Origin: Polytrichum commune
Taxonomy: Eukaryota > Streptophyta > Polytrichopsida > Polytrichales > Polytrichaceae
NCBI GenBank assembly: GCA_950295325.1
Contig: OX485808.1
Span: 4,962,501 to 5,026,500 of the forward strand
DNA: 64,000 nucleotides
Direction of reading: 5' to 3'
Position 1 is the stretch's first letter. Every line of letters begins with the position of its first letter. Of the stretch, positions 1 to 64,000 are shown piece by piece. The position numbers and the translations under genes are program-made. Below the pieces are notes generated by a model. That model had not been told where the DNA came from and did no database searches. It saw only the letters and a list, made by a program, of their open reading frames with translations.

Positions 1-572
1 TGACCAAGTTGTATATGTTTTTAAGCTCAATGACATATTGCTTACATGTTTGTATTCCCTACTATCAGATTAGAAGATTCTAGACCACCTGCCATAATAG
101 GAATTTTAGCTGGTTTAGGGTGGCTTTCTGCGCTCCCCAAAGGTGTCATATTGACTATACTAAAGATTATGAACACTAGAAACATTTCCGCCCTATCCCT
201 AGTCCCTTCGGCTACTTGCCTCTAATGGCTAAGTGGACTTCGTAACATTCCTGGACTATGAAGTAAATCCCTCAACTGGTCGTTGTCCCCTCAACTCGCT
301 AGCTGGAATCGGTAGGTTTCCGACCTCAACATGATACACATGTCACGGTACCCCATCCCGAATCAGTCCATAATCAATTGGAAATCACCGCAAAACTATC
401 AGCCGGCTCGTTACTAAACCGATGTACTGGCCGTACATTGCCACAGAACACTGTCATCATGGCTCTTCATGTGTGCTATGCAATTCATGCTATGTCTCCA
501 CATATTGTTTATGGAGTAATTCATGGGTTCTACTATACATCCATTGTGTATGGGTTTGGGTTTCGTTTGTAG
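1..572 (+). repeat. Left arm of 572-bp perfect inverted repeat
   Basis: Position i pairs with position 6234-i. Homology stops at 572/5662, immediately inside the sequence CGTTTGTAG, where the left side runs into telomere-like GGGTTTA repeats. A 64-codon open frame (378-572) is present in both arms only because the arms are identical, and I do not regard it as a gene. Confidence 0.95.
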
Positions 573-640
573 GGTTTAGGGTTTAGGGTTTAGGGTCTGG
601 GTTTGGGTCTGTGTTTGGGTTTAGGGTTTAGGGTTTTTTG
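570..640. repeat. Telomere-like (TTTAGGG)n tract with degenerate units
   Basis: Three exact GGGTTTA units are followed by TCTGGGTTTGGG-type variants and two more GGGTTTA units. It directly abuts the inner end of the left inverted arm. The plant telomere motif is TTTAGGG, so this is an interstitial telomere-like tract. A similar short tract occurs at 7268-7298. Confidence 0.85.
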
Positions 641-3600
641 GTTAAGGTACTTTAGTGAACTCCATACTGGCTTTGAATACTTTGATTGATATCATGATCA
701 GGTCTGTGGCCACAATCCTATCATGTGAGCCAAGTGTTCCTTATGTTGATGGATGAGAAGTTTGTTTGTATGCAATCTTTGTGATTTAAGTCTTCTTTGT
801 ATGGTCACCGTAAAAGTGTGGGGCAACCCTTAAGCTAGTATTATGCATGTAGGGAATTATATTACTCATCAAGTGTCGTGATATTGAGCGATGAATGGCG
901 TTTACCCAGCGATGTCATTCATTAGAAGTTAGATTGTGATGCCACATCGGCTTAGGGCTAATGATCCACATGAGCACCCACTGTTTGGAGTGTTTAATAG
1001 AGCACAATGTATTGTTTGGGGTAGCAAACAATGCTGATTCAAGTTTAGGGTACCCTAAACCCTACTAGTAAACTTGTGGAGTAAACTTGTCAAAGCATAT
1101 TAATATATGGATGAAGTCTTGCAATTACAAATTTAGAAAGTGCATTCAAATTGTTGAATGCCACGCTTCATCCAACTCAATAAAGGGTTTCAAGTGACAA
1201 AATCTGCAAATGAATGTTATGCATGACCCTAGTAGATACCATGATGATGTTAAAAACTGATAGCTCTCAATAAAAATGGACAAAGTTTGAAGAGTGTCAA
1301 ATGCAACTATATTATGATCATTCCTTGTTAGCCTGCTTAGCCTAGTAAGTATGTGTGTACAACATTTTGATGCAACTTTCTTGACTTGACACACTTGGTT
1401 GCGCGAGATATAAGTAATAGGGCCACAGGGTGTGCTCCAATTTATCTGAATGTCATATTGACATAACATGACATGTTAACATAACATAACATTGACATAA
1501 CATAGTTATAAAATTACTTTTTTGAGCAATATACAAAATTCCACATTTGTAAATAGACGCAATTGTTAAGAGTCCTTGTGGGTGAATACCGTTCATAAAA
1601 TTACAATCCCCAATCAAAACTATAATTATATTGAAACACAAGTTTACAAATCACGGGTGAAATATGAATCAATGGTCCTTTGGTGAGATTCATTTGCATT
1701 GATTCCACAACTTCCAAATATTTCTCAATCTGCACCAAGAACAAACCCACATACTTGGACACATCACATGAACGTGTAGCCATGTACCTTCTAATGGTAC
1801 CAAAACTAGATTGTATGTCACCATAGGATGGAATATTATGGTTGTATTTCATTCGTTAACATTTATAGAGTCAAATTTACAAAGAAGGGAGTACCATTTT
1901 GTAAACAGTTAACACGTTTAACATTAATTTTATAGTGTGCAATATGTGGATTAATTCATATAGTTCACAATTAATGTTACTTACTTTCATCTAGGGTTAC
2001 TAATATTTAGTGTATGCGTTCGTATTTTGTGTATCTAACACTAAATATCATATTTAGTGTACCTAGAGTGGGTTGGGACATATATGCACCACAGTCTATA
2101 GACCACTAACCATTAATAGGACGACGATCATGCACAACTAGACGGTCTGAAAGACTTGCCAGCGGATTCAATTTGCCTACTAGTAGCCTTATGAAAGTGC
2201 ACAATATTAATATGGGATGGAGGGCTAACCCTTGCGACACCCACTTTCACCATAATATGTTATAATCAATACCACAAATTAAATACATACCAACTGTTAT
2301 GTTATAACCAACAGTGTAACACCTTGCAATTAAGAGCTTCATGAAACTTATGCGTAGTACTACGAACACTCAACATCCTTACACCGTCGTGCAGGCTTGA
2401 GGCAATAGACACCCATAACCGATATTAACGCACCCATCACCGATAAGTAGACCGATGCATGAACGTGCATGGCAAACCCTAGAAGTCGATAGATTGATAT
2501 TGTAAACGTGAGAAGTCGATATTTGTATATTATAGACGTGAGGACCTTATGGAGTGGAGGGTTTAGGGTCGAAATAGTTGTTGTCGGTCATGGTGAAGAT
2601 ATATGTTGGTTATAATGGGCTCCGTAACTTAAAATTAGGGGAAATATAGATATATATTCAGAACCCACTACAGGCCACCGGTCACGATATAAATGTTACA
2701 CCTATAACTGTCATGCCTCTCTAAATGTTAACTATCTTCTACTCCCTACATACTGTCGTACTTACAATACGCAATTAGTGCAAGATTATTAGCAAATCCA
2801 TATCATGCCCATCATTGTTTTCCTCATTATATTTGAAGCTTGTACATGTATCTAATACAATGCAAAAGTGAAGATATTTTTTCCTTCTGAAATGATCGAA
2901 TTACTGTCCCCACCCCCGCATGTTGATTAAAGGGCCTAGAACCTTCTGGAAAAAATGAAGCATGTAGTTCAATCCCTTTTTCAAACAACTTATCCGTACT
3001 TGACTACAGACCCTATCAAATATAGGTGTCTATTGAAGTTGAGCAATTGAACTAGGTGTGCTTACTTCAAAACTTGAACATTGGACGGAAAGAATTATTT
3101 GCATATTAAGCATTCCTTTCATTAATCCAACATATGCAAAATGACTTGGCTTAGTCTAATTCGGGGTTGTAGAAGCAAGCTACTTCCAATGCCAAATCAA
3201 CTCAAAATCGTATCCTTCGAACAACATACTATTTTAGGGTTTTTATGTTGGATGGAATTGAACATCTTACAATTTTAGATGGAGTGGAATTAGCTCAATT
3301 TCACTTAAATATCAGTTGCTTTAAGGATATGACATGGAGTTCATTTGGAAAACATGGTCTTCAGACCACTAACCAGGGCTTTACCGAAGAATCATTTTAT
3401 AGGTGGTTCTATCACCCTCCACCTAGTTACCACCATGATTATCAAATTAATTTAACCTTGGGGCCTATATCATCCAGCTTGGAGTACGGAAGATCTTATT
3501 CAATGATTCAAAAGCAATGATTCAGAAGTGACGACCTGTCGGATGATGTTATTATGGGCTTCGTCTCACTCATAGCACTGCTCACTTTGGAAAAGAGCGC

Positions 3601-5273
3601 ACTCTTCCTGCAATAAATATTTTCTACGTGTGGTTAGAGAACTTTCCTTGCCAAAACAAAGTTAACTTAAGTTGGGAGATTCTCGGTCTACACTACATAT
3701 AGCCTCGTATAATCCAAATAGGAAGTGACACTTAAGTTTGGGGCACTTGGTCCAATCTTGCCTAGTACATATAATATGTGATTTTCAAATTGGTGTTTAT
3801 TTGTAGATCTGCACTTAGTTATTCAATAGAAGTGTTATTTTTAAGAGAAGGAACCGAAACATGTTCCAATGGCACCAATCTTCGAGCACCCATCTGTCAT
3901 TAGAAATTGCGTTGATCATATGGGGGCATTTAAGACTCTACAAGGGTTTTTGAATCGTTTGAAATTCACCTTCAACTTGCTTGAATGGCATGCATCCCAA
4001 TCTCCGGGTCCAACCGGCATTTAGTGTAAACCGGTGCTTTTGAAAACACAACGGATTTCAACCGGCAACCATTTTCAGGAGGAGGATTCTTACCCGGATG
4101 AATTGTGAAATAGGCAAATTTCATCCGGTTTGATTCATCTACACAATATCATATGGTTCTAGGGTTTAGGTTATTTGTGCATTGTAGGCTTGTAGCGATT
4201 TGGTGAATGGCGAATAAGCGAAGCTTTTGCTTCTTTATTGCTATTCATAATTTTGCTACATTGGAGGCATGGCTTACTTATCAATACCCAAGTTCTTGGT
4301 TGGTCGTCATTACAATGAAGAAGAAATTAACCGGCACTTGAAAAAAAAGATGGGTTCACCGCCGGTCCAAATCAATGGCAACAAGTTTGCAACCGGTCAA
4401 ATCCTGAAGAAACCGGTAGAAGTTGTGAAGGGGCGGATTTGAGCTGGTTGAACTCCAAAGTCTCCCGAACCCTGATGCATCCTTGGCCTAGTTTTGGGTA
4501 TGCCTAGCTTATGTGGGATCATTATTATTAATTGGACCAGGTGGCAACGGTAAACTTTCATCAAAAGTTACAGTACTTGAACAAAGCACCTAACTATCAT
4601 GTCTAATTTTATGCAACATCCATTTTTGAATTGGTTTATGTAATGTCACTATTTGAAATGAAATCCTAGAAATGTTTATTAAGCGTCTGAAGAGCAATCA
4701 ATAGAGAGAACCGACCACTACACAATCTAGTGTGGAATGTAGTGTCACATACAATGTCACGAGGTGCATGCCTATGTTACACAATGGTCTACAAGTTCAT
4801 TAGACTGTATGCCTAGTATGACACTTGCCATTAGTATGCCTAGTATGACACTTGCCATTAGTATGCCTTTTGAGAATATCTTCCTTTTGCATTCTAAATT
4901 TTTAATATAATCTAAATTGAACACACTAAAACGCAAGATTGTCATCTAGAGTATTGGAATGTGCTACTCTGAATGTCATAATGTGGATTTTTTATTTAAT
5001 TTTTTTGCTTAAAGATGTTACTTATGTTGATGAATTGTATCATATGCCATTGGGCAATTAGTAGACTTGACACTTTGAGACCCCTAGGCATCTAGTTTAG
5101 GCCCTTCGTAAATTGTGCACTTGACACTAATTTAACATCATAAACGGTGTAGTTCTAGTGCACATAGATAGATTGAGTAATTCAATCGCATTTGACTATG
5201 CAAACTAGTATCATTAAAAACTTTTAAGCACGTAATCCACTCTGAGTCATAAAAATATACATATACATACATG

Positions 5274-5305
<32 letters not shown>

Positions 5306-5661
5306 TGTATGTATGTGTATATGTATAATTTATGAGCTGCATATATATCTTCCTTTTGCATTCCAAAATATTAATAATATCTTCCCCTTACATACTAAAA
5401 CGCATGATTGTCATCCAAAGTATCCCAATTTAAATTGAATGTGCTACTCTCAATGTCCTAATGTGGATTTTTTAATTTATTTTAGTATAATTAATAAAAT
5501 TTCTAAGTATATTAAGTATATTAAGTATAATTATAAGTATATTATGAAGTATATGAAGTATAATTGTATATTATTATATATATATACATATATTATATAT
5601 ATATTACATACATATATTATTATATACATATATGTACATATATGTATGTAAGACACTGGTT
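641..5661. other. Interior of the inverted-arm element, no gene seen
   Basis: The stretch is AT-rich with only short open frames, none with a recognisable domain. It contains a direct repeat of about 29 bp near 4815-4865 (GTATGCCTAGTATGACACTTGCC, interrupted), an ATGT microsatellite at 5263-5318, and an ATATAT-rich block at 5560-5650 just before the right arm. If the element is autonomous its transposase is not visible here. Confidence 0.6.
5263..5318. repeat. (ATGT)n microsatellite
   Basis: About eleven ATGT units follow a short palindromic stretch of alternating ATACATAC and ATGTATAT, so the region could form a hairpin. Confidence 0.9.
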
Positions 5662-6233
5662 CTACAAACGAAACCCAAACCCATACACAATGGATGTATA
5701 GTAGAACCCATGAATTACTCCATAAACAATATGTGGAGACATAGCATGAATTGCATAGCACACATGAAGAGCCATGATGACAGTGTTCTGTGGCAATGTA
5801 CGGCCAGTACATCGGTTTAGTAACGAGCCGGCTGATAGTTTTGCGGTGATTTCCAATTGATTATGGACTGATTCGGGATGGGGTACCGTGACATGTGTAT
5901 CATGTTGAGGTCGGAAACCTACCGATTCCAGCTAGCGAGTTGAGGGGACAACGACCAGTTGAGGGATTTACTTCATAGTCCAGGAATGTTACGAAGTCCA
6001 CTTAGCCATTAGAGGCAAGTAGCCGAAGGGACTAGGGATAGGGCGGAAATGTTTCTAGTGTTCATAATCTTTAGTATAGTCAATATGACACCTTTGGGGA
6101 GCGCAGAAAGCCACCCTAAACCAGCTAAAATTCCTATTATGGCAGGTGGTCTAGAATCTTCTAATCTGATAGTAGGGAATACAAACATGTAAGCAATATG
6201 TCATTGAGCTTAAAAACATATACAACTTGGTCA
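5662..6233 (-). repeat. Right arm of 572-bp perfect inverted repeat
   Basis: Exact reverse complement of 1-572. It is followed at 6234 by AACAATATAGATGG, which is unrelated to the interior. Confidence 0.95.
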
Positions 6234-7749
6234 AACAATATAGATGGAATTTATAATATACATGTGACAATATATTCAAATAATTTGAAATATACATGTG
6301 ACAATATAGATTGAAGAGTTATAGGATCTATGGTGTTGCCTACCTAAGTTGTGAACTGTCATCTTATATTTTAAATTCCTTAATAGCGTTTGAAAACTAA
6401 AAAATTTATTAACACCAAAATGTAAAGAGTTGTCCGATTAAGAGTTACACAACAATGTATAATGACGTAACGCATCACTAGTAAGATTCACCGTAGGTGG
6501 TTGGTGTGAACATTATCATGATCCACATCTCTTCAATGCACATGAACATTGAGATGAAAGCCGTGTGCACGATTTCTCAATTTTGGGTCAGTAATCCCTT
6601 CCCCTTCCATCCGAATATAACTTAGTCTCGAATGACATCTAGTAATCATCATAATTCAGGGGTTAGCTCCTAGTTCATATTTAATTTAGACAATTTTGGC
6701 TTGAGAATGTTTCGATCCAATGGCATGATTATTATAGTATATGGCTTAGCCCTCCATCCCATAATGTGTCAGCTCTTGGGCCTAACATAATATGAAACTA
6801 TACATTGTGACCAAATTGAATGGTGGATCCGAAGCATTAATTTACCATTGTGAGCGGAACCCCTTGGAATGCCACACTGAAATTTCACATCAATACATTA
6901 ATTGTCTTTCCTTATGAACACATTAATTTTAAATTATGTTGGAGATTGGGCTTGGTCCAATAATTAGATTTAGGCAGCTGTAGCCAGGGACCATTATATT
7001 AATTGGTAAAACAAACTAACAAATCACCTCATGTTTAGCACATTGTAAGCCTTTTGTGAGAAAATCCTGGCGTGCAAGGAATTTCAGACATAGCACTTAA
7101 TATGAATAACTTGGAAGTTGAGGAACCTAGTACGAAATTTGTAAATCCATATACAAATTGAATGTATTTGGGATCGTTTTTGTAATCGTAGCCTGAGTTG
7201 GGGTTTTTTTTTGGTTTCCCATTCATTGTAATTTGCTCAAAATGCAAACCAAAGTGGCACTTAGAGTGTAAGGGGTTTAGGGTTTAGGGTTTAGGGTTTA
7301 CGGTGAGGAGTAGGGTTGATGGGCCTCCGGAGGCTACTCAATCTTAACTAATATTTAACTCACACATCAACTTTTCGCCTATTGGTTACACTATTGGAGT
7401 CAATTTGTTTAGGGTACAAGGGTTTAGGGTCAATTTGAGACGGCATCCTCTAATGTTAGTTGGCGGTACAAATTTCGAATGTTAGTTGGAGGCACAATTT
7501 CCGAATGTTTGTTTGTCAGCGCAAAATTGAAATTGTTGTTGATTCAGAAATGTTTTCTGTTTACGAAATACCCCAGAGATGTTGTTGATCACAAATGTTG
7601 TTGGTTTCACATTTGCAAACTTTAAGGTGACTAACCCAAACATCATGATCAAGGTTGCAAATACCAAGTATTACTCACCCGCCAAGTTAAAGCGATCATT
7701 ATACCACCGATAAGAAGCCAAAGAGGACACCTCACTTATATTTGGCCCC
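6234..7749. other. Non-coding stretch between inverted-arm element and family A region
   Basis: AT-rich sequence with no recognisable gene. A near-perfect 30-bp direct repeat (AAATATACATGTGACAATATA-type) sits at about 6250-6310, and a telomere-like GGGTTTA tract of four units at 7268-7298. Confidence 0.6.
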
Positions 7750-9646
7750 ATGCAAGCCCCCATTGCCACTACATGTCTAAGTCCTCCAACGCTTGTCGTC
7801 ACCCCTTTGGACAAAGGGGATCGGTCACCCCTCTTGCCCATAGGTAGTGACGATGATGTGGTCAAGTCGCCTTCGCCCACACCGGTCCACATTGCTGCCA
7901 TCAAACCTCTTGCTCTGAAGCAGGCTGTCATCGAACATTCAGAGCCCGGGTCATCATCTGCAGGCTTGCAGCAACCAATATCACCACCTTGTTACTGTAC
8001 TGCTACCGTGGAGCCAACGGAACCTTCCTCTTCTGCAGGCCCTTGCCAACCCGAGGCTCCACATTGTGAGGAGCCTCCTGTCGTTGATGCAACGGAGCCC
8101 GCTGTCGTCGATCCAACGGAGCCTTCATCTTCTGTCGGCCCACATCATGTCAAGAAAGTCGTGGAACGTTGGCCACGCGACGACAGGTTCCCCGACTTTC
8201 CCCCTGACAATACAAAAATAGCCGAACGTCCATTTGAGGCTTGGCGGGCTATGCACGCCAGCCGTTCCGAGGTCACTTGCCCAGAGCTGCATGTGCGGCC
8301 AACTCTCCCAGTTTGTGTAAGCATCGTTTCCCCTTCTCAAAAAACTTAGTTTGTGTAAGCTTCGTTTCCCCTTCTCAATAAAATTTCATTTGGTCCACTG
8401 GATTTTCTTTTCAATATACCCGGTTTATTTGTGTCCCAAACATTCATCTCCGCGTAGTTTTGGGTTCAGGGTGGACAAAGTGCGCAAACGACTGTGGATG
8501 CGCCCTTCAACCCACACGTTGTTTATGATAAACTTTTTGTTTACGTTGACAACTACCCAACGTACGATAGGAACATCTCTCAAGTTTTCACGAGGGAGAT
8601 GGGAATAGCGTGTGCTAAAAGACTTATTTCTAGGGACCCTCAAGACCCTTCATTAGGACCATCGGATCGCTGGGAATTCAATCCCATAACTTTCGAGGTA
8701 TTGGTTTCCCAGTTCATAATAACTTTTAATATGTAGTTCATTATAAACCCCCATATCAATATATACACTTATTGAATATATGAATGTAAGTTATTGAATA
8801 TATGAAGTTCCACAATTTTCATTAGTTGCAACATTATATGTAATTCGAGTAAAGCAGGAGAAGTTGACAGTGGATTCCTGTCGCCAGGCGCTAGCTGCTG
8901 TACCCGACCGAAGGTTCATTCTGGTGTTCGATTTGAATGGCATATTTTGTCATTGTATTCCTCGCGGCCGTTCCGCTTTCCCCACATGGATGGTGCAAGA
9001 TCGTGCGCCAGACAAGGGTCCGGCGATTGTCGGTCCCAAAGCTGTCCTACCTAGACTGGGTTACAAGCAGTTTTGGGAGAGAATGACCCAAATGTTCTAT
9101 GTTTGCATATGGTCATCTATGAAAAAGTCCACTGTGGACCTCGTGGTGGAGTTTCTATTCAATGGGATGTCAAGACCTGCAATAGTTCTTGGCCAGGAGG
9201 ATTGCATCACATTCAAAGACATCTGGGACAATCAGATCAGGAACCCCTTAAAGCCAGAATCAGTATTGTTCTTCAAGAGTTTAAACAAAACATTTTGGTG
9301 GCCGCCTGTATCTCTTGATTCCGGACGTGTTACTGCCACTATTGAGAACACTGTTCTTGTGGATGACAGCCCCTACAAAGGTGCTTGTAATCCTCCCGGG
9401 AATGTATTGTTTCCCGATTCCTTCACCACCAACAAACAGGCAACTGCGGATATGAGAGCAGTTCTTCTCCCCTACTTCCAACGTATGTTCAATTCGACAA
9501 TGAGCGACGTACGCGATTTTGTGATCACACATAGATTTGGGCAACCGCCGGTCCCGCATAACGATCCAGTCAGGGAGTCACTTATGATGGCCAACAAGCA
9601 CTCCAATCGACCCGACTTGCTGCCTATAACTGTTGTCCCAAGATAG
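7750..9646 (+). CDS. Family A FCP1/HAD-like domain protein (predicted exons 7750-8316, 8470-8697, 8858-9646)
   Basis: Three phase-0 exons joined at GT..AG sites (TTTGT/GTAAGC, TTCAG/GGTGGA, TCGAG/GTATTG, AGCAG/GAGAAG) give about 527 residues. Exon 1 is rich in Pro, Ser and Glu with a repeated EPSSS motif, as in a disordered region. Exon 3 resembles the FCP1/SCP (NIF) phosphatase fold: a hydrophobic strand ending in DLNG, then CIWSSM, and a late VDDSPYK loop. In the family, motif I is DxDx(T/V) and the second Asp is the general acid/base; here it is Asn (DLN). Some plant FCP1-like proteins also have DLNG, so it may be a binding module rather than an active phosphatase. The same domain recurs at 26181-26998 in family B, which argues that it belongs to the element. 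The first exon boundary is the least certain. Confidence 0.6.
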
Positions 9647-9729
9647 TTAGCATATAGGGTTTAGGTTAGGGGATGTAAGGTTCATGAATTGTATGGCATG
9701 TAACATTGTGTATTATATGCTTTGTTCAG

Positions 9730-10531
9730 TTTCCTCCTGCTGGATACACACCATCCACTTCCAAGCGATCGGCATTCGTGTGTCTCACCCCGCGGCATGA
9801 ACACAACGTAGTACTGGCCCGCCATCCCTTCTCAGTCGCCCACATGGGCGTAGAAGCTATCCGGGTCGCTAACTCTCAAAGTGTGTCACCCCTCGCTGAA
9901 GCAACCCCTGAAGGACAGAGTCTGGTAAATATAGCTCATTTTGTTCACCTGGGAATGTTCTTACCCAAATAAATATTTGCAAATCTCCTTTTCAATCTCT
10001 ATCTAATCTCCAACATTTGGCGTGGAATGTATGTGCATGTATATGAATGTTGATGGTGGTATTTGTGGGGCAATAAGTTGGAGAATGTTTTTTGCCAATG
10101 TCGGGCTGTAGGATGTTGACCTAAATATGCTCCCCCCAATGGATGATGGATCACAACCCGCCCATACATTATCCATTATGCGCCCCACCCCTACCCGCGA
10201 GTACCAAATTGCGCTAATCGAATCGCAAGGCCCTGACTCAAGAGGTGTTCGTCTTCTACGTGCTGGATTGGCAGGACTTGGGAAGACTTATGCCCCTCAA
10301 CCCGCCATGACGAAGCTCCCTTCCACCATTAACCATGTGGAGGGCGTTGACACCAGTATGTGCACCCTCGTAGATGCTTCAACACCTCCATGCGGAACTT
10401 TGGCTATCGTGCACCCCGCTGCTACACGGGACTACCAAATTTCACTCATTGAATCTCAAGGCCCTAATTCAAGGGCAGTTCGACTTTTGCGGGCTGGATT
10501 GGGTGACCGTGCAAATAATCGTATCGCTTGA
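9730..10531 (+). CDS. Family A downstream exons with a duplicated motif (9730-9924, 10112-10531)
   Basis: Two phase-0 exons (acceptor TTCAG/TTTCCT, donor TCTG/GTAAAT, acceptor TGTAG/GATGTT) lie just after the FCP1-like exon. The second ends at a stop codon and contains two copies, about 82 residues apart, of a 26-residue unit with key residues R-[ED]-Y-Q-I, LIESQGP, SR and VRLLRAGL. I do not recognise the family. They could be C-terminal exons of the upstream gene, although its frame closes at 9644-9646 before any good donor, or a separate small gene. In family B, extra exons also follow the FCP1-like domain (25240-26058). Confidence 0.45.
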
Positions 10532-10864
10532 CGAGGCAGGACTACAATTGAGCGACCTGTAGAAGCCACAACATGTATTAAATACTCTAGTTGATAATGC
10601 GTCCCCTTTAGCCACATATCGGTGGGGACATATATAGACAAACATGTATGTAGTAGCCTAAGAATGAAGCATTCGACATATGCTTCAGGAATAAAGATCT
10701 CAATTCAAACAGTAATTGTTCTACAAACTTGGTGTATGAGTTACCAATTCTTTTCTTTCCAGTACAAGGCTGTAGCCTCCACTCACCCACACATTTGAAC
10801 CGGTCAAAGTAGTATTGCAATCAGCTGGGAGTCCATTAGAGGTCACTGTTACACAACACAGGTT

Positions 10865-10966
10865 TTGTTCCCAATACGTTCCCAACGCGTTCCCATCGCC
10901 ATCTCAATGGACACTCCAGAAATCCCATATTCACGCCAAAGTCCCGAAATGTTTAATATAGTGTTC
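10865..10966 (+). mobile_element. Family A element terminus (first copy)
   Basis: GTTCCCA-type repeats (three in 40 bp) are followed by a 27-bp sequence, 10938-10964, ending in AATATAGTGT. The identical 27 bp end the block at 16594-16620. Read inward from the end, it starts ACACTATATT and finishes GACTTT, as do the family B termini. It sits about 400 bp beyond the FCP1-like region. In family B the FCP1-like gene also points at a terminus, so this is probably the matching end of a family A element. Confidence 0.6.
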
Positions 10967-11600
10967 TTTACATTCTACCCTCTAGAAATGTTAACCCTCG
11001 GGATCGCCACAACATTTATAGAGGTGTTAACAGCTAACAATTATTATAAAATTATTATTATTTTGAACCCTATAAAAATCTTAACATTTATAAAGCTAAC
11101 AAATAAACAACAAAATCACATTATATGTAGGCAAGCTTGGACCAAGTGCCGCAAACTTAATTGTGATTTTAGTCCCCTTCGTCAAATGTTACGATATTGG
11201 GGGGTGTTCAATAATTCCCTTTTTGCTTGGGAACATTGTACGCGCCTCAATAGCAGGGTATGATGCCCAAGTGTGATGGCAGTGGTGGGCCGAGGGTACC
11301 AATGGATAGGACCACATTCAGGCGTGTTTTCATCCCATCAATCCAACTTGGATCCAAAGGCGTACCAGCGGGTAGTACGCGCTCATAGTGGTGATGCCCA
11401 AGAGTGGGCGATGTGCTAAGTATCATTACAGGATTGGGGGTGGACCGGACTGGCAAAATTTCCCACGTTCACAATTGCATGATGTGCATGTAAATACCCA
11501 CCAAAAGGCATCAAAAGCCGTCCTTCCGCCGGAGCTGTGACGGCCTAAAACGACAGGGAGGGAACCTTCAAATTTGTATTAGGGCACTATTCTAAACCCA
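10967..11600. other. Spacer before the family A DUF7869 promoter
   Basis: No recognisable gene. It starts with a small imperfect hairpin (AGAAATGTTAAC paired with GAGGTGTTAAC-type sequence, about 10986-11030). Confidence 0.4.
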
Positions 11601-11616
11601 AATCTGCTACACCCGT

Positions 11617-11625
11617 CTATATAAG
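11617..11625 (+). promoter_or_regulatory. TATA box of family A DUF7869 gene
   Basis: CTATATAAG lies about 1 kb upstream of the predicted start codon at 12645. The two family B copies of the gene also have a TATA box 1.4-1.6 kb upstream of the start, so a long spliced leader is a shared property. Start of transcription would be near 11650. Confidence 0.55.
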
Positions 11626-11744
11626 CCGGCAACATGCACACTCGCACCCTCTTTTGTCGCCCTCTGCCAGGGAGCACAGCACCACAACCTTCTTGTTGCT
11701 ATCCCATCCCTGGATCCATAAACAAGGTTCGGTCCTACACATAT

Positions 11745-11925
11745 ACCACACCTGCTCGAAGGGGTGTTGTAGCATATGTTGTTCCATGTGTTGTTCCATG
11801 TGCAGGGAGCATTGCAATGGCGGTAATACCACACCTGCTCGAAGGGGTGTTGTTCCATGTGTTGTTCCATGTGCAGGTCCATGTGCAGGTCCATGTGCAG
11901 GGAGCATTGCAGTGGCGGTAGTTTT
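11745..11925. repeat. Leader tandem repeats, 5' region of family A DUF7869 gene
   Basis: Two copies of a block of about 80-90 bp (CACCTGCTCGAAGGGGTGTTG ... GGGAGCATTGCA.TGGCGGTA). Each holds short direct repeats of GTTGTTCCATGT or CAGGTCCATGTG. The repeats create open frames on both strands that I consider artefacts. Confidence 0.8.
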
Positions 11926-12004
11926 CCAGGGCCTCTAATCATCCCTCTATACCGTACAGTACGGACGTGTAGCCAAAGCCTGGAAGCCAAAGCCAACCCA
12001 AGGG

Positions 12005-12500
12005 GTTTCACTCGATAGAGTGAAACCTCAAGGGCCATAAACTTAGCCAGAGTGAAACCTCCAGGGTTTCACTCGATCGAGTGAAACCCCATGGGCTGGC
12101 TATGGCTAAGTTTATGGCCCTTGAGGTTTCACTCTATCGAGTGAAACCCCTTGGGCTGGCCATTTTACTTACCTTTTTACTTACCCTTTTACTTCCCCTT
12201 TACTTACCCAGAGCCGTAACACCACTTAATTATCAGCCAACCCTTGAAGTTTCACTCGATCGAGTGAAACCTCAAGGGCACTGGCGTCTTCCAGCAGATG
12301 GCTCTAGGGTAGGCTTTGTGATATTCAAAATTGCAAATGAATGTCAGTACACTACATAAAAGCAGTCTGTATCATTATTACAAACCATATAGTATTGCGA
12401 AGTTATTTAGAGCCCATATATTAGGAAAGGATTTCATTGCAACATGTGCTATGTGAATATAGTGCCAGCCCAATTAGCTCTCACTCGATCGAGTGAAAGT
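12005..12500. repeat. Family A palindrome array (half-site GTTTCACTCG)
   Basis: Five 22-bp palindromes start at 12005, 12066, 12126, 12249 and 12479. The core is TTTCACTCG-AT-CGAGTGAAA; copies 1, 3 and 5 have small mismatches. Sites 1 and 3 lie inside a larger inverted repeat of about 50 bp (12000-12050 against 12098-12152). The array is between the TATA box and the start codon, exactly where family B carries its TTTGGGTCG-NN-CGACCCAAA arrays. The two motifs differ in only three bases per half-site. Confidence 0.85.
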
Positions 12501-12644
12501 TCATTGGCAGGCTGTTTGTGCTGGCAGCCAACATAGTGCGAGTGCAAGCTCTAATATGATTAAATAGCAGATTGTACGTGAAGCTATATGAAGGCCAAGT
12601 TGTAGCCCTGACTGCGCAAGTGTTTTTGTGCAGATTTGCGGAGA

Positions 12645-15600
12645 ATGGATGCGGAATCATCTACTTCAGAGGAGGTGGTTTTCTAAACTTAGATGTTTAA
12701 CGTTGTATGTTGGAATATGTTTTATTAATGATAAGTGTGATGTGCAGGGGTCATCCCTTTCGGACGCAATATTCTCGGAAGATGAAACTGTTCCAGTTGA
12801 GGATATTGACCCCAATTGCAGTGGACTTCATAGGGATGATTGGGTGAACAAACCTGTTATGCTTGTGAACGAACGTGGACAGAATATGGCAAAAGGAATT
12901 TTCCGTAATGTAAACCCAATTGACTGCGTGGAAGACAAATGTTTGGGACCTGATCACGTTGGTGTCCTCATAATGGAGCCTATTGATGGCATGATGGACA
13001 TGGGGGCCATGTTTGCTTTGAGGGCCTGGCCAATTTCTCGTGTTTTTCACGATGGATGCACTCTGGCACATCACATCCTAGTTAGTGGCCACAGATTGCG
13101 GGCACAAACTAAGATGCTGGAGAAGCGAAGGAAGGAAGGGAAGAGGGCGTATGATACATCCCGGATATCAGAGCGTCGTAAGCCAACAAAAAAATCCCAA
13201 ATATTGACCAATGCAAGCATACAACAACTATCTGTAATTCTGTGTTGTGATCGCGAGTGCCTCAGATTCTTTCCCAGAGATGAGGCATTCGCTCTTCGAA
13301 CTGAATTTTATGATTGCTCCACAAGGATGAGGCATGCAAAACGTCTTGAGGTCCACGGACAAGTACATCCACTTCCGGGGGCGTGTACGAATGTCGTAAC
13401 ACTAAGTGGACGTGATATTTGCCTCATCGCATGGAGGCACATATTTGTAATATCAAAAACCGCGTTCTACAGAAATCGACAAGAATTCAATTGTGGGGTG
13501 CGACCACGAGACCATGGAAACTTGAACACCAAACGGTATCGTGTGTCCACACAGCAAGCCACTGCCATTCTTTCCAACCTCTTAGAGGACAAAGCGGACA
13601 TGATGCCCCATAAATCCCGCACTTTGCCTAACGGCACTCGAGTAGTGGAGATGGTTTTGCCTCGCGGAACAAAATGGAAGAAATTTTTGGAGACAATCAA
13701 CCAGGTTAGTATGCTCATGATGTTCCATTTATTCCGTTTTCAATGTTAGTCTGAGCCTCACAAATCAGAACACCTGGATTGAGGCAATGTCTAAATGTTG
13801 CATGTGGTATGATTTTCAGGTGAATGAAAAATGTGGGTTGCAACCAATTTCTCTTTCTACTCTGAGCCAAATAAGACATAATTATTTTAAGCACTACGTG
13901 ACAAAAAGAACAGGGGATAATTTTGCTCGCTGTGGGAAATGCGATTCACTTATGGCTATTATTCAACAACATGTTAAAGGTTCCGCCGCACACACCGGGT
14001 TTTCGAAGCAGTTGGAGAAGCACCAGGCACAGCAGGAATCCGCTCGTAATGCTTACCGCTGTATGAGAGCGTTGTCTATTGAGCATCCCCGCAAGGTTTT
14101 GACCATCATTCACGACAAAATGGACCATGGCAAAACTGCATCTCCATGCTTTGCTAACAAGAACAAAGACACTGATATGTTCACGAAACTACCACTTTCA
14201 GTGACAGGCATGATGGCTCATGGCCATGGAGATGAGAGATATGCTCATTATGCATTGGATTTGTATCCTGGTGATTGCAACCATACTGTGGGCTCATTTG
14301 CGAGGCTTCTTCGCGATTTGGAACAGCCCCCGGCTTCATCATCTCGCATGCTATTCCATGGTGCGGGTCGGTCGCCGCTTTATCGTGCTGTTCTTCATGG
14401 GAGTGATGTATGTTTGTCAGGATTACGACCTCCACCCAGTGAGCCTATTCCAGCTGTCTCGCTTCCACCTGTTTTGCATGTTCAACTCGATAATTGTTGG
14501 AAGGACAACAAGTGTAGATATGTGAAGGCATTTTGGTCCATGCTCACGGCCAAAGGTATATTCACGGAGGTCCACGTGTCTTACCTTTTAGTTGGTCATA
14601 CACATGATGACATTGATGCTTCATTTGGTAGATGGAGTATGGACTTGCGCGAACATGATTACCCCACTATCCCCTTGCTCATGAAATCATACATGGACAT
14701 GGAGAAGGTCCCTATCATCCCACATATGATAGAGGAGCTTCCAGATTGGAGGGCTTTTGTTAGTGAGTACATTCCTGATGGCCAAGACAAACTCATTGGC
14801 CATACGAAAGCCCAACAATTCAAATTTGTTGTACGGGATGATGGTTGGCCCGTCATGCATTACAAGGTGCTTAGTACGCATGATGAATGGTTGCCCAAGG
14901 ATGGCATATTGATGTGGAAATCCAACATAAAGGGGGAGCCAGTTTTCCCACCTGGGGAACCTTACCCTGCTAAACCTCGAGAAATGGCAAAACTGGACGA
15001 TGTTCTTGTTGGGTTGCAAGGGTTTGTTGACTACTGGCAATCTATATGTGACCATGACATGACCGGAGCATATAGGGGCTCACAAACACATCTTTTACAA
15101 TACTGGACTGGGGTACTGGAGGCATTACGGGCACCCCTCACAAATGTGTACACTGCGGGATTGGCACTCCAAGAGGGATTCTGGCCATCCTCCCGAATCG
15201 AATTGGACGCACATCCTTTCATGAATACTGGTGAACTTCGTGAGGAGCACCAACCAAATGACCATTATGTGGGCCCCTCTAACCTTCGACCTGCACCTGC
15301 TTTCCGCATTGCCGACAACGTGCATGAGGGGCATTTCCTCATTCTTCGACCCCAAGATCAAGACATTGATAGACCCATTTGGGTGTGCCGAGCTTTGTGT
15401 CCACCAAACTTGAACGTCACTGGGGACCATCCCCGTCAGATTCTGGTACAGTGGTTCACTCCCACTTCAACTGCTAGAGACATAACAAGGAAATACCATG
15501 GTTGGGACTCCAACAGGAACTTCAAGTGGAAAGCCGATTCGAAATATTCCATCCCCGACTGGCAACCAATTGACTGCATCTTGGCAGCATGGCCTCTACC

Positions 15601-15823
15601 TGCACATGAAGATGTTGAGCCCCTTAAGATTACTATTCCACCAGAGCAGATTGAATTTGCCAAAGACAACCTTCGCCGTTGTTCTGAGCAAGAGCGCGGA
15701 GGGATGGCGGTTGAGGAGGACGTTGATCTGCCGAGTGCGCGACGAGTAGGTCGTGGACGTGGAACTGGAGGTCGTGGACGTGCAACTGGTAGACGGGGAG
15801 CTCGGGGCAACCCTTCCTCGTAA
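12645..15823 (+). CDS. Family A DUF7869-type protein, candidate transposase (exons 12645-12674, 12748-13704, 13820-15823)
   Basis: Three phase-0 exons with GT..AG introns give about 996 residues. The start ATG follows an AG acceptor (TTGTGCAG) and opens with MDAESSTSEE. Visible landmarks are a Cys-rich region (CCDRECLRFFP), a zinc-ligand-like stretch around CGKCDSL with later His residues, HDKMDH, VQLDN, and HTHDDIDASFGRW. I recognise these as DUF7869, a widespread eukaryotic domain often found in repeats. The spaced acidic residues (HDKMD, QLDN, HDDID) fit an RNase H-like DD(D/E) core, which is inference. The C-terminus is basic and Gly/Arg-rich. The frame is intact. Unlike the family B copy at 37849 there is no intron before the conserved G-M-[MI]-A-H-G-H-G motif. 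Confidence 0.75.
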
Positions 15824-16239
15824 TGCGAGACTGGAAAACCCACATCGTATTCGTCACACAATGATTCATGATTAGATGTGATTTCCTTGACAATGTGAGA
15901 CACCACATCAAATACTCCGGTGATTGGTACTAATTTTTTTGGGGTGGTTCCTCAATGGGAGACCATCATGGCTCCTCTCAGACATGTGGGTGCAATTTTT
16001 GTTGATTTCAACACTATGACCAGCTAAATGGAACCCCATTGTGGGCACGGTATACCCGTGCAACTCTTAATGAAAACCACTAGCATTATAGAGGGCGGGT
16101 TCATTTATCTAATGTGAAGTGTTGTAATTTGAACTTTGAAGTATGTAATGCAAGGTCTGTCCTTTGTATTTGGATGTAGTTGGCATGACTTGTATTAATG
16201 AGCCCTCGGTCTGTCACTGTGCACACCACAAACACCCCT

Positions 16240-16560
16240 TCTATCACGTTTGCAAACCACACTACCCTGGCGCGACCACACACCGTTCCCACGTAGCCAC
16301 AAAATGTCTTCTTGTTCCCCCGTTCCACAGTGCGCACATGCGTTCCCATAGAGCGTTCCCAACGTTCCCCTAGAGAGTTCACACGTTCCCATATAGAGTT
16401 CCCACGTTCCCGTAGAGTTTTTATGCGTTCGCTCTAACGTTCCCATAAATAGGTTCCCACGTGCGCATCTGGCATTCACATGGTCTAACTTCATTGTTCC
16501 CACGTTCCCACAAGCTAGTTGCATGTTCCTGGGAGCAATAAATATGTTCCCATGTCCCCA
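16240..16560. repeat. Subterminal GTTCCC repeats of family A element
   Basis: About fifteen CGTTCCCA/AGTTCCCA units, some in the form GTTCCCACGTTCCC, lead up to the terminus at 16594-16621. The same unit precedes the terminus at 10938. Subterminal repeats are typical transposase-binding regions in several DNA transposon groups. Confidence 0.75.
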
Positions 16561-16593
16561 AAATGTAAAAAAATCTTCACTTTGGGACTCCCA

Positions 16594-16621
16594 AAAGTCC
16601 CGAAATGTTTAATATAGTGTA
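16594..16621 (+). mobile_element. Family A element terminus (second copy)
   Basis: 27 bp (AAAGTCCCGAAATG...AATATAGTGT) identical to 10938-10964 and in the same orientation. It lies about 770 bp past the stop of the DUF7869-type gene, as the family B terminus lies about 530 bp past its DUF7869 gene. Confidence 0.65.
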
Positions 16622-16678
16622 GTTCCCCTTATAATATCCCATGAAGATTACAGAAAGATAATTCTTTAGAAATGCCAT

Positions 16679-16867
16679 GTTGTTAAGAAGTGGACAACAT
16701 ATACTATAGAGGGCTCTCTATTCCACCACAAAATAATCATTTTCCCTTTATTTTTGCCATGTGTCATGCTCACATTCGCTAAGACCACTTGTATCCCACA
16801 TGGAAACTACATTCTGGCACATGTAAAGATGAAATAGAGAGCCCTCTGTAGGTAGTCTAACAACAAG
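16679..16867. mobile_element. MITE-like hairpin element
   Basis: About 190 bp with imperfect inverted ends (TGTTGTTAAGA ... AGAGGGCTCTCTATT against AATAGAGAGCCCTCTGTA ... TAACAACAAG). It has no coding capacity. Confidence 0.65.
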
Positions 16868-16934
16868 AAGTAAAATCTACCTTCCTTCCCTCCCTACCAT
16901 CTTGTCTTCCTTCCTCTCTTCCACAAAGCTTTCC

Positions 16935-17347
16935 ACATGGGGAGATCACTTCATTGTCAAGTTGACACCACGTGCGGACAAAGTTTGCTACCCCTATATT
17001 ACATGCCATATATAATTTTAAATTTTATGATATTTTTCCTACATATACATAACCATTGATAGTATCTTTTGTATACTTTTTTGAAATTTTTAGTCATCTT
17101 TGTTTTTTTTAGTAATTTTTTTAGTTCAATTATGTGTCATTCTAGTTAGAAATGGTATGTTTTATGAAAAAAACAAATCATCAAATTTAGTTACCACTTT
17201 TGACTATGTGATAGGTACTATGTATATCTACTCATGAAATTTTTTTGATAAAATTTTGACCCATTTTGGTGGTGCAACTTACCAAAAGAAGATTGTTTTT
17301 GGTCGCACGTGGTGTTCAACTTGACAATGGAGTGATCTACCCGTGGC
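16935..17347. mobile_element. MITE with GATCACT..CCACGTGCGG inverted ends
   Basis: Left end GGAGATCACTTCATTGTCAA..CCACGTGCGG is matched in inverted form by CGCACGTGG..TTGACAATGGAGTGATCTACC on the right. A related element with the same end motifs is at 56036-56653. Confidence 0.7.
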
Positions 17348-18786
17348 TTTCCACCTCTCTTTCCCTTCCTTCCTACATGATGCATTGAACCTTGGGTCTC
17401 TCCTTGTGGTCATATGCATGTTATGAGTCTCTAGAAGATTACAAGATTAGGAGTATGTGTTCCACGGAAAAAAAAGACATGTAAAAAGTGATGACATAAC
17501 TAATGAAAATAATTAATAAAACAACATGCACTACTATTCAATACAAGCAATACTACATTAGAAACCTTCATTGTGCAATGCATCGAGTCAATTTGGATTC
17601 AATGGTCATGAATATTGTCCCACAATTACGTACATGTCATTGCATCTTGCTCTTATTGGTTGTTGCTATTTAGTTTCTAAACTTTTCTACGACTCTCAAG
17701 CCCACACTAATGTTGAGCCCAAATGGAAAAAGACTTAACACAATTTAAGACATTATGTAATCTAGCATAGATGGACTTGATAACTAACAAGAAAAGAGTG
17801 GCTCATCATCCACCTACTCGCAATTGTCATAATCATAATCAATCAACTCATGGACAAAGTCTGGGATTTATGAATGATGTTGCATCTCATGGATGACAAA
17901 TTGCAAGGACTTTTAATAGCTCATCTGCTCTTGGTAGAGTGATCATTTATGATGAAACAATGAAACTACCACGCAAGCACTGTCAAGTAGGTCTTCAAAG
18001 AAAAAGACTTGGTGTTGGTGTTTGAATTGGAAGAAAACCTGATGAATTATGTAATGAATTGCTTCAATTAAACATTTTATCACATTCTCAAATTGAATAG
18101 GACAACTCACATGGAAGACATCTATATATATATATATATATATACTGGTGCACCCAACCAAGTCTGCAACCTACGGAAAACTATAGCTATGGTGAATATA
18201 TACAATGTCATGATAATCTTTTTCAAAGGCACTTGGGGTTCACAAATTCAAGATGGTCGTTGTTGTTGGTCCATCACGGACATGGCTCGCCAACTTCAAA
18301 AGACGATTATTTGTAATCAGGACTCAATTTAGATCTATATGACTTGGTTCCTAAAATGTTGAAGGTGAAGAAGGTCTAAGCTATCTACCGGAGAAGTTGT
18401 TCGCTCGGTCCAAATTTTGTACATAATAAAATGTTGAATGCAAGAAACGCAACATCCCCAACTTACTTGTGATGACCTGCACAGTCCAGCAAACGAAGCC
18501 AACATCTTATACACAACATGATAGAAGCGAATATGTGCTGTTTATATTGGACATTTTAATCTACCCCTTCCATAACATGTTTCAACTTCCAAGTCATTCA
18601 TGGTATTATGACCCACAGTATAGTTTCTACTGAATTGCCACTACTTCTCGATAAGTTATGAAATGGAAAGGGAGAGTAATTAATCAGGAGGTACTAATAA
18701 ATCCACATTCAACACAATGTCATCAAGGGAGGAACTCATAGATGATGCATCTAAGAATTTTTGATATGGTGAAGGACCTACCGTTT
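17348..18786. other. Non-coding stretch before DUF247 pseudogene
   Basis: AT-rich with no gene recognised. It contains a (TA)n run at 18121-18144. Confidence 0.5.
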
Positions 18787-18806
18787 CTTCCTTAACAGTT
18801 TGTTGT

Positions 18807-20158
18807 TTAGTGAGGAAACTGTGGTTTCATCCCATTTGAACCAATTACGGCCGTGTAAGTTTGAATGCATGTGGCGATTGTTACCAAGCTGATTGTCAGA
18901 ACAGATAGTACAAGCCAAGGTCGAGAGCAGAATGCCTTCTTGAACTCGAACCAGTACAAATTTCTCTTTGATTTAGCAAACTCGTTGATTGACTTCAAAG
19001 TTGTATGTAGCTTCTCTGACACATGTGGGAGATACGTTTGATTCTTAATTCGCTTCCATATTCTGTGGTCGCCTAGTCCATCGTCGTCCAGATTGTTCCC
19101 AAGAACACCGGAATCAACTAGAAGTTTGAAGTCATCTTCGGTTTTCACCAAGTCATCCATAATCGTTGTGCAAGAGTTAGCTCTCCATTCTGTGAGATAG
19201 AGATCTTCGTAAACTACAAGTTTGCGTAAACACACTTCTGTTAAATCATCTACATCGATGACTGGAATTGTCAAGCACCCATTTTCAAATACAATATCTC
19301 TAGTAGCTGAAGGAATATGTAGGTAGGGTTTTGAAGCTGCAGGTTCTGTGTCCTTCGATCCACACAATATGTAGTGCGTCAAATCCATGTTGTGATGGAG
19401 TTTGTTGAAAACACCATTTGTTGAAATACCTTCTCTAAGCTTCTCAATGTGTTCTTTCCAAAGGGGAAATCAAGGTCTCTCGATATGACACCAAAAGAAT
19501 AAAAACTGTGAAGAGCTATCATTGTAGCATGCCAAAACCTTGTGTCCCATTCTGGTAACTTCATTTCTTCGGAACCACAGACTGTAATGTCCCTCAGCTT
19601 CTCAATGACCCTTTTCAATAATTCGAAAGGCACTTGATTCTCCACCAGAAGCATGTCGTGCCGCATTGTTAGCGTGTTATCTCTGTCTTTAAATATGTCG
19701 CCGAAAGAAGGAACAAATCGATCGCATTCGACATCAAGGATCGTATGACTCATATATTGCAAATATGCAACTAAACATAGAGCATCTAGAGTCAAAAGCC
19801 ACCTTATCTCCTCCAGAGTGTAAGGAGGACGGGAACAATCCGTTGCACCATAGTACATGAAGTGTAAACTCTTAGGATCCGGTACCACACTCTCACAAAA
19901 TTCAGTCCATTGAGTCCTGGTGAGACCAAGTTTCTTTGCTACACGGATCTTCACGCTTTCGGTGCCACCGATATCCAACACACGACGGTTGTGTAGCCCA
20001 AATCGCCACTCAATGGGCTGAAAATGCTTTGAGTTGGCCACATATATATCCGGGACCTTTCTGATAAAGAATTCTGGTGTACGATTATCATCATCTTCTT
20101 CAAGGGCACCTTGGACTTGACAGATCCAATCGCTTGCTGTTCGGACCATCGTGGACAT
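18807..20158 (-). pseudogene. DUF247-type gene, frameshifted copy
   Basis: It matches the intact copy at 49006-50412 along its length. A one-base deletion near 19460 (TTTCCAAAGG where D2 has CTTCCACAAGG) splits the frame. About 51 bp are missing near 19305, removing 17 residues after LHIPSAT. DUF247 landmarks remain: the MRHDMLLVENQVPFELL segment, IPSAT, FENGCL, and a C-terminal membrane helix before the stop. Use of the ATG at 20158 rather than an upstream start follows D2. It is probably a non-functional duplicate. Confidence 0.85.
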
Positions 20159-20179
20159 GATGGATAAATCTGCAATCAC

Positions 20180-21160
20180 GTTACATCCTCCAAAATGATC
20201 ATGCCAGATATCTGATAACCTGAGCCTATCTATTTAGATGCACATACACAAATCAATCAGCAAACATGTGTTGACTGCAAGAGATCAGTCGGGGACAAGG
20301 TGAAGAGTCGGATGAGTAAGTAGCATTATTCTTACACACTTTACAGGAGGTGCTTTGGAGGTGGCCTAGAATTAGTAAAATTGCAGCACTTGTCTAGGAG
20401 GAAACCTTGAATAATCGAAGCATGGAGCAATGAAACTAAGCTTCTAAGTAGGAGCGGATATAGATCTGGGATGATTGTTTAGTGGTAAGAATCTGGGAAC
20501 AAACTTATCTGACAGTAGATTAAATCGTATTTGACAAGTAGTTGATACGACAAAGGAGACTATGAACTAGATAAGCAAGGAGAGGAAAGTGGATGGCTAG
20601 CCGCTCTCGAGTTGGTTATTAGCTCATGGATAGAATCTGAGAATTATGGATGATATCGTGGCTTTCATGGATGTAAGATTGTGACAAGTTATGATCTAAC
20701 CCTTCAGTTCTTAAATGAGCAATTAATTATGAGCATCTAGAGTTTTAGAGGCTCTAGTGGATAGGGTACATCAGTCCCTCACCATATCTAAAGTTGCAGG
20801 TTCGCATCATTTTACAATCTCATACTCCTGGATTTGGAACGCGTTTGAGTGGCGATGTAAGATGTTTTCAACTCTTAATCAAAGCCCTCTTTAGAGTTGA
20901 GGGTTCAAACTTGCAATTTTTGGGTATTTGATACTTGGATTTTACAAGATTTCATCCATCAAACTTTTGAGAACTTGATCAGTCTTCAAATTCTCCATAG
21001 ATTGAACAAGTATACAATGGTCCTTCTTACATGTCAAATTATATTAAGGGGGGAATGATACTTATAAAACAAAGGAGATGAGCTCATGACACATCAAAGC
21101 ATGCTTAAATGCATGGATGGTTTGGGGTCCACAAAATGAGAGCTTGAACTCTCAACATTC
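20180..21160. other. 5' flank of DUF247 copy D1
   Basis: Duplicated at about 50413-51400 with scattered substitutions. An AG acceptor (TGATTGCAG) just upstream of the ATG suggests a 5' UTR intron. No other gene is seen. Confidence 0.5.
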
Positions 21161-21650
21161 CTAAGCGACCGCCATGAGATAGCATTCATGGAGAGCTTGT
21201 CTTAGACTTTCCACATGGGATCCATCAAGATGCCATCTCAACACTATTAACAAAATAAATAGTTGAAGGTCCCAAGTAGAAAGCTCAAGTGTAAAGTGAA
21301 CAAGCATGACTAAGAAACACCCTTCCGCTAATGAGAATCTGAACTGCCTTGTTGGAGCTCTCAACCTCTCTTGTGTAAATGTTGCCTTTTAGCCTCAAAT
21401 CAATCTCCGCCATGAGACAACGTTCATGAAGAGCTTGTCTTAAACTTTCCACATGGGATTCATCAAGATGCCATCTTAACGCTATTAACAAAATAAATAG
21501 TTGAAGGCCCCAAGTGGAAAGCTCAAATGTAAAGTGAACAAGCTTGACTAAGAAACACCCTTGCTTCCGCTAATGAGAATCCGAACTTCCTTGTTGGAGC
21601 TCTCAACCTCTCTAGTGCAAATGTTGCCTTTAGCCTCACATCAATCTCCT
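21161..21650. repeat. Tandem duplication, about 250-bp unit
   Basis: Two units share CCATGAGA.A.C.TTCATG.AGAGCTTGTCTTA, CCACATGGGAT and AGAATC.GAACT.CCTTGTTGGAGCTCTCAACC. The corresponding D2 region (51408-51690) has a single unit, so the duplication followed the segmental duplication or was lost in D2. Confidence 0.85.
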
Positions 21651-22203
21651 TTGAGATGCACATGACTGGCAGGACACCAAGACCCCCCTGAAGGCTCGCA
21701 AGCTATACATGGACATGAGAGCTACGGACACCCAAAACCTCCTTGAAAACACACGCCCTTCGTTAGCGAGCCGCCACAACATGCCATATTATTCAACACA
21801 ATATTGAACGAGTAAAGACAGATCAGGGTTCCAGACTCAAGCACCTCACTGAAGGGCCAAACCAGAGGTCCTGATGAAACGTTCTGCCAAATGAACGTCC
21901 TTAAGTTCCAGACTCCTCACAGTTTGTGGCTCGAGCATCCGTTGCCAAGTGCAATGGCGACAGCCGCAGCAGCAGATCATTGAAAGTTCCACTCTCCCAC
22001 ACACTTGACTTGCGTGGGTTAGAAAGTGCACTGGTGAGAGCACATACTCACGTTCTAGATTCCACACAAGCCTACTTGCCACTAATGATGCAGATCAGGC
22101 CTCTTATACTAAATTCAAGTTCTAAGAAGTCGGCCACTTCATACTTGGGAGAGAGAGAGAGAGACCAGGCGATTGATCTAAATCCTTAACTCTAAGAAGC
22201 TGA

Positions 22204-23349
22204 CGCTAACCGCTCCCCTACGAACAAACTTTCGGGGTAAGGAATGAAGGCAAGACAAGGGCCGCTGCCCGCCACCGAGGAAAAAAACATTCGATTATGC
22301 TTTTAATCCCACCGAAAATTCGCTGCTCGTCCTGCCCGATTTCAAAAAAAACTTTGGCACAGGTCATCTTGTTCACAAAACTCATATTGAGTGTATGTCA
22401 ACTTCAAGGTCCAAAATCCAATGTGTATATGTTCACTTTCAATTAATAAATAAGCAATTGATTGGTTTTTTAATTCTTAATCGAAACCGTCAATAAAGCA
22501 TGTAATCATCTTGGAAGTAAGAAATATGAAAAAAAAAATCCTCATTAGCAATGAGGTGATGCATTTTTAGACTTATCATTTGAAAGGGCTTTTGTCATTT
22601 TATAATGGAATTTAGAAAAAATGCTCTTGTTTTAGCTTTTAAAATTTTAATAATCAATTATTGTCCTCTCCTTTCACAAACATTCATACACGTTTAAACT
22701 AATTAAGAGAGATTGAATGTATGTAATTCAAGCTAATTATGTAAAATGTGCTTAGTTACATTCAATCACGAATAATTAGTTTGAATGTGTGAATAAATTA
22801 GCAAATGCGCTTACCTGAAGGGAAATTCGCTTAATTACTTATAATCACACTTAAATTAGCTTGAATGTGAATGAATTTTTGTGACAGGTGAGGACATAAA
22901 TGAAATTTAGATTAAAAAAGGACGATAAACTAAGCAGATTTTCTTGAGTTCAATTATAAAATGACAAAAGTCCTTTCAAATGATAAGTCTAAAAATTTAT
23001 CATCTCATTGCTAATGAGGGATTTTTTTTCATATTTCTTACTTCCAAGTTTGTTACATGCTTTATTGACAGTTTCACTTCAGGAATGAAAGCCTGATCAA
23101 TTGCGTATTTATTAAGTGGAAGTGAACATGTATATTGGACTTTGGACTTTGAAGTTGAGATACACTCAATATAGGTTTTGTGGACAAGGCAACATTCAAG
23201 AATGCAAGGACAAAATTTTGTTTTTTTGTTCTTTTTTGAAGTTGGATAGGTCGGACAACATTTTTGGTCAAATAAAAAAAAAACTGAGAATTTTTTGTCA
23301 GGGGTTGCCCAAGAGTCGCTTCCCTGAAAGTTCACAGGGAAAGGGTTAG
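22204..23349. mobile_element. Long-inverted-arm AT-rich element 1
   Basis: Left end GCTAACC..CCCCTACGAAC..CTTTCGGGG is mirrored at the right end (CCCTGAAAGTTCACAGGG..GGTTAGC). The arms of about 400 bp stay alignable inward through TTCACTT..AATAAATAAGCAATTGA and the CAATAAAGCATGTAA segment. It has no coding capacity, so it resembles a non-autonomous foldback or MITE. Confidence 0.75.
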
Positions 23350-23380
23350 CATCCCTTGGACCAAAACCCAGCAGACATCA

Positions 23381-24537
23381 AACACCCCCCTACGGACTTT
23401 CGGGGATATTAGATCCAGGCGGGGGTAGCTCTCCCAGGAAATTTGTAGAACCTAACCAAAAACTACTGCCCGCCTCGCCCAACTTCAAAAAAAATATTAC
23501 CCTTGTATTTTTGAAGGCCGCTTGACTTCAAATCTCATATTAAGTGTACTTCACCTTCAAGATTCAAAATCCAATACATATGTTCACTTTCATTAAGTAA
23601 ATAAGCAATTGACTGGGATACCATCATCAAAGTGAAGCCGTCAATAAAGCATATAATTGACTTGGAAGTCAAAAATATTACAAAACCCTCACTAGCACTG
23701 AGGTTATAATTTTTGTGACTTACAATTTGAAATTGTCTTTGTCATTCTAAAATGACACTTAAATTAGTGTGCTGATTTAGTATGCATATTTTATTATATT
23801 TTAGGTCATGTTGTCTACTTTCACAGGTATTCATATGCATTCATTGATTAATTAAAACTGGAATTAATTCCAGAAATTGAATATTAGAATTACTTCACTG
23901 GAAATAATTCCAGAAACTAATTATTATAATTAATTCCATAAATTAATTAATTACAGTAAGTTCATTATAAAATAATTAGTTTGACTTAATTAGGTTTACT
24001 TAATTTGGTAAACATACTCTCTTATTTATTTGGGATTAATTAGAATTAATTACATTCAATCACACTTAATTATTTTGAATACATATGAATACATGTGAAA
24101 ACATACGAAATTACTTAAAATATTATAAACTATATATATTAAATCATCACACTAATTTAAGTGTCATTTTAGAATGACAAAGACAATTTCAAATTGTAAG
24201 TCACAAAAATTATAACCTCAGTGCTAGTGAGGGTTTTGTAATATTTTTGACTTCCAAATCAATTACATGTTTTATTGACAGTTTCACTTTGATGATGGTA
24301 TCCCAATCAATTGCTTATTTACTTAATGAAAGTGAACATATATATTGGATTTTGAATCTTGAAGGTGAAGTACACTTAATATGAAATTTGAAGTCAAGCG
24401 GCCTTCAAAAATACAAGGGCAATATTTTTTTCGAAGTTGGACGAGACGGGCAATAGTTTTCGGTCGGATTTAGAAATTTCCCGGGAGGGCTGCCCCCGCC
24501 CGGATCTAACACCCCCGAAAGTTCGTAAGGGGGTGTT
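23381..24537. mobile_element. Long-inverted-arm AT-rich element 2
   Basis: Ends AACACCCCCCTACGGACTTT and the inverted GTTCGTAAGGGGGTGTT. Arms of about 400 bp are highly similar, including CCTCACTAGCACTGAGGTTATAA on the left and its complement on the right. Flanking TCAA on both sides could be a target duplication. It is clearly of the same family as element 1. Confidence 0.8.
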
Positions 24538-24547
24538 CAATGGGGGG

Positions 24548-24698
24548 ACGTTAAATACCCCCCCACGAACTTTTCGGACTGTCAGAGTCGGGCTGGGGCA
24601 GCCGCCCGGCCAAAAAATCTGAATTTTCTGGACCCGACCGAAAACTGCTGCCCGCCCGCCCGATTTCGAAAAAACCATTGCCCTTGCATTCTTGAAGG
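24548..24698. mobile_element. Long-inverted-arm element 3, left part, split by giant element
   Basis: Starts CGTTAAATACCCCCCCACGAACTTTTCGG, continues with the GCTGCCCGCC..CCCGATTTC arm motif and breaks at CTTGAAGG. The arm resumes at 41448 (AAGGCCACTTACTCACAAATC..TATTGAGTGCACTTCACCTT), as expected if the giant element inserted here. Confidence 0.75.
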
Positions 24699-24726
24699 AA
24701 CACTATATTCGTTAAATTGAGACTTT
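24699..24726 (+). repeat. Left terminal inverted repeat of giant element 1
   Basis: 28 bp starting AACACTATATTCG and ending GAGACTTT, an exact complement of 41420-41447. Confidence 0.9.
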
Positions 24727-24859
24727 TTGGGCATTTTGAGACATTCACAGAAATAAGAACAAGGATAAATGGAACACATATTGGAGAAAGTTGTAAGATG
24801 CGAACACTTTGAAGCGGGTGTTTAGAACAAGAACCCCGTTAATAACTCAATATTTGGGA

Positions 24860-25100
24860 TTGTTTAGGGTGGGCAATCCAAACCTTAGGCCAAGTTGAAG
24901 GGGAAATCTTAAAAAATTCATATTATCGCACAAAAACTTGTATGAATATGGTTTAGGTAGGGCAATCCAAACCATAGATCATATTGAAGGGGAAATATGT
25001 GAACCAATATAATATAACATACAAAATATTCCAAACTCATATTTGTGATGGTTTAGGTAGGGCAATCCAAACCTTAGACCATATGGAAGGGGAAATCATG
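24860..25100. repeat. Subterminal repeats, left end of giant element 1
   Basis: Three units spaced about 90-100 bp apart share TTTAGG.(A/G)GGGCAATCCAAACC followed by TTAG.CCA.(A/G)TTGAAGGGGAAAT. They lie between the terminus and the first coding exon. Confidence 0.8.
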
Positions 25101-25239
25101 TGACACTTATATTATTGCAAAAAAAAAACATACAAAGTGTGGCATGTAAAATGCATAGCATGCTAACACAACACATCCATTGGATAGTGCGACCCAAAAT
25201 GTTCTTGCCTATGGCCCAAAACCGTACGCCTACTATGGC

Positions 25240-26058
25240 CTATCTAGCCTCGGAGACTACCTCTTTTTCTTTTGCTTCATTTTCTTTTGCTTTTTTTTCT
25301 TTTGCCTCTTTTTCTTTTGCCTCTTTTTCTTTTGCTGCGGCTTCTTTTGCTCGCATTGCTTCAACATTCCTGAAAATCTCCGCCCCGCGACTATAGCCAT
25401 TCTTGGGGTGACCGCCATCAATAACACATTTTGGATTCCGTCGGCCGCCCGAATTATACGACGAAGAATTCGAATACGATGAAGTGGACTGTCTTGCATT
25501 TTTGGTCATGGAGTAGAAACGCTCCAACTCGACGGACGCACTAGCCCGCATAGGTCTACGGGTGGGAGCAACCTGCAACGCGTGAATGCAAGAACACACG
25601 TGTTAGTTTAGGGAGGAAGACCCAAACGTGTCACACGTTCATTTTTTAAGTGCCGGATGATTGTAATGCGCGGTTAACCATGTTTTTTTCGGGGGGGGGG
25701 GGTTCACCTTGTCACCGGGGGCGTTCCCGTCGGAGTCGGCGAGGAGGGGCAATGCGTCCCGCAAAGGAATAGGAAGGGTGCCACTCTTCGTAGGCCGAGC
25801 GTCCATCCGCAGCCGCCGTTGAGGTGTACTACTGCCGCCGGGCCGAGAGGGGGACGTCCGGACGCATTTGCGATTTATGCCCTTGAGCGGCGACGGGGAC
25901 GGAGATCGCCGGAAGATTTGCTTGGGTGGGGGGCTATCGACGACGCCGGCGTCAAGAGGCTCCTTGGAGTAGTCGATGGTGGACGCGGCATCGTAGACGG
26001 TCTCGTAGAAGAAGCTCCCCAAGTTTGATTCGCTGACGATCTCAATCGAGGGCTCCAA
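25240..26058 (-). CDS. Exons downstream of the FCP1-like domain, K/E-rich C-terminus
   Basis: Two open segments follow GT..AG-like junctions. The first begins after CCATCAG near 26050; it is Ser/Pro/Arg-rich. The second (about 25580 down to 25240) contains RAKEAAAKEKEAKEKEAKEK-type Lys/Glu/Ala repeats predicted to form a charged helix. They are probably C-terminal exons of the FCP1-like gene or a small separate gene; family A has a similar arrangement. Function unknown. Confidence 0.45.
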
Positions 26059-26180
26059 ACGCTGATGGCAAAATTAAAACAAACAAAACCCAAGGGGAGG
26101 GGGGCAGGGGGGGAGCATGAGAAAATCGATATACAATTGAGGCATACTATATCACACACAATGGCACACCATGTAGTATC

Positions 26181-26998
26181 TCAAATGAGTTTATTATATT
26201 TCGCGTGAGCGTACAACTCTCTGTACATATAGTCCTTCGGATCCATGTATCTTTCGCCTATCGGATTACAACTAAGGAACCGGGGCACGGGTAGTCCGCT
26301 CCCCACGAGCGTTTGAATGTACTTAAGTAGGTCTAACAAAAAACGGTCTCGGACCTTCTCGACCGTCCACGTGGGGCAAACGATGAAGTTGGAGGTCGGG
26401 TTCAAAATGTTTTTGGAAGCGCTGTCGTCCACCATCAACGTGTTGTCACGGGTGGGGCGAACGTCGTAGGGACAGCCGACCATGGTCGGACGCTGGTCCC
26501 ATACGACTGGCTTCAAGACCTTAAGAAATTGGTTTACGGCGGGGTTGTTGGGCTTCTTCACAACCCTGCCCTCGGGGGTGTACAATGTTTTACAAGAATC
26601 CTGTCCTAGGACCAAGCACGGGGGTTGGAGTCCCTTGAAGATGAACTCCACGACGGCCTGGGTATTCTCGGACTTCATGGAGCTCCAAATGATCACCCAC
26701 CATTTGGATAGGGCGACCTGTAGGAAGCGCTGAAGCCACGGGCGGAGGTACACTAGCTTGCTTTTGATGTACGCGGGGGATCCATCGTAGTTGGCGTCCT
26801 CGGGCTTGCAGAAAGGCACCGTGGGGACCCTCGGACAATGCACGCACTGGACAAGGACCCCGTTGAGGTCTAGCACCAGGAACCGGGTCTTGGGAGGCGA
26901 AGGTGGCGAGGGCAAAATCGGGGGGACCACCGCGCTGTCCTCCACACTCCTCGGAGAGGATCGGTGGGGAGTTGCGACGCTATGTTCCGAACCCTGCG
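26181..26998 (-). CDS. Family B FCP1/HAD-like domain protein
   Basis: About 270 residues are readable. The frame stays open upstream of the first ATG-like position to an AG near 26998, so an upstream exon is likely. Landmarks of the FCP1/SCP fold are LVLDLNGVLV (motif I with Asn where the family has Asp), WWVIIWSSMKSEN, PCLVLGQDSCKT and TLMVDDSASKN. The DLNG substitution and the CIWSSM/IIWSSM and VLGQ(E/D) segments are shared with the family A protein at 8858-9646, so both element families keep this domain. Catalysis is doubtful. It could act as a phosphopeptide-binding or RNA polymerase II CTD-targeting module, which is inference. Confidence 0.65.
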
Positions 26999-27434
26999 GC
27001 GACGAGCGAGAGAAGGCGGCGAGGACTATGTTATGTTATGTCCATCTCAAGCAGAACGGAAATTTTGTGCAAACACAAGAAGAATTGGACCATTGGTGGC
27101 AACAAAAACATACAAGGGGAACAACATACATTGGGACACGGATGCAAACATATGGGCGCCAAAAATAATAATTTTATTTTTACAAATCTCTATGTACAAT
27201 TTGATGGGGGGGGGGGCGGTGAACGAGGGCATTCACACTATCCTAATTCTACATCTACAAAATTGGTTGCGCGCCGCCAAGGTCGAGCGTAGTCGAATGC
27301 AGGTGAGACGAAGGGGATCGCGGGGGGGCACGTTGGGGGGAGGGGGAGCAAGTGTAGACCAGGGGGGGCAAGGGGTGTGCATTTCCTCCTAGCAAGGGGG
27401 ACACGACCACGCCAACAAGACAGTGACCCAGGAA

Positions 27435-27456
27435 GTTTGGGTCGGTCGACCCAAAC
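27435..27456. repeat. Single family B palindrome (centre GT)
   Basis: Perfect 22-bp copy between the end of the ParB-like gene and the FCP1-like gene. Confidence 0.95.
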
Positions 27457-29013
27457 TGGGAGGGCTCAGTGTATTACCTCGCCCTGGTCATGTCTTGACG
27501 ATGTGGAAGCCTCCACTGTCCCCGCTGCCCCGCCTCTCTCGCCACCGCCTTCTCCGACGACGTCAGGAACCTTCTCCTGCAAACGATCGGCATCAGGCCC
27601 TTGTCCTAAACCAATCTCCGCATGTGCATCATGCATGGGTTCATCGATTTGGTTAGGAGTAGAGGTATCACCAGGCCCTTGGAGGCTTCAACATCTAACA
27701 TGGTTGTGTCTCTTTGAGACACAAGTTCGTAAAGGGAAGACTGAGCTGCTTTGGGGTTTGGGTCGCCCGACCCAAACTGTCCTGCATCTGGAGAGGGCCC
27801 TTCGGACACTACAGTGGATGGTGGGTTTGGGTCGTCCGATTGGTGGGGTGGCGCCATGACTATGGGGGGCCGAAGTGGTGGAGGGCCCAAAGGGGAGGAG
27901 GCTCCAGAGACACGCCAGATGTTGGGGTCATCCACTTGCTGGACCGGCGCGTACGGAACTTGGTGGGGCCGCATCAAGTGCTGGAAGCTAAAAGACGATT
28001 GCGGCACAGGCTGCTGAGGGATGCTCTGCGGAGGGAAGCCGGGGGGCAAGTGCGGGAAGGAGCTGGAGGGAGCCACCACCAAACCTTGCGCCCACATTCC
28101 TTGTATCACTTGTGATATCAAGTCGGCGTGGGACGGAGGTTGGGCCATCGCCCTTTGACGCTCCTGCTCCAACAGGAGAGCCCTCAGCTCTGCTACCTCG
28201 TTCCGCATTGAGGGTTCTTCCGCGGCAGCCTTCTGCAGGCGGACTCGCTGCTCCTCGTCCCTCCTCATTTTCTCGTTCGCCTCCTCCACAATCAGGACCT
28301 CGGGCTTCACCTTAATCATGCCAGCGAACGCTGTCGGGGACGGGGGATCTGATCTTAGCCGTTTGGCGAGCTCGATGTCATCGTCGTCCTCGCTGCTTAT
28401 GGCAATGGTCTCCTCCACGGAGTAGTCGCCATACAGCTTCTTCCCCTTTAACTTCCTCCTCTCCCTGAACGTCGCGGTGGCGTCCCTGGAGTACATGTCC
28501 CGTGCATCGTCCACAGTCAGGACGGGCACGAGCTTACTCTGCGGGGTTGCCGCCCGCATCGCCTTCTTCCGTTGAGGGGCTTCGGATTGTTGCGTGAAGA
28601 TTGTTGCCCCTTCCTCGACGTCGCCTTCCTTCTCCGCCTCCTCGTGTTCCTCTTCTTCCTCCTCCTCCTCCTCAACCTCGCCACCTTCTGTGCGAGACGG
28701 ATTGCCCGGATGCAACCCGACCAGAGGTTCGGGAACTTGGGTCGTGGCCCTCATGGCCATTTCCTCCGGGTTGATGCGCCTCACCCTATCAAGAGGGTTT
28801 TCGCGACCCAGAACAACCTCGTCGACGTAGCTACCCGGGATCCAATCGAGGATGTCCATCTTCTTCGCCAGCGATTTTTGCACCCTATAAAATGGCAGAT
28901 CGCCATCCTCTATGTAGGAGTATATATTCAGCCCCGACATCTATACAATCCAAGTTATAGGGAAATTAGAATTTGTCGAGGCAGTCACATAAACAAGACT
29001 AAGTGAAATGTGT

Positions 29014-29108
29014 AGTTTGGGTCGGTCGACCCAAACCTGCAAAGAGCCTAGTTTGGGCCGGTCGACCCAAACCTGCAAAGAGCCTAGTTTGGGTCGATCG
29101 ACCCAAAC
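29014..29108. repeat. Three palindromes in intron 2 of the ParB-like gene
   Basis: Copies start at 29014 (centre GT), 29051 (one mismatch) and 29087 (centre AT), about 37 bp apart and separated by CTGCAAAGAGCCTA. Confidence 0.95.
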
Positions 29109-30558
29109 TGCTTACGAGCTATAGAAAGTCACTTACCATAGCAGCATAGACAGGTTTTGAGCCTCCGAAGACGTTGAAGATGCAGTCCCCTCTCCTCGTC
29201 AGCGTCCTCATCATTCTCATGTAAAATTCCATCCGCAGCTCATCTGCAGGATAGTTCGCGTATTTAGCCTCGTCGTAGAGGCACTTGTTGGCACCCAACC
29301 CTTCTGGAACTTGGAAGAGTTTGTCCATCCGGGATATAGGGTGGTTCGGCACCTTCAGCAACTCCGCTTTATACACGAAGTACAAACACAAGACGTTGAC
29401 GAACTTGGTCTTCTTGTCCTTCAACGTCGTGTAAGCCCCCTCCGCCGGTGCGGCGATGTAGTGAGACTTGGACACTGCATACTCCGGCTGCAGTTTCCGG
29501 ACAAGCTCGTACACCTGCTCCGCCCTTCTATCCTCGACTATCCAAAGCCAGATATCTACCTCCCTGAACTTAGGGCTTGCATAATCGACGAACTTAGTTA
29601 AGAAGGGGTCGTAGAAGAGGGTGCTCATCGTGCCCTCAAATGAGCTTCCAGGAATATTTCTAAAATCAATCATCCCAAAAGGAAAGCGGTCCCTTGCTTT
29701 CGTCCTTATCGCCATTCTGGCGTCTTGACCTGGCCAGCCCTGAATTTTCAAAGGCTCGAAGGTGACAAGGTTGAAGTAAGCGTCCCCTTCAAACTGGACA
29801 ATCTTCTTCTCCTTGATGAAGTTCGAGAACGCACGCGCTGTGTGATCCGGAAGCGCCCGGTTCTTCCCACCCTTCACCATCCTGGCCCGCAAGAAGTCGT
29901 CCCCCGCTTCCCTTATTAGAGCCGCCATGGAGGCACTGGTGAACTTATATTCATCTTTGAATGCTCTCCAGTTAGCCTCATGAACCTCGCCGTCCACGAC
30001 AATATTCCTCTCTGGCACCAATTTATGCAGCTCCTGCACGATAGTCGTCTTCTTTTTCCTGTTCTCCGTCCATTCCTTCATGGTGTAGCATGAAGGAACG
30101 AAGGATTTGGGCTTTACGAAGACAATCTTCGGGTGCACCCAGCACCTCTTGGCCGTGGGTGCCATGTGCAGGATGTGCGATGCCGCCTTCTCCACCTCCG
30201 TCTCTGACAGCCCTTGAAGAGTTCTAAAGAACTCTCTCACGAGAGGCTTCATCTGCTTGAAGCGCGAGGCCAGGCTGAAAAAAGCGCCAGTGTCGGGGTC
30301 GATCAAATCCCCCGTCTCGTGCTTTTCAAACATGGTTTTCCACTTCCTCCAAACTGAGTCCGATGTTGTAATCAAGTAAATCTCCCCCTTCAGGTCACTG
30401 TATTTCTTCTGCTTGTGGCTCGAATTATCAATGGAGGAGAATTTGTTGATCATTTGGTATTTGAAATCCTGCACGTGAACAAAACATAACATTTGAATGC
30501 GTGTTAGTTAAGTACATATGATTTTCAAACCATATCATGACCAACATCTACAACAAGA

Positions 30559-30727
30559 GTTTGGGTCGGTCGACCCAAACTGAAAAAAAACACAAGACTG
30601 CAACAGTTGTTTGGGTCGATCGACCCAAACTAAAAAAACACAAGACTGCAACAGTTGTTTGGGTCGATCGACCCAAACTAAAAAAAACACAAGACTGCAC
30701 CAGGAGTTTGGGTCGGTCGACCCAAAC
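30559..30727. repeat. Four palindromes in intron 1 of the ParB-like gene
   Basis: Copies start at 30559 (GT), 30609 (AT), 30657 (AT) and 30706 (GT), about 49 bp apart, with A-rich spacers containing ACACAAGACTGCA. The last ends 10 bp from the exon 1 donor. Confidence 0.95.
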
Positions 30728-32087
30728 AATATTCACCTCCCACTTGGGATTCTTGTCCTTCGCATTCTCCCTCTCCTTGGGAGGCCTACCATAGAACTCC
30801 CACACCTCCCGCGAGGCCATGATATTCCTTATCCAGGAAGCTTGGTAGGCCCTCTTCTTGTTTCCCATATTGAAGTACCGGGAGATGTCGCTGAGCTTGG
30901 TCTTGTCGTCAGACCACACCACCAGTGCCTTCCAAACCTTCAGCTTTTCCTTCTAATTGTTGGGATCGTCCCACTTATTCATGAGTTGGATTTTCTTGGA
31001 TGCCTCCACGCTGTGTTGGCCGTCTATCAGCCAAAAATCGCCCTTCTGAATTGTTGGCCACATTTCAGGTGTAGGCATTTTCTTGAGACCCTGTGGCATC
31101 ACTACAATCGTTTGCCTGTCGTCTTTAAACTGCTCGCAAATGATCTTCGCGATTATCCAGTCAACGTAGGCGTCCTCCTTTGCCCGGACACACTTCTCCG
31201 GTGGCGCTAGATGGCACTGGCTGATGTTCACGTCGAACTTGAAATCCCTGCCCATGAAAAAACAGTGGGAGCATTTCGTCGTGAAATTGTTCACGATTTT
31301 CTGCAGCTCCCCTGCATCCACCTCTTTGCCGGGCTTCGGCATGCGCAACTCCGGTGAGACTGGCTCGTCAGTCATCACAGATGACTCTCTCGCCCTCTTG
31401 GATGGAGTTGTTTGACGGCTCCCAGAAGGTGTAGGGGTCTCACTATTCGTAGGTGTTTGGGAGGGAGTGGTCCTACGCGAGTCAGCCGGTACTGGTAGCG
31501 GCATCCTCACCGATTGAGGTCTTAACGACCCTGCTCCTTCCTCTGTGGGAGCTTTCCGCCTCACAGGTTGCTGTGATTTGGTTTTGCTTTGCAGGCCCCT
31601 GTTCAGCACGGTTATTGCATGTTTTAGTTTTGTGAACCGGCTTGAGACCTTGGTATTCGATGTACTCCCATCGATAAATATTGTCCCCGGCTTGATAACT
31701 TCCGGTTCGACACAGGACTCTCTTGCATAGAGTGCGTCGAAAGGCTCGGAGAACTGGTGCATGAACATATGCGCGTTCTGCACAGCCGAGTTCTCGAGGA
31801 TGACGTCGGTATAGTCTCCAAGAGAATGTACCGATGCGACCTCCCATCCCGTAAGAGTCGCCCAGGTGTGTTTCTCCACGGTTCCCACCTTGACAACAAA
31901 AATCATTTTGTATGTTGAGGCTTTGACTACTTGAATAGACCAAGCGAGGACAAGCCCGTCCTTAGGGGAATAGGAGCCATCCTGCGGGGTTTCGTGCTCC
32001 TGCCACAACATGTCCGGCGCAGGCATGAACCACCTTTCGCCGGGTCTTTTCTTTGGAGCCATCTGTAAGAAAATAATGTGCAAAGTT

Positions 32088-32512
32088 AGTTTCGGTCGTT
32101 CGACCCAAATATCTACGACATGAATAGGTTTAGGTGGATTGTGTATTTATATATTTCAGCATCATTTGTAATGATAATAAGAATGTTGTGATTATTGGAT
32201 GGATTTGCATTTTATATTGTTTGTGACATGCAGGATTCCTTGATACTTTTCCTTGATACATTCTTTGATTATTATTTTGGGTTGATGTGAATTTTATATT
32301 GATGCAAAAATCATGGATTTCTTTATGAGTTTATAATTAGAAGACTTAGTTTGGGTCGTTCGACCCAAACATGATGCTTTGTGTTATATTTTGGTCGTTC
32401 GGCCCAAACATGATGCTTTGTTTTGTGTTTGGGTCGAGCGACCCAAACAAGGGGCTGTGTTTGGGTCGGTCGACCCATACAAGAGGCTGTGTTTGGGTCG
32501 TCTCCCCAAACA
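32088..32512. repeat. Palindrome group in the leader of the ParB-like gene, giant 1
   Basis: A degenerate copy at 32088, then copies at 32349 (TT), about 32389 (degenerate), 32426 (AG), 32458 (GT) and a half-palindrome near 32490. They are upstream of the start codon and upstream of the AG acceptor, so within the presumed leader intron. Giant 2 has its larger array (58571-59347) at the same relative place. Confidence 0.9.
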
Positions 32513-32739
32513 GTATTATTTTAATGTATTTTTTAAACTTGGCATCTAGCGTATACAATGCTTATGCATTGTGTATGCTACAAAACCGTGAATATACAAA
32601 CACATATTGGTTAAAATAAAACAAAATACCTTTCAAAGATGTTGTGCAGACAATTTGGAGTAGAGCAGGTTGTTCTTCCAATAATTCTCAATATCAAACA
32701 AACTGTGAGAAAGTTCAATGAGAAACTTTCAAACAAGTA

Positions 32740-33030
32740 TCAACTCTCTCAAATAGCTCTTGGATCTCTCAACCAACTCCTGAATCTCACACGGAACTAC
32801 TGAATCTCTCAAAAGACTTCGAAATGTCTAAACCAACTCCTGAATCTCACACACAACTACTAAACCTCTCAAAAGCCTTCGAAATGTCCAAACCAACTCC
32901 TGAATCTCACACACAACTACTAAACCTCTCAAAAGACTTCAAAATGTCTAAACCCACTCCTGAATCCCTCACAAAACTACTGAATCTCTCAAACGACTTC
33001 GAAAACTCTCAAACAACTCTTGATACTCTT
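32740..33030. repeat. 60-bp tandem repeats in leader region, giant 1
   Basis: Four to five units of about 60 bp share AACCAACTCCTGAATCTCACAC and CTCTCAAAAG.CTTCGAAATGTC. The 60-bp period is a multiple of three, so an open frame runs along the plus strand, but transcription of this unit is expected from the minus strand. Confidence 0.85.
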
Positions 33031-33356
33031 AAAGAACTCTTGAATTTCACAAGCACTCCTAAAACTTCCAGTACAAACACCTGGACCTCCCAAACCGAAG
33101 CTTTATCTACTACCGAATGTTCTACTAACTTCCTTCAGCACTTTCCAATACTCTTCAACACTCTTTTGCTAACTTCCTTCACTCTCACGCTCTAAAACCT
33201 TCCTCCGTATGTTTCTGTTTCTTTCAAAACTCTTCCTAACTTCTAAGATTGCACAAGGGCTATTCTATTGAAGAGCAAAAGAAAGGAGGGAAAAGAAGAT
33301 GCAGAAGAAAGCAATGAACGCGGGAGAATGAAGGGTTAACCTACACCAAGCCTGAT

Positions 33357-33415
33357 TCGCCGCGGCGCTTTGCGAAAGCGGCGCTTCAGGAGAGGCGGCG
33401 CTTCCAAGCGAGGCG

Positions 33416-33473
<58 letters not shown>

Positions 33474-33475
33474 AA
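33357..33475 (-). promoter_or_regulatory. GC block and CT-rich leader start of the ParB-like gene, giant 1
   Basis: On the minus strand a (CT)n run of about 50 bp is followed by repeated AAGCGCCGC motifs. Giant 2 has the same combination in front of its copy at 57700-57940 (GGCGCCGCCGC, AAAGCGCCGCC within CT-rich sequence). This marks the probable transcription start region. No convincing TATA box was found next to it. Confidence 0.5.
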
Positions 33476-36415
33476 TGAGAAATGCGACGGTTGGGGTTTT
33501 GTTTACCTCGGGCATTGGCCCCCAACCGCATGAATAGGGTGCCCACAGGATTAGGGCACCCACGGAAACAGGGTTACAGGGAACCCTAAAACCTAAATCA
33601 TAACGCTTGACTCTAAACCCTTAGCGGGCCTACCTCTTTAAGAGTACATAGGCTATTTGCCTCATAGCATAGGTTGCATTCTACAATATCAACTTTTTGT
33701 AAGTTGAAAACCTTTTGAGTTTGTAAGTTCCTCGCCAATTGCCTCAAAACTAAATTTTAGTAGGTTAAAATCCTTCATATCTTTTAATGTTGTAGGTTTT
33801 AAAATCAAAATTTGAGTACTAAGTGGGATCCTTGGCAGGAATTGAACCTGGCTAAGCCTTTCACCACGTTTGAAGGCCAAGGATTAACCAAGTCCTTTTT
33901 AAAGAGTTGATTATAAGTTTTGAAAGGTTGCTAAAATTCAAATGAGTTTCAGGGTGAAAGTTCTCACCATGTTCTCATTCAACCTCTACTCTTCCTGCAA
34001 GATATAGCCTAAAGATATGCACTTAGGCCAACTAATTTCCCAATTTGAAGAAGGATGAATGGCTAAAATCCTTTCTTTTAAAAAAAATTTAGGCAAAATT
34101 TCCTAAATGTTTTTATCACATAGGTTGATATCCTATGTTTTTAAATTGTCCATAGGCTCTTTGTCCTACACTTTCAAAATTTTATAGGCTAAGTCACTAA
34201 TTTTGTAGGCTGCATTTGTTTTAATCGGTATATTCGTTAATTTGGGATTTTTTCGGCATTTTGAGAAAGTTACAAATATAAGAACATGGATAAAATCGCA
34301 CGTACATTGGAGAATGTTGTAAGATGCAAATACTTTGAAGCGGGTGTTCATATCAAGAACGCAATTAAGATCTCATATGAAGATGGTTTAGGTAGGACGA
34401 CCCAAACATTACACTATGTTGTTGTGGTCCATATATTAATTTGAGAGAAGAGAAAATCTCAAATTAGCAAATTTTAGGGTTTAGGTTCTTTTGGACCCTG
34501 CTCTAAACCCTTATTAATTTTTTCAAAAGAACTATGGAGTACCCTAAGGTGCTACATAAAATGTGTTATTCTACAAAACTAACCATTTATATAGCCAGCG
34601 CATTCTTACAACAAAACTTTATGCTAAACTAATACTTATCCCCTACTTACATGACACCATACCCTAAATTTTCCAAAATCATTGAAGGCATTGGTTTCTC
34701 TTTTGTTTGAGCATGTTAGAAAATTTAAACCATATAATTGCGTTATATTTAACGATGTAACCATTCACATTTAGTCTTTACCAATGATGCCAACAATTCA
34801 CACGATATTGAATGAAAAAAAAGAAGATTACCCACACCCCCCAACATGTGGAACAATTTAGAATAATTGAGTGTGGAGCCTAATAAATGAATACCTTCCC
34901 CAACTGCATTTTGCAAGGGTTTTGAAATGCACGATCCTTATTTGAAAATGCGAACATGCTCAAGTTTTAAGTACATCCCTTAGATCGTGACTTTCACGAA
35001 TCACATAGTCGCCAATAAATCATGGTTCATGATATATTTAATATATAGATTGTGATATAAGAGTAAATGGGATAAGCACAACATCAAATGAAGCCATTCA
35101 AGCAATCATGTTGTTATTCCCTGTTCCTTCCATGTATATTAGATGATGGCGCAAGATAAAATAGATGTTGTTTGTATATGGGGGCATCAGTGAACCACAA
35201 CTACATTTGGTGTTTAGGGTTTAGGAGATAGGAGATAGGAGATAGGAGATAGGGTTATAACATATTAATCTATCCAATGTCAATGTATAACATTGTCTTA
35301 CTCGTGAGAAGAGTCTTATAGGAAGGTTATAGTGAAGACGATGTTGATTATGTTAATTTGTTATTTGAGACGTTTAAACGCGATATATTGATTGGTCGTG
35401 TGTTTATTCAAATAACATGAAATATTGTGGATGTTAATAGGGGCTAGGGGTCCAACTTTGGATGTTTCGCTCACTTTAGGGAATCACATATTAGTCGCTA
35501 ATAAACCATCGTTCATGATGTATTTAATATATGGAATGTCATGTAAAAGTAAATCGGAGAAGCACAACATCATGTTGTTATTCATTGTTCTCTCCACGTG
35601 TATTAGATAATGGAGGAAGATATAACAGATATTGTTTGCATAATATGAAGAAGAGTCTAATCGGAAGGTCATAGTAAATACAATCTTGATCATGTTAATA
35701 TGTTATATGGGACGTTTAAACATGATATCCTAATTGGTTTTGTATTTAGTCAATGCGTATTTCATGTTGTGGATGTTATAAGGGTTTAGGGTCCAATCTT
35801 GGATGTTTTGCTCTCACATATTAGTAAACTTGAAGTGAACTTGAGGATGAATTCAAGTAACATTAAAAGATTGAACTAGAAAGGGACATTGGTAGTTAGT
35901 ATCCCCTTAACAACGTCCACATACGTTCGTCATTGCCACTCTTGCATGCGAGATAATAGAGCAAGGTTCTAGGGTTTAGGGTTTAGGGGGGACAAATAAA
36001 TAATTCTATTCATCATGACAATGGCCTCAAGCCTTGGAAACTCTCTCATAATTGCAGCCTCCAAATGGCCCAAACCCCACCTAAATAGGTTTACACTTGA
36101 AAGCATTGAATGGAGTTGTGTTTGGGTCTACATATTGGTTAAAATATACCTTGATGATACTTGAAAAAATTAATGTGGCCGCCACCCTTCCTCCCAATGG
36201 CGTATGTCATATCCACACAAAACAAAACAAATAGATTAAATAACATAGACTAAGTCATATGACGGCTGGGGTATCAGAGGGGCATTGATAGATGCGCATT
36301 TTTCTACTATAAACATAAAACGGGGAATTCTGTCAGGAGGTTTGAAATAACCTCTGCAAGAGAAGAAGGCGGGGAAGACATCCAATGACTAAGTCTGGGA
36401 AGCGGAGGTGGATAG
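33476..36415. other. Central region of giant element 1 between divergent genes
   Basis: No coding capacity seen. It holds a 260-bp deletion derivative of the element (34222-34482), a direct duplication with a period of about 480 bp (34990-35400 and 35480-35830, sharing AATAAA.CAT.GTTCATGAT.TATTTAATATAT and CAACATCATGTTGTTATTC), and a short (AGGAGAT)n run at 35222-35258. The duplicated block has a related, rearranged counterpart in giant 2 around 56700-56880. Confidence 0.6.
34222..34482 (+). mobile_element. MITE-size deletion derivative of the family B element
   Basis: Its left half follows the left end of giant 1 (TATATTCGTTAA..GGCATTTTGAGA..GTTGTAAGATGC.AA.ACTTTGAAGCGGGTGTT). Its right half follows the giant's right end (CCATATATTAATTTGAGA..AGAGAAA.TCTCAA). 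The ends are degenerate relative to AACACTATATTCG. A homologous piece is present inverted in giant 2 near 56860-57010. Confidence 0.7.
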
Positions 36416-36422
36416 TATAAAG
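36416..36422 (+). promoter_or_regulatory. TATA box of family B DUF7869 gene, giant 1
   Basis: TATAAAG in the context GGATAGTATAAAGGGGCGC. Giant 2 has the same AGTATAAAG on the minus strand at 54843-54849. Start of transcription would be near 36450, putting the palindrome array in the leader or its intron. Confidence 0.65.
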
Positions 36423-36726
36423 GGGCGCACCCCCCAAAAGTCGGTCATTTTTTTCTCTTCTCCCGCTGTCGAATTCGTAGAGAGAACTCTTAGTAGGAGC
36501 TGTACTTCAAGGTTCGTGCATGCTGCCGTTCATGAGCACTTATCCATAGCATGCAAGTTCATGAGCACCTATCCACACCATGCAAGCCCACCGTGAACTT
36601 TGCAATGAGCTCAAATTCAACACACCACGCAATATCCGCCGCATTATACGCCGGATTTTGTGGTGTACTTGGGCGAACCTTCACCTTTACACTAGTGTTG
36701 GCGGGTTTTGAGTCTGACCCTATGAG

Positions 36727-37672
36727 GTTTGGGTCGACCGACCCAAACCTGTCCACTAGTGTGTTAGGGTTTATGTCTGACCCTTAACATGTTTGGGTCG
36801 GTCGACCCAAACCCCAACCCCAGTGTGTTAGGGTTTTTGTCTGACCCTTATCAGGTTTGGGTCGACCGACCCAAACCTGTCCACTAGTGTGTTAGGGTTT
36901 ATGTCTGACCCTTGTGAGGTTTGGGTCGGTCGACCCAAACCCCTACCCCAGTGTCTTAGGGTTTTTATCCTGACCCTTATCAGGTTTGGGTCGACCGACC
37001 CAAACCACTACATGGTGTGGGTGGATGTACTCTTGTGAGGTTTGGGTCGGTCGACCCAAATCCCTACCCCCAGTGTGTTAGGGTTTTTTCCTGACCCTTA
37101 TCAGGTTTGGGTCGACCGACCCAAACCCCTACGTGGTGTGGGTGGATGTACCCTTGTGAGGTTTGGGTCGGTCGATCCAAACCCCTACTCCAGTGTGTTA
37201 GGGTTTTTTTCTGACCCTTGTCAGGTTTGGGTCGACCGACCCAAACCACTACCTGGTGTGGGTGGATGCACCCTTGTGAGGTTTGGGTCGGTCGACCCAA
37301 ACCCCTACCCCCAGTGTGTTAGGGTTTTTTCCTGACCCTTATCAAGTTTGGGTCGACCGACCCAAACCCCTACCTGGTGTGGGTGGATGTACCCTTGTGA
37401 GGTTTGGGTCGGTCGACCCAAACCCCTACCCTTGTGTGTTAGGGTTTTTTTTCTGACCCTTGTCAGGTTTGGGTCGACCGACCCAAACCCCTACCTGGTG
37501 TGGGTGGATGCACCCTTGTGAGGTTTGGGTCGGTCGACCCAAACCCCTACCCCAGTGTGTTAGGGTTTTTTTCTGACCCTTATCAGGTTTGGGTCGACCG
37601 ACCGAAACCCCAACCCAAGTGTGTTAGGGGTTCAGTCCGACCCTTATGAGGTTTGGGCCGGTCGACCCAAAC
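36727..37672. repeat. Sixteen-copy family B palindrome array, alternating centres
   Basis: Copies start at 36727, 36791, 36855, 36919, 36984, 37040, 37105, 37161, 37225, 37281, 37346, 37402, 37467, 37523, 37587 and 37651. Spacing is 56 or 64-65 bp. The central dinucleotide alternates strictly AC, GT, AC, GT; AC and GT are complements, so successive sites point in opposite directions. Spacers are themselves repeats (GTGTTAGGGTTTTTxCTGACCCTT and GGTGTGGGTGGATG). The array lies between the TATA box and the start codon of the DUF7869 gene. Confidence 0.97.
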
Positions 37673-37848
37673 CCGCACCAAAATAATTTCTGGAACTTGT
37701 TTTGGACTTGCACACAGTGTTGGGAGTTCACATTGTAGTTGTGTTGGAAATGTCTTCATCCTCGGTGTCCCCATTGATCATGGTGTCTTGCATTTTCCGA
37801 TATTTGATTCTTTTGGACCCTTACATTCTTTCCATGTGTGTAGGCGCA

Positions 37849-40800
37849 ATGGAGGGAGTTGGTGGAAGAGGGGATTCCTTCTCTAACGACATGGGCAACA
37901 CCCAATCTACGTCTGGGGATGAGCTAGACATTGTTGGGGAGGATAGTTTTGATGACAGTGCAGATGAAGGTGACTTGGGGAGTCCTTCGCCATTTGCCCC
38001 TTCTTGCCCCACTGTGGAATGTGCTGGGCTTTCACGAGCTTCATGGGTGAATTTGGATGTAGTACTTGTTAATGACAGTGGAGTTGCTGTGGCGGAGGGT
38101 ATTTGTCGTAACACACATCCAGAAGATTGCATTGATGAAAACCCCCTTGGCACCGAGGACGTTGGAGTTGTTATATTGGAATCACTCGTACATTCCGAAG
38201 TCAATCCAACTCATAGGTTCTCGTTGCGAAGGTGGCTGTTGAGGAATGTGACAATTGATGGGGTTAATTTGCATGAGCATGAGCGACGACACATCCAAAT
38301 CCAAGAGGAGCTCCAAGTAAACATTCGGCCACGCAAAGGCCTACGGAAGTACGATACATTGGCACGTCCTACTCCGTCTGCAAATGAGTGTAAACGTCAA
38401 AGGTTGCTTTGTGAGGAGTCCATTAGAGAAGTTGCCACAAAGGATTGTTGTGTACATCGTTGTTGCCAATTGTTCCCAAGGGATAAATTGAAGGCCATCC
38501 GCGAGGAAATGTGGCTTGGAGATTTCCGTCTAAGATCCACCAAAAAGCTTGATGTCCATAGGGCGATACATGTGAACGGAGCGGGTCGCAAGGTCATCAC
38601 CCTTGAGAGCATAGACGTGTGTTGTACCGCATGGTACATCATTCACGGTGTGTCGAAAGCGGAATTTTATAGACAAGCCGCGTATGCCAAGGAAGGCCGC
38701 CGGTCCCGTCACCATGGGAATACGGGCTTAAAGAAACCAAGGGAAGCAACGAGACAAGCAACCGCCACTCTGGTAACCATCATTGTCCCCCTTGCCGATG
38801 CAATGCCGCACAAAACACGCACACTCGCAACCGGTGAAAAGGTTGTGGAGAAGGTTCTTCTTATAGGCACGAAATGGAAAGACATATTGTTGGACGTAAA
38901 CGCAGTTGGCGAGAAGGCTGGGTTGGACCCTATTTCGTTGTCGAAACTGAGTGCAATAAAAAAATCTTACTTTAGCGAATACATCACAAAAAGACGAGGC
39001 GACAAATTTGCCCGTTGTTCCAAATGCGAGAAGTTGAAACGCCTTCGAGATGCACACACGATGGGCACAGAGTCCTATGCCGCACATCAAATGAACTATT
39101 TCAAGCATGTGAACATGCAAGAGGCACACCGTAATGATTACTACACAAATAGAGCTTTGTCCATCTCTAGGCCTTTGGAGGTCCTTACAATCATCCATGA
39201 CAAAATGGACCATGCCAAAACAGCCTCACCATGTTTTGCAAATCGAATAAAAGCCACGGACGGCCTTTTTAAGCTTCCTGTATCGGTTACAGGTGATTTC
39301 GATAACAATTGCATTGCATTACCTAAACACAAATTTGTGCTTTAGGTTTGTACTTGGGGCCATAGATGTATACCATGTGAATTTTTTGGTGTTATAGTTG
39401 AATATTAAACCATTGGGTTGGCTTTACAGGGATGATTGCACATGGACATGGTGATGTCAAGTATGCTCATTATGCTCTTGATTTGTATCCAGCGGATTCA
39501 AACCACACGATAGGGTCATTTGCAAAGCTTTTACGTGATTTGGAGAAACCGCCGTCCTATTCATCAAGATTGTTATTTGAAAACTCGGGATCAACACCTC
39601 TATATGAAGCGGTCTTGGATGGAAGAGATGTATGCGTGCACTCCTTGCCGGAGCCACCAAATGAAGATGTGATTGCCAAGAATTTGCCCCCAACTCTGCG
39701 TGTCCAATTGGACAATTGTGCGAAGAACAATAAAAGTAGATATGTTTTTGCATATTGGTCGTTGTTGGTTGCGAAAGGCATTTTCAAGGAGGTTTTTGTG
39801 TCATTTCTATTGGTAGGCCACACGCACGACGATATCGATGCATCTTTTGGGCGGTGGAGCATGAAGTTGCGCGAGGAGGATTTTCCAACAATCCCATTGT
39901 TGATGAAGTCGTACATGGATTTAGAGAACATTCCCGTCATCCCCCATATGATCGAGGAGGTTCCAGACTTCAAGGCATTTATAGAACCGTATATTCGAAG
40001 CGGAGCTCACCGATTGATCGGACATACGAAGGCACAACAATTTCGGTCCTACGTGCGTGACGATGGTGTCCCCGCCATGCAATACAAGTTGTTGTGCACG
40101 TCACAAGACTGGAGCCCGCCGGAGGGTCTTCTTGTGTGGCGCGTGGATGCGGATGGGAAGACCATGTTACCGGATGGGGAGCCTAGCCCTTGTAAGCCAA
40201 TAGCCATGAAGAATTTGGAGGATATTTTGAAAGGTATATCAGGCTTCATACAATATTGGGAGAGTTTGAAGATAGCGGATGTTGGCGGATCATGTTGGCA
40301 TCGTTATGGGAGTTGGATACATTATTGGACACGTGTTCGTGCCGCCTTGGTAGACCTCCACCAAGATAGCCCTCGTACTTTGAGGCATGGATTTTGGCCA
40401 CAAACACGAGTCGATGTACAAGCTTCAGAGGCTAGTCTTTTGGAAAATGGAGAGGTTCGAGAGGAGTTTGATGTGGACGACCATTACGTGAGGCCTGCTA
40501 GTAGTCGTCCGCCACCATCTTTCCGCATTGCAGTGGATTGTCATGAAGGATATATGCTCATTTTGCGTCCTGGAGACGAAACATATGTGAAGCCAGTGTG
40601 GGTGGCAAGAGCTTTGTCCAAACCCAATTTTGTAACTTCCAGCCCTCATTTTCGGCAAATACAAGTGGAGTACTACCGACCGACGGCAAGGAATGAAGAT
40701 GTGATTCGGCATTATACAGGCTGGGATACAAACCCTAACTTTCGGTGGAAGGTGGATTCTGAGCACGGTCCATCTTGGGTAGATACAGATTCCATATTCA

Positions 40801-40916
40801 TAGCATGGAAACCACGGAAAAATCATAGTGGATCAGTGTCCATCCCTCAAAAATACATAACTTTTGCAAAAGACAACCTTGCTCGGATCGCAGAAGAAGC
40901 AACCCACGTTGAATGA
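37849..40916 (+). CDS. Family B DUF7869-type protein, candidate transposase (exons 37849-39292, 39430-40916)
   Basis: Two exons joined by a GT..AG intron that splits a Gly codon give 976 residues with no interruption. The start ATG follows an acceptor (TGTGTAG). An acidic N-terminus is followed by CCVHRCCQLFPRDKL, the zinc-ligand-like FARCSKCEKL with His residues, and the HDKMDHAKTASPC motif. After these come VQLDN (Asp about residue 576) and GHTHDDIDASFGRW (about 612-622). DUF7869 has no assigned activity that I know. The position next to a terminus, one copy per element and spaced acidic residues suggest the transposase. It is the best candidate for an intact enzyme in the window. The family A copy at 12645 is a clear homologue but lacks this intron. 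Confidence 0.85.
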
Positions 40917-41419
40917 GAAGTTGGTAGGATTGTGTTAGCATGATTATAGTGTAAACAGTAATTCGACGAATATATATTACTCATATGTGTGCTCCTCAAA
41001 CTTGGGGCAAAGTTTGGGTAGAACTTGCGAATGCTATATTGTTTGGGGTTGGATGAATATCCATTTACTATATTTCAATACAGTTGTGAAGTTCATTTTT
41101 TTATTAAGTTTGGGACTAAATTTTCCATTGAAGAAAAATGCATTTATTGCATGTACTTTGTATGTTGCAATGTCTATATTTTATTGACCATGCTAATAAT
41201 AGAAATCATTTTATATGTTTTTTGGGTGAAACTAGTTTGGAGTGCTCTACCCAAAGTGTTTTTGTTGATGAAGTTGGTGTTGAGTGCTCTACCATATGTG
41301 CTTATGTCCACACCCCATAGATTTGGGATATTAGAACATATAATATATTTGAGATTGTTCGCAATATAGTTTCGGAACACGGAATGTTGTTTGATCCATA
41401 TATTAATTTGAGACTAGAG

Positions 41420-41447
41420 AAAGTCTCAATTTAACGAATATAGTGTT
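41420..41447 (-). repeat. Right terminal inverted repeat of giant element 1
   Basis: Exact complement of 24699-24726, ending AATATAGTGTT. Just inside, CTCTAGTCTCAAATT forms a small hairpin with the repeat. Confidence 0.9.
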
Positions 41448-41990
41448 AAGGCCACTTACTCACAAATCCCATATTGAGTGCACTTCACCTTATTTAACCC
41501 CCAAAACATAATTATTGTGCATGTCCCAAAAAACATTGCCCGTCCTATCCAACTTCAAAAAAGAAGGTTACCTTTGCAATCTTGATGGTCGTCTTATTCA
41601 CAAAACCCCAATTGAGTGCACCTCACCTTCAAGGTCAAAATCCAAAGTATATGTTCACCTCCATTGAGTAAATAAGCAATTGGTTGTGATTCATCCCCAA
41701 AGCAAAACCGTCAATAAAGCATGTAATTAACTTGGAAGTTTAAAATATGAAATAATTCTCGATGTGAGCAATGAGGTGATAATTTTCGTGACTTTCCATT
41801 TGAAAAGGCCTTTGTCATTTAAAATTGAACTTACAATATTGTGTCGATTTTAGCTAATTCGTTTTTGTAATATTTTGGTTGACATTTCCTGCTTTCATGA
41901 GTATTTATACACATTCAAATTAATTGAGTGCAATTGAGCATAATTGAACGTAATGAAGCGTAATTAAGAGGCTATTTCGGTATCTTGAAT
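41448..41990. mobile_element. Long-inverted-arm element 3, right part, plus another single arm
   Basis: 41448-41492 continues the arm broken at 24698. From about 41495 a further arm of the same family begins (CCCCCAAAACATAATT..TTGCCCGTCCTATCCAACTTC..CAATAAAGCATGTAATTAACTTGG), with no opposite arm recognised. Confidence 0.65.
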
Positions 41991-43622
41991 CTTGAGCTTA
42001 ATTATTCTAGAACATGATTTTAGGCTTTATTTTGAATAGATCTCTTCATTTTGAACTTTGGATGAAATCCACTTGGCAACGGTTGACTTTAAGCCATTTT
42101 TTAGGCAGTTCCAACGGATGGGAGACATGATTGATTGGTGAAGGAGTAGTTTTAACGAACTGGCAAAGAAGACAATATGAAACTAACGCCCGAACTCGAA
42201 TTCAAGCCATTATCAATGAGTTCATCGTGGCACTAAAGGTAGACTGAGTCAATGAAGCACAAGACTTGCAATGACATTAAGAGAGTTTTATGATTTTGAC
42301 TGTGTGTTGTGGTTCTATGATAAAGGCTACTACTTGAGATAGGGAATACATAAATAAATAAAACGTCAACATTTTGTTACACCGACATGCAATGTCCGTT
42401 CATGTACTTCTAATCCATATCCGCACGAATATGGGGGCAGAAGTGGCTTATTGCTTATTGGTAGTAGGTAGATCGTTTAGTTAGTATTAGTATAATTAGG
42501 TTGGTATATTATTTATCTAGTAATACTAGGGCTTGTTTTTTTTCCAATTTTCTTTTATTGAGTATTATGTGTGTGAGGTGTTTGAGGTGTTTGATGGCTA
42601 TTTGTGAGATGTTTCTTCATGAATTTATTAATTTCTTGTATTGGGGAATTTTGAGTTTGATTAGTTGTTTGATGACCAGTGTATGGATGGAGCCTCATAT
42701 ACCGATGGTGATTATGATGGGGGGTGTAGTATTGCACATTTATCCGATTTGCAAGTGGTGGTAGCCTCAGAGACAAAGAAGACCAACTGAGAAGTTGAGT
42801 GTTTGTAGTTGATGGATGATAGCCTAAGACCAATCCATAAGAGATAGAAAAAGTAACAGTGAAAGAAACTTGAGACTAAGAGGTTACAGTAGCAATGCCA
42901 AGAAATTTAGGGATAAGTACGTGCGCAATGGGGTTGAAGCCAAAGGTAGAGAGCTTTGAGACCACCATAGTTTTCATTGTGGTGATAGCAGGAAACCATT
43001 GCATTGTGACAATTTTGCGTCAATAATAGCATAGTGTGTCATAGCCAAGAAACCATTGGGAACATGTGAGAGGTGAGGTTAGGAAGAGACAAAAGATGAA
43101 AGTTAGCCTAATTAAACCTTGGAAAGGTTGTGATGAAAGATCTAGTGGAGTTGAACTCAAGATGAGTGACCCATCCTGATGAAAGAACATAAGTGCAGAA
43201 GAGAAATCTTAGGATGTTGGGGTTGCTAATAGAGTTAGGTCTGATAAGCTATATCCCTAGAGTTGAAAGGCATATTTGGGAATATAGTTTGAAAATATAT
43301 ATAGGGGATTGATATTTCCACACCTTTTTTGGCTAGATTCACACCTTTTTGCCGGTTCGGTTGCCGTGTCACGGAGGCGCTATATATGAGATTCTTCATG
43401 GTGCATCCGGACCGTTGATCCACCAAGGCCCATCCAAGGGCCTCAATGATCCTAGGTGGCGGTGGGGTGGGGGGCGGGTGTGGTGCTTGCCACCAAGGCG
43501 GGGTGGGGCCGTGGGCCTCGTGTCTTTTTTGGGGAGGCCGGATTTAGGGTGGTGTCGGGCCTAGTGGCTAGGCGGGCCCAGTGGCTAGGCCAACTTATTA
43601 TATAACTAGTTGGTTACCCTTA
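41991..43622. other. Non-coding stretch
   Basis: No gene recognised. A GC-rich patch (GGTGGCGGTGGGGTGGGG) lies at 43440-43560. Confidence 0.5.
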
Positions 43623-44138
43623 TGGGCCATTCCCACCTGACTTTAGTTAAGATCCAAAGTATTTCCTAAAAACCGGGTAAAGCTCCCTCGGTTATAACGG
43701 AGGCATCCGACTATCCCAATGCACCTACAAGAACTTGCTCCGGAGATTTTCAAGTAGCTTTTAGTTAAGTAGCTTTCACACATGTTCATGGTTTTATCTA
43801 CCAAGCAATGAATGTTGGGTAGTTTTTGCCTTACTACTCACCTATCTTACCATCGGTTTTTGTTAATGAAGCTCCTTGTGCCCTCATAGCTAAGACTAAA
43901 AAGCAACCAATCACAAGGGTGGGAGGCGACACTTTTAAAGTTCCTATATTCTTGCCTCATGTTTAGGTACCGATGGGAGGGTCGGTGGTTGAGGCTTAAA
44001 ACCTCCACTTTTAAGCCATGCCACATCGTTTGCCACCTAGGCTCGGCACTAAAAAGAGCCGTATGTGTGAACCCTAGATAACTAAAACCGCTTTTAGACT
44101 AAAACTACTTCTAACTAATGTCAGGTGGGAATGCCCCA
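43623..44138. mobile_element. PIF/Harbinger-like MITE inserted in a tandem array
   Basis: Inverted ends GGGCCATTCCCACCTGAC..TTAGTTA and TAACTAATGTCAGGTGGGAATGCCC are flanked on both sides by TTA (43620-43622 and 44139-44141). A TTA target duplication is characteristic of the PIF/Harbinger group. The 516-bp interior is non-coding. Confidence 0.7.
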
Positions 44139-44140
44139 TT

Positions 44141-44276
44141 ACTCTACTTACTAAATAACTAGTTGGTTAGCCTTACTCTACTTACTAAATGACTAGTTGG
44201 TTAGCCTTACTCTACTTACTAAATAACTAGTTGGTTAGCCTTACTCTACTTACTAAATAACTAGTTGGTTACCCTT
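44141..44276. repeat. 34-bp tandem repeat, four units
   Basis: Unit ACTCTACTTACTAAATAACT-AGTTGGTTAGCCTT, with one T>G-type variant unit. The end of a further unit (ATAACTAGTTGGTTACCCTTA) lies left of the MITE at 43602-43622, so the MITE interrupted the array. Confidence 0.95.
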
Positions 44277-44728
44277 ACATAGTGGTCGAAATGTTTCAGA
44301 GTACTGTTGGAGTTGTGGGTTTAAGCTTGTTCGAAGTTTGACAGTTGAGGTCTCATATTGAGAAAGAAGTTTATGGATGCAGCACATCCTACTCGGGAAT
44401 GAGGGGGTGTGAGTTTGAGAAACTCTGAGTTAGGTGTTTGGTACAGGGAGGACGCCAAGTAGTTCACGGCATTTTTTGAACTTGATTCGGCCTAGGGTTT
44501 TCGTGAGGATGTCTGTAGGTTGTTGGGAAGTTGGAATGTGTAACACTTCAATTTGCCCCTCTTGAACCTTTTCTCGTGTAAAGTGTTTAGATTGGGAGTG
44601 AAAGGTAGGGTTGTGAGAGAGTTTGACACTGCTGACGTTGTCACAATGGAGAGGAATGCACTGAGGAAGGATGAGTTGGGGTTCGAGGAAAAGGCGTTTA
44701 AGCTAGATAACTTCACGGGTGTCTACCA

Positions 44729-47700
44729 TTAGGGCTTGATACTCGCCTTCGGTTGAGGACATGAAACTGCAGTTTGTGACATGCTAGCCCAGGTGATAGG
44801 GCTCTGGCCGAGCTTGAATAGGTAACCAATAACAGATCTGCGAGTGTCGGAGGCGCCGCTCCAGTCAACATTTGTGAAACCGGAGAGGTCATTGGGGTCG
44901 CCATGGGCGTAGAAAAATCTATGTGTAGGGGTATGCCAAAGGTAGCGGAGGATAAATTGGGCTGCTTGCAGATGGGCGAGTTGTGGGGCTTGCATGAAGC
45001 GGGCGACCTGATGAATGGCATGAGTGATATATGGGCGGGTGTTTGTAAGAAAGATCAATTTTCCGATGAGGCGTCGGTAAAGGGTTGGATCAGTAGGAGG
45101 GGACTCCATGTTGGGGAGGAGTTTGATGTTATGTTGGAGGTGGGTGTGGGAGGGGTTGGAATGCAACATATTGAATTCGAGAAGGAGGTGGTGGATGTAA
45201 GCGGTCTGGTGGAGGTAAAGGCATCGGGTTGTGGGGGGGAATTCGATTTCAATGTACTTACGAATCGGGCCCAGGAGGGTCATGTCGTATTTGGATTGTA
45301 ATTGATTACAAAGCTAGGGGATGCGAGAGGAGTCGTTGCCGGTGATGAAGATGTCATCCACGTAGATGATCAGAAAAACCCAATGGTTAGGGGTGTGGAG
45401 GTAGTACAAATTGTGATTGGAGGAAGTGTGGAGAAGGTTTAGATGTAGGAGATAGGTGTCAATGTCTTGATACCAAGAGCGTCTAGATTACTTGAGTCCA
45501 TATGTGGCGTGGAGTAGGAGAAGGACCCAATGTTCCTTGCTTTTGATCACAAAGCCAGGTAAATGAAGCATGTAAACCCGTTGTTTGAGGTAGGCAATCT
45601 TGACATCCTTGTGTAGTATAGGCTAACCACGATGGGCAACAACAACTGCGGTGGATTGTAATGTATTCCATTTGGCAACGAGTGCATAAGTCTCATCATA
45701 GTCAATGCCAACATGGTGTTGACAGCCATGGACCTTGTATCAATCAGGCATTTCCAAATGGCTGGTTTTGATGGCGAAAACCCATCTACAAGAGACAATA
45801 GGAGTGTCTAGAGGGTGTTCGATAAATTGACAGGTATTGAAGTTTTGTAGGGATCGTAATGTTTCCTGCATGGTGAGGTGCCATTGGGGGTGGTGAAGAG
45901 CTTCCTGAAAGGTAATTGGTTATGAGGGAGCTATGGTTAGGCACTTTGTGGCCCCTACGAAATCATAGAGGTGTTTGGGAAAGGGGGGCTGGCGTGAGGA
46001 GCGGCAAAGAGGGGGTTGCTGTCTATAGGTGGGAAGGGGGAAGGGGTGAGCGAGGGTGGTGGGGGGGGGGGGTGTGAGTCGGGGAAGACGGAGAAGAAAG
46101 GTATGGGGTAGATGATAAAGGAGTTAGAGAGTATGTTGGAACTGGGACTCGAACTGAGAGAAAAAGGTGAGTGGAGGGAAATAATTGTTCGAGGGGTGAA
46201 GGCGTTTGTGGATTGGGTTTAGGAGAGGAAGTTGGTGGTGAATATCGATGTTCGATGAATTCCACATCGCGAGACAATTATTTTGTGGGTAATGGATTCA
46301 AAGCAACGATAGATTTTGCTTGGAATGTCATATCCTACTAGAATACATTTGGAAGTTTTAGGAGACAATTTGTCTCTTTTGTTTGAGGGAATGTGTACAA
46401 ATGCAGTGGAACCAAAGACACGGAGGTGAGAGACATCACACTTGTATCCGAAACACAATTCTTCAGGGGTAGAATGTGAGTGACTTTACTAGGTAGTCAA
46501 TTGTGGAAGTATGTTGTTGAAATTGCTTCCGCCCAGAGTCGTTGAGGTAGGTCCTGATTGGGAGTGAGGCATCCGGCGGTTTCGAGGAAGGTGCGGTTGC
46601 GTCTCTCAACGATGCCGTTTTGTTGAGGGGTGGCGGCCATGGTTAAATGGCGTTGGATGCCATTATCTTGGCAATGTTGGTTGAATGTATGTGAAGTAAA
46701 CTCTCCTCCTCTGTCTGTCCGGATGGTGATGATTTGTAGCCATGTTTATTTTCTGCCGTGCTTTGAAAAGCTCGGAATTTGTCGAAGGTTTCTCCCTTTT
46801 TGTGAGAAAGTAAATCTAGTTCTTTCGGTTGAAGTCATCGATGATGGAAAGGAAGTAGTGAGCTCCTGAATAAGACGCAACATGTGCTGGTCTCAAGAGG
46901 TTTGCATGTATTAGTTGTAGGGGCTTAGAAGCCCTTTGTAATGTAGCTTGAGGGAAAGGGAGTCTGCACAGTTTGTCGGCTACGCAGGTTTCGCATGTTG
47001 TAGCATTCTCTGGGAGGCTTGCCGGTGTTCCATGCGCTAGTTGTTTGTGAACAAGGGTATGAAGTCGCCTTTTGTTGGGGTGCCCTAGTCTGGCGTGCCA
47101 TAGTGTGGCAAGATTAATACGAGAGGTGACATTGATTTCTATGCAATTGACAAAGATGGAGTCCTTAATGCGGTAGAGGGAGTTGATTGAGTCTCGGACT
47201 CCTTTGATGAGAGTCTGGTTAGTATGCTTGTCTACAACATGGCATACATGAGGTGAGAAATGGATTGTGAGGCCTTGATCTTCTATTGATCCTGCAGAGA
47301 ATAGGTTCTTGGTGAGGCCTGGGACGTAAAAAATGTTTCCTATGGTTTTTATTTCTCCACTTGGTAACTTGATGACGACAAACGGTATTCCTTTGACGGA
47401 TAATGATTGACCTCCTGTTGTGTGAACTACCTTGTCATGTTCGACTGGTCTGATATGAACTAAAAGATTACGGTTGCTTGTGACGTGGTTTGATGCCCTT
47501 GAGTCAAGGTACCAAGCAACCAAGTCATCTACGATGGCGAGTGCGTTGTTGCTATGGTTTTGTGAGATCATTTCAGTGAGCAAGGTTTTTGTTGTAGCTG
47601 TCTTGGGGTAAGGCAGAGTTGTGTCTTGAATGTTGTGTTTGTCCTCGTGTTCATCGCTTCGGACGTTATGCTTGAGTCGGCCTTGGTGATGGTATTCGTC

Positions 47701-48430
47701 GGAGTCTTCTTCTGAGTCGTTTTCAAGGTCGTAGACAGAATGAGCTTTTGCTTTGCAAAGGTCACGCCTCCTTAGTTTGAGTTTGCGTACTTGCTCAGCT
47801 ATTGACTTGAGTGGGCTCTCTCTCTCTCTCAGTGTCTTGCTTGTCCACAATTGTCACACTTGCCATCTCGATGTCTGTTAGATTCTCTAAATCTGCCTTC
47901 AAAATCTCGTGTGCGTCTCTCGTGTCCTCGATTGTTTCTCCCTCTAAAGTTTGAAGAGAATCGAGGTCTCTCTCCTGACTTGTACGACGAATGTCTTGTC
48001 TTGTAACAGAGCATCGTCTATAGGATCTGGTCTGTCGCTTTTGAGGCTGATTTCCTCAGATATGAGCTTGGCTTCTATGTTTCCCAAGGGAAGAAACTTA
48101 TCTCTACTGATTAGGGACTGTACAAAACCTTTGTACAGTTTTGGCATGGCATTTAGTACCATGATGGATATGAGTTCCTCTGGTAGTGCTAGGGCTATTT
48201 CTCCTAGCTGGTCGACCAAGGTTCTGGTCTCTAAGAAGAAATCGTCTATCTTCTGTGTGTCACACATTTTGAGAGACAGAAGCTTCTATAGAAGCATGAT
48301 CTTCCTAGACGAGCTACTTGAAGCGTATCTCGTTTTGAGAGCATTACATACGTCATATGGATCTTTGAACGTTCTAACATACTGATGAAAAGAGTGATGA
48401 ATAGAGAGGTTGATGATAGAAAGAGCACGT
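44729..48430 (-). pseudogene. Copia gag-pol, degenerate
   Basis: Gag-like frames span about 48430-47829 and include a CDNCGQARH half zinc knuckle. 47850-46816 contains a protease segment reading LDSRASNH where the family has DSG, a GAG-pre-integrase region (LWHARLGHP..CETC) and the start of the integrase core. 46458-46023 holds the integrase C-terminal region. The reverse transcriptase YVDD motif is visible at 45353-45364. 45283-44729 covers the end of reverse transcriptase and RNase H (GFTNVDWSGASDTRRS), after which the frame shifts. It cannot encode an active polyprotein. Confidence 0.85.
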
Positions 48431-48744
48431 TGTCTCAGTCTTCGTTCCTCTTCTGTTGCATCTTATGGTTTCTAAATTCTGGAAAACGTCACATTTCTTC
48501 TCTACGCAAAATATTCTCTAAAATGAAGTTTCAAGATCCATAGTTGGCATCACCGGATAACTTATAGGTTTCATGTATTGTGGTATCACTCTTCATGATG
48601 AAGGAATTGGACTGGTCCACAAACTCCAAAATGCGTGTGATCGTACAACTCCTTGTGAAAATTTTGGGGTAACTTTCCAAAGCCATATCTAACAGAGTAT
48701 CTCTCTATTCCAAAACTAACAGGATTCTAAGGTAACTCCCATGT

Positions 48745-48756
48745 GCTCTGATACCA
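48745..48756 (-). other. Primer binding site (initiator Met tRNA)
   Basis: TGGTATCAGAGC on the minus strand directly follows the LTR end. It is the standard plant copia primer site complementary to the 3' end of initiator tRNA-Met. Confidence 0.9.
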
Positions 48757-48965
48757 TGTTGGAACATACACAGTTAACTCATGTGTAAAGAGGATACTTT
48801 ACTGAAGGAGAGTAACAATATATATACATCCTTAGAGAGGTGAAATTTAAACATGGAGTAAAGAAAGGTGGGCTAATAATAATAACCCTAATTTCCTAAT
48901 CTATCTTGGGAGGTAAAAGATCTAGAATGATTTACCGCCTAAGTATTTCTAGGAAACTACTGAAC
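48757..48965 (-). repeat. 5' LTR of copia remnant (about 209 bp)
   Basis: On the minus strand it begins TGTTCAG and ends TTCCAACA, with TGTT/AACA inverted ends. The outer end at 48965 is inferred from the TG..CA rule because no second LTR is available. Confidence 0.6.
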
Positions 48966-49005
48966 AGTAAGGTTGTTAAACGAGTTCATCCTTCATAGTT
49001 TGTTG

Positions 49006-50412
49006 TTAGTGAGGAAACTGTGGTTTCATCCCATTTGAACCAATTACGGCTGTGTAAGCTTGAATGCATGTGGCGATTGTTACCAAGCTGATTGTCAGAA
49101 CAGATAGTATAAGCCAAGGTCGAGAGCAGAATGTCTTCTTGAACTCGAACCAATACAAATTTCTCTTTGATTTAGCAAACTTGTTGATTGAGTTCAAAGT
49201 TGTATGTAGCTTCTCTGAGACAAGTGGGAAATACGTTTTATTCTTAATTCGCTTCCATATTCTGTGGTCGCCTAGTCCATCTTCGTCCAGATTGTTCCTA
49301 AAAACACCGGAATCAACTAGAAGTTTGAAGTCATCTTCGGTTTTCACCAAGTTACCCATAATTGTCGTGTAAGAGTTAGCTCCACATTTTGTTGTATTGA
49401 GATCTTCGTAAACTACAAGGTTGCGTAAATCCACTTCTGTGAAATCATCTACTTCGATGAATGGAATTGTCAAGCACCCATTTTCAAATACAATATCTCC
49501 CAGGAAAGCTGGATGTTTTCCATTGATTGTGACACCTGCAATATGTAGAGTAGTAGCTGAAGGAATATGTAGGTATGGTAATGAAGCTGCAGGTTCTGTG
49601 TCCTTCGATCCACACCGAATATAGTGCATCACATCCATGTTGTGATGGAACGTGTTGAAATCACCATTTGTTGAAATACCTTCTCTAAGCTTCTCAATGT
49701 GTTCCTTCCACAAGGGGAATTCAGGGTGCCTCGATGTGACACCATAATAAAAATAAATGTGAAGAGCTATCATTGTAGCATGCCAAAACCATGTGTCCCA
49801 TTCTGGTAACTTCATTTCTTCGGAATCACAGACTGTAATGTCCCTCAGCTTCTTAATGACCCTTTTCAATAATTCGAAAGGCACTTGATTTTCCAACAGA
49901 AACATGTCGTGCCGCATTGTGAACATGTCATCTCTGTCATTAATTATATTGCCGAAAGAAGGAACAAATCGATCGCACTCGACATGAAGGGCCGTATGAC
50001 TCATATATTGCAAATATGCAACTAAATATAGAGCATCTAGAGTCAAAAGCCACCTTATCTCCTCCAGAGTGTAAGGAGGTTGTGAACAATCCGATACACC
50101 ATAGTACATCAAGTGTAAACTCTTAGGATCCGGTACCACGCTCTCACAAAATTCAGTCCATTGAGTCCTGGTGAGACCAAGTTTCTTTGCTACACGGATC
50201 TTCACGCTTTCGGTGCCACCGATATCCAACACGCGACGGTTGTGTAGCCCAAATCGCCACTCAATGGGCTGAAAATGCTTTGAGTTGGCCACATATATAT
50301 CCGGGACCTTTCTGATAAAGAATTCTGGTGTATGATCATAATCATCTTCTTCTTCAAGGGCACCTTGGACTTGACAGATCCAATCACTTGTTGTTCGGAC
50401 CATCGTGGACAT
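49006..50412 (-). CDS. DUF247-type membrane-anchored protein
   Basis: 468 residues, uninterrupted. DUF247 landmarks are IRKVPDIY near residue 35, MRHDMFLLENQVPFELL near 175-190, LHIPSATTLHIAGV and IVFENGCLTIPFIEVDD in the middle. A single hydrophobic helix (WLILSVLTISLVTIATCIQA) lies near the C-terminus. DUF247 is a plant-specific family with no settled biochemical role; some members act in grass self-incompatibility. A C-terminal membrane anchor is typical. An AG acceptor just upstream of the ATG suggests a 5' UTR intron. It is the only apparently intact host-type gene here, and its decayed paralogue is at 18807-20158. Confidence 0.85.
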   Translation of the reverse strand: MSTMVRTTSDWICQVQGALEEEDDYDHTPEFFIRKVPDIYVANSKHFQPIEWRFGLHNRRVLDIGGTESVKIRVAKKLGLTRTQWTEFCESVVPDPKSLHLMYYGVSDCSQPPYTLEEIRWLLTLDALYLVAYLQYMSHTALHVECDRFVPSFGNIINDRDDMFTMRHDMFLLENQVPFELLKRVIKKLRDITVCDSEEMKLPEWDTWFWHATMIALHIYFYYGVTSRHPEFPLWKEHIEKLREGISTNGDFNTFHHNMDVMHYIRCGSKDTEPAASLPYLHIPSATTLHIAGVTINGKHPAFLGDIVFENGCLTIPFIEVDDFTEVDLRNLVVYEDLNTTKCGANSYTTIMGNLVKTEDDFKLLVDSGVFRNNLDEDGLGDHRIWKRIKNKTYFPLVSEKLHTTLNSINKFAKSKRNLYWFEFKKTFCSRPWLILSVLTISLVTIATCIQAYTAVIGSNGMKPQFPH

Positions 50413-51753
50413 GATGGATTAATCTGCAATCAAGTTACATCCTCCAAAATGATCATGCCAGATATCTGACAACCTGAGCCTATCTATTTAGATGCACATA
50501 CACAAATCAATCAGTAAACATGTGTTGACTGCGAGAGATCAGTCGGGGACAAGGTGAAGAGTCGGATGAGTAAGTAGCATTATTCTTACACACTTTACAG
50601 GAGGTGCTTTGGAGGTGGCCTAGAAATAGTAAAATTGCAGCACTTGTCTAGGAGGAAACCTTGAATAATCGAAGCATGGAGCAATGAAACTAAGCTTCAA
50701 AGTAGGAGCGGATATAGATCTGGGATGATTGTTTAGTGGTAAGAATCTGGGAACGAACTTATCTGACAGTAGATTAAATCGTATTTGACAAGTAGTTGAT
50801 ACGACAAAGGAGACTATGAACTAGATAAGCAAGGAGAGGAAAGTGGATGGCTAGCCGCTCTCGAGTTGGTTATTAGCTCATGGATAGAATCTGAGAAATA
50901 TGGATGATATCGTGGCCTTCATGGATGTAAGGTTGTGACAAGTTATGATATAACCCTTCAGCTTTTGGATGAGCAACTAATTATGAGCATCTAGAGCTTT
51001 AGAGGGTCTAGTGGATAGGGTACATAGGTCCCTCACCATATACAAAGTTGCAGGTTGACATCATTTTACAATCACATACTAGTGGATTTGAAACGCATTT
51101 GAGTGACGATGTAAGATGTTTTCAACTCTTAATCAAAGCCCCTTTAGAGTTGAGGGTTCCGACTTGCAATTTTTGGGTATTTGATACTTGGATTTTACAA
51201 GATTTCATCCATGATCAAACTTTTGAGAACTTGATCAGTCTTCAAATTCTTCATAGATTGAACAAATATACAATGGTCCTTCTTACATGTCAAATTATAT
51301 TAAGGGGGAAATGATACTTATAAAACAAAGGAGATGAGCTCATGACACATCAAAGCATGCTTAAATGCATGGATGGTTTGGGGTCCACAAAACGAGAGCT
51401 TGAACTCTCAACATTCCTTAGCGACCGCCATGAGATAGCATCCATGGAGAGCTTGTCTTAGACTTTCCACATGGGATCCATCAAGATGCCATCTCAACAC
51501 TATAAACAAAATGAATAGTTGAAGGCCCCAAGTAGAAAGCTCAAGTGTAAAGTGAACGTGTTGACCAAGCATGAATAAGAGGCACCCTTCCACAAATGAG
51601 AATCTGAACTGCCTTGTTGGAGCTCTCAACCTCTCTAGTGTAAATGTTGCCTTTAGCCTCACATCGATCTCCTTTGAAATACACATGACTGGCCGGACAC
51701 CAAGACCCCCCTGAAGGCTGGCAAGCTATACATGGACATGAAAGCTACGGACA
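50413..51753. other. 5' flank of DUF247 gene
   Basis: It is duplicated in D1 and presumably contains the promoter. No TATA box is convincing. Confidence 0.4.
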
Positions 51754-53230
51754 GTATGTCATGACATTGTTTCGAAGTTCACCTGTAACCGATACATGCA
51801 ACTTAAAAAACCCATCCGTGGCCTTGATTCGATTTGCAAAACATGGGGAGGTTGTTTTGGCATGGTCCATTTTGTCATGGATGACCGTAAGAACCTCCAA
51901 GGGCCTGGAGATGGACAAAGCTCTATTTGTGTAGTAATCATTACGGTGTGTCTCTTGCATGTTTACGTGCTTGAAATAGTTCAATTGATGCGCTGCATAT
52001 GACTCGGTACCCATCGTGTGTGCATCCCGAAGGCGCTTCAACTTCTCGCAATTAGAGCACCTGACAAATTTATCCCCTCGTCTTTTTGTAATGTATTCGC
52101 TAAAGTTTTGTTTTTTGATTGCACTCAATTTTGACAATGAAATTGGCTCCAACCCAATCTTCTCGCCAACTGCATTAATGTCCAACAATATGTCTTTCCA
52201 TTTTGTGCCTGTGGGAAGAACTTTCTCCACAACCTTTTCACCGGTTGTGAGTGTGCGTGTTTTGTGCGGCATTGCATCAGCAAGGGGGACAATGATGGTT
52301 GCTAGAGTTGCCGTACGTTGCTTGCCTTGTTGCTTCCCTAGGTTTCTTTAAACCCACGTTCCCATGGTGACGGGACCGGCGGCCTTCCTTGGCATAAGCA
52401 GCTTGTCTATAGAAGTCCGCCTTCGACACACCGTGAATGGTGTACCATGCCTTACAACACACGTCTATGCTTTCAATGGTGATTACCTTGCGACCCGTCC
52501 CATTCACATGTATTGCCCTATGGACATCAAGTTTTTTTGTGGATCTTAGACGAAAATCTCCAAGCCACATTTCTTCACGGATGGCCTTCAATTTATCCCT
52601 TGGAAACAATTGGCAACAACGATGCACACAACAATCCTTTGTGGCAACTTCTCTTATGGACTCCTCCCCAAGCAGCCTTTGACGTTTACAATCAGTTGCA
52701 GATGGAGAAGGACGTGCCACAGTATCGTACTTTCTTTGACCCTTGCGTGGCCGCATGTTTGATTGCATTTTCTTTTCGAGTTGCATGTGTCATTGCTCAT
52801 GTTCACGCAAGCTAACTCCATCAGTCGTGACATTCCTCAATGGCCACCTGCGGAGGGAGAACCTATGAGTGGGATCCACCTCAGAAGGAACGAGTGACTC
52901 CAATATGACAATCCCAACGTCCTCGGTGCCAAGCGGATTTTGATCAATGCAATCTTGTGGATGGGTGTTACGACAAATACCCTCCGCCACAACAACCCCA
53001 TTGTCATTAAGAAGTAACACATCCAAATTCACCCATGAAGCTCTTGAAAGCCCGGCACACTCTGGAATGGGACAGTCCGGTACGGAACGCGAAGGTATAT
53101 CGAAATGCTCTTCATCTGAACTCTCATCCATAGTAGCCTCCCCGACAATGTCTAGCTCTTCCTCAGATGCAGATGGCCAAGTGGCCATGTCTTCTCCAGA
53201 CGAATACCCTCTTCCAGTATACCCATCCAT
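51754..53230 (-). pseudogene. Truncated family B DUF7869-type gene
   Basis: It matches the first exon of the gene at 37849 from the start ATG (53230, after an acceptor TGTGTAG) to the exon-intron boundary. A TGA replaces an Arg codon near 52787 (after REHEQ). A frameshift near 52310 lies before the conserved MPHKTRT motif. Sequence stops about 30 bp into the intron, so the VQLDN and HTHDDID half is missing. Confidence 0.9.
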
Positions 53231-53422
53231 TTTGCCTACACACATGAACATGGAACCTTGTAAAGAATTGACAAAAGCTATAGGGTCCAATAGAAAAACA
53301 CAGAAACCTTATCATAACACATGTTGTATGAATATTATATCGATGGGTTCCAAAAGGATGGAGCGCACAACAGTTTGTTCAGGATCCGTCTATGCACATC
53401 CCCATTCTGTGCATGAGGGTGG

Positions 53423-54628
53423 ATTTGGGTCGAGCGACCCAAACCTCGTGACAGGATGGGCCTGCTAATCCAGGCCCAACCCGTGACAGGGGTGGGTTTG
53501 GGTCGCTCGACCCAAACCTCACAATGGAGGTGTGTTTGGGTCGAGCGACCCAAACCTCGTGACAGGATGGGCCTGGTAATCCAGACCCAGCCCTTGATAG
53601 GGGTGGGTTTGGGTCGCTCGACCCAAACCTCATGACAGGATGGGCCTGTTAATCCAGGCCCCACCCCTGACAGGGGTGGGTTTGGGTCGCTCGACCCAAG
53701 CCTCACAATGGAGGTGTGTTTGGGTCATGCGATCCAAACCTCATGACAGGATGGGCCTGGTAATCCAGGCCCAGCGCGTGATAGCGGTGGGTTTGGGTCG
53801 AGCGACCCAAACCTCGTGACAGGATGGGCCTACTAATCCAGGCCCAACCCGTGACAGGGGTGGGTTTGGGTCGCTCGACCCAAACCTCACAATGAAGGTG
53901 TGTTTGGGTCGAGCGACCCAAACCTCACAATGAAGGTGTGTTTGGGTCGAGCGACCCAAACCTCACAATGAAGGTGTGTTTGGGTCGAGCGACCCAAACC
54001 TCACAATGAAGGTGTGTTTGGGTCGAGCGACCCAAACCTCGTGACAAGATGGGCCTGGTAATCCAGTCCCAGCCCGTGATAGGGGTGGGTTTGGGTCGCT
54101 CGACCCAAACCTCACTATGGGGGTGGGTTTGGGTCGAGCGACCCAAACCTCGTGACAGGATGGGCCTGGTAATCCAGACCCAGCCCTTGATAGGGGTGGG
54201 TTTGGGTCGCTCGACCCAAACCTCATGACAGGATGGGCCTGCTAATCCAGGCCCCACCCCTGACAGGGGTGGGTTTGGGTCGCTCGACCCAAGCCTCACA
54301 ATGGAGGTGTGTTTGGGTCGTGCGACCCAAACCTCATGACAGGATGGGCCTGGTAATCCAGGCCCAGCGCGTGATAGCGGTGGGTTTGGGTCGAGCGACC
54401 CAAACCTCGTGACAGGATGGGCCTGCTAATCCAGGCCCAACCCGTGACAGGGGTGGGTTTGGGTCGCTCGACCCAAACCTCACAAATGGAGGTGTGTTTG
54501 GGTCGTGCGACCCAAACCTCATGACAGGATGGGCCTGGTAATCCAGTCCCAGCCCGTGATAGGGGTGGGTTTGGGTCGCTCGACCCAAACCTCACTATGG
54601 GGGTGGGTTTGGGTCGAGCGACCCAAAC
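53423..54628. repeat. Family B palindrome array, about 22 copies
   Basis: Copies recur every 38 or about 72 bp, with centres AG, CT (complements of each other) and some TG. Spacers are repeats: CTCGTGACAGGATGGGCCTGGTAATCCAGGCCC, and CTCACAATGGAGGTGT between close copies. A block of about 580 bp is partly duplicated within the array. It occupies the leader of the truncated DUF7869 gene. Confidence 0.95.
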
Positions 54629-54842
54629 ATTCCGCAAATTCCGCCTTAAATTGCGGTAATCTTCCATATTCAGCTACGTGGATACTAATTGGAAGAATTC
54701 AGGCCGTGCATGGCTGTTGTAATTAGCTACTCATCAACGGATGCATACACGAACCTTGCACTCCACCACTACTTGAGAGAGCTTGCAACCATTTCAGAAT
54801 GGAGAGATGAGAAAAAAGGAGCAAAGTTTGGGGGGTTTGGTA

Positions 54843-54849
54843 CTTTATA
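54843..54849 (-). promoter_or_regulatory. TATA box of DUF7869 gene, giant 2
   Basis: TATAAAG on the minus strand in the context GTAGTATAAAGTACC, 1.6 kb upstream of the start codon. It matches the AGTATAAAG at 36414-36422. Confidence 0.6.
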
Positions 54850-57690
54850 CTACCCGCCTCCGCCTTGGCCTTCCTCTTTGGATCCCTTTCCCGCCCGAAC
54901 GTAAACCCTAAACCTAAGTTCAAACCTTCTGACAGAATTTCCCGCTTCTTGTTGGTAATAGAGCATCCATATTTAGCCTGCCTCATGGTGGCGCCAACCA
55001 TCAAATGACCTTGGACAACTAACCTCCTAATTCCGCTATTAAATAACTACACAAAATATGATGTGTGGATTTGATTATATGTAGTGTTGTTACCACCCTT
55101 ACATGCTCAACATTAATTTTCAATCCTATGACAGTTAATGTTAGAAGTAAATGTGTTGCTACCTTCTACTCTCACGTATATTTCTTCTTTTCACATCCTT
55201 ACTAACACTAAATTCAAACATGTCAATGCCACATATTACTATAGCTTATATTTATTTTTTGAGTTTATATTTAATGTTTATTACTTTCATATGGTTATTG
55301 ATATATTGTGTATGCACTTGTATTTAGTGTATCAAACACTAAATATCATACTTATTGTAGTTGTGTTTTGTACCTATAGTTTTTATTGATTTGGCTTGCC
55401 AAAAAAATGTAGTCAACTTTATTTGTTTTAACAAATGTTTGATGAAAAATCTAAACATATATAGTTGTATCTATTCAATGCAAGTTGAGTAGAACATGTC
55501 CTTAAATACATGTTGGTGTGTTCTAGTGTCACTACACTAAATAAGATATTTAGAGATTTATACACTAAATATGAACGCATCTACGACGTACCAATACCAC
55601 TATGACAGTAATTAACATTAAATGTAAACTGAAACACTCAATGTTAATTATAAAGGTCATATGTTTGAACATAGTGTTAGTAAGGACACATGACACTTTT
55701 TAGTTCGCTCTTTCAAGGATTTTTAAACCTATCATGAACTCCATTTCAACTGCAGCTTTGCATGTGAGCCAAACATGCAAAGTCGAATAATATGTACGTC
55801 CTCATAACAAACATAACATGAAATGTAACCAACGTTCATGTTCATGAATTAGACTATTGTGATATCTATATACATTTGTTTTTAGAACCACAAGCGACTT
55901 GGCCCCCTCATTTGACCTATGCGCCATTCATTTATGGCTTCGAGTGCAACAAGACACATTTATATACCCTAAACCCTAAACCCTAAACCCTACACCCTAC
56001 ACCCTACACCCTCGTAGTTGTTCAAGGTTGCTTCCCACGGGTAGGTCACTTAGTGCATTTAAAAAACGACGTGCGGCATAATATAGAGAGGATTGAAATC
56101 ATTTGAAATAAAAATTATAAAGGAATTCCAAATAATGAAGGGGCCATTAAATGTAGACAATCCCATTATAAGTAAGTTAGATGGACATAAAATGTGGGCC
56201 ATTATTTTTTTGTAAAATTAATATAGGGGCTGAAGATAAGGTTCCTAGAAGGTATGTTTAGTATAATGTTTGCTATGGTCTCCTATGTGTTTTCTTCATA
56301 ACTTTGTTTGCAATGATATTATTGTTTGCACCCTTGTTCAATGATATTATTGTTTGCAATGATATTATTGTTTGCACCCTTGAATAGTTCTTTGTTTCCA
56401 TGGTTTCCCTTAACACTCGTCAATGCGTTAGGAAGTAGATTAGCTTTTATTACTTAAAAGGAATATAGAGTACAAAAAATTGCAGTGACTTGGACAATAT
56501 AAGTAATGGAAGGGTGCAAACAAATGGGCCATTTTTGAAATTCAAGTAATTATAGGGAGGCTTTAATTCAACCCTTGAAGGTAAATAACCCCAAAACAAA
56601 AAACCCCGAGCCGCACGTGGTGCACAAAAATGCCTTAGAGTGACCTACCCGTGTGGCTTCCATATAGAACACCATCTACTGTAATTTGTGCCTCATTTCC
56701 TAATAAGATATGTTGTTTAATATATGTGGAGGGATCATCCAACAACAAAGTGATTGCTTAAATGGCTTCATATAATGTTGAACTCCACATATTAGTATTT
56801 GATAGCTTCATATTTGTATACATGGTGCTTCTCTCATTTACTATCACTATATTCAATATTTGTAGACTTTATCTTGTCTCAACTAAATATATGAACAACA
56901 ACAACATTGTCTAATGTTTGGGTCGTCCTACCTAAACCATCTTCATATGAGTTCTTAATTGGGTTCTTCAGCAAAAACACCCGCTTCAATATATTTGTAT
57001 CTCATAAATATGTAAACTTGTAAATAAGTATGTTAATGTTCCATCATGCTATAAATCAAACAACATCTTTGTTGCTTTTCGCAAACAACAATGATATTAA
57101 GTTGTCAACACTTAATATTGCATAATTCCATATTATAATGAATGACATTACATAAACTTGTATAATTAGATTTAGTTCAATGGTATGTGTTAACGGATCC
57201 ATCGTAGGCTATAGCATTGTCCTTTACCAACAACCTTCATAGATAATTACAATATATAACTCGAAACCATTCATTGTGTAAATGGTTACCATAGTTATAT
57301 TATTCCATTATGTAATTGCCTACGAGGATTGCAATATAATTATTAAATACTCCTCTTAGTCTAGTATCTATCATTCTCGATTCATGCATATGTGTAGATT
57401 ACTAAAATTACAAAACCAATACAGTTTCATTATTTGATATTAGCAAATCCATCGGGGGAACATTAAATTAAAAACCTTAGGCTATAAAGGTTTTTTAGTA
57501 TCCTCAAGGATGGTATGGGATAGGTGGCTAAAGGATATCCACCTGCGAGGCCTATCGACCGTCGATGGGCCTGGGGTTCTCCAATGGCTCAGATTGTGTA
57601 TTTGTTTGGGCCATGGAGCGCCCCGTGACACGTGGCGGCCATGAGCCGAACGGACACGAAAGGCGCCGGCCCGAATGGGTCCCGCCCTTG
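54850..57690. other. Central region of giant element 2
   Basis: No gene recognised. It includes a telomere-like CCCTAAA/CCCTACA tract (55966-56012), a MITE (56036-56653), sequence homologous to the central region of giant 1 around 56700-56880, an inverted copy of the 260-bp derivative at about 56860-57010, and a TATAAAG at 57483-57489 that could serve the ParB-like gene. Confidence 0.5.
56036..56653. mobile_element. MITE related to 16935-17347
   Basis: Ends CACGGGTAGGTCACT..ACGTGCGG and CCGCACGTGGTGCA..AGTGACCTACCCGTG are inverted copies and match the end motifs of the element at 16935-17347. Confidence 0.7.
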
Positions 57691-57699
57691 AGTGACCTT

Positions 57700-57940
57700 C
57701 CCCCTTTCACTCTCCCCTCCGCACTTTCTCCTTCTCTCTCCTCCGCTCCAAGCTCCTCCTCCTTTGTACGTTCCTCATACTTTCTGGAGGCGCCGCCGCT
57801 CTTGAAAGCGCCGCCTCCTCCCTTGCATTCTCTCTCTCCTTGTCGAACTCGCATTCCCTCTCTCCTTCCCTCTTCATCATTATCTCATTCTCTCTTTCAC
57901 TCCTCCTCTTCTTTTGATCTATTTTGTTGTTCATTGAGTG
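57700..57940 (+). promoter_or_regulatory. GC block and CT-rich leader start of the ParB-like gene, giant 2
   Basis: A CT-rich run with GGAGGCGCCGCCGCTC and GAAAGCGCCGCCTCC parallels the minus-strand block at 33357-33475 in giant 1. The likely leader continues to the acceptor at 59665. Confidence 0.5.
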
Positions 57941-58570
57941 CGCATTGAGCGAGTTCTGAGTGTAGTATGAGTTTTAGGGTTTGTTTTTGTATTAAAGTCT
58001 ATACATTTTAGCCATTTCAGAACGTCTTTGTTGTTTTGGAGTGTGAGTGTTGTTTCAAAGTGGTTGTGTCAGTTCCTCCTGGTCTTAGAAACATTCATGT
58101 GTGAGTGTAGAGTGATTTCGGAATTAGAATGATTGTTCGAAAATCAGGGTGCATGTGTGGCCTTCAGATAGCTTCTTTGTTCATGTTTGTAAACACTTGT
58201 TACATTCAGAGTGAATGTTTGTGAGGGATTGTTTAATTCTGAGTGAATGTTTGTGAAAGCTTCTTCAATTCAGAGTGAATGTTTGTGAGGCGTTCTTAGT
58301 TTTATGATATCCAATCCTTTCTAGAATCAGCTTCCAAGACTAGCTTGTTAGAACTGCTTCCAACAGCAGCTTGTTGTGTAGTTTGCAAAGCAAGGTAATT
58401 TCTTCAACTTCTTTATGTGTGTCAATTTCTTTAGAGTTTCGCAGCATCTACAATGCATAAGCATTGTATATGCTGTGTAAACACATTATAAAGGTCTCTG
58501 GAATCAAAAGTGTTTCGAGAGACGACCCAAACTTCAGTTTGAAACCCTAAAACACTAAACTCTGCAGCTG

Positions 58571-59347
58571 GTTTGGGTAGAGCGACCCAAACTCTCCAGC
58601 TGGTTTGGATCGTTCGACCCAAACTCTGAAGATGGTTTGGGTCGTTCAACCCAAACTAGCAGATGCTTTGGGTCGTGGGCGCCAATCCATCTGCAAAGTT
58701 TGGGTCGCTCGACCCAAACCATAAGCATAGTTTGGGTCTAGGGTTTAGCCAAACTCCGCATCAAATGTTCATTTATAATTAATTTAATCATCATCTTGGG
58801 TGAATATCTAACCCTATCGACCCAATCCATCTGCAGAGTTTGGGTCGCTCGACCCAAACTAGCACCTGCTTTGGGTCGTTCGACCCAATCCTTCTGCAGA
58901 GTTTGGGTCGCTCGACCCAAACTAGCACCTGCTTTGGGTCGTTCGACCCAATCCTTCTGCAGAGTTTGGGTCGCTCGACCCAAACTAGCACCTGCTTTGG
59001 GTCGTTCGACCCAATCCTTCTGCAGAGTTTGGGTCACTCGACCCAAACTAGAACCTGTTTTGGGTCGTTCGACCCAATGTATCTGCAAAGTTTGGGTCGC
59101 TCGACCCAAACTAACACCTGCTTTGGGTTGCTCGACCCAATCCATCTGCAAAGTTTGGGTCGCTCGACCCAAACTAGCACCTGTTTTGGGTCGCTCGACC
59201 CAATCCATCTGCAGAGTTTGGGTCGTTCGACCCAAACAGCGCATGAAATGGTAATTGATAATTTAGGTAATTGTCATCTTGGGTATGATCTAAGGCCATA
59301 GCCGATCATTCCATACCGCTACAAAGTTTGGGTCGAACGACCCAAAC
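58571..59347. repeat. Family B palindrome array, about 18 copies, leader of ParB-like gene
   Basis: From 58839 a 62-bp unit repeats, carrying one full site GTTTGGGTCG-CT-CGACCCAAAC and one variant site with outer bases C/T and centre TT. Early copies at 58571-58720 are degenerate. Two further single copies follow at 59532 and 59622. The spacers (CCATCTGCAGA, TAGCACCTG) also repeat. Confidence 0.93.
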
Positions 59348-61017
59348 TCTGCGTAAATTTTTACTGCTTACGAACAATACTTACACTTATAAACAACAAC
59401 TCAAACACCCAAGCAATAATGAAATGACCAACAACTAGAACAGTAGCTCCTGATGATTGTTGTATCCATGAACATAAAGATTGGTTTTCGTAGCCAAATA
59501 ATATATTATTCATTAGCCATTGTAGGCACATGTTTGGGTCGTTCGACCCAAACCTGTGAAAAGTAACCCCATATATAAATGTTACTAAACCCAGACGTAA
59601 GCCTATATGATTTGAAAGAGTTTGGGTCGCCCGACCGAAACTAACATATGTATTTCTACTTGCAGATGCCCCCCAAGAAAAGACCTGGAGAACGATGGTT
59701 CAAGCCGGCACCAGACGCGATCTGGCAGGAGCACGAAACTCCTAAAAACGAATCCTACGTAGCAAAAGAAGACCTTGTAATTGCATGGTCCTTTCTTGTA
59801 GTAAAAGCAGCTCAATTCAAAATCCTCCTTGTTTTGAAGGTTGGCACGGAGGAGCAACACACATGGGATCCTTTGACGGGATGGGAGGTGGCATCAATTC
59901 AGGTTCTAGGAGAGCACGTTGACGTCATCCTGGAAAACTCTTCTCTGGAAAATGTGCACATGTTCATGCATGAGCAAGCGGAGCCATTCGATCCGGTATA
60001 CGTGAAGGAATCCTGCGCTGAGCCAGATATTGTTAAGCCGGATACAATCTTCATAGATGCGATCATTTCAAACACGAAGGTTGCAACCAGGTTCACTAAA
60101 CTTAAGCAGGCAATCAACGCAATAAACAAGACCCAGCAAAGCAAGTCAAAATCTCAACAAGCTGTGAGGCGCAAGGCGACTGCTGAAGAGGGCGTAGGGT
60201 CGTCAAGACCTCAAACAGTGAGGAAGCCCCGACCGGTTCCAGCTGACTCGAGGAGAACAACACCTACGGCAACTCCTGCTGATAGTGAAACACCGACGCC
60301 ATCACAAAGCCGGCAGACGACACCATCTAAGAGGCCGAGTGAGTCAGCATCTGCCATGACAGATGAGCCTGTTTCACCGGAGCTACGTATGCCCAAGCCC
60401 GGGGAAGGAGTGGAGCCATCGGAGATCCAGAAAATACTCAATAGTTTCGACACCAAGTGTTTACATTGTTTTTTCATGGGCAGAGAATTCAAGTTTGATG
60501 TCAACATCGCACAATGCCACCTAGCGCCACCAGAGAAGTGCGTTCGGGCAAAGGAAGATGCGTATGTTGATTGGTTAATCGCCCAGATGGTGAGCGACCA
60601 GTTTAAACATGATAGGCAGACTATTGTTGTCATGCCTCAGGGACACAAAAGAATGCCTACACCGGATATGTGGCCTTCTATAGAGAAAGGCGATTTTTGG
60701 CTGATTGACGGTCAGCACAGTGTTGAAGCTTCAAAGAAACTTCAACTGATGACGGAGTGGAATGATCCCAATGGTCTAAAGGAAAAATTGAAGGTATGGA
60801 AGGCATTGGTCGTGTGGTCGGACGACGAAACCCGGCTGAGCGATATCTCCCGCTATTTCAACATGAATAACAAGAAGCAGGCATATCAAGCTTCTTGGAT
60901 TAGGAACATCATGGCATCGCGGGATGTGTGGGAGTTTTACGGCCGGCCTCCCAAGGAAAGGGAGAATGCAAAAGACAAGAATCCAAAGTGGGAGGTGAGC
61001 ATTGTTTCTCAAACAGA

Positions 61018-61079
61018 GTTTGGGTCGATCAACCCAAACTTTGTGTTTCTTCATACAGTTTGGGTCGCTTGACCCAAAC
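61018..61079. repeat. Two palindromes in intron 1, giant 2
   Basis: Copies at 61018-61039 and 61058-61079, each with one C-to-T-type mismatch (CAACCC, TTGACCC). Confidence 0.95.
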
Positions 61080-62548
61080 CTTGTGTTTCAGTTTGTGTTT
61101 GTCTACGCAGTTTGTTGTTCATCATTTTTCTTCTTTGTTTGGAAACAACATATTGAGAATTAACACGCATTCTATGCTCTTGTGCAGCTTTTCAAATACC
61201 AAATGATAAACAAGTTCTCCTCAATTGACAATTCAAGTCACAAGCAAAAGAAGTACAATGAGCTAAGAGGAGAGATCTACTTGATTACATCATCCGACAT
61301 GGTTTGGCAGAAGTGGAAGACAGTGTTTGAGAAACACGAGACAGGGGATCTCATGGATCCTGACACATGCAACCTCTTCAACTCGTCCTCTCGATTCAAG
61401 GTGATGAAGCCTCTCATGAGAGAATTCTTTAGAAGTCTGCAGGGTCTTTCAGAGGCGGAAATGGGGAAGGCGGCAACGCACATCTTGCACAACAACCCGA
61501 CCCCTAAGAGATTTTGGGTGTACCCCAAAATAGTCTTCACCAAGCCGAAATCCTTTGTTCCTTCATGCTACACAATGAAGGAATGGGCGGAGAATAGGAA
61601 GAAGAAAACAACGATCGTCCAGGAGCTGCAGAAGCTAATCCCGGAAAAGAACATTTTTGTCGATGACGAGGTGAACGAGGTGAACTGGAGAGCGTTCAAG
61701 GCTGAATACAACTTCACCAGTGCATCCATGGCAGCTCTGATCAGGGAGGCAGGAGAAGACTTCCTAAAGTCAAAACTGGTGAAGGGTGGGAAGAACCTGG
61801 CTCTTCCAGAACACTCGACGTGTGCCTTCTCGAACTTTATAAAGGAGAAGAAGATTGTAAGTTTTGAGGGGGATGCGCATTTCAACCTTGTCGTTTTTGA
61901 CCCTATTAAAATCCAGGGATGGCCCGGCCTTGATTCCAGGAAAGAAATACGAGTAAGAGCAGCGGACTGGTTCTCCTTTGGCATAATAGACTTCCGGAGC
62001 ATTCCTGGGAGTACGTTTGAGGACACAATGGGTACACCCTTCTACGAGCCCTTCATGTCGAAGTTCGTGGAGTATGCAAGCCCTAAGCTTAGGGAGGTCG
62101 ATATGTGGCTGTGAATAGTAGAGGATAGGAGAGCAGAGCAAGTGTATGAAATTGTGAGGAAATTGCAGCCTGAGTATGCGGTGTCTAAGTCTCACTACAT
62201 TGCTGCAATGGCGGAGGGGGTGTACACGACACTAAAGGACAAGAAAACCAAAGTCATGAATTTGTTGTGCTTGTACTTTGTGTTCAAAGCAACCTTGCTG
62301 AAGGTGGAGAACCACCCCATAACCCGGATGCAGAAACTATTCCAAGTTCCAGAAGGCCTGGGTGCAAGTAAGTTCCTCTACGACGAGGCAAAATATGCCA
62401 TATACCATTCGGACGAGTTGCGGATGGAATTCTATCTCCGAATAATGAGGGCCTTGACGAGAAGAGGGGACTGTATATTCAACGTCTTCGGCGGTACCAA
62501 GCCCATCTTCGCTGGCATGGTAAGCTCCTTACCATAATTGTTTTCATA

Positions 62549-62606
62549 GTTTGGATCGAGCGACCCAAACTAACACTGATGCTAGTTTGGGTCGCTCGAC
62601 CCAAAC
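62549..62606. repeat. Two palindromes in intron 2, giant 2
   Basis: Copies at 62549 (centre AG, one mismatch) and 62585 (centre CT, perfect), in the same intron that carries three copies in giant 1. Confidence 0.95.
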
Positions 62607-63835
62607 TATAACTTTTGCAATTGATATTAGGTCTTGCATGTACTTCCCCTTTTCGGTGGAATCACATGTTATGCCATATAATAACATCTGGTGGGATTTC
62701 TGCAGATGCTGGGGCTGAACGTGTACAGCTATGTAGACCTTAATGACATCCAATTCTACAAGGCCCAAAAATCGTTGGCGAAGAAGATGGATATACTAGA
62801 CTGGATCCCTGGGAGCTACGCCGAGGAGACTGTTGAAGGGGGTGAGAGCCCGCTGGATAAGGCGAGGCGTGTCAACCCTGAAGAATTGGCCATAAGGGTT
62901 CCAGTTGCTGTACCAGAGCCTCTGGTCCAAGTGCATCCAGGCACATCCTCTCGGCGACCGCGTGACGAGGAGGGGGAGGAGGAGGAGGAGGATGAGGAGG
63001 TGGAAGAGGAGGAAGAAGAGGCTAAAGTGGAGGGCGAGGTCGAAGAAGGGGGAACAGGCTTCACTCAGGAATCTGAAGCCCCTCAACGAAAGAAGGCAAT
63101 GCGGGTAGCAACTCCACAAAGTAAGTTGGTGCCCGTCCTGACGGTTGATGATGCCCGCGACATGTACTCCAGGGATGCGACTGCCGCGTTCAGGGAGAGG
63201 AGGAAACTAAAAGGCAAGAAACTCTATGGCGACTATGCCATCGAGGAGACAATTGCCATTAGCAGCGAAGACGAGGACGACATGGAGCTCGCCAAACGGC
63301 TCAGGTCGGACCCTCCCTCTCCAGGTGCCTTCGCAGGGATGGTGAAGGTGAAGCCGGAAGTCCTCACCGTGCAAGAAGCCAACGAGAAGATGTTAAGGGA
63401 CGAAGAACAACGCGTCCACTTGCAAAAGGCCGCTACTGAAGAACCCTCAGTGCGGAACGAAGTGGCAGAGCTAAGGGCTCTCTTATTGGAGCAAGAGCGA
63501 CTGCGGGCATTGGCGCAACCTCCAACTAGCGCGGACTTGATCACGCAAGTGATTCGAGGCATGTGGGCGCAGGGTTTGGTGGTGGCTCCCCCGGGCTCAT
63601 TTCCACACTTGCCCCCCGGCTTCCCTCCCCAGAACATTCCTCCGCAGCCCGTGCCGCAATCCTCCTTCAGCTTTCAGCACATGGTTCCCCCCCACGTCCG
63701 TCCGTATCCGCCGGTTCAACAAGCGGATGACCCCAATATATGGCGCCTTCCCGGGTCTTCTAGACCTGTGACCCCCCCACCACTTCGGCCGCCCCTGGTG
63801 ATCCCCCCGCCCCATCAGCAGGACGACCCCCACAT

Positions 63836-63926
63836 GTTTGGGTCGTCCGACCCAAACCCGCCCCCCCTTACAGTGCAACAAGGCCAATCTCATGATGCAG
63901 GAGAGTTTGGGTCGGCCGACCCAAAC
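63836..63926 (+). repeat. Two palindromes inside coding exon 3, giant 2
   Basis: Perfect copies at 63836-63857 (centre TC) and 63905-63926 (centre GC). Both are read in the same frame as FGSSDPN and FGSADPN. Confidence 0.95.
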
Positions 63927-64000
63927 CCCGTGACCGCTCAGTCTTCAATGGACCAACATGGGTCTGAAAGAGACACACCCATGCCTGATGTTGAAGGTCC

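Follow-up and report, generated by a model that had tools for sequence, protein, structure and literature searches.

Transposons of the CACTA/EnSpm (CMC) type are large elements with terminal inverted repeats (TIRs), two main proteins and internal repeats, and their subterminal repeats serve as transposase binding sites or transposition enhancers. The VANDAL elements of Arabidopsis have the features of MULEs, including a MULE transposase. In VANDAL21/Hiun (PMC5735166), motif arrays linked to the VANC protein lie in introns and upstream regions and differ between related families. The KDZ (Kyakuja-Dileera-Zisupton) and other fungal elements carry accessory TET/JBP genes (PMC12730594).

The element described here occupies positions 24699-41447 (16.7 kb) of a 64,000-nt stretch of Polytrichum commune DNA, hereafter the window (OX485808.1, GCA_950295325.1, positions 4,962,501-5,026,500, forward strand). 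It is a complete copy of a TIR DNA transposon that is abundant, recently mobile and encodes its own enzymes. With CACTA elements it shares its large size, TIRs, two main proteins, internal repeats and the letters CACTA within its end; it differs from them in a 4-bp instead of a 3-bp target-site duplication (TSD), in its transposase candidate, and in repeats that are not subterminal. From VANDAL elements it is set apart by 28-bp TIRs, the 4-bp TSD and a DUF7869 protein rather than a MULE transposase. It would share with VANDAL21/Hiun and its VANC the build of a multi-gene plant DNA transposon with an accessory protein, and it shares short, family-specific, often tandem motifs in noncoding DNA (introns and, in VANDAL21, upstream of VANA); the VANDAL motif is 9 bp long and directional, whereas ours is a 22-bp palindrome (PMC5735166). 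The VANC anti-silencing system is in our view the nearest working parallel, a like function being suggested by analogy. The KDZ elements are TIR elements as well, and the accessory enzyme they carry may act on silencing; they differ in the 8-bp TSD of Zisupton (PMC12730594).

Ends, target sites and abundance

The left TIR (AACACTATATTCGTTAAATTGAGACTTT, 24699-24726, plus strand) is preceded by AAGG at 24695-24698, and the right TIR (41420-41447, minus strand), its exact complement, is followed by AAGG at 41448-41451; the perfect 28-bp repeats and the 4-bp duplication of the original prediction are therefore present as described. Its reading of an interrupted host repeat is likewise right, because the flanks, rejoined with a single AAGG, align across the junction to three uninterrupted relatives of the same repeat, one downstream and two upstream (one per strand); empty sites were examined as such paralogous host repeats within the window. 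The element begins AACACTA, and since the TSD boundary fixes base 1, CACTA takes up bases 3-7, with two bases ahead of it. A nested, MITE-like derivative of about 257 bp, consisting of the two ends of the same lineage, lies at 34224-34480 (plus strand).

Across the 408-Mb host genome the 28-bp end occurs, at three mismatches or fewer, 1029 times in forward and 1031 times in reverse orientation, and the reversed control pattern not once. Element sizes were taken from the 37 neighbouring plus/minus pairs within 60 kb among 100 end places listed; 24 of the 37 span 14.4-18.6 kb, and if most of the 2060 ends belong to full-length copies, the family would fill about 4% of the plant's genome. An identical 4-bp TSD flanks 14 of 15 position-paired insertions (nine among 30 end loci, five more full copies, and the copy in the window), and the fifteenth has one mismatch; two extra end pairs, matched after their tetramers had been seen, also agree (16/17 overall). 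Among the 11 full copies no two share a TSD sequence. TIRs with a TSD of fixed length, the mark of a TIR DNA transposon, are thus found in many independent insertions, directly establishing the ends, their TSDs and their number. A search of the genome turned up many insertions of similar size that share these ends and have 4-bp duplications, as the original prediction expected, and its larger claim, a complete multi-gene element with CACTA-like ends but a duplication and gene set foreign to CACTA, is borne out by the 11 full copies and the TSD checks.

Exon A of the large gene in three copies is 99.2-99.5% identical to that of copy E05, and all six main exons are open in two of the 11 full copies (E05 and E07); judged from these sequences, the family is recently active. 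Divergence between subfamilies is mosaic and points to gene conversion. The observed/expected CpG ratio is 0.79 in the elements against 0.58 in 30 outside flanks, a difference also accounted for by young age and by coding content.

The two element genes

The DUF7869-type gene that had been predicted is present on the plus strand in two exons, 37834-39292 and 39430-40916, encoding 983 amino acids. Exon 2 matches PF25273 at E 4.6e-41, and the full model at E 8e-44 (150 bits against a gathering cut-off of 26), covering profile positions 54-191 of 192. Pfam names this family as one of unknown function, and no paper naming DUF7869 was found in the literature searched. The protein is a probable DDE/D transposase: exon 1 holds HDKMD, with the proposed first catalytic Asp, and exon 2 holds QLDNC and GHTHDDID, with the proposed second and third acidic residues. 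These D motifs are unchanged between families that are 55% identical, and dN/dS of the gene is 0.13-0.19 between the diverged copies E02, E06, E09 and E05. The host genome has 1491 first-look DUF7869 places; 150 were scored, and all 150 lie above the cut-off. A PDB profile search with the candidate returned nothing at E 10, and AlphaFold gave unusable models, with a mean pLDDT of 34.1 for the intron-free family-2 DUF7869 frame and 29.6 for its core together with three additional rows from the window. For the two element proteins, short peptide patterns confirmed no viral or prokaryotic relative (2, 1, 102 and 19 stretches matched) and matched no plasmid; this absence is weak evidence, because the patterns are narrow.

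Where the original prediction had three separate genes, among them a "ParB" gene of about 1,330 codons and an FCP1-like gene, the model predicted on an uninterrupted copy is a single gene of four exons and 1651 codons. The latter two are thus probably one, because the C-terminal domain of the protein of about 1650 amino acids is itself FCP1/NIF-like; the FCP1-like domain stands (PF03031, E 5.7e-14 in the window ORFs; E 4.6e-12, residues 1420-1611, in the full model), its status as a gene of its own probably does not. All exons are on the minus strand: A at 30737-32062 (442 codons, with a DGQHS motif), B at 29137-30468 (444 codons), C at 27478-28940 (495 codons in copy E05), and D at 26181-26993, with the NIF/FCP1-like phosphatase domain. 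The window copy is broken by a stop at 30953-30955 in exon A and a frame shift in exon C. A further coding stretch on the same strand (25639-26073; dN/dS 0.15-0.36 in four diverged copies) belongs to this or to a third gene, and 25240-25602, also minus, possibly codes for a K/E-repeat protein, 82% identical over 84 amino acids in a second element. The catalytic motif of FCP1/NIF phosphatases is DxDx(T/V); its second Asp is replaced by Asn here (DLNGV in family 1, DLNGI in a relative at 8798-9646), so the domain is possibly inactive.

Both genes recur in the 11 full copies and have evolved under purifying selection, a conservation seen directly; dN/dS values of copies more than 99% identical (0 to 1.84, on very few changes) were left out. 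Only NIF and DUF7869 passed the cut-off in a Pfam scan of nine window ORFs and the two full models, which returned no CACTA-type transposase domain, no MULE transposase or VANC homolog (the likeness to VANC is one of analogy only), and, unlike in KDZ elements, no TET/JBP domain.

Palindromes of the element and of its relatives

Each element carries 21-31 exact copies of a 22-bp palindrome, GTTTGGGTCGnnCGACCCAAAC, of 10+2+10 form. Together the 11 elements hold 264 exact and 82 one-mismatch copies, and 20 rounds of shuffling gave none within four mismatches; the host genome has 9231, against 0 for the control, some of them in clusters that lie outside any pair of the exact TIRs listed. All 11 copies have sites in the leader, exon C and the three introns of the large gene as well as ahead of the DUF7869 gene, so that number and placement are established directly. 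In the window they form a cluster in the leader, upstream of the large gene's ATG (32089-32480, 0-3 mismatches), clusters in introns A/B (30559-30727) and B/C (29015-29108), and single sites in intron C/D (27435-27456) and in exon C (27756-27777), where the palindrome is in frame and reads FGSGDPN. The original prediction contained neither the palindromes nor the copy number.

It is unlikely, in our estimate, that the palindromes serve to bind the transposase or to enhance transposition instead of being regulatory targets. They are element-specific and of a dimer type, the largest number lies upstream of the DUF7869 gene (16 with 0-1 mismatch at 36727-37672), and like the DUF7869 proteins they vary from family to family, all of which such sites would explain; yet introns and promoters are where they are placed, the outermost 2.6 kb on the left and about 3.8 kb on the right of the 11 full copies contain none with 0-1 mismatch, and near the left end there are only three degenerate repeats (24862-25072, 4-5 mismatches).

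Passive repeats, tandem or dispersed, which slippage and gene conversion keep alike and no protein binds, are a rather unlikely explanation too. Many copies do lie in tandem arrays with a period of 32-121 bp, the mosaic divergence fits conversion, and array homogenisation could explain part of the palindrome's conservation, which we count against our own mechanism. Against passive repeats, clusters of different period have 22 bp in common and no strong consensus beyond (a purine adjoins in 447 of 528 sides), the ten-base arms are constant while the two central bases vary, and the same design recurs in different letters at other DUF7869 loci.

Two relatives share the window with the element. 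One is truncated and reversed (51766-64000, minus strand) and runs on to 66979 in window numbering, where it has an exact TIR. The other, at 11992-16621 (plus strand), represents a second family, with its DUF7869 gene at 12592-15823, its end TACACTATATTAAACATTTCGGGACTTT at 16594-16621 (both plus) and, upstream of the gene, an array of a different 10+2+10 palindrome, GTTTCACTCGnnCGAGTGAAAC (two perfect, others degenerate). Gene copies lacking the 28-bp ends, which were to count against the original prediction, thus exist but belong to a different family. Different palindromes of this form were observed upstream of the gene at other DUF7869 loci, exact in three cases and imperfect in a fourth kind. 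Besides that of family 2, one of these adjoins a DUF7869 gene at L025/L028 (1349 dash-only alignment rows were left out of the comparison behind this and the family-2 palindrome). At three loci fetched with their letters unseen beforehand, L057 has a palindrome of its own, and L058 and L059 have a fifth in common, with one or two mismatches each; a strict scan of these two was negative, and the consensus emerged from a later scan allowing two mismatches. Against 300 rounds of Markov resampling, sites with at most one mismatch numbered five at L057 (0.090 expected; 0/300), four at L058 (0.043; 0/300) and two at L059 (0.033; 1/300). Ten such sites, nine of which are AT simple repeats, also occur in 25.1 kb of window DNA outside the elements (three stretches with 5, 5 and 0), so that an isolated near-palindrome carries little weight and it is the recurrence of one sequence that counts. 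No homology to DUF7869 or the large gene was found inside L057-L059, which are tied to the gene by their distance from it, and the four best PF25273 loci (L053-L056) have no 10+2+10 palindrome within ±1.5 kb, a span short of the predicted place. Relatives with a different palindrome in the same place suggest a private self-recognition system.

A partition- or replication-like system, with parS-like palindromes as the loading sites from which a ParB-like protein spreads, is improbable. The ParB/sulfiredoxin superfamily carries a DGxHR motif, which DGQHS in exon A resembles, and the sites are multiple and palindromic; but Pfam, NCBIfam and PDB profile searches, with single sequences and a seven-sequence profile, found no ParB/Srx-family match, and we have dropped the ParB/DGQHR kinship proposed for the large protein, which had that motif and no profile support. 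An ordinary CACTA/EnSpm element with captured genes can hardly be the answer despite CACTA at bases 3-7: TSD length (4 bp in 14 of 15 insertions, no 3-bp duplication), the two bases before CACTA and the lack of a CACTA transposase domain in the scanned ORFs speak against that identity, as the original prediction had held.

Proposed mechanism and significance

We give a probability of roughly 0.6 to the explanation that this is a high-copy TIR transposon with a DUF7869 transposase, whose large protein is an anti-silencing accessory factor. The DUF7869 protein would be of the RNase-H/DDE type, with its triad in HDKMD, QLDNC and HTHDDID, and would act on the 28-bp ends to make 4-bp staggered insertions. 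The accessory factor of about 1650 amino acids, or another element protein, would bind the family-specific palindromes as a dimer; bound at both promoters and in the large gene's own introns, they would keep the element transcribed, most likely, we infer, by countering host silencing as VANC proteins do, with the FCP1-like domain as the factor's effector. More tentatively, and at somewhat less than even odds, the elements may form a new superfamily of giant plant DNA transposons. Every family would then have a 22-bp palindromic address (10+2+10) of its own at its promoters and in its introns, and a protein of the element, co-evolving with this address, would read it and shield only its own family from silencing, the VANC strategy having been invented independently.

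The element represents a type of transposon whose TSD and gene set are unusual, and DUF7869 gains a likely mobile-element identity and enzyme role. Several families with their own palindrome, thousands of natural sites and recently active copies offer a test system for the race between transposon and host over silencing. Should the palindromes prove to be anti-silencing addresses, VANC would exemplify a general strategy and not an Arabidopsis quirk.

The element, its target sites and its copies

The window element occupies 24699-41447 (16,749 bp) and, as the original prediction held, is bounded by perfect 28-bp terminal inverted repeats with AAGG outside both ends. The claim that it interrupts a host repeat was likewise borne out: the rejoined flanks (70 bp from the left and 80 bp from the right, with a single AAGG) align across the junction to unbroken relatives in the window, one lying downstream and a further one on each strand upstream. 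The host genome (408 Mb in 64 contigs) was searched with the 28-mer end, allowing at most 3 mismatches, and yielded 1029 forward and 1031 reverse matches, against 0 for the reversed control. Among the first 100 end places listed there are 37 neighbouring plus/minus pairs less than 60 kb apart, 24 of which span 14.4-18.6 kb. Ten further full copies were picked by size; all 11, the window copy included, have perfect inverted repeats at both ends, a length of 16.4-17.4 kb and identical 4-bp target-site duplications, each different: AAGG, ATAA, GTAA, TATA, ATCT, AAAA, ATAG, CATT, ATGA, ACAA and ATCA. Thirty end loci (L003-L032) gave nine pairs by position, identical in duplication in eight; the sole mismatch is L016/L017 (AGTA versus ACTA). 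Since five of these nine pairs are also among the ten full copies, there are 15 position-paired insertions in all, with an exact duplication in 14 and a single mismatch in the other. Thus the host genome holds many insertions of similar size with the same ends and 4-bp duplications, which had been proposed as a check. Adding L023/L024 (146 kb apart, CTAC) and L025/L028 (81 kb apart, ATAG) brings the agreement to 16 of 17, with 15 different sequences, albeit that for these two it is partly selection because they were matched after the tetramers were known. Each of the 11 end-locus pairs combines a left-type and a right-type end.

One insertion is composite. On host contig C1, L025 (C1:21257955) and L028 (C1:21338596) delimit 81 kb, with matching ATAG around a family-1 insertion (family 1 being that of the window element) that itself contains another, L026/L027 (duplication ATTC). 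L009 (C1:3961117) and L010 (C1:3975699) are same-orientation ends with reverse-complementary outer tetramers (GCTT/AAGC), which may reflect either an internally inverted element or coincidence. In the window, an intact DUF247 ORF of 470 aa (49006-50418, minus strand; profile E 2.1e-47, 'plant protein of unknown function') adjoins the truncated second family-1 element, where DUF7869 exon 2 and the right end of that element are expected. This ORF marks the host as a plant. Ty1/copia fragments lie at 44729-47853 (gag pre-integrase and Pol_BBD clear, RVT_2 under its cut-off), and short MITE-like stretches at 34224-34480 and 56843-57002 resemble the element ends and are nested within elements of the same lineage.

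Predicted genes and their divergence

Gene models were built on the full copy E05 (L041/L042), whose reading frames are open. On the minus strand, the predicted large gene comprises four exons (A to D), separated by phase-0 introns, and 1651 codons. Its residues 1420-1611 form an FCP1/NIF-like domain (E 4.6e-12), so that the 'ParB-like' and 'FCP1-like' genes of the original prediction are most simply one predicted gene: the FCP1/NIF-like domain is confirmed, while the two separate genes give way to a single four-exon model. The ParB/DGQHR-like assignment is not upheld. The exon-A motif DGQHS is its sole pointer, and no ParB match came from a PDB profile search, from Pfam with the full model or seven members of exon A, or from NCBIfam with the window exons.

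For DUF7869 (E 8e-44), the predicted gene lies on the plus strand and comprises two exons totalling 983 codons. The third window relative, of family 2, corroborates the splice junction of this gene (...VTG/MIAHG...): it carries the same stretch as one uninterrupted frame (13721-15823), 55% identical to family 1. The motifs HDKMD, QLDNC and GHTHDDID are identical between the two families, and we propose them as a candidate acidic triad. Two structure predictions of the DUF7869 protein reached mean pLDDT values of only 34.1 and 29.6, and its profile search of the PDB gave no match at E 10. In the host genome a first look locates PF25273 at 1491 places; the 150 of these that were scored all exceed the cut-off, and none of 14 control genomes gave a match.

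For the large gene, dN/dS between E05 and the copies E02, E04, E06 and E09 is 0.05-0.08 in exon B, 0.16-0.17 in exon C and 0.20-0.21 in exon D; in exon A, diverged copies have a dN of 0.09-0.12 relative to E05, with dS saturated. For the DUF7869 gene (E05 versus E02, E06 and E09) the ratio is 0.18-0.19 in exon 1 and 0.13-0.16 in exon 2. A coding pattern of evolution (dN/dS 0.15-0.36; E02, E04, E06, E09) extends to a further stretch of the minus strand, window 25639-26073, which may belong to the large gene or to a third one. The six main exons are without stops or gaps in two of the 11 copies (E05, E07), and the window copy has its large gene broken in exons A and C. Exon A of E03, E07 and E10 is 99.2-99.5% identical to that of E05, which argues for recent activity. 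Relative to the window copy, E02, E04, E06 and E09 are 89-90% identical in their right part (3.6-6.9 kb) versus 73-80% in their left, and the stretch 25639-26073 has diverged less than exon D; this mosaic points to recombination or conversion between subfamilies.

Palindromes of family 1 and of other DUF7869 loci

Family-1 elements carry GTTTGGGTCGnnCGACCCAAAC, a perfect palindrome of 10+2+10 form whose centre is free; in the window it is confined to the two family-1 elements even at five mismatches. The 11 full copies hold 264 exact sites (21-31 per copy) and 82 with one mismatch, and 20 rounds of shuffled sequence gave none within four mismatches; in the host genome, exact sites number 9231, against 0 for the control. 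With exon positions mapped on the window copy and E05 and carried by position to the others, sites with 0-1 mismatch occur in all 11 copies in the large-gene leader, all three introns, one spot in exon C and an array that precedes the DUF7869 gene. The terminal 2.6 kb on the left and about 3.8 kb on the right are free of such sites. Flanking positions share no strong consensus other than a purine next to the 22 bp (447 of 528 sides). Palindrome clusters at C1:438279-478028 and C1:2154319-2159887, partly spaced by 32 bp and unbracketed by the exact inverted repeats listed, are perhaps other families with the same palindrome.

An unbiased scan of the sequences then collected for perfect 10+2+10 palindromes returned 300 family-1 sites, five of GATCCACTCGnnCGAGTGGATC, two of GTTTCACTCGnnCGAGTGAAAC and six singletons. 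In the third window relative, the DUF7869 gene is preceded by an array of GTTTCACTCG (11985-12514; two perfect, the others degenerate). This relative has an end similar to the family-1 repeat: AACACTATATTAAACATTTCGGGACTTT, which stands at 10938-10965 and, with a single mismatch, at 16594-16621. Just inside a family-2-type end (10938-10965) sits a diverged FCP1/NIF-like exon (8798-9646, plus strand), whose identity to the family-1 domain is 32%. Here the domain shares its strand with the DUF7869 gene, whereas in family 1 the two are on opposite strands. The insertion L025/L028 is flanked by GATCCACTCG palindromes (55 sites of this kind in the host genome) on one side, and on the other by a DUF7869 exon 72.7% identical to family 2 of the window. 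Three loci, L057-L059, were chosen from the family-2 geometry, each preceding another DUF7869 match by some 2 kb, with their letters unseen beforehand; their own sequences showed no DUF7869 or large-gene homology. In L057, five CCCACGGGTGnnCACCCGTGGG-type sites (three perfect, two carrying a single mismatch) precede the DUF7869 domain by 2.1-2.4 kb. In L058 and L059 the strict scan was empty, and with two mismatches allowed they have a common consensus, TTTACGGACGnnCGTCCGTAAA, at six and three sites, none perfect. The four best DUF7869 loci (L053-L056), whose 1.5-kb flanks end before the predicted place, gave no palindrome. 'Family' is provisional for the GATCCACTCG, CCCACGGGTGnnCACCCGTGGG and TTTACGGACGnnCGTCCGTAAA kinds, which are known from partial loci rather than whole elements.

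Relation to known systems and a proposed mechanism

Our literature search found no paper naming DUF7869, and 'transposon' with 'DGQHR' led only to bacterial comparative genomics and GmrSD restriction enzymes. Searches by title and abstract, with Repbase and most subscription papers outside their scope, gave no match for ParB-type plant transposons, superfamilies with 4-bp duplications or giant plant transposons; given this coverage, the element or its superfamily may already be known under another name.

The DUF7869 protein would probably excise the element and insert it with a 4-bp stagger at the inverted repeats, while a dimeric element protein would probably read the palindrome of its own family at both promoters and in the introns. 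A published parallel for family-specific motifs in introns and an upstream region is VANC, which binds a short motif that recurs densely in noncoding sequence of its own family, introns and the stretch preceding VANA among it; arrays of this motif evolve via tandem duplication, and related families have different motifs (PMC5735166). Unlike VANC, the present element has other letters, other proteins and a palindromic site. By analogy, we infer that the palindrome system would serve in anti-silencing. The higher CpG content of the elements (0.79, versus 0.58 in the flanks) is compatible with such a role, albeit that it has other possible causes.
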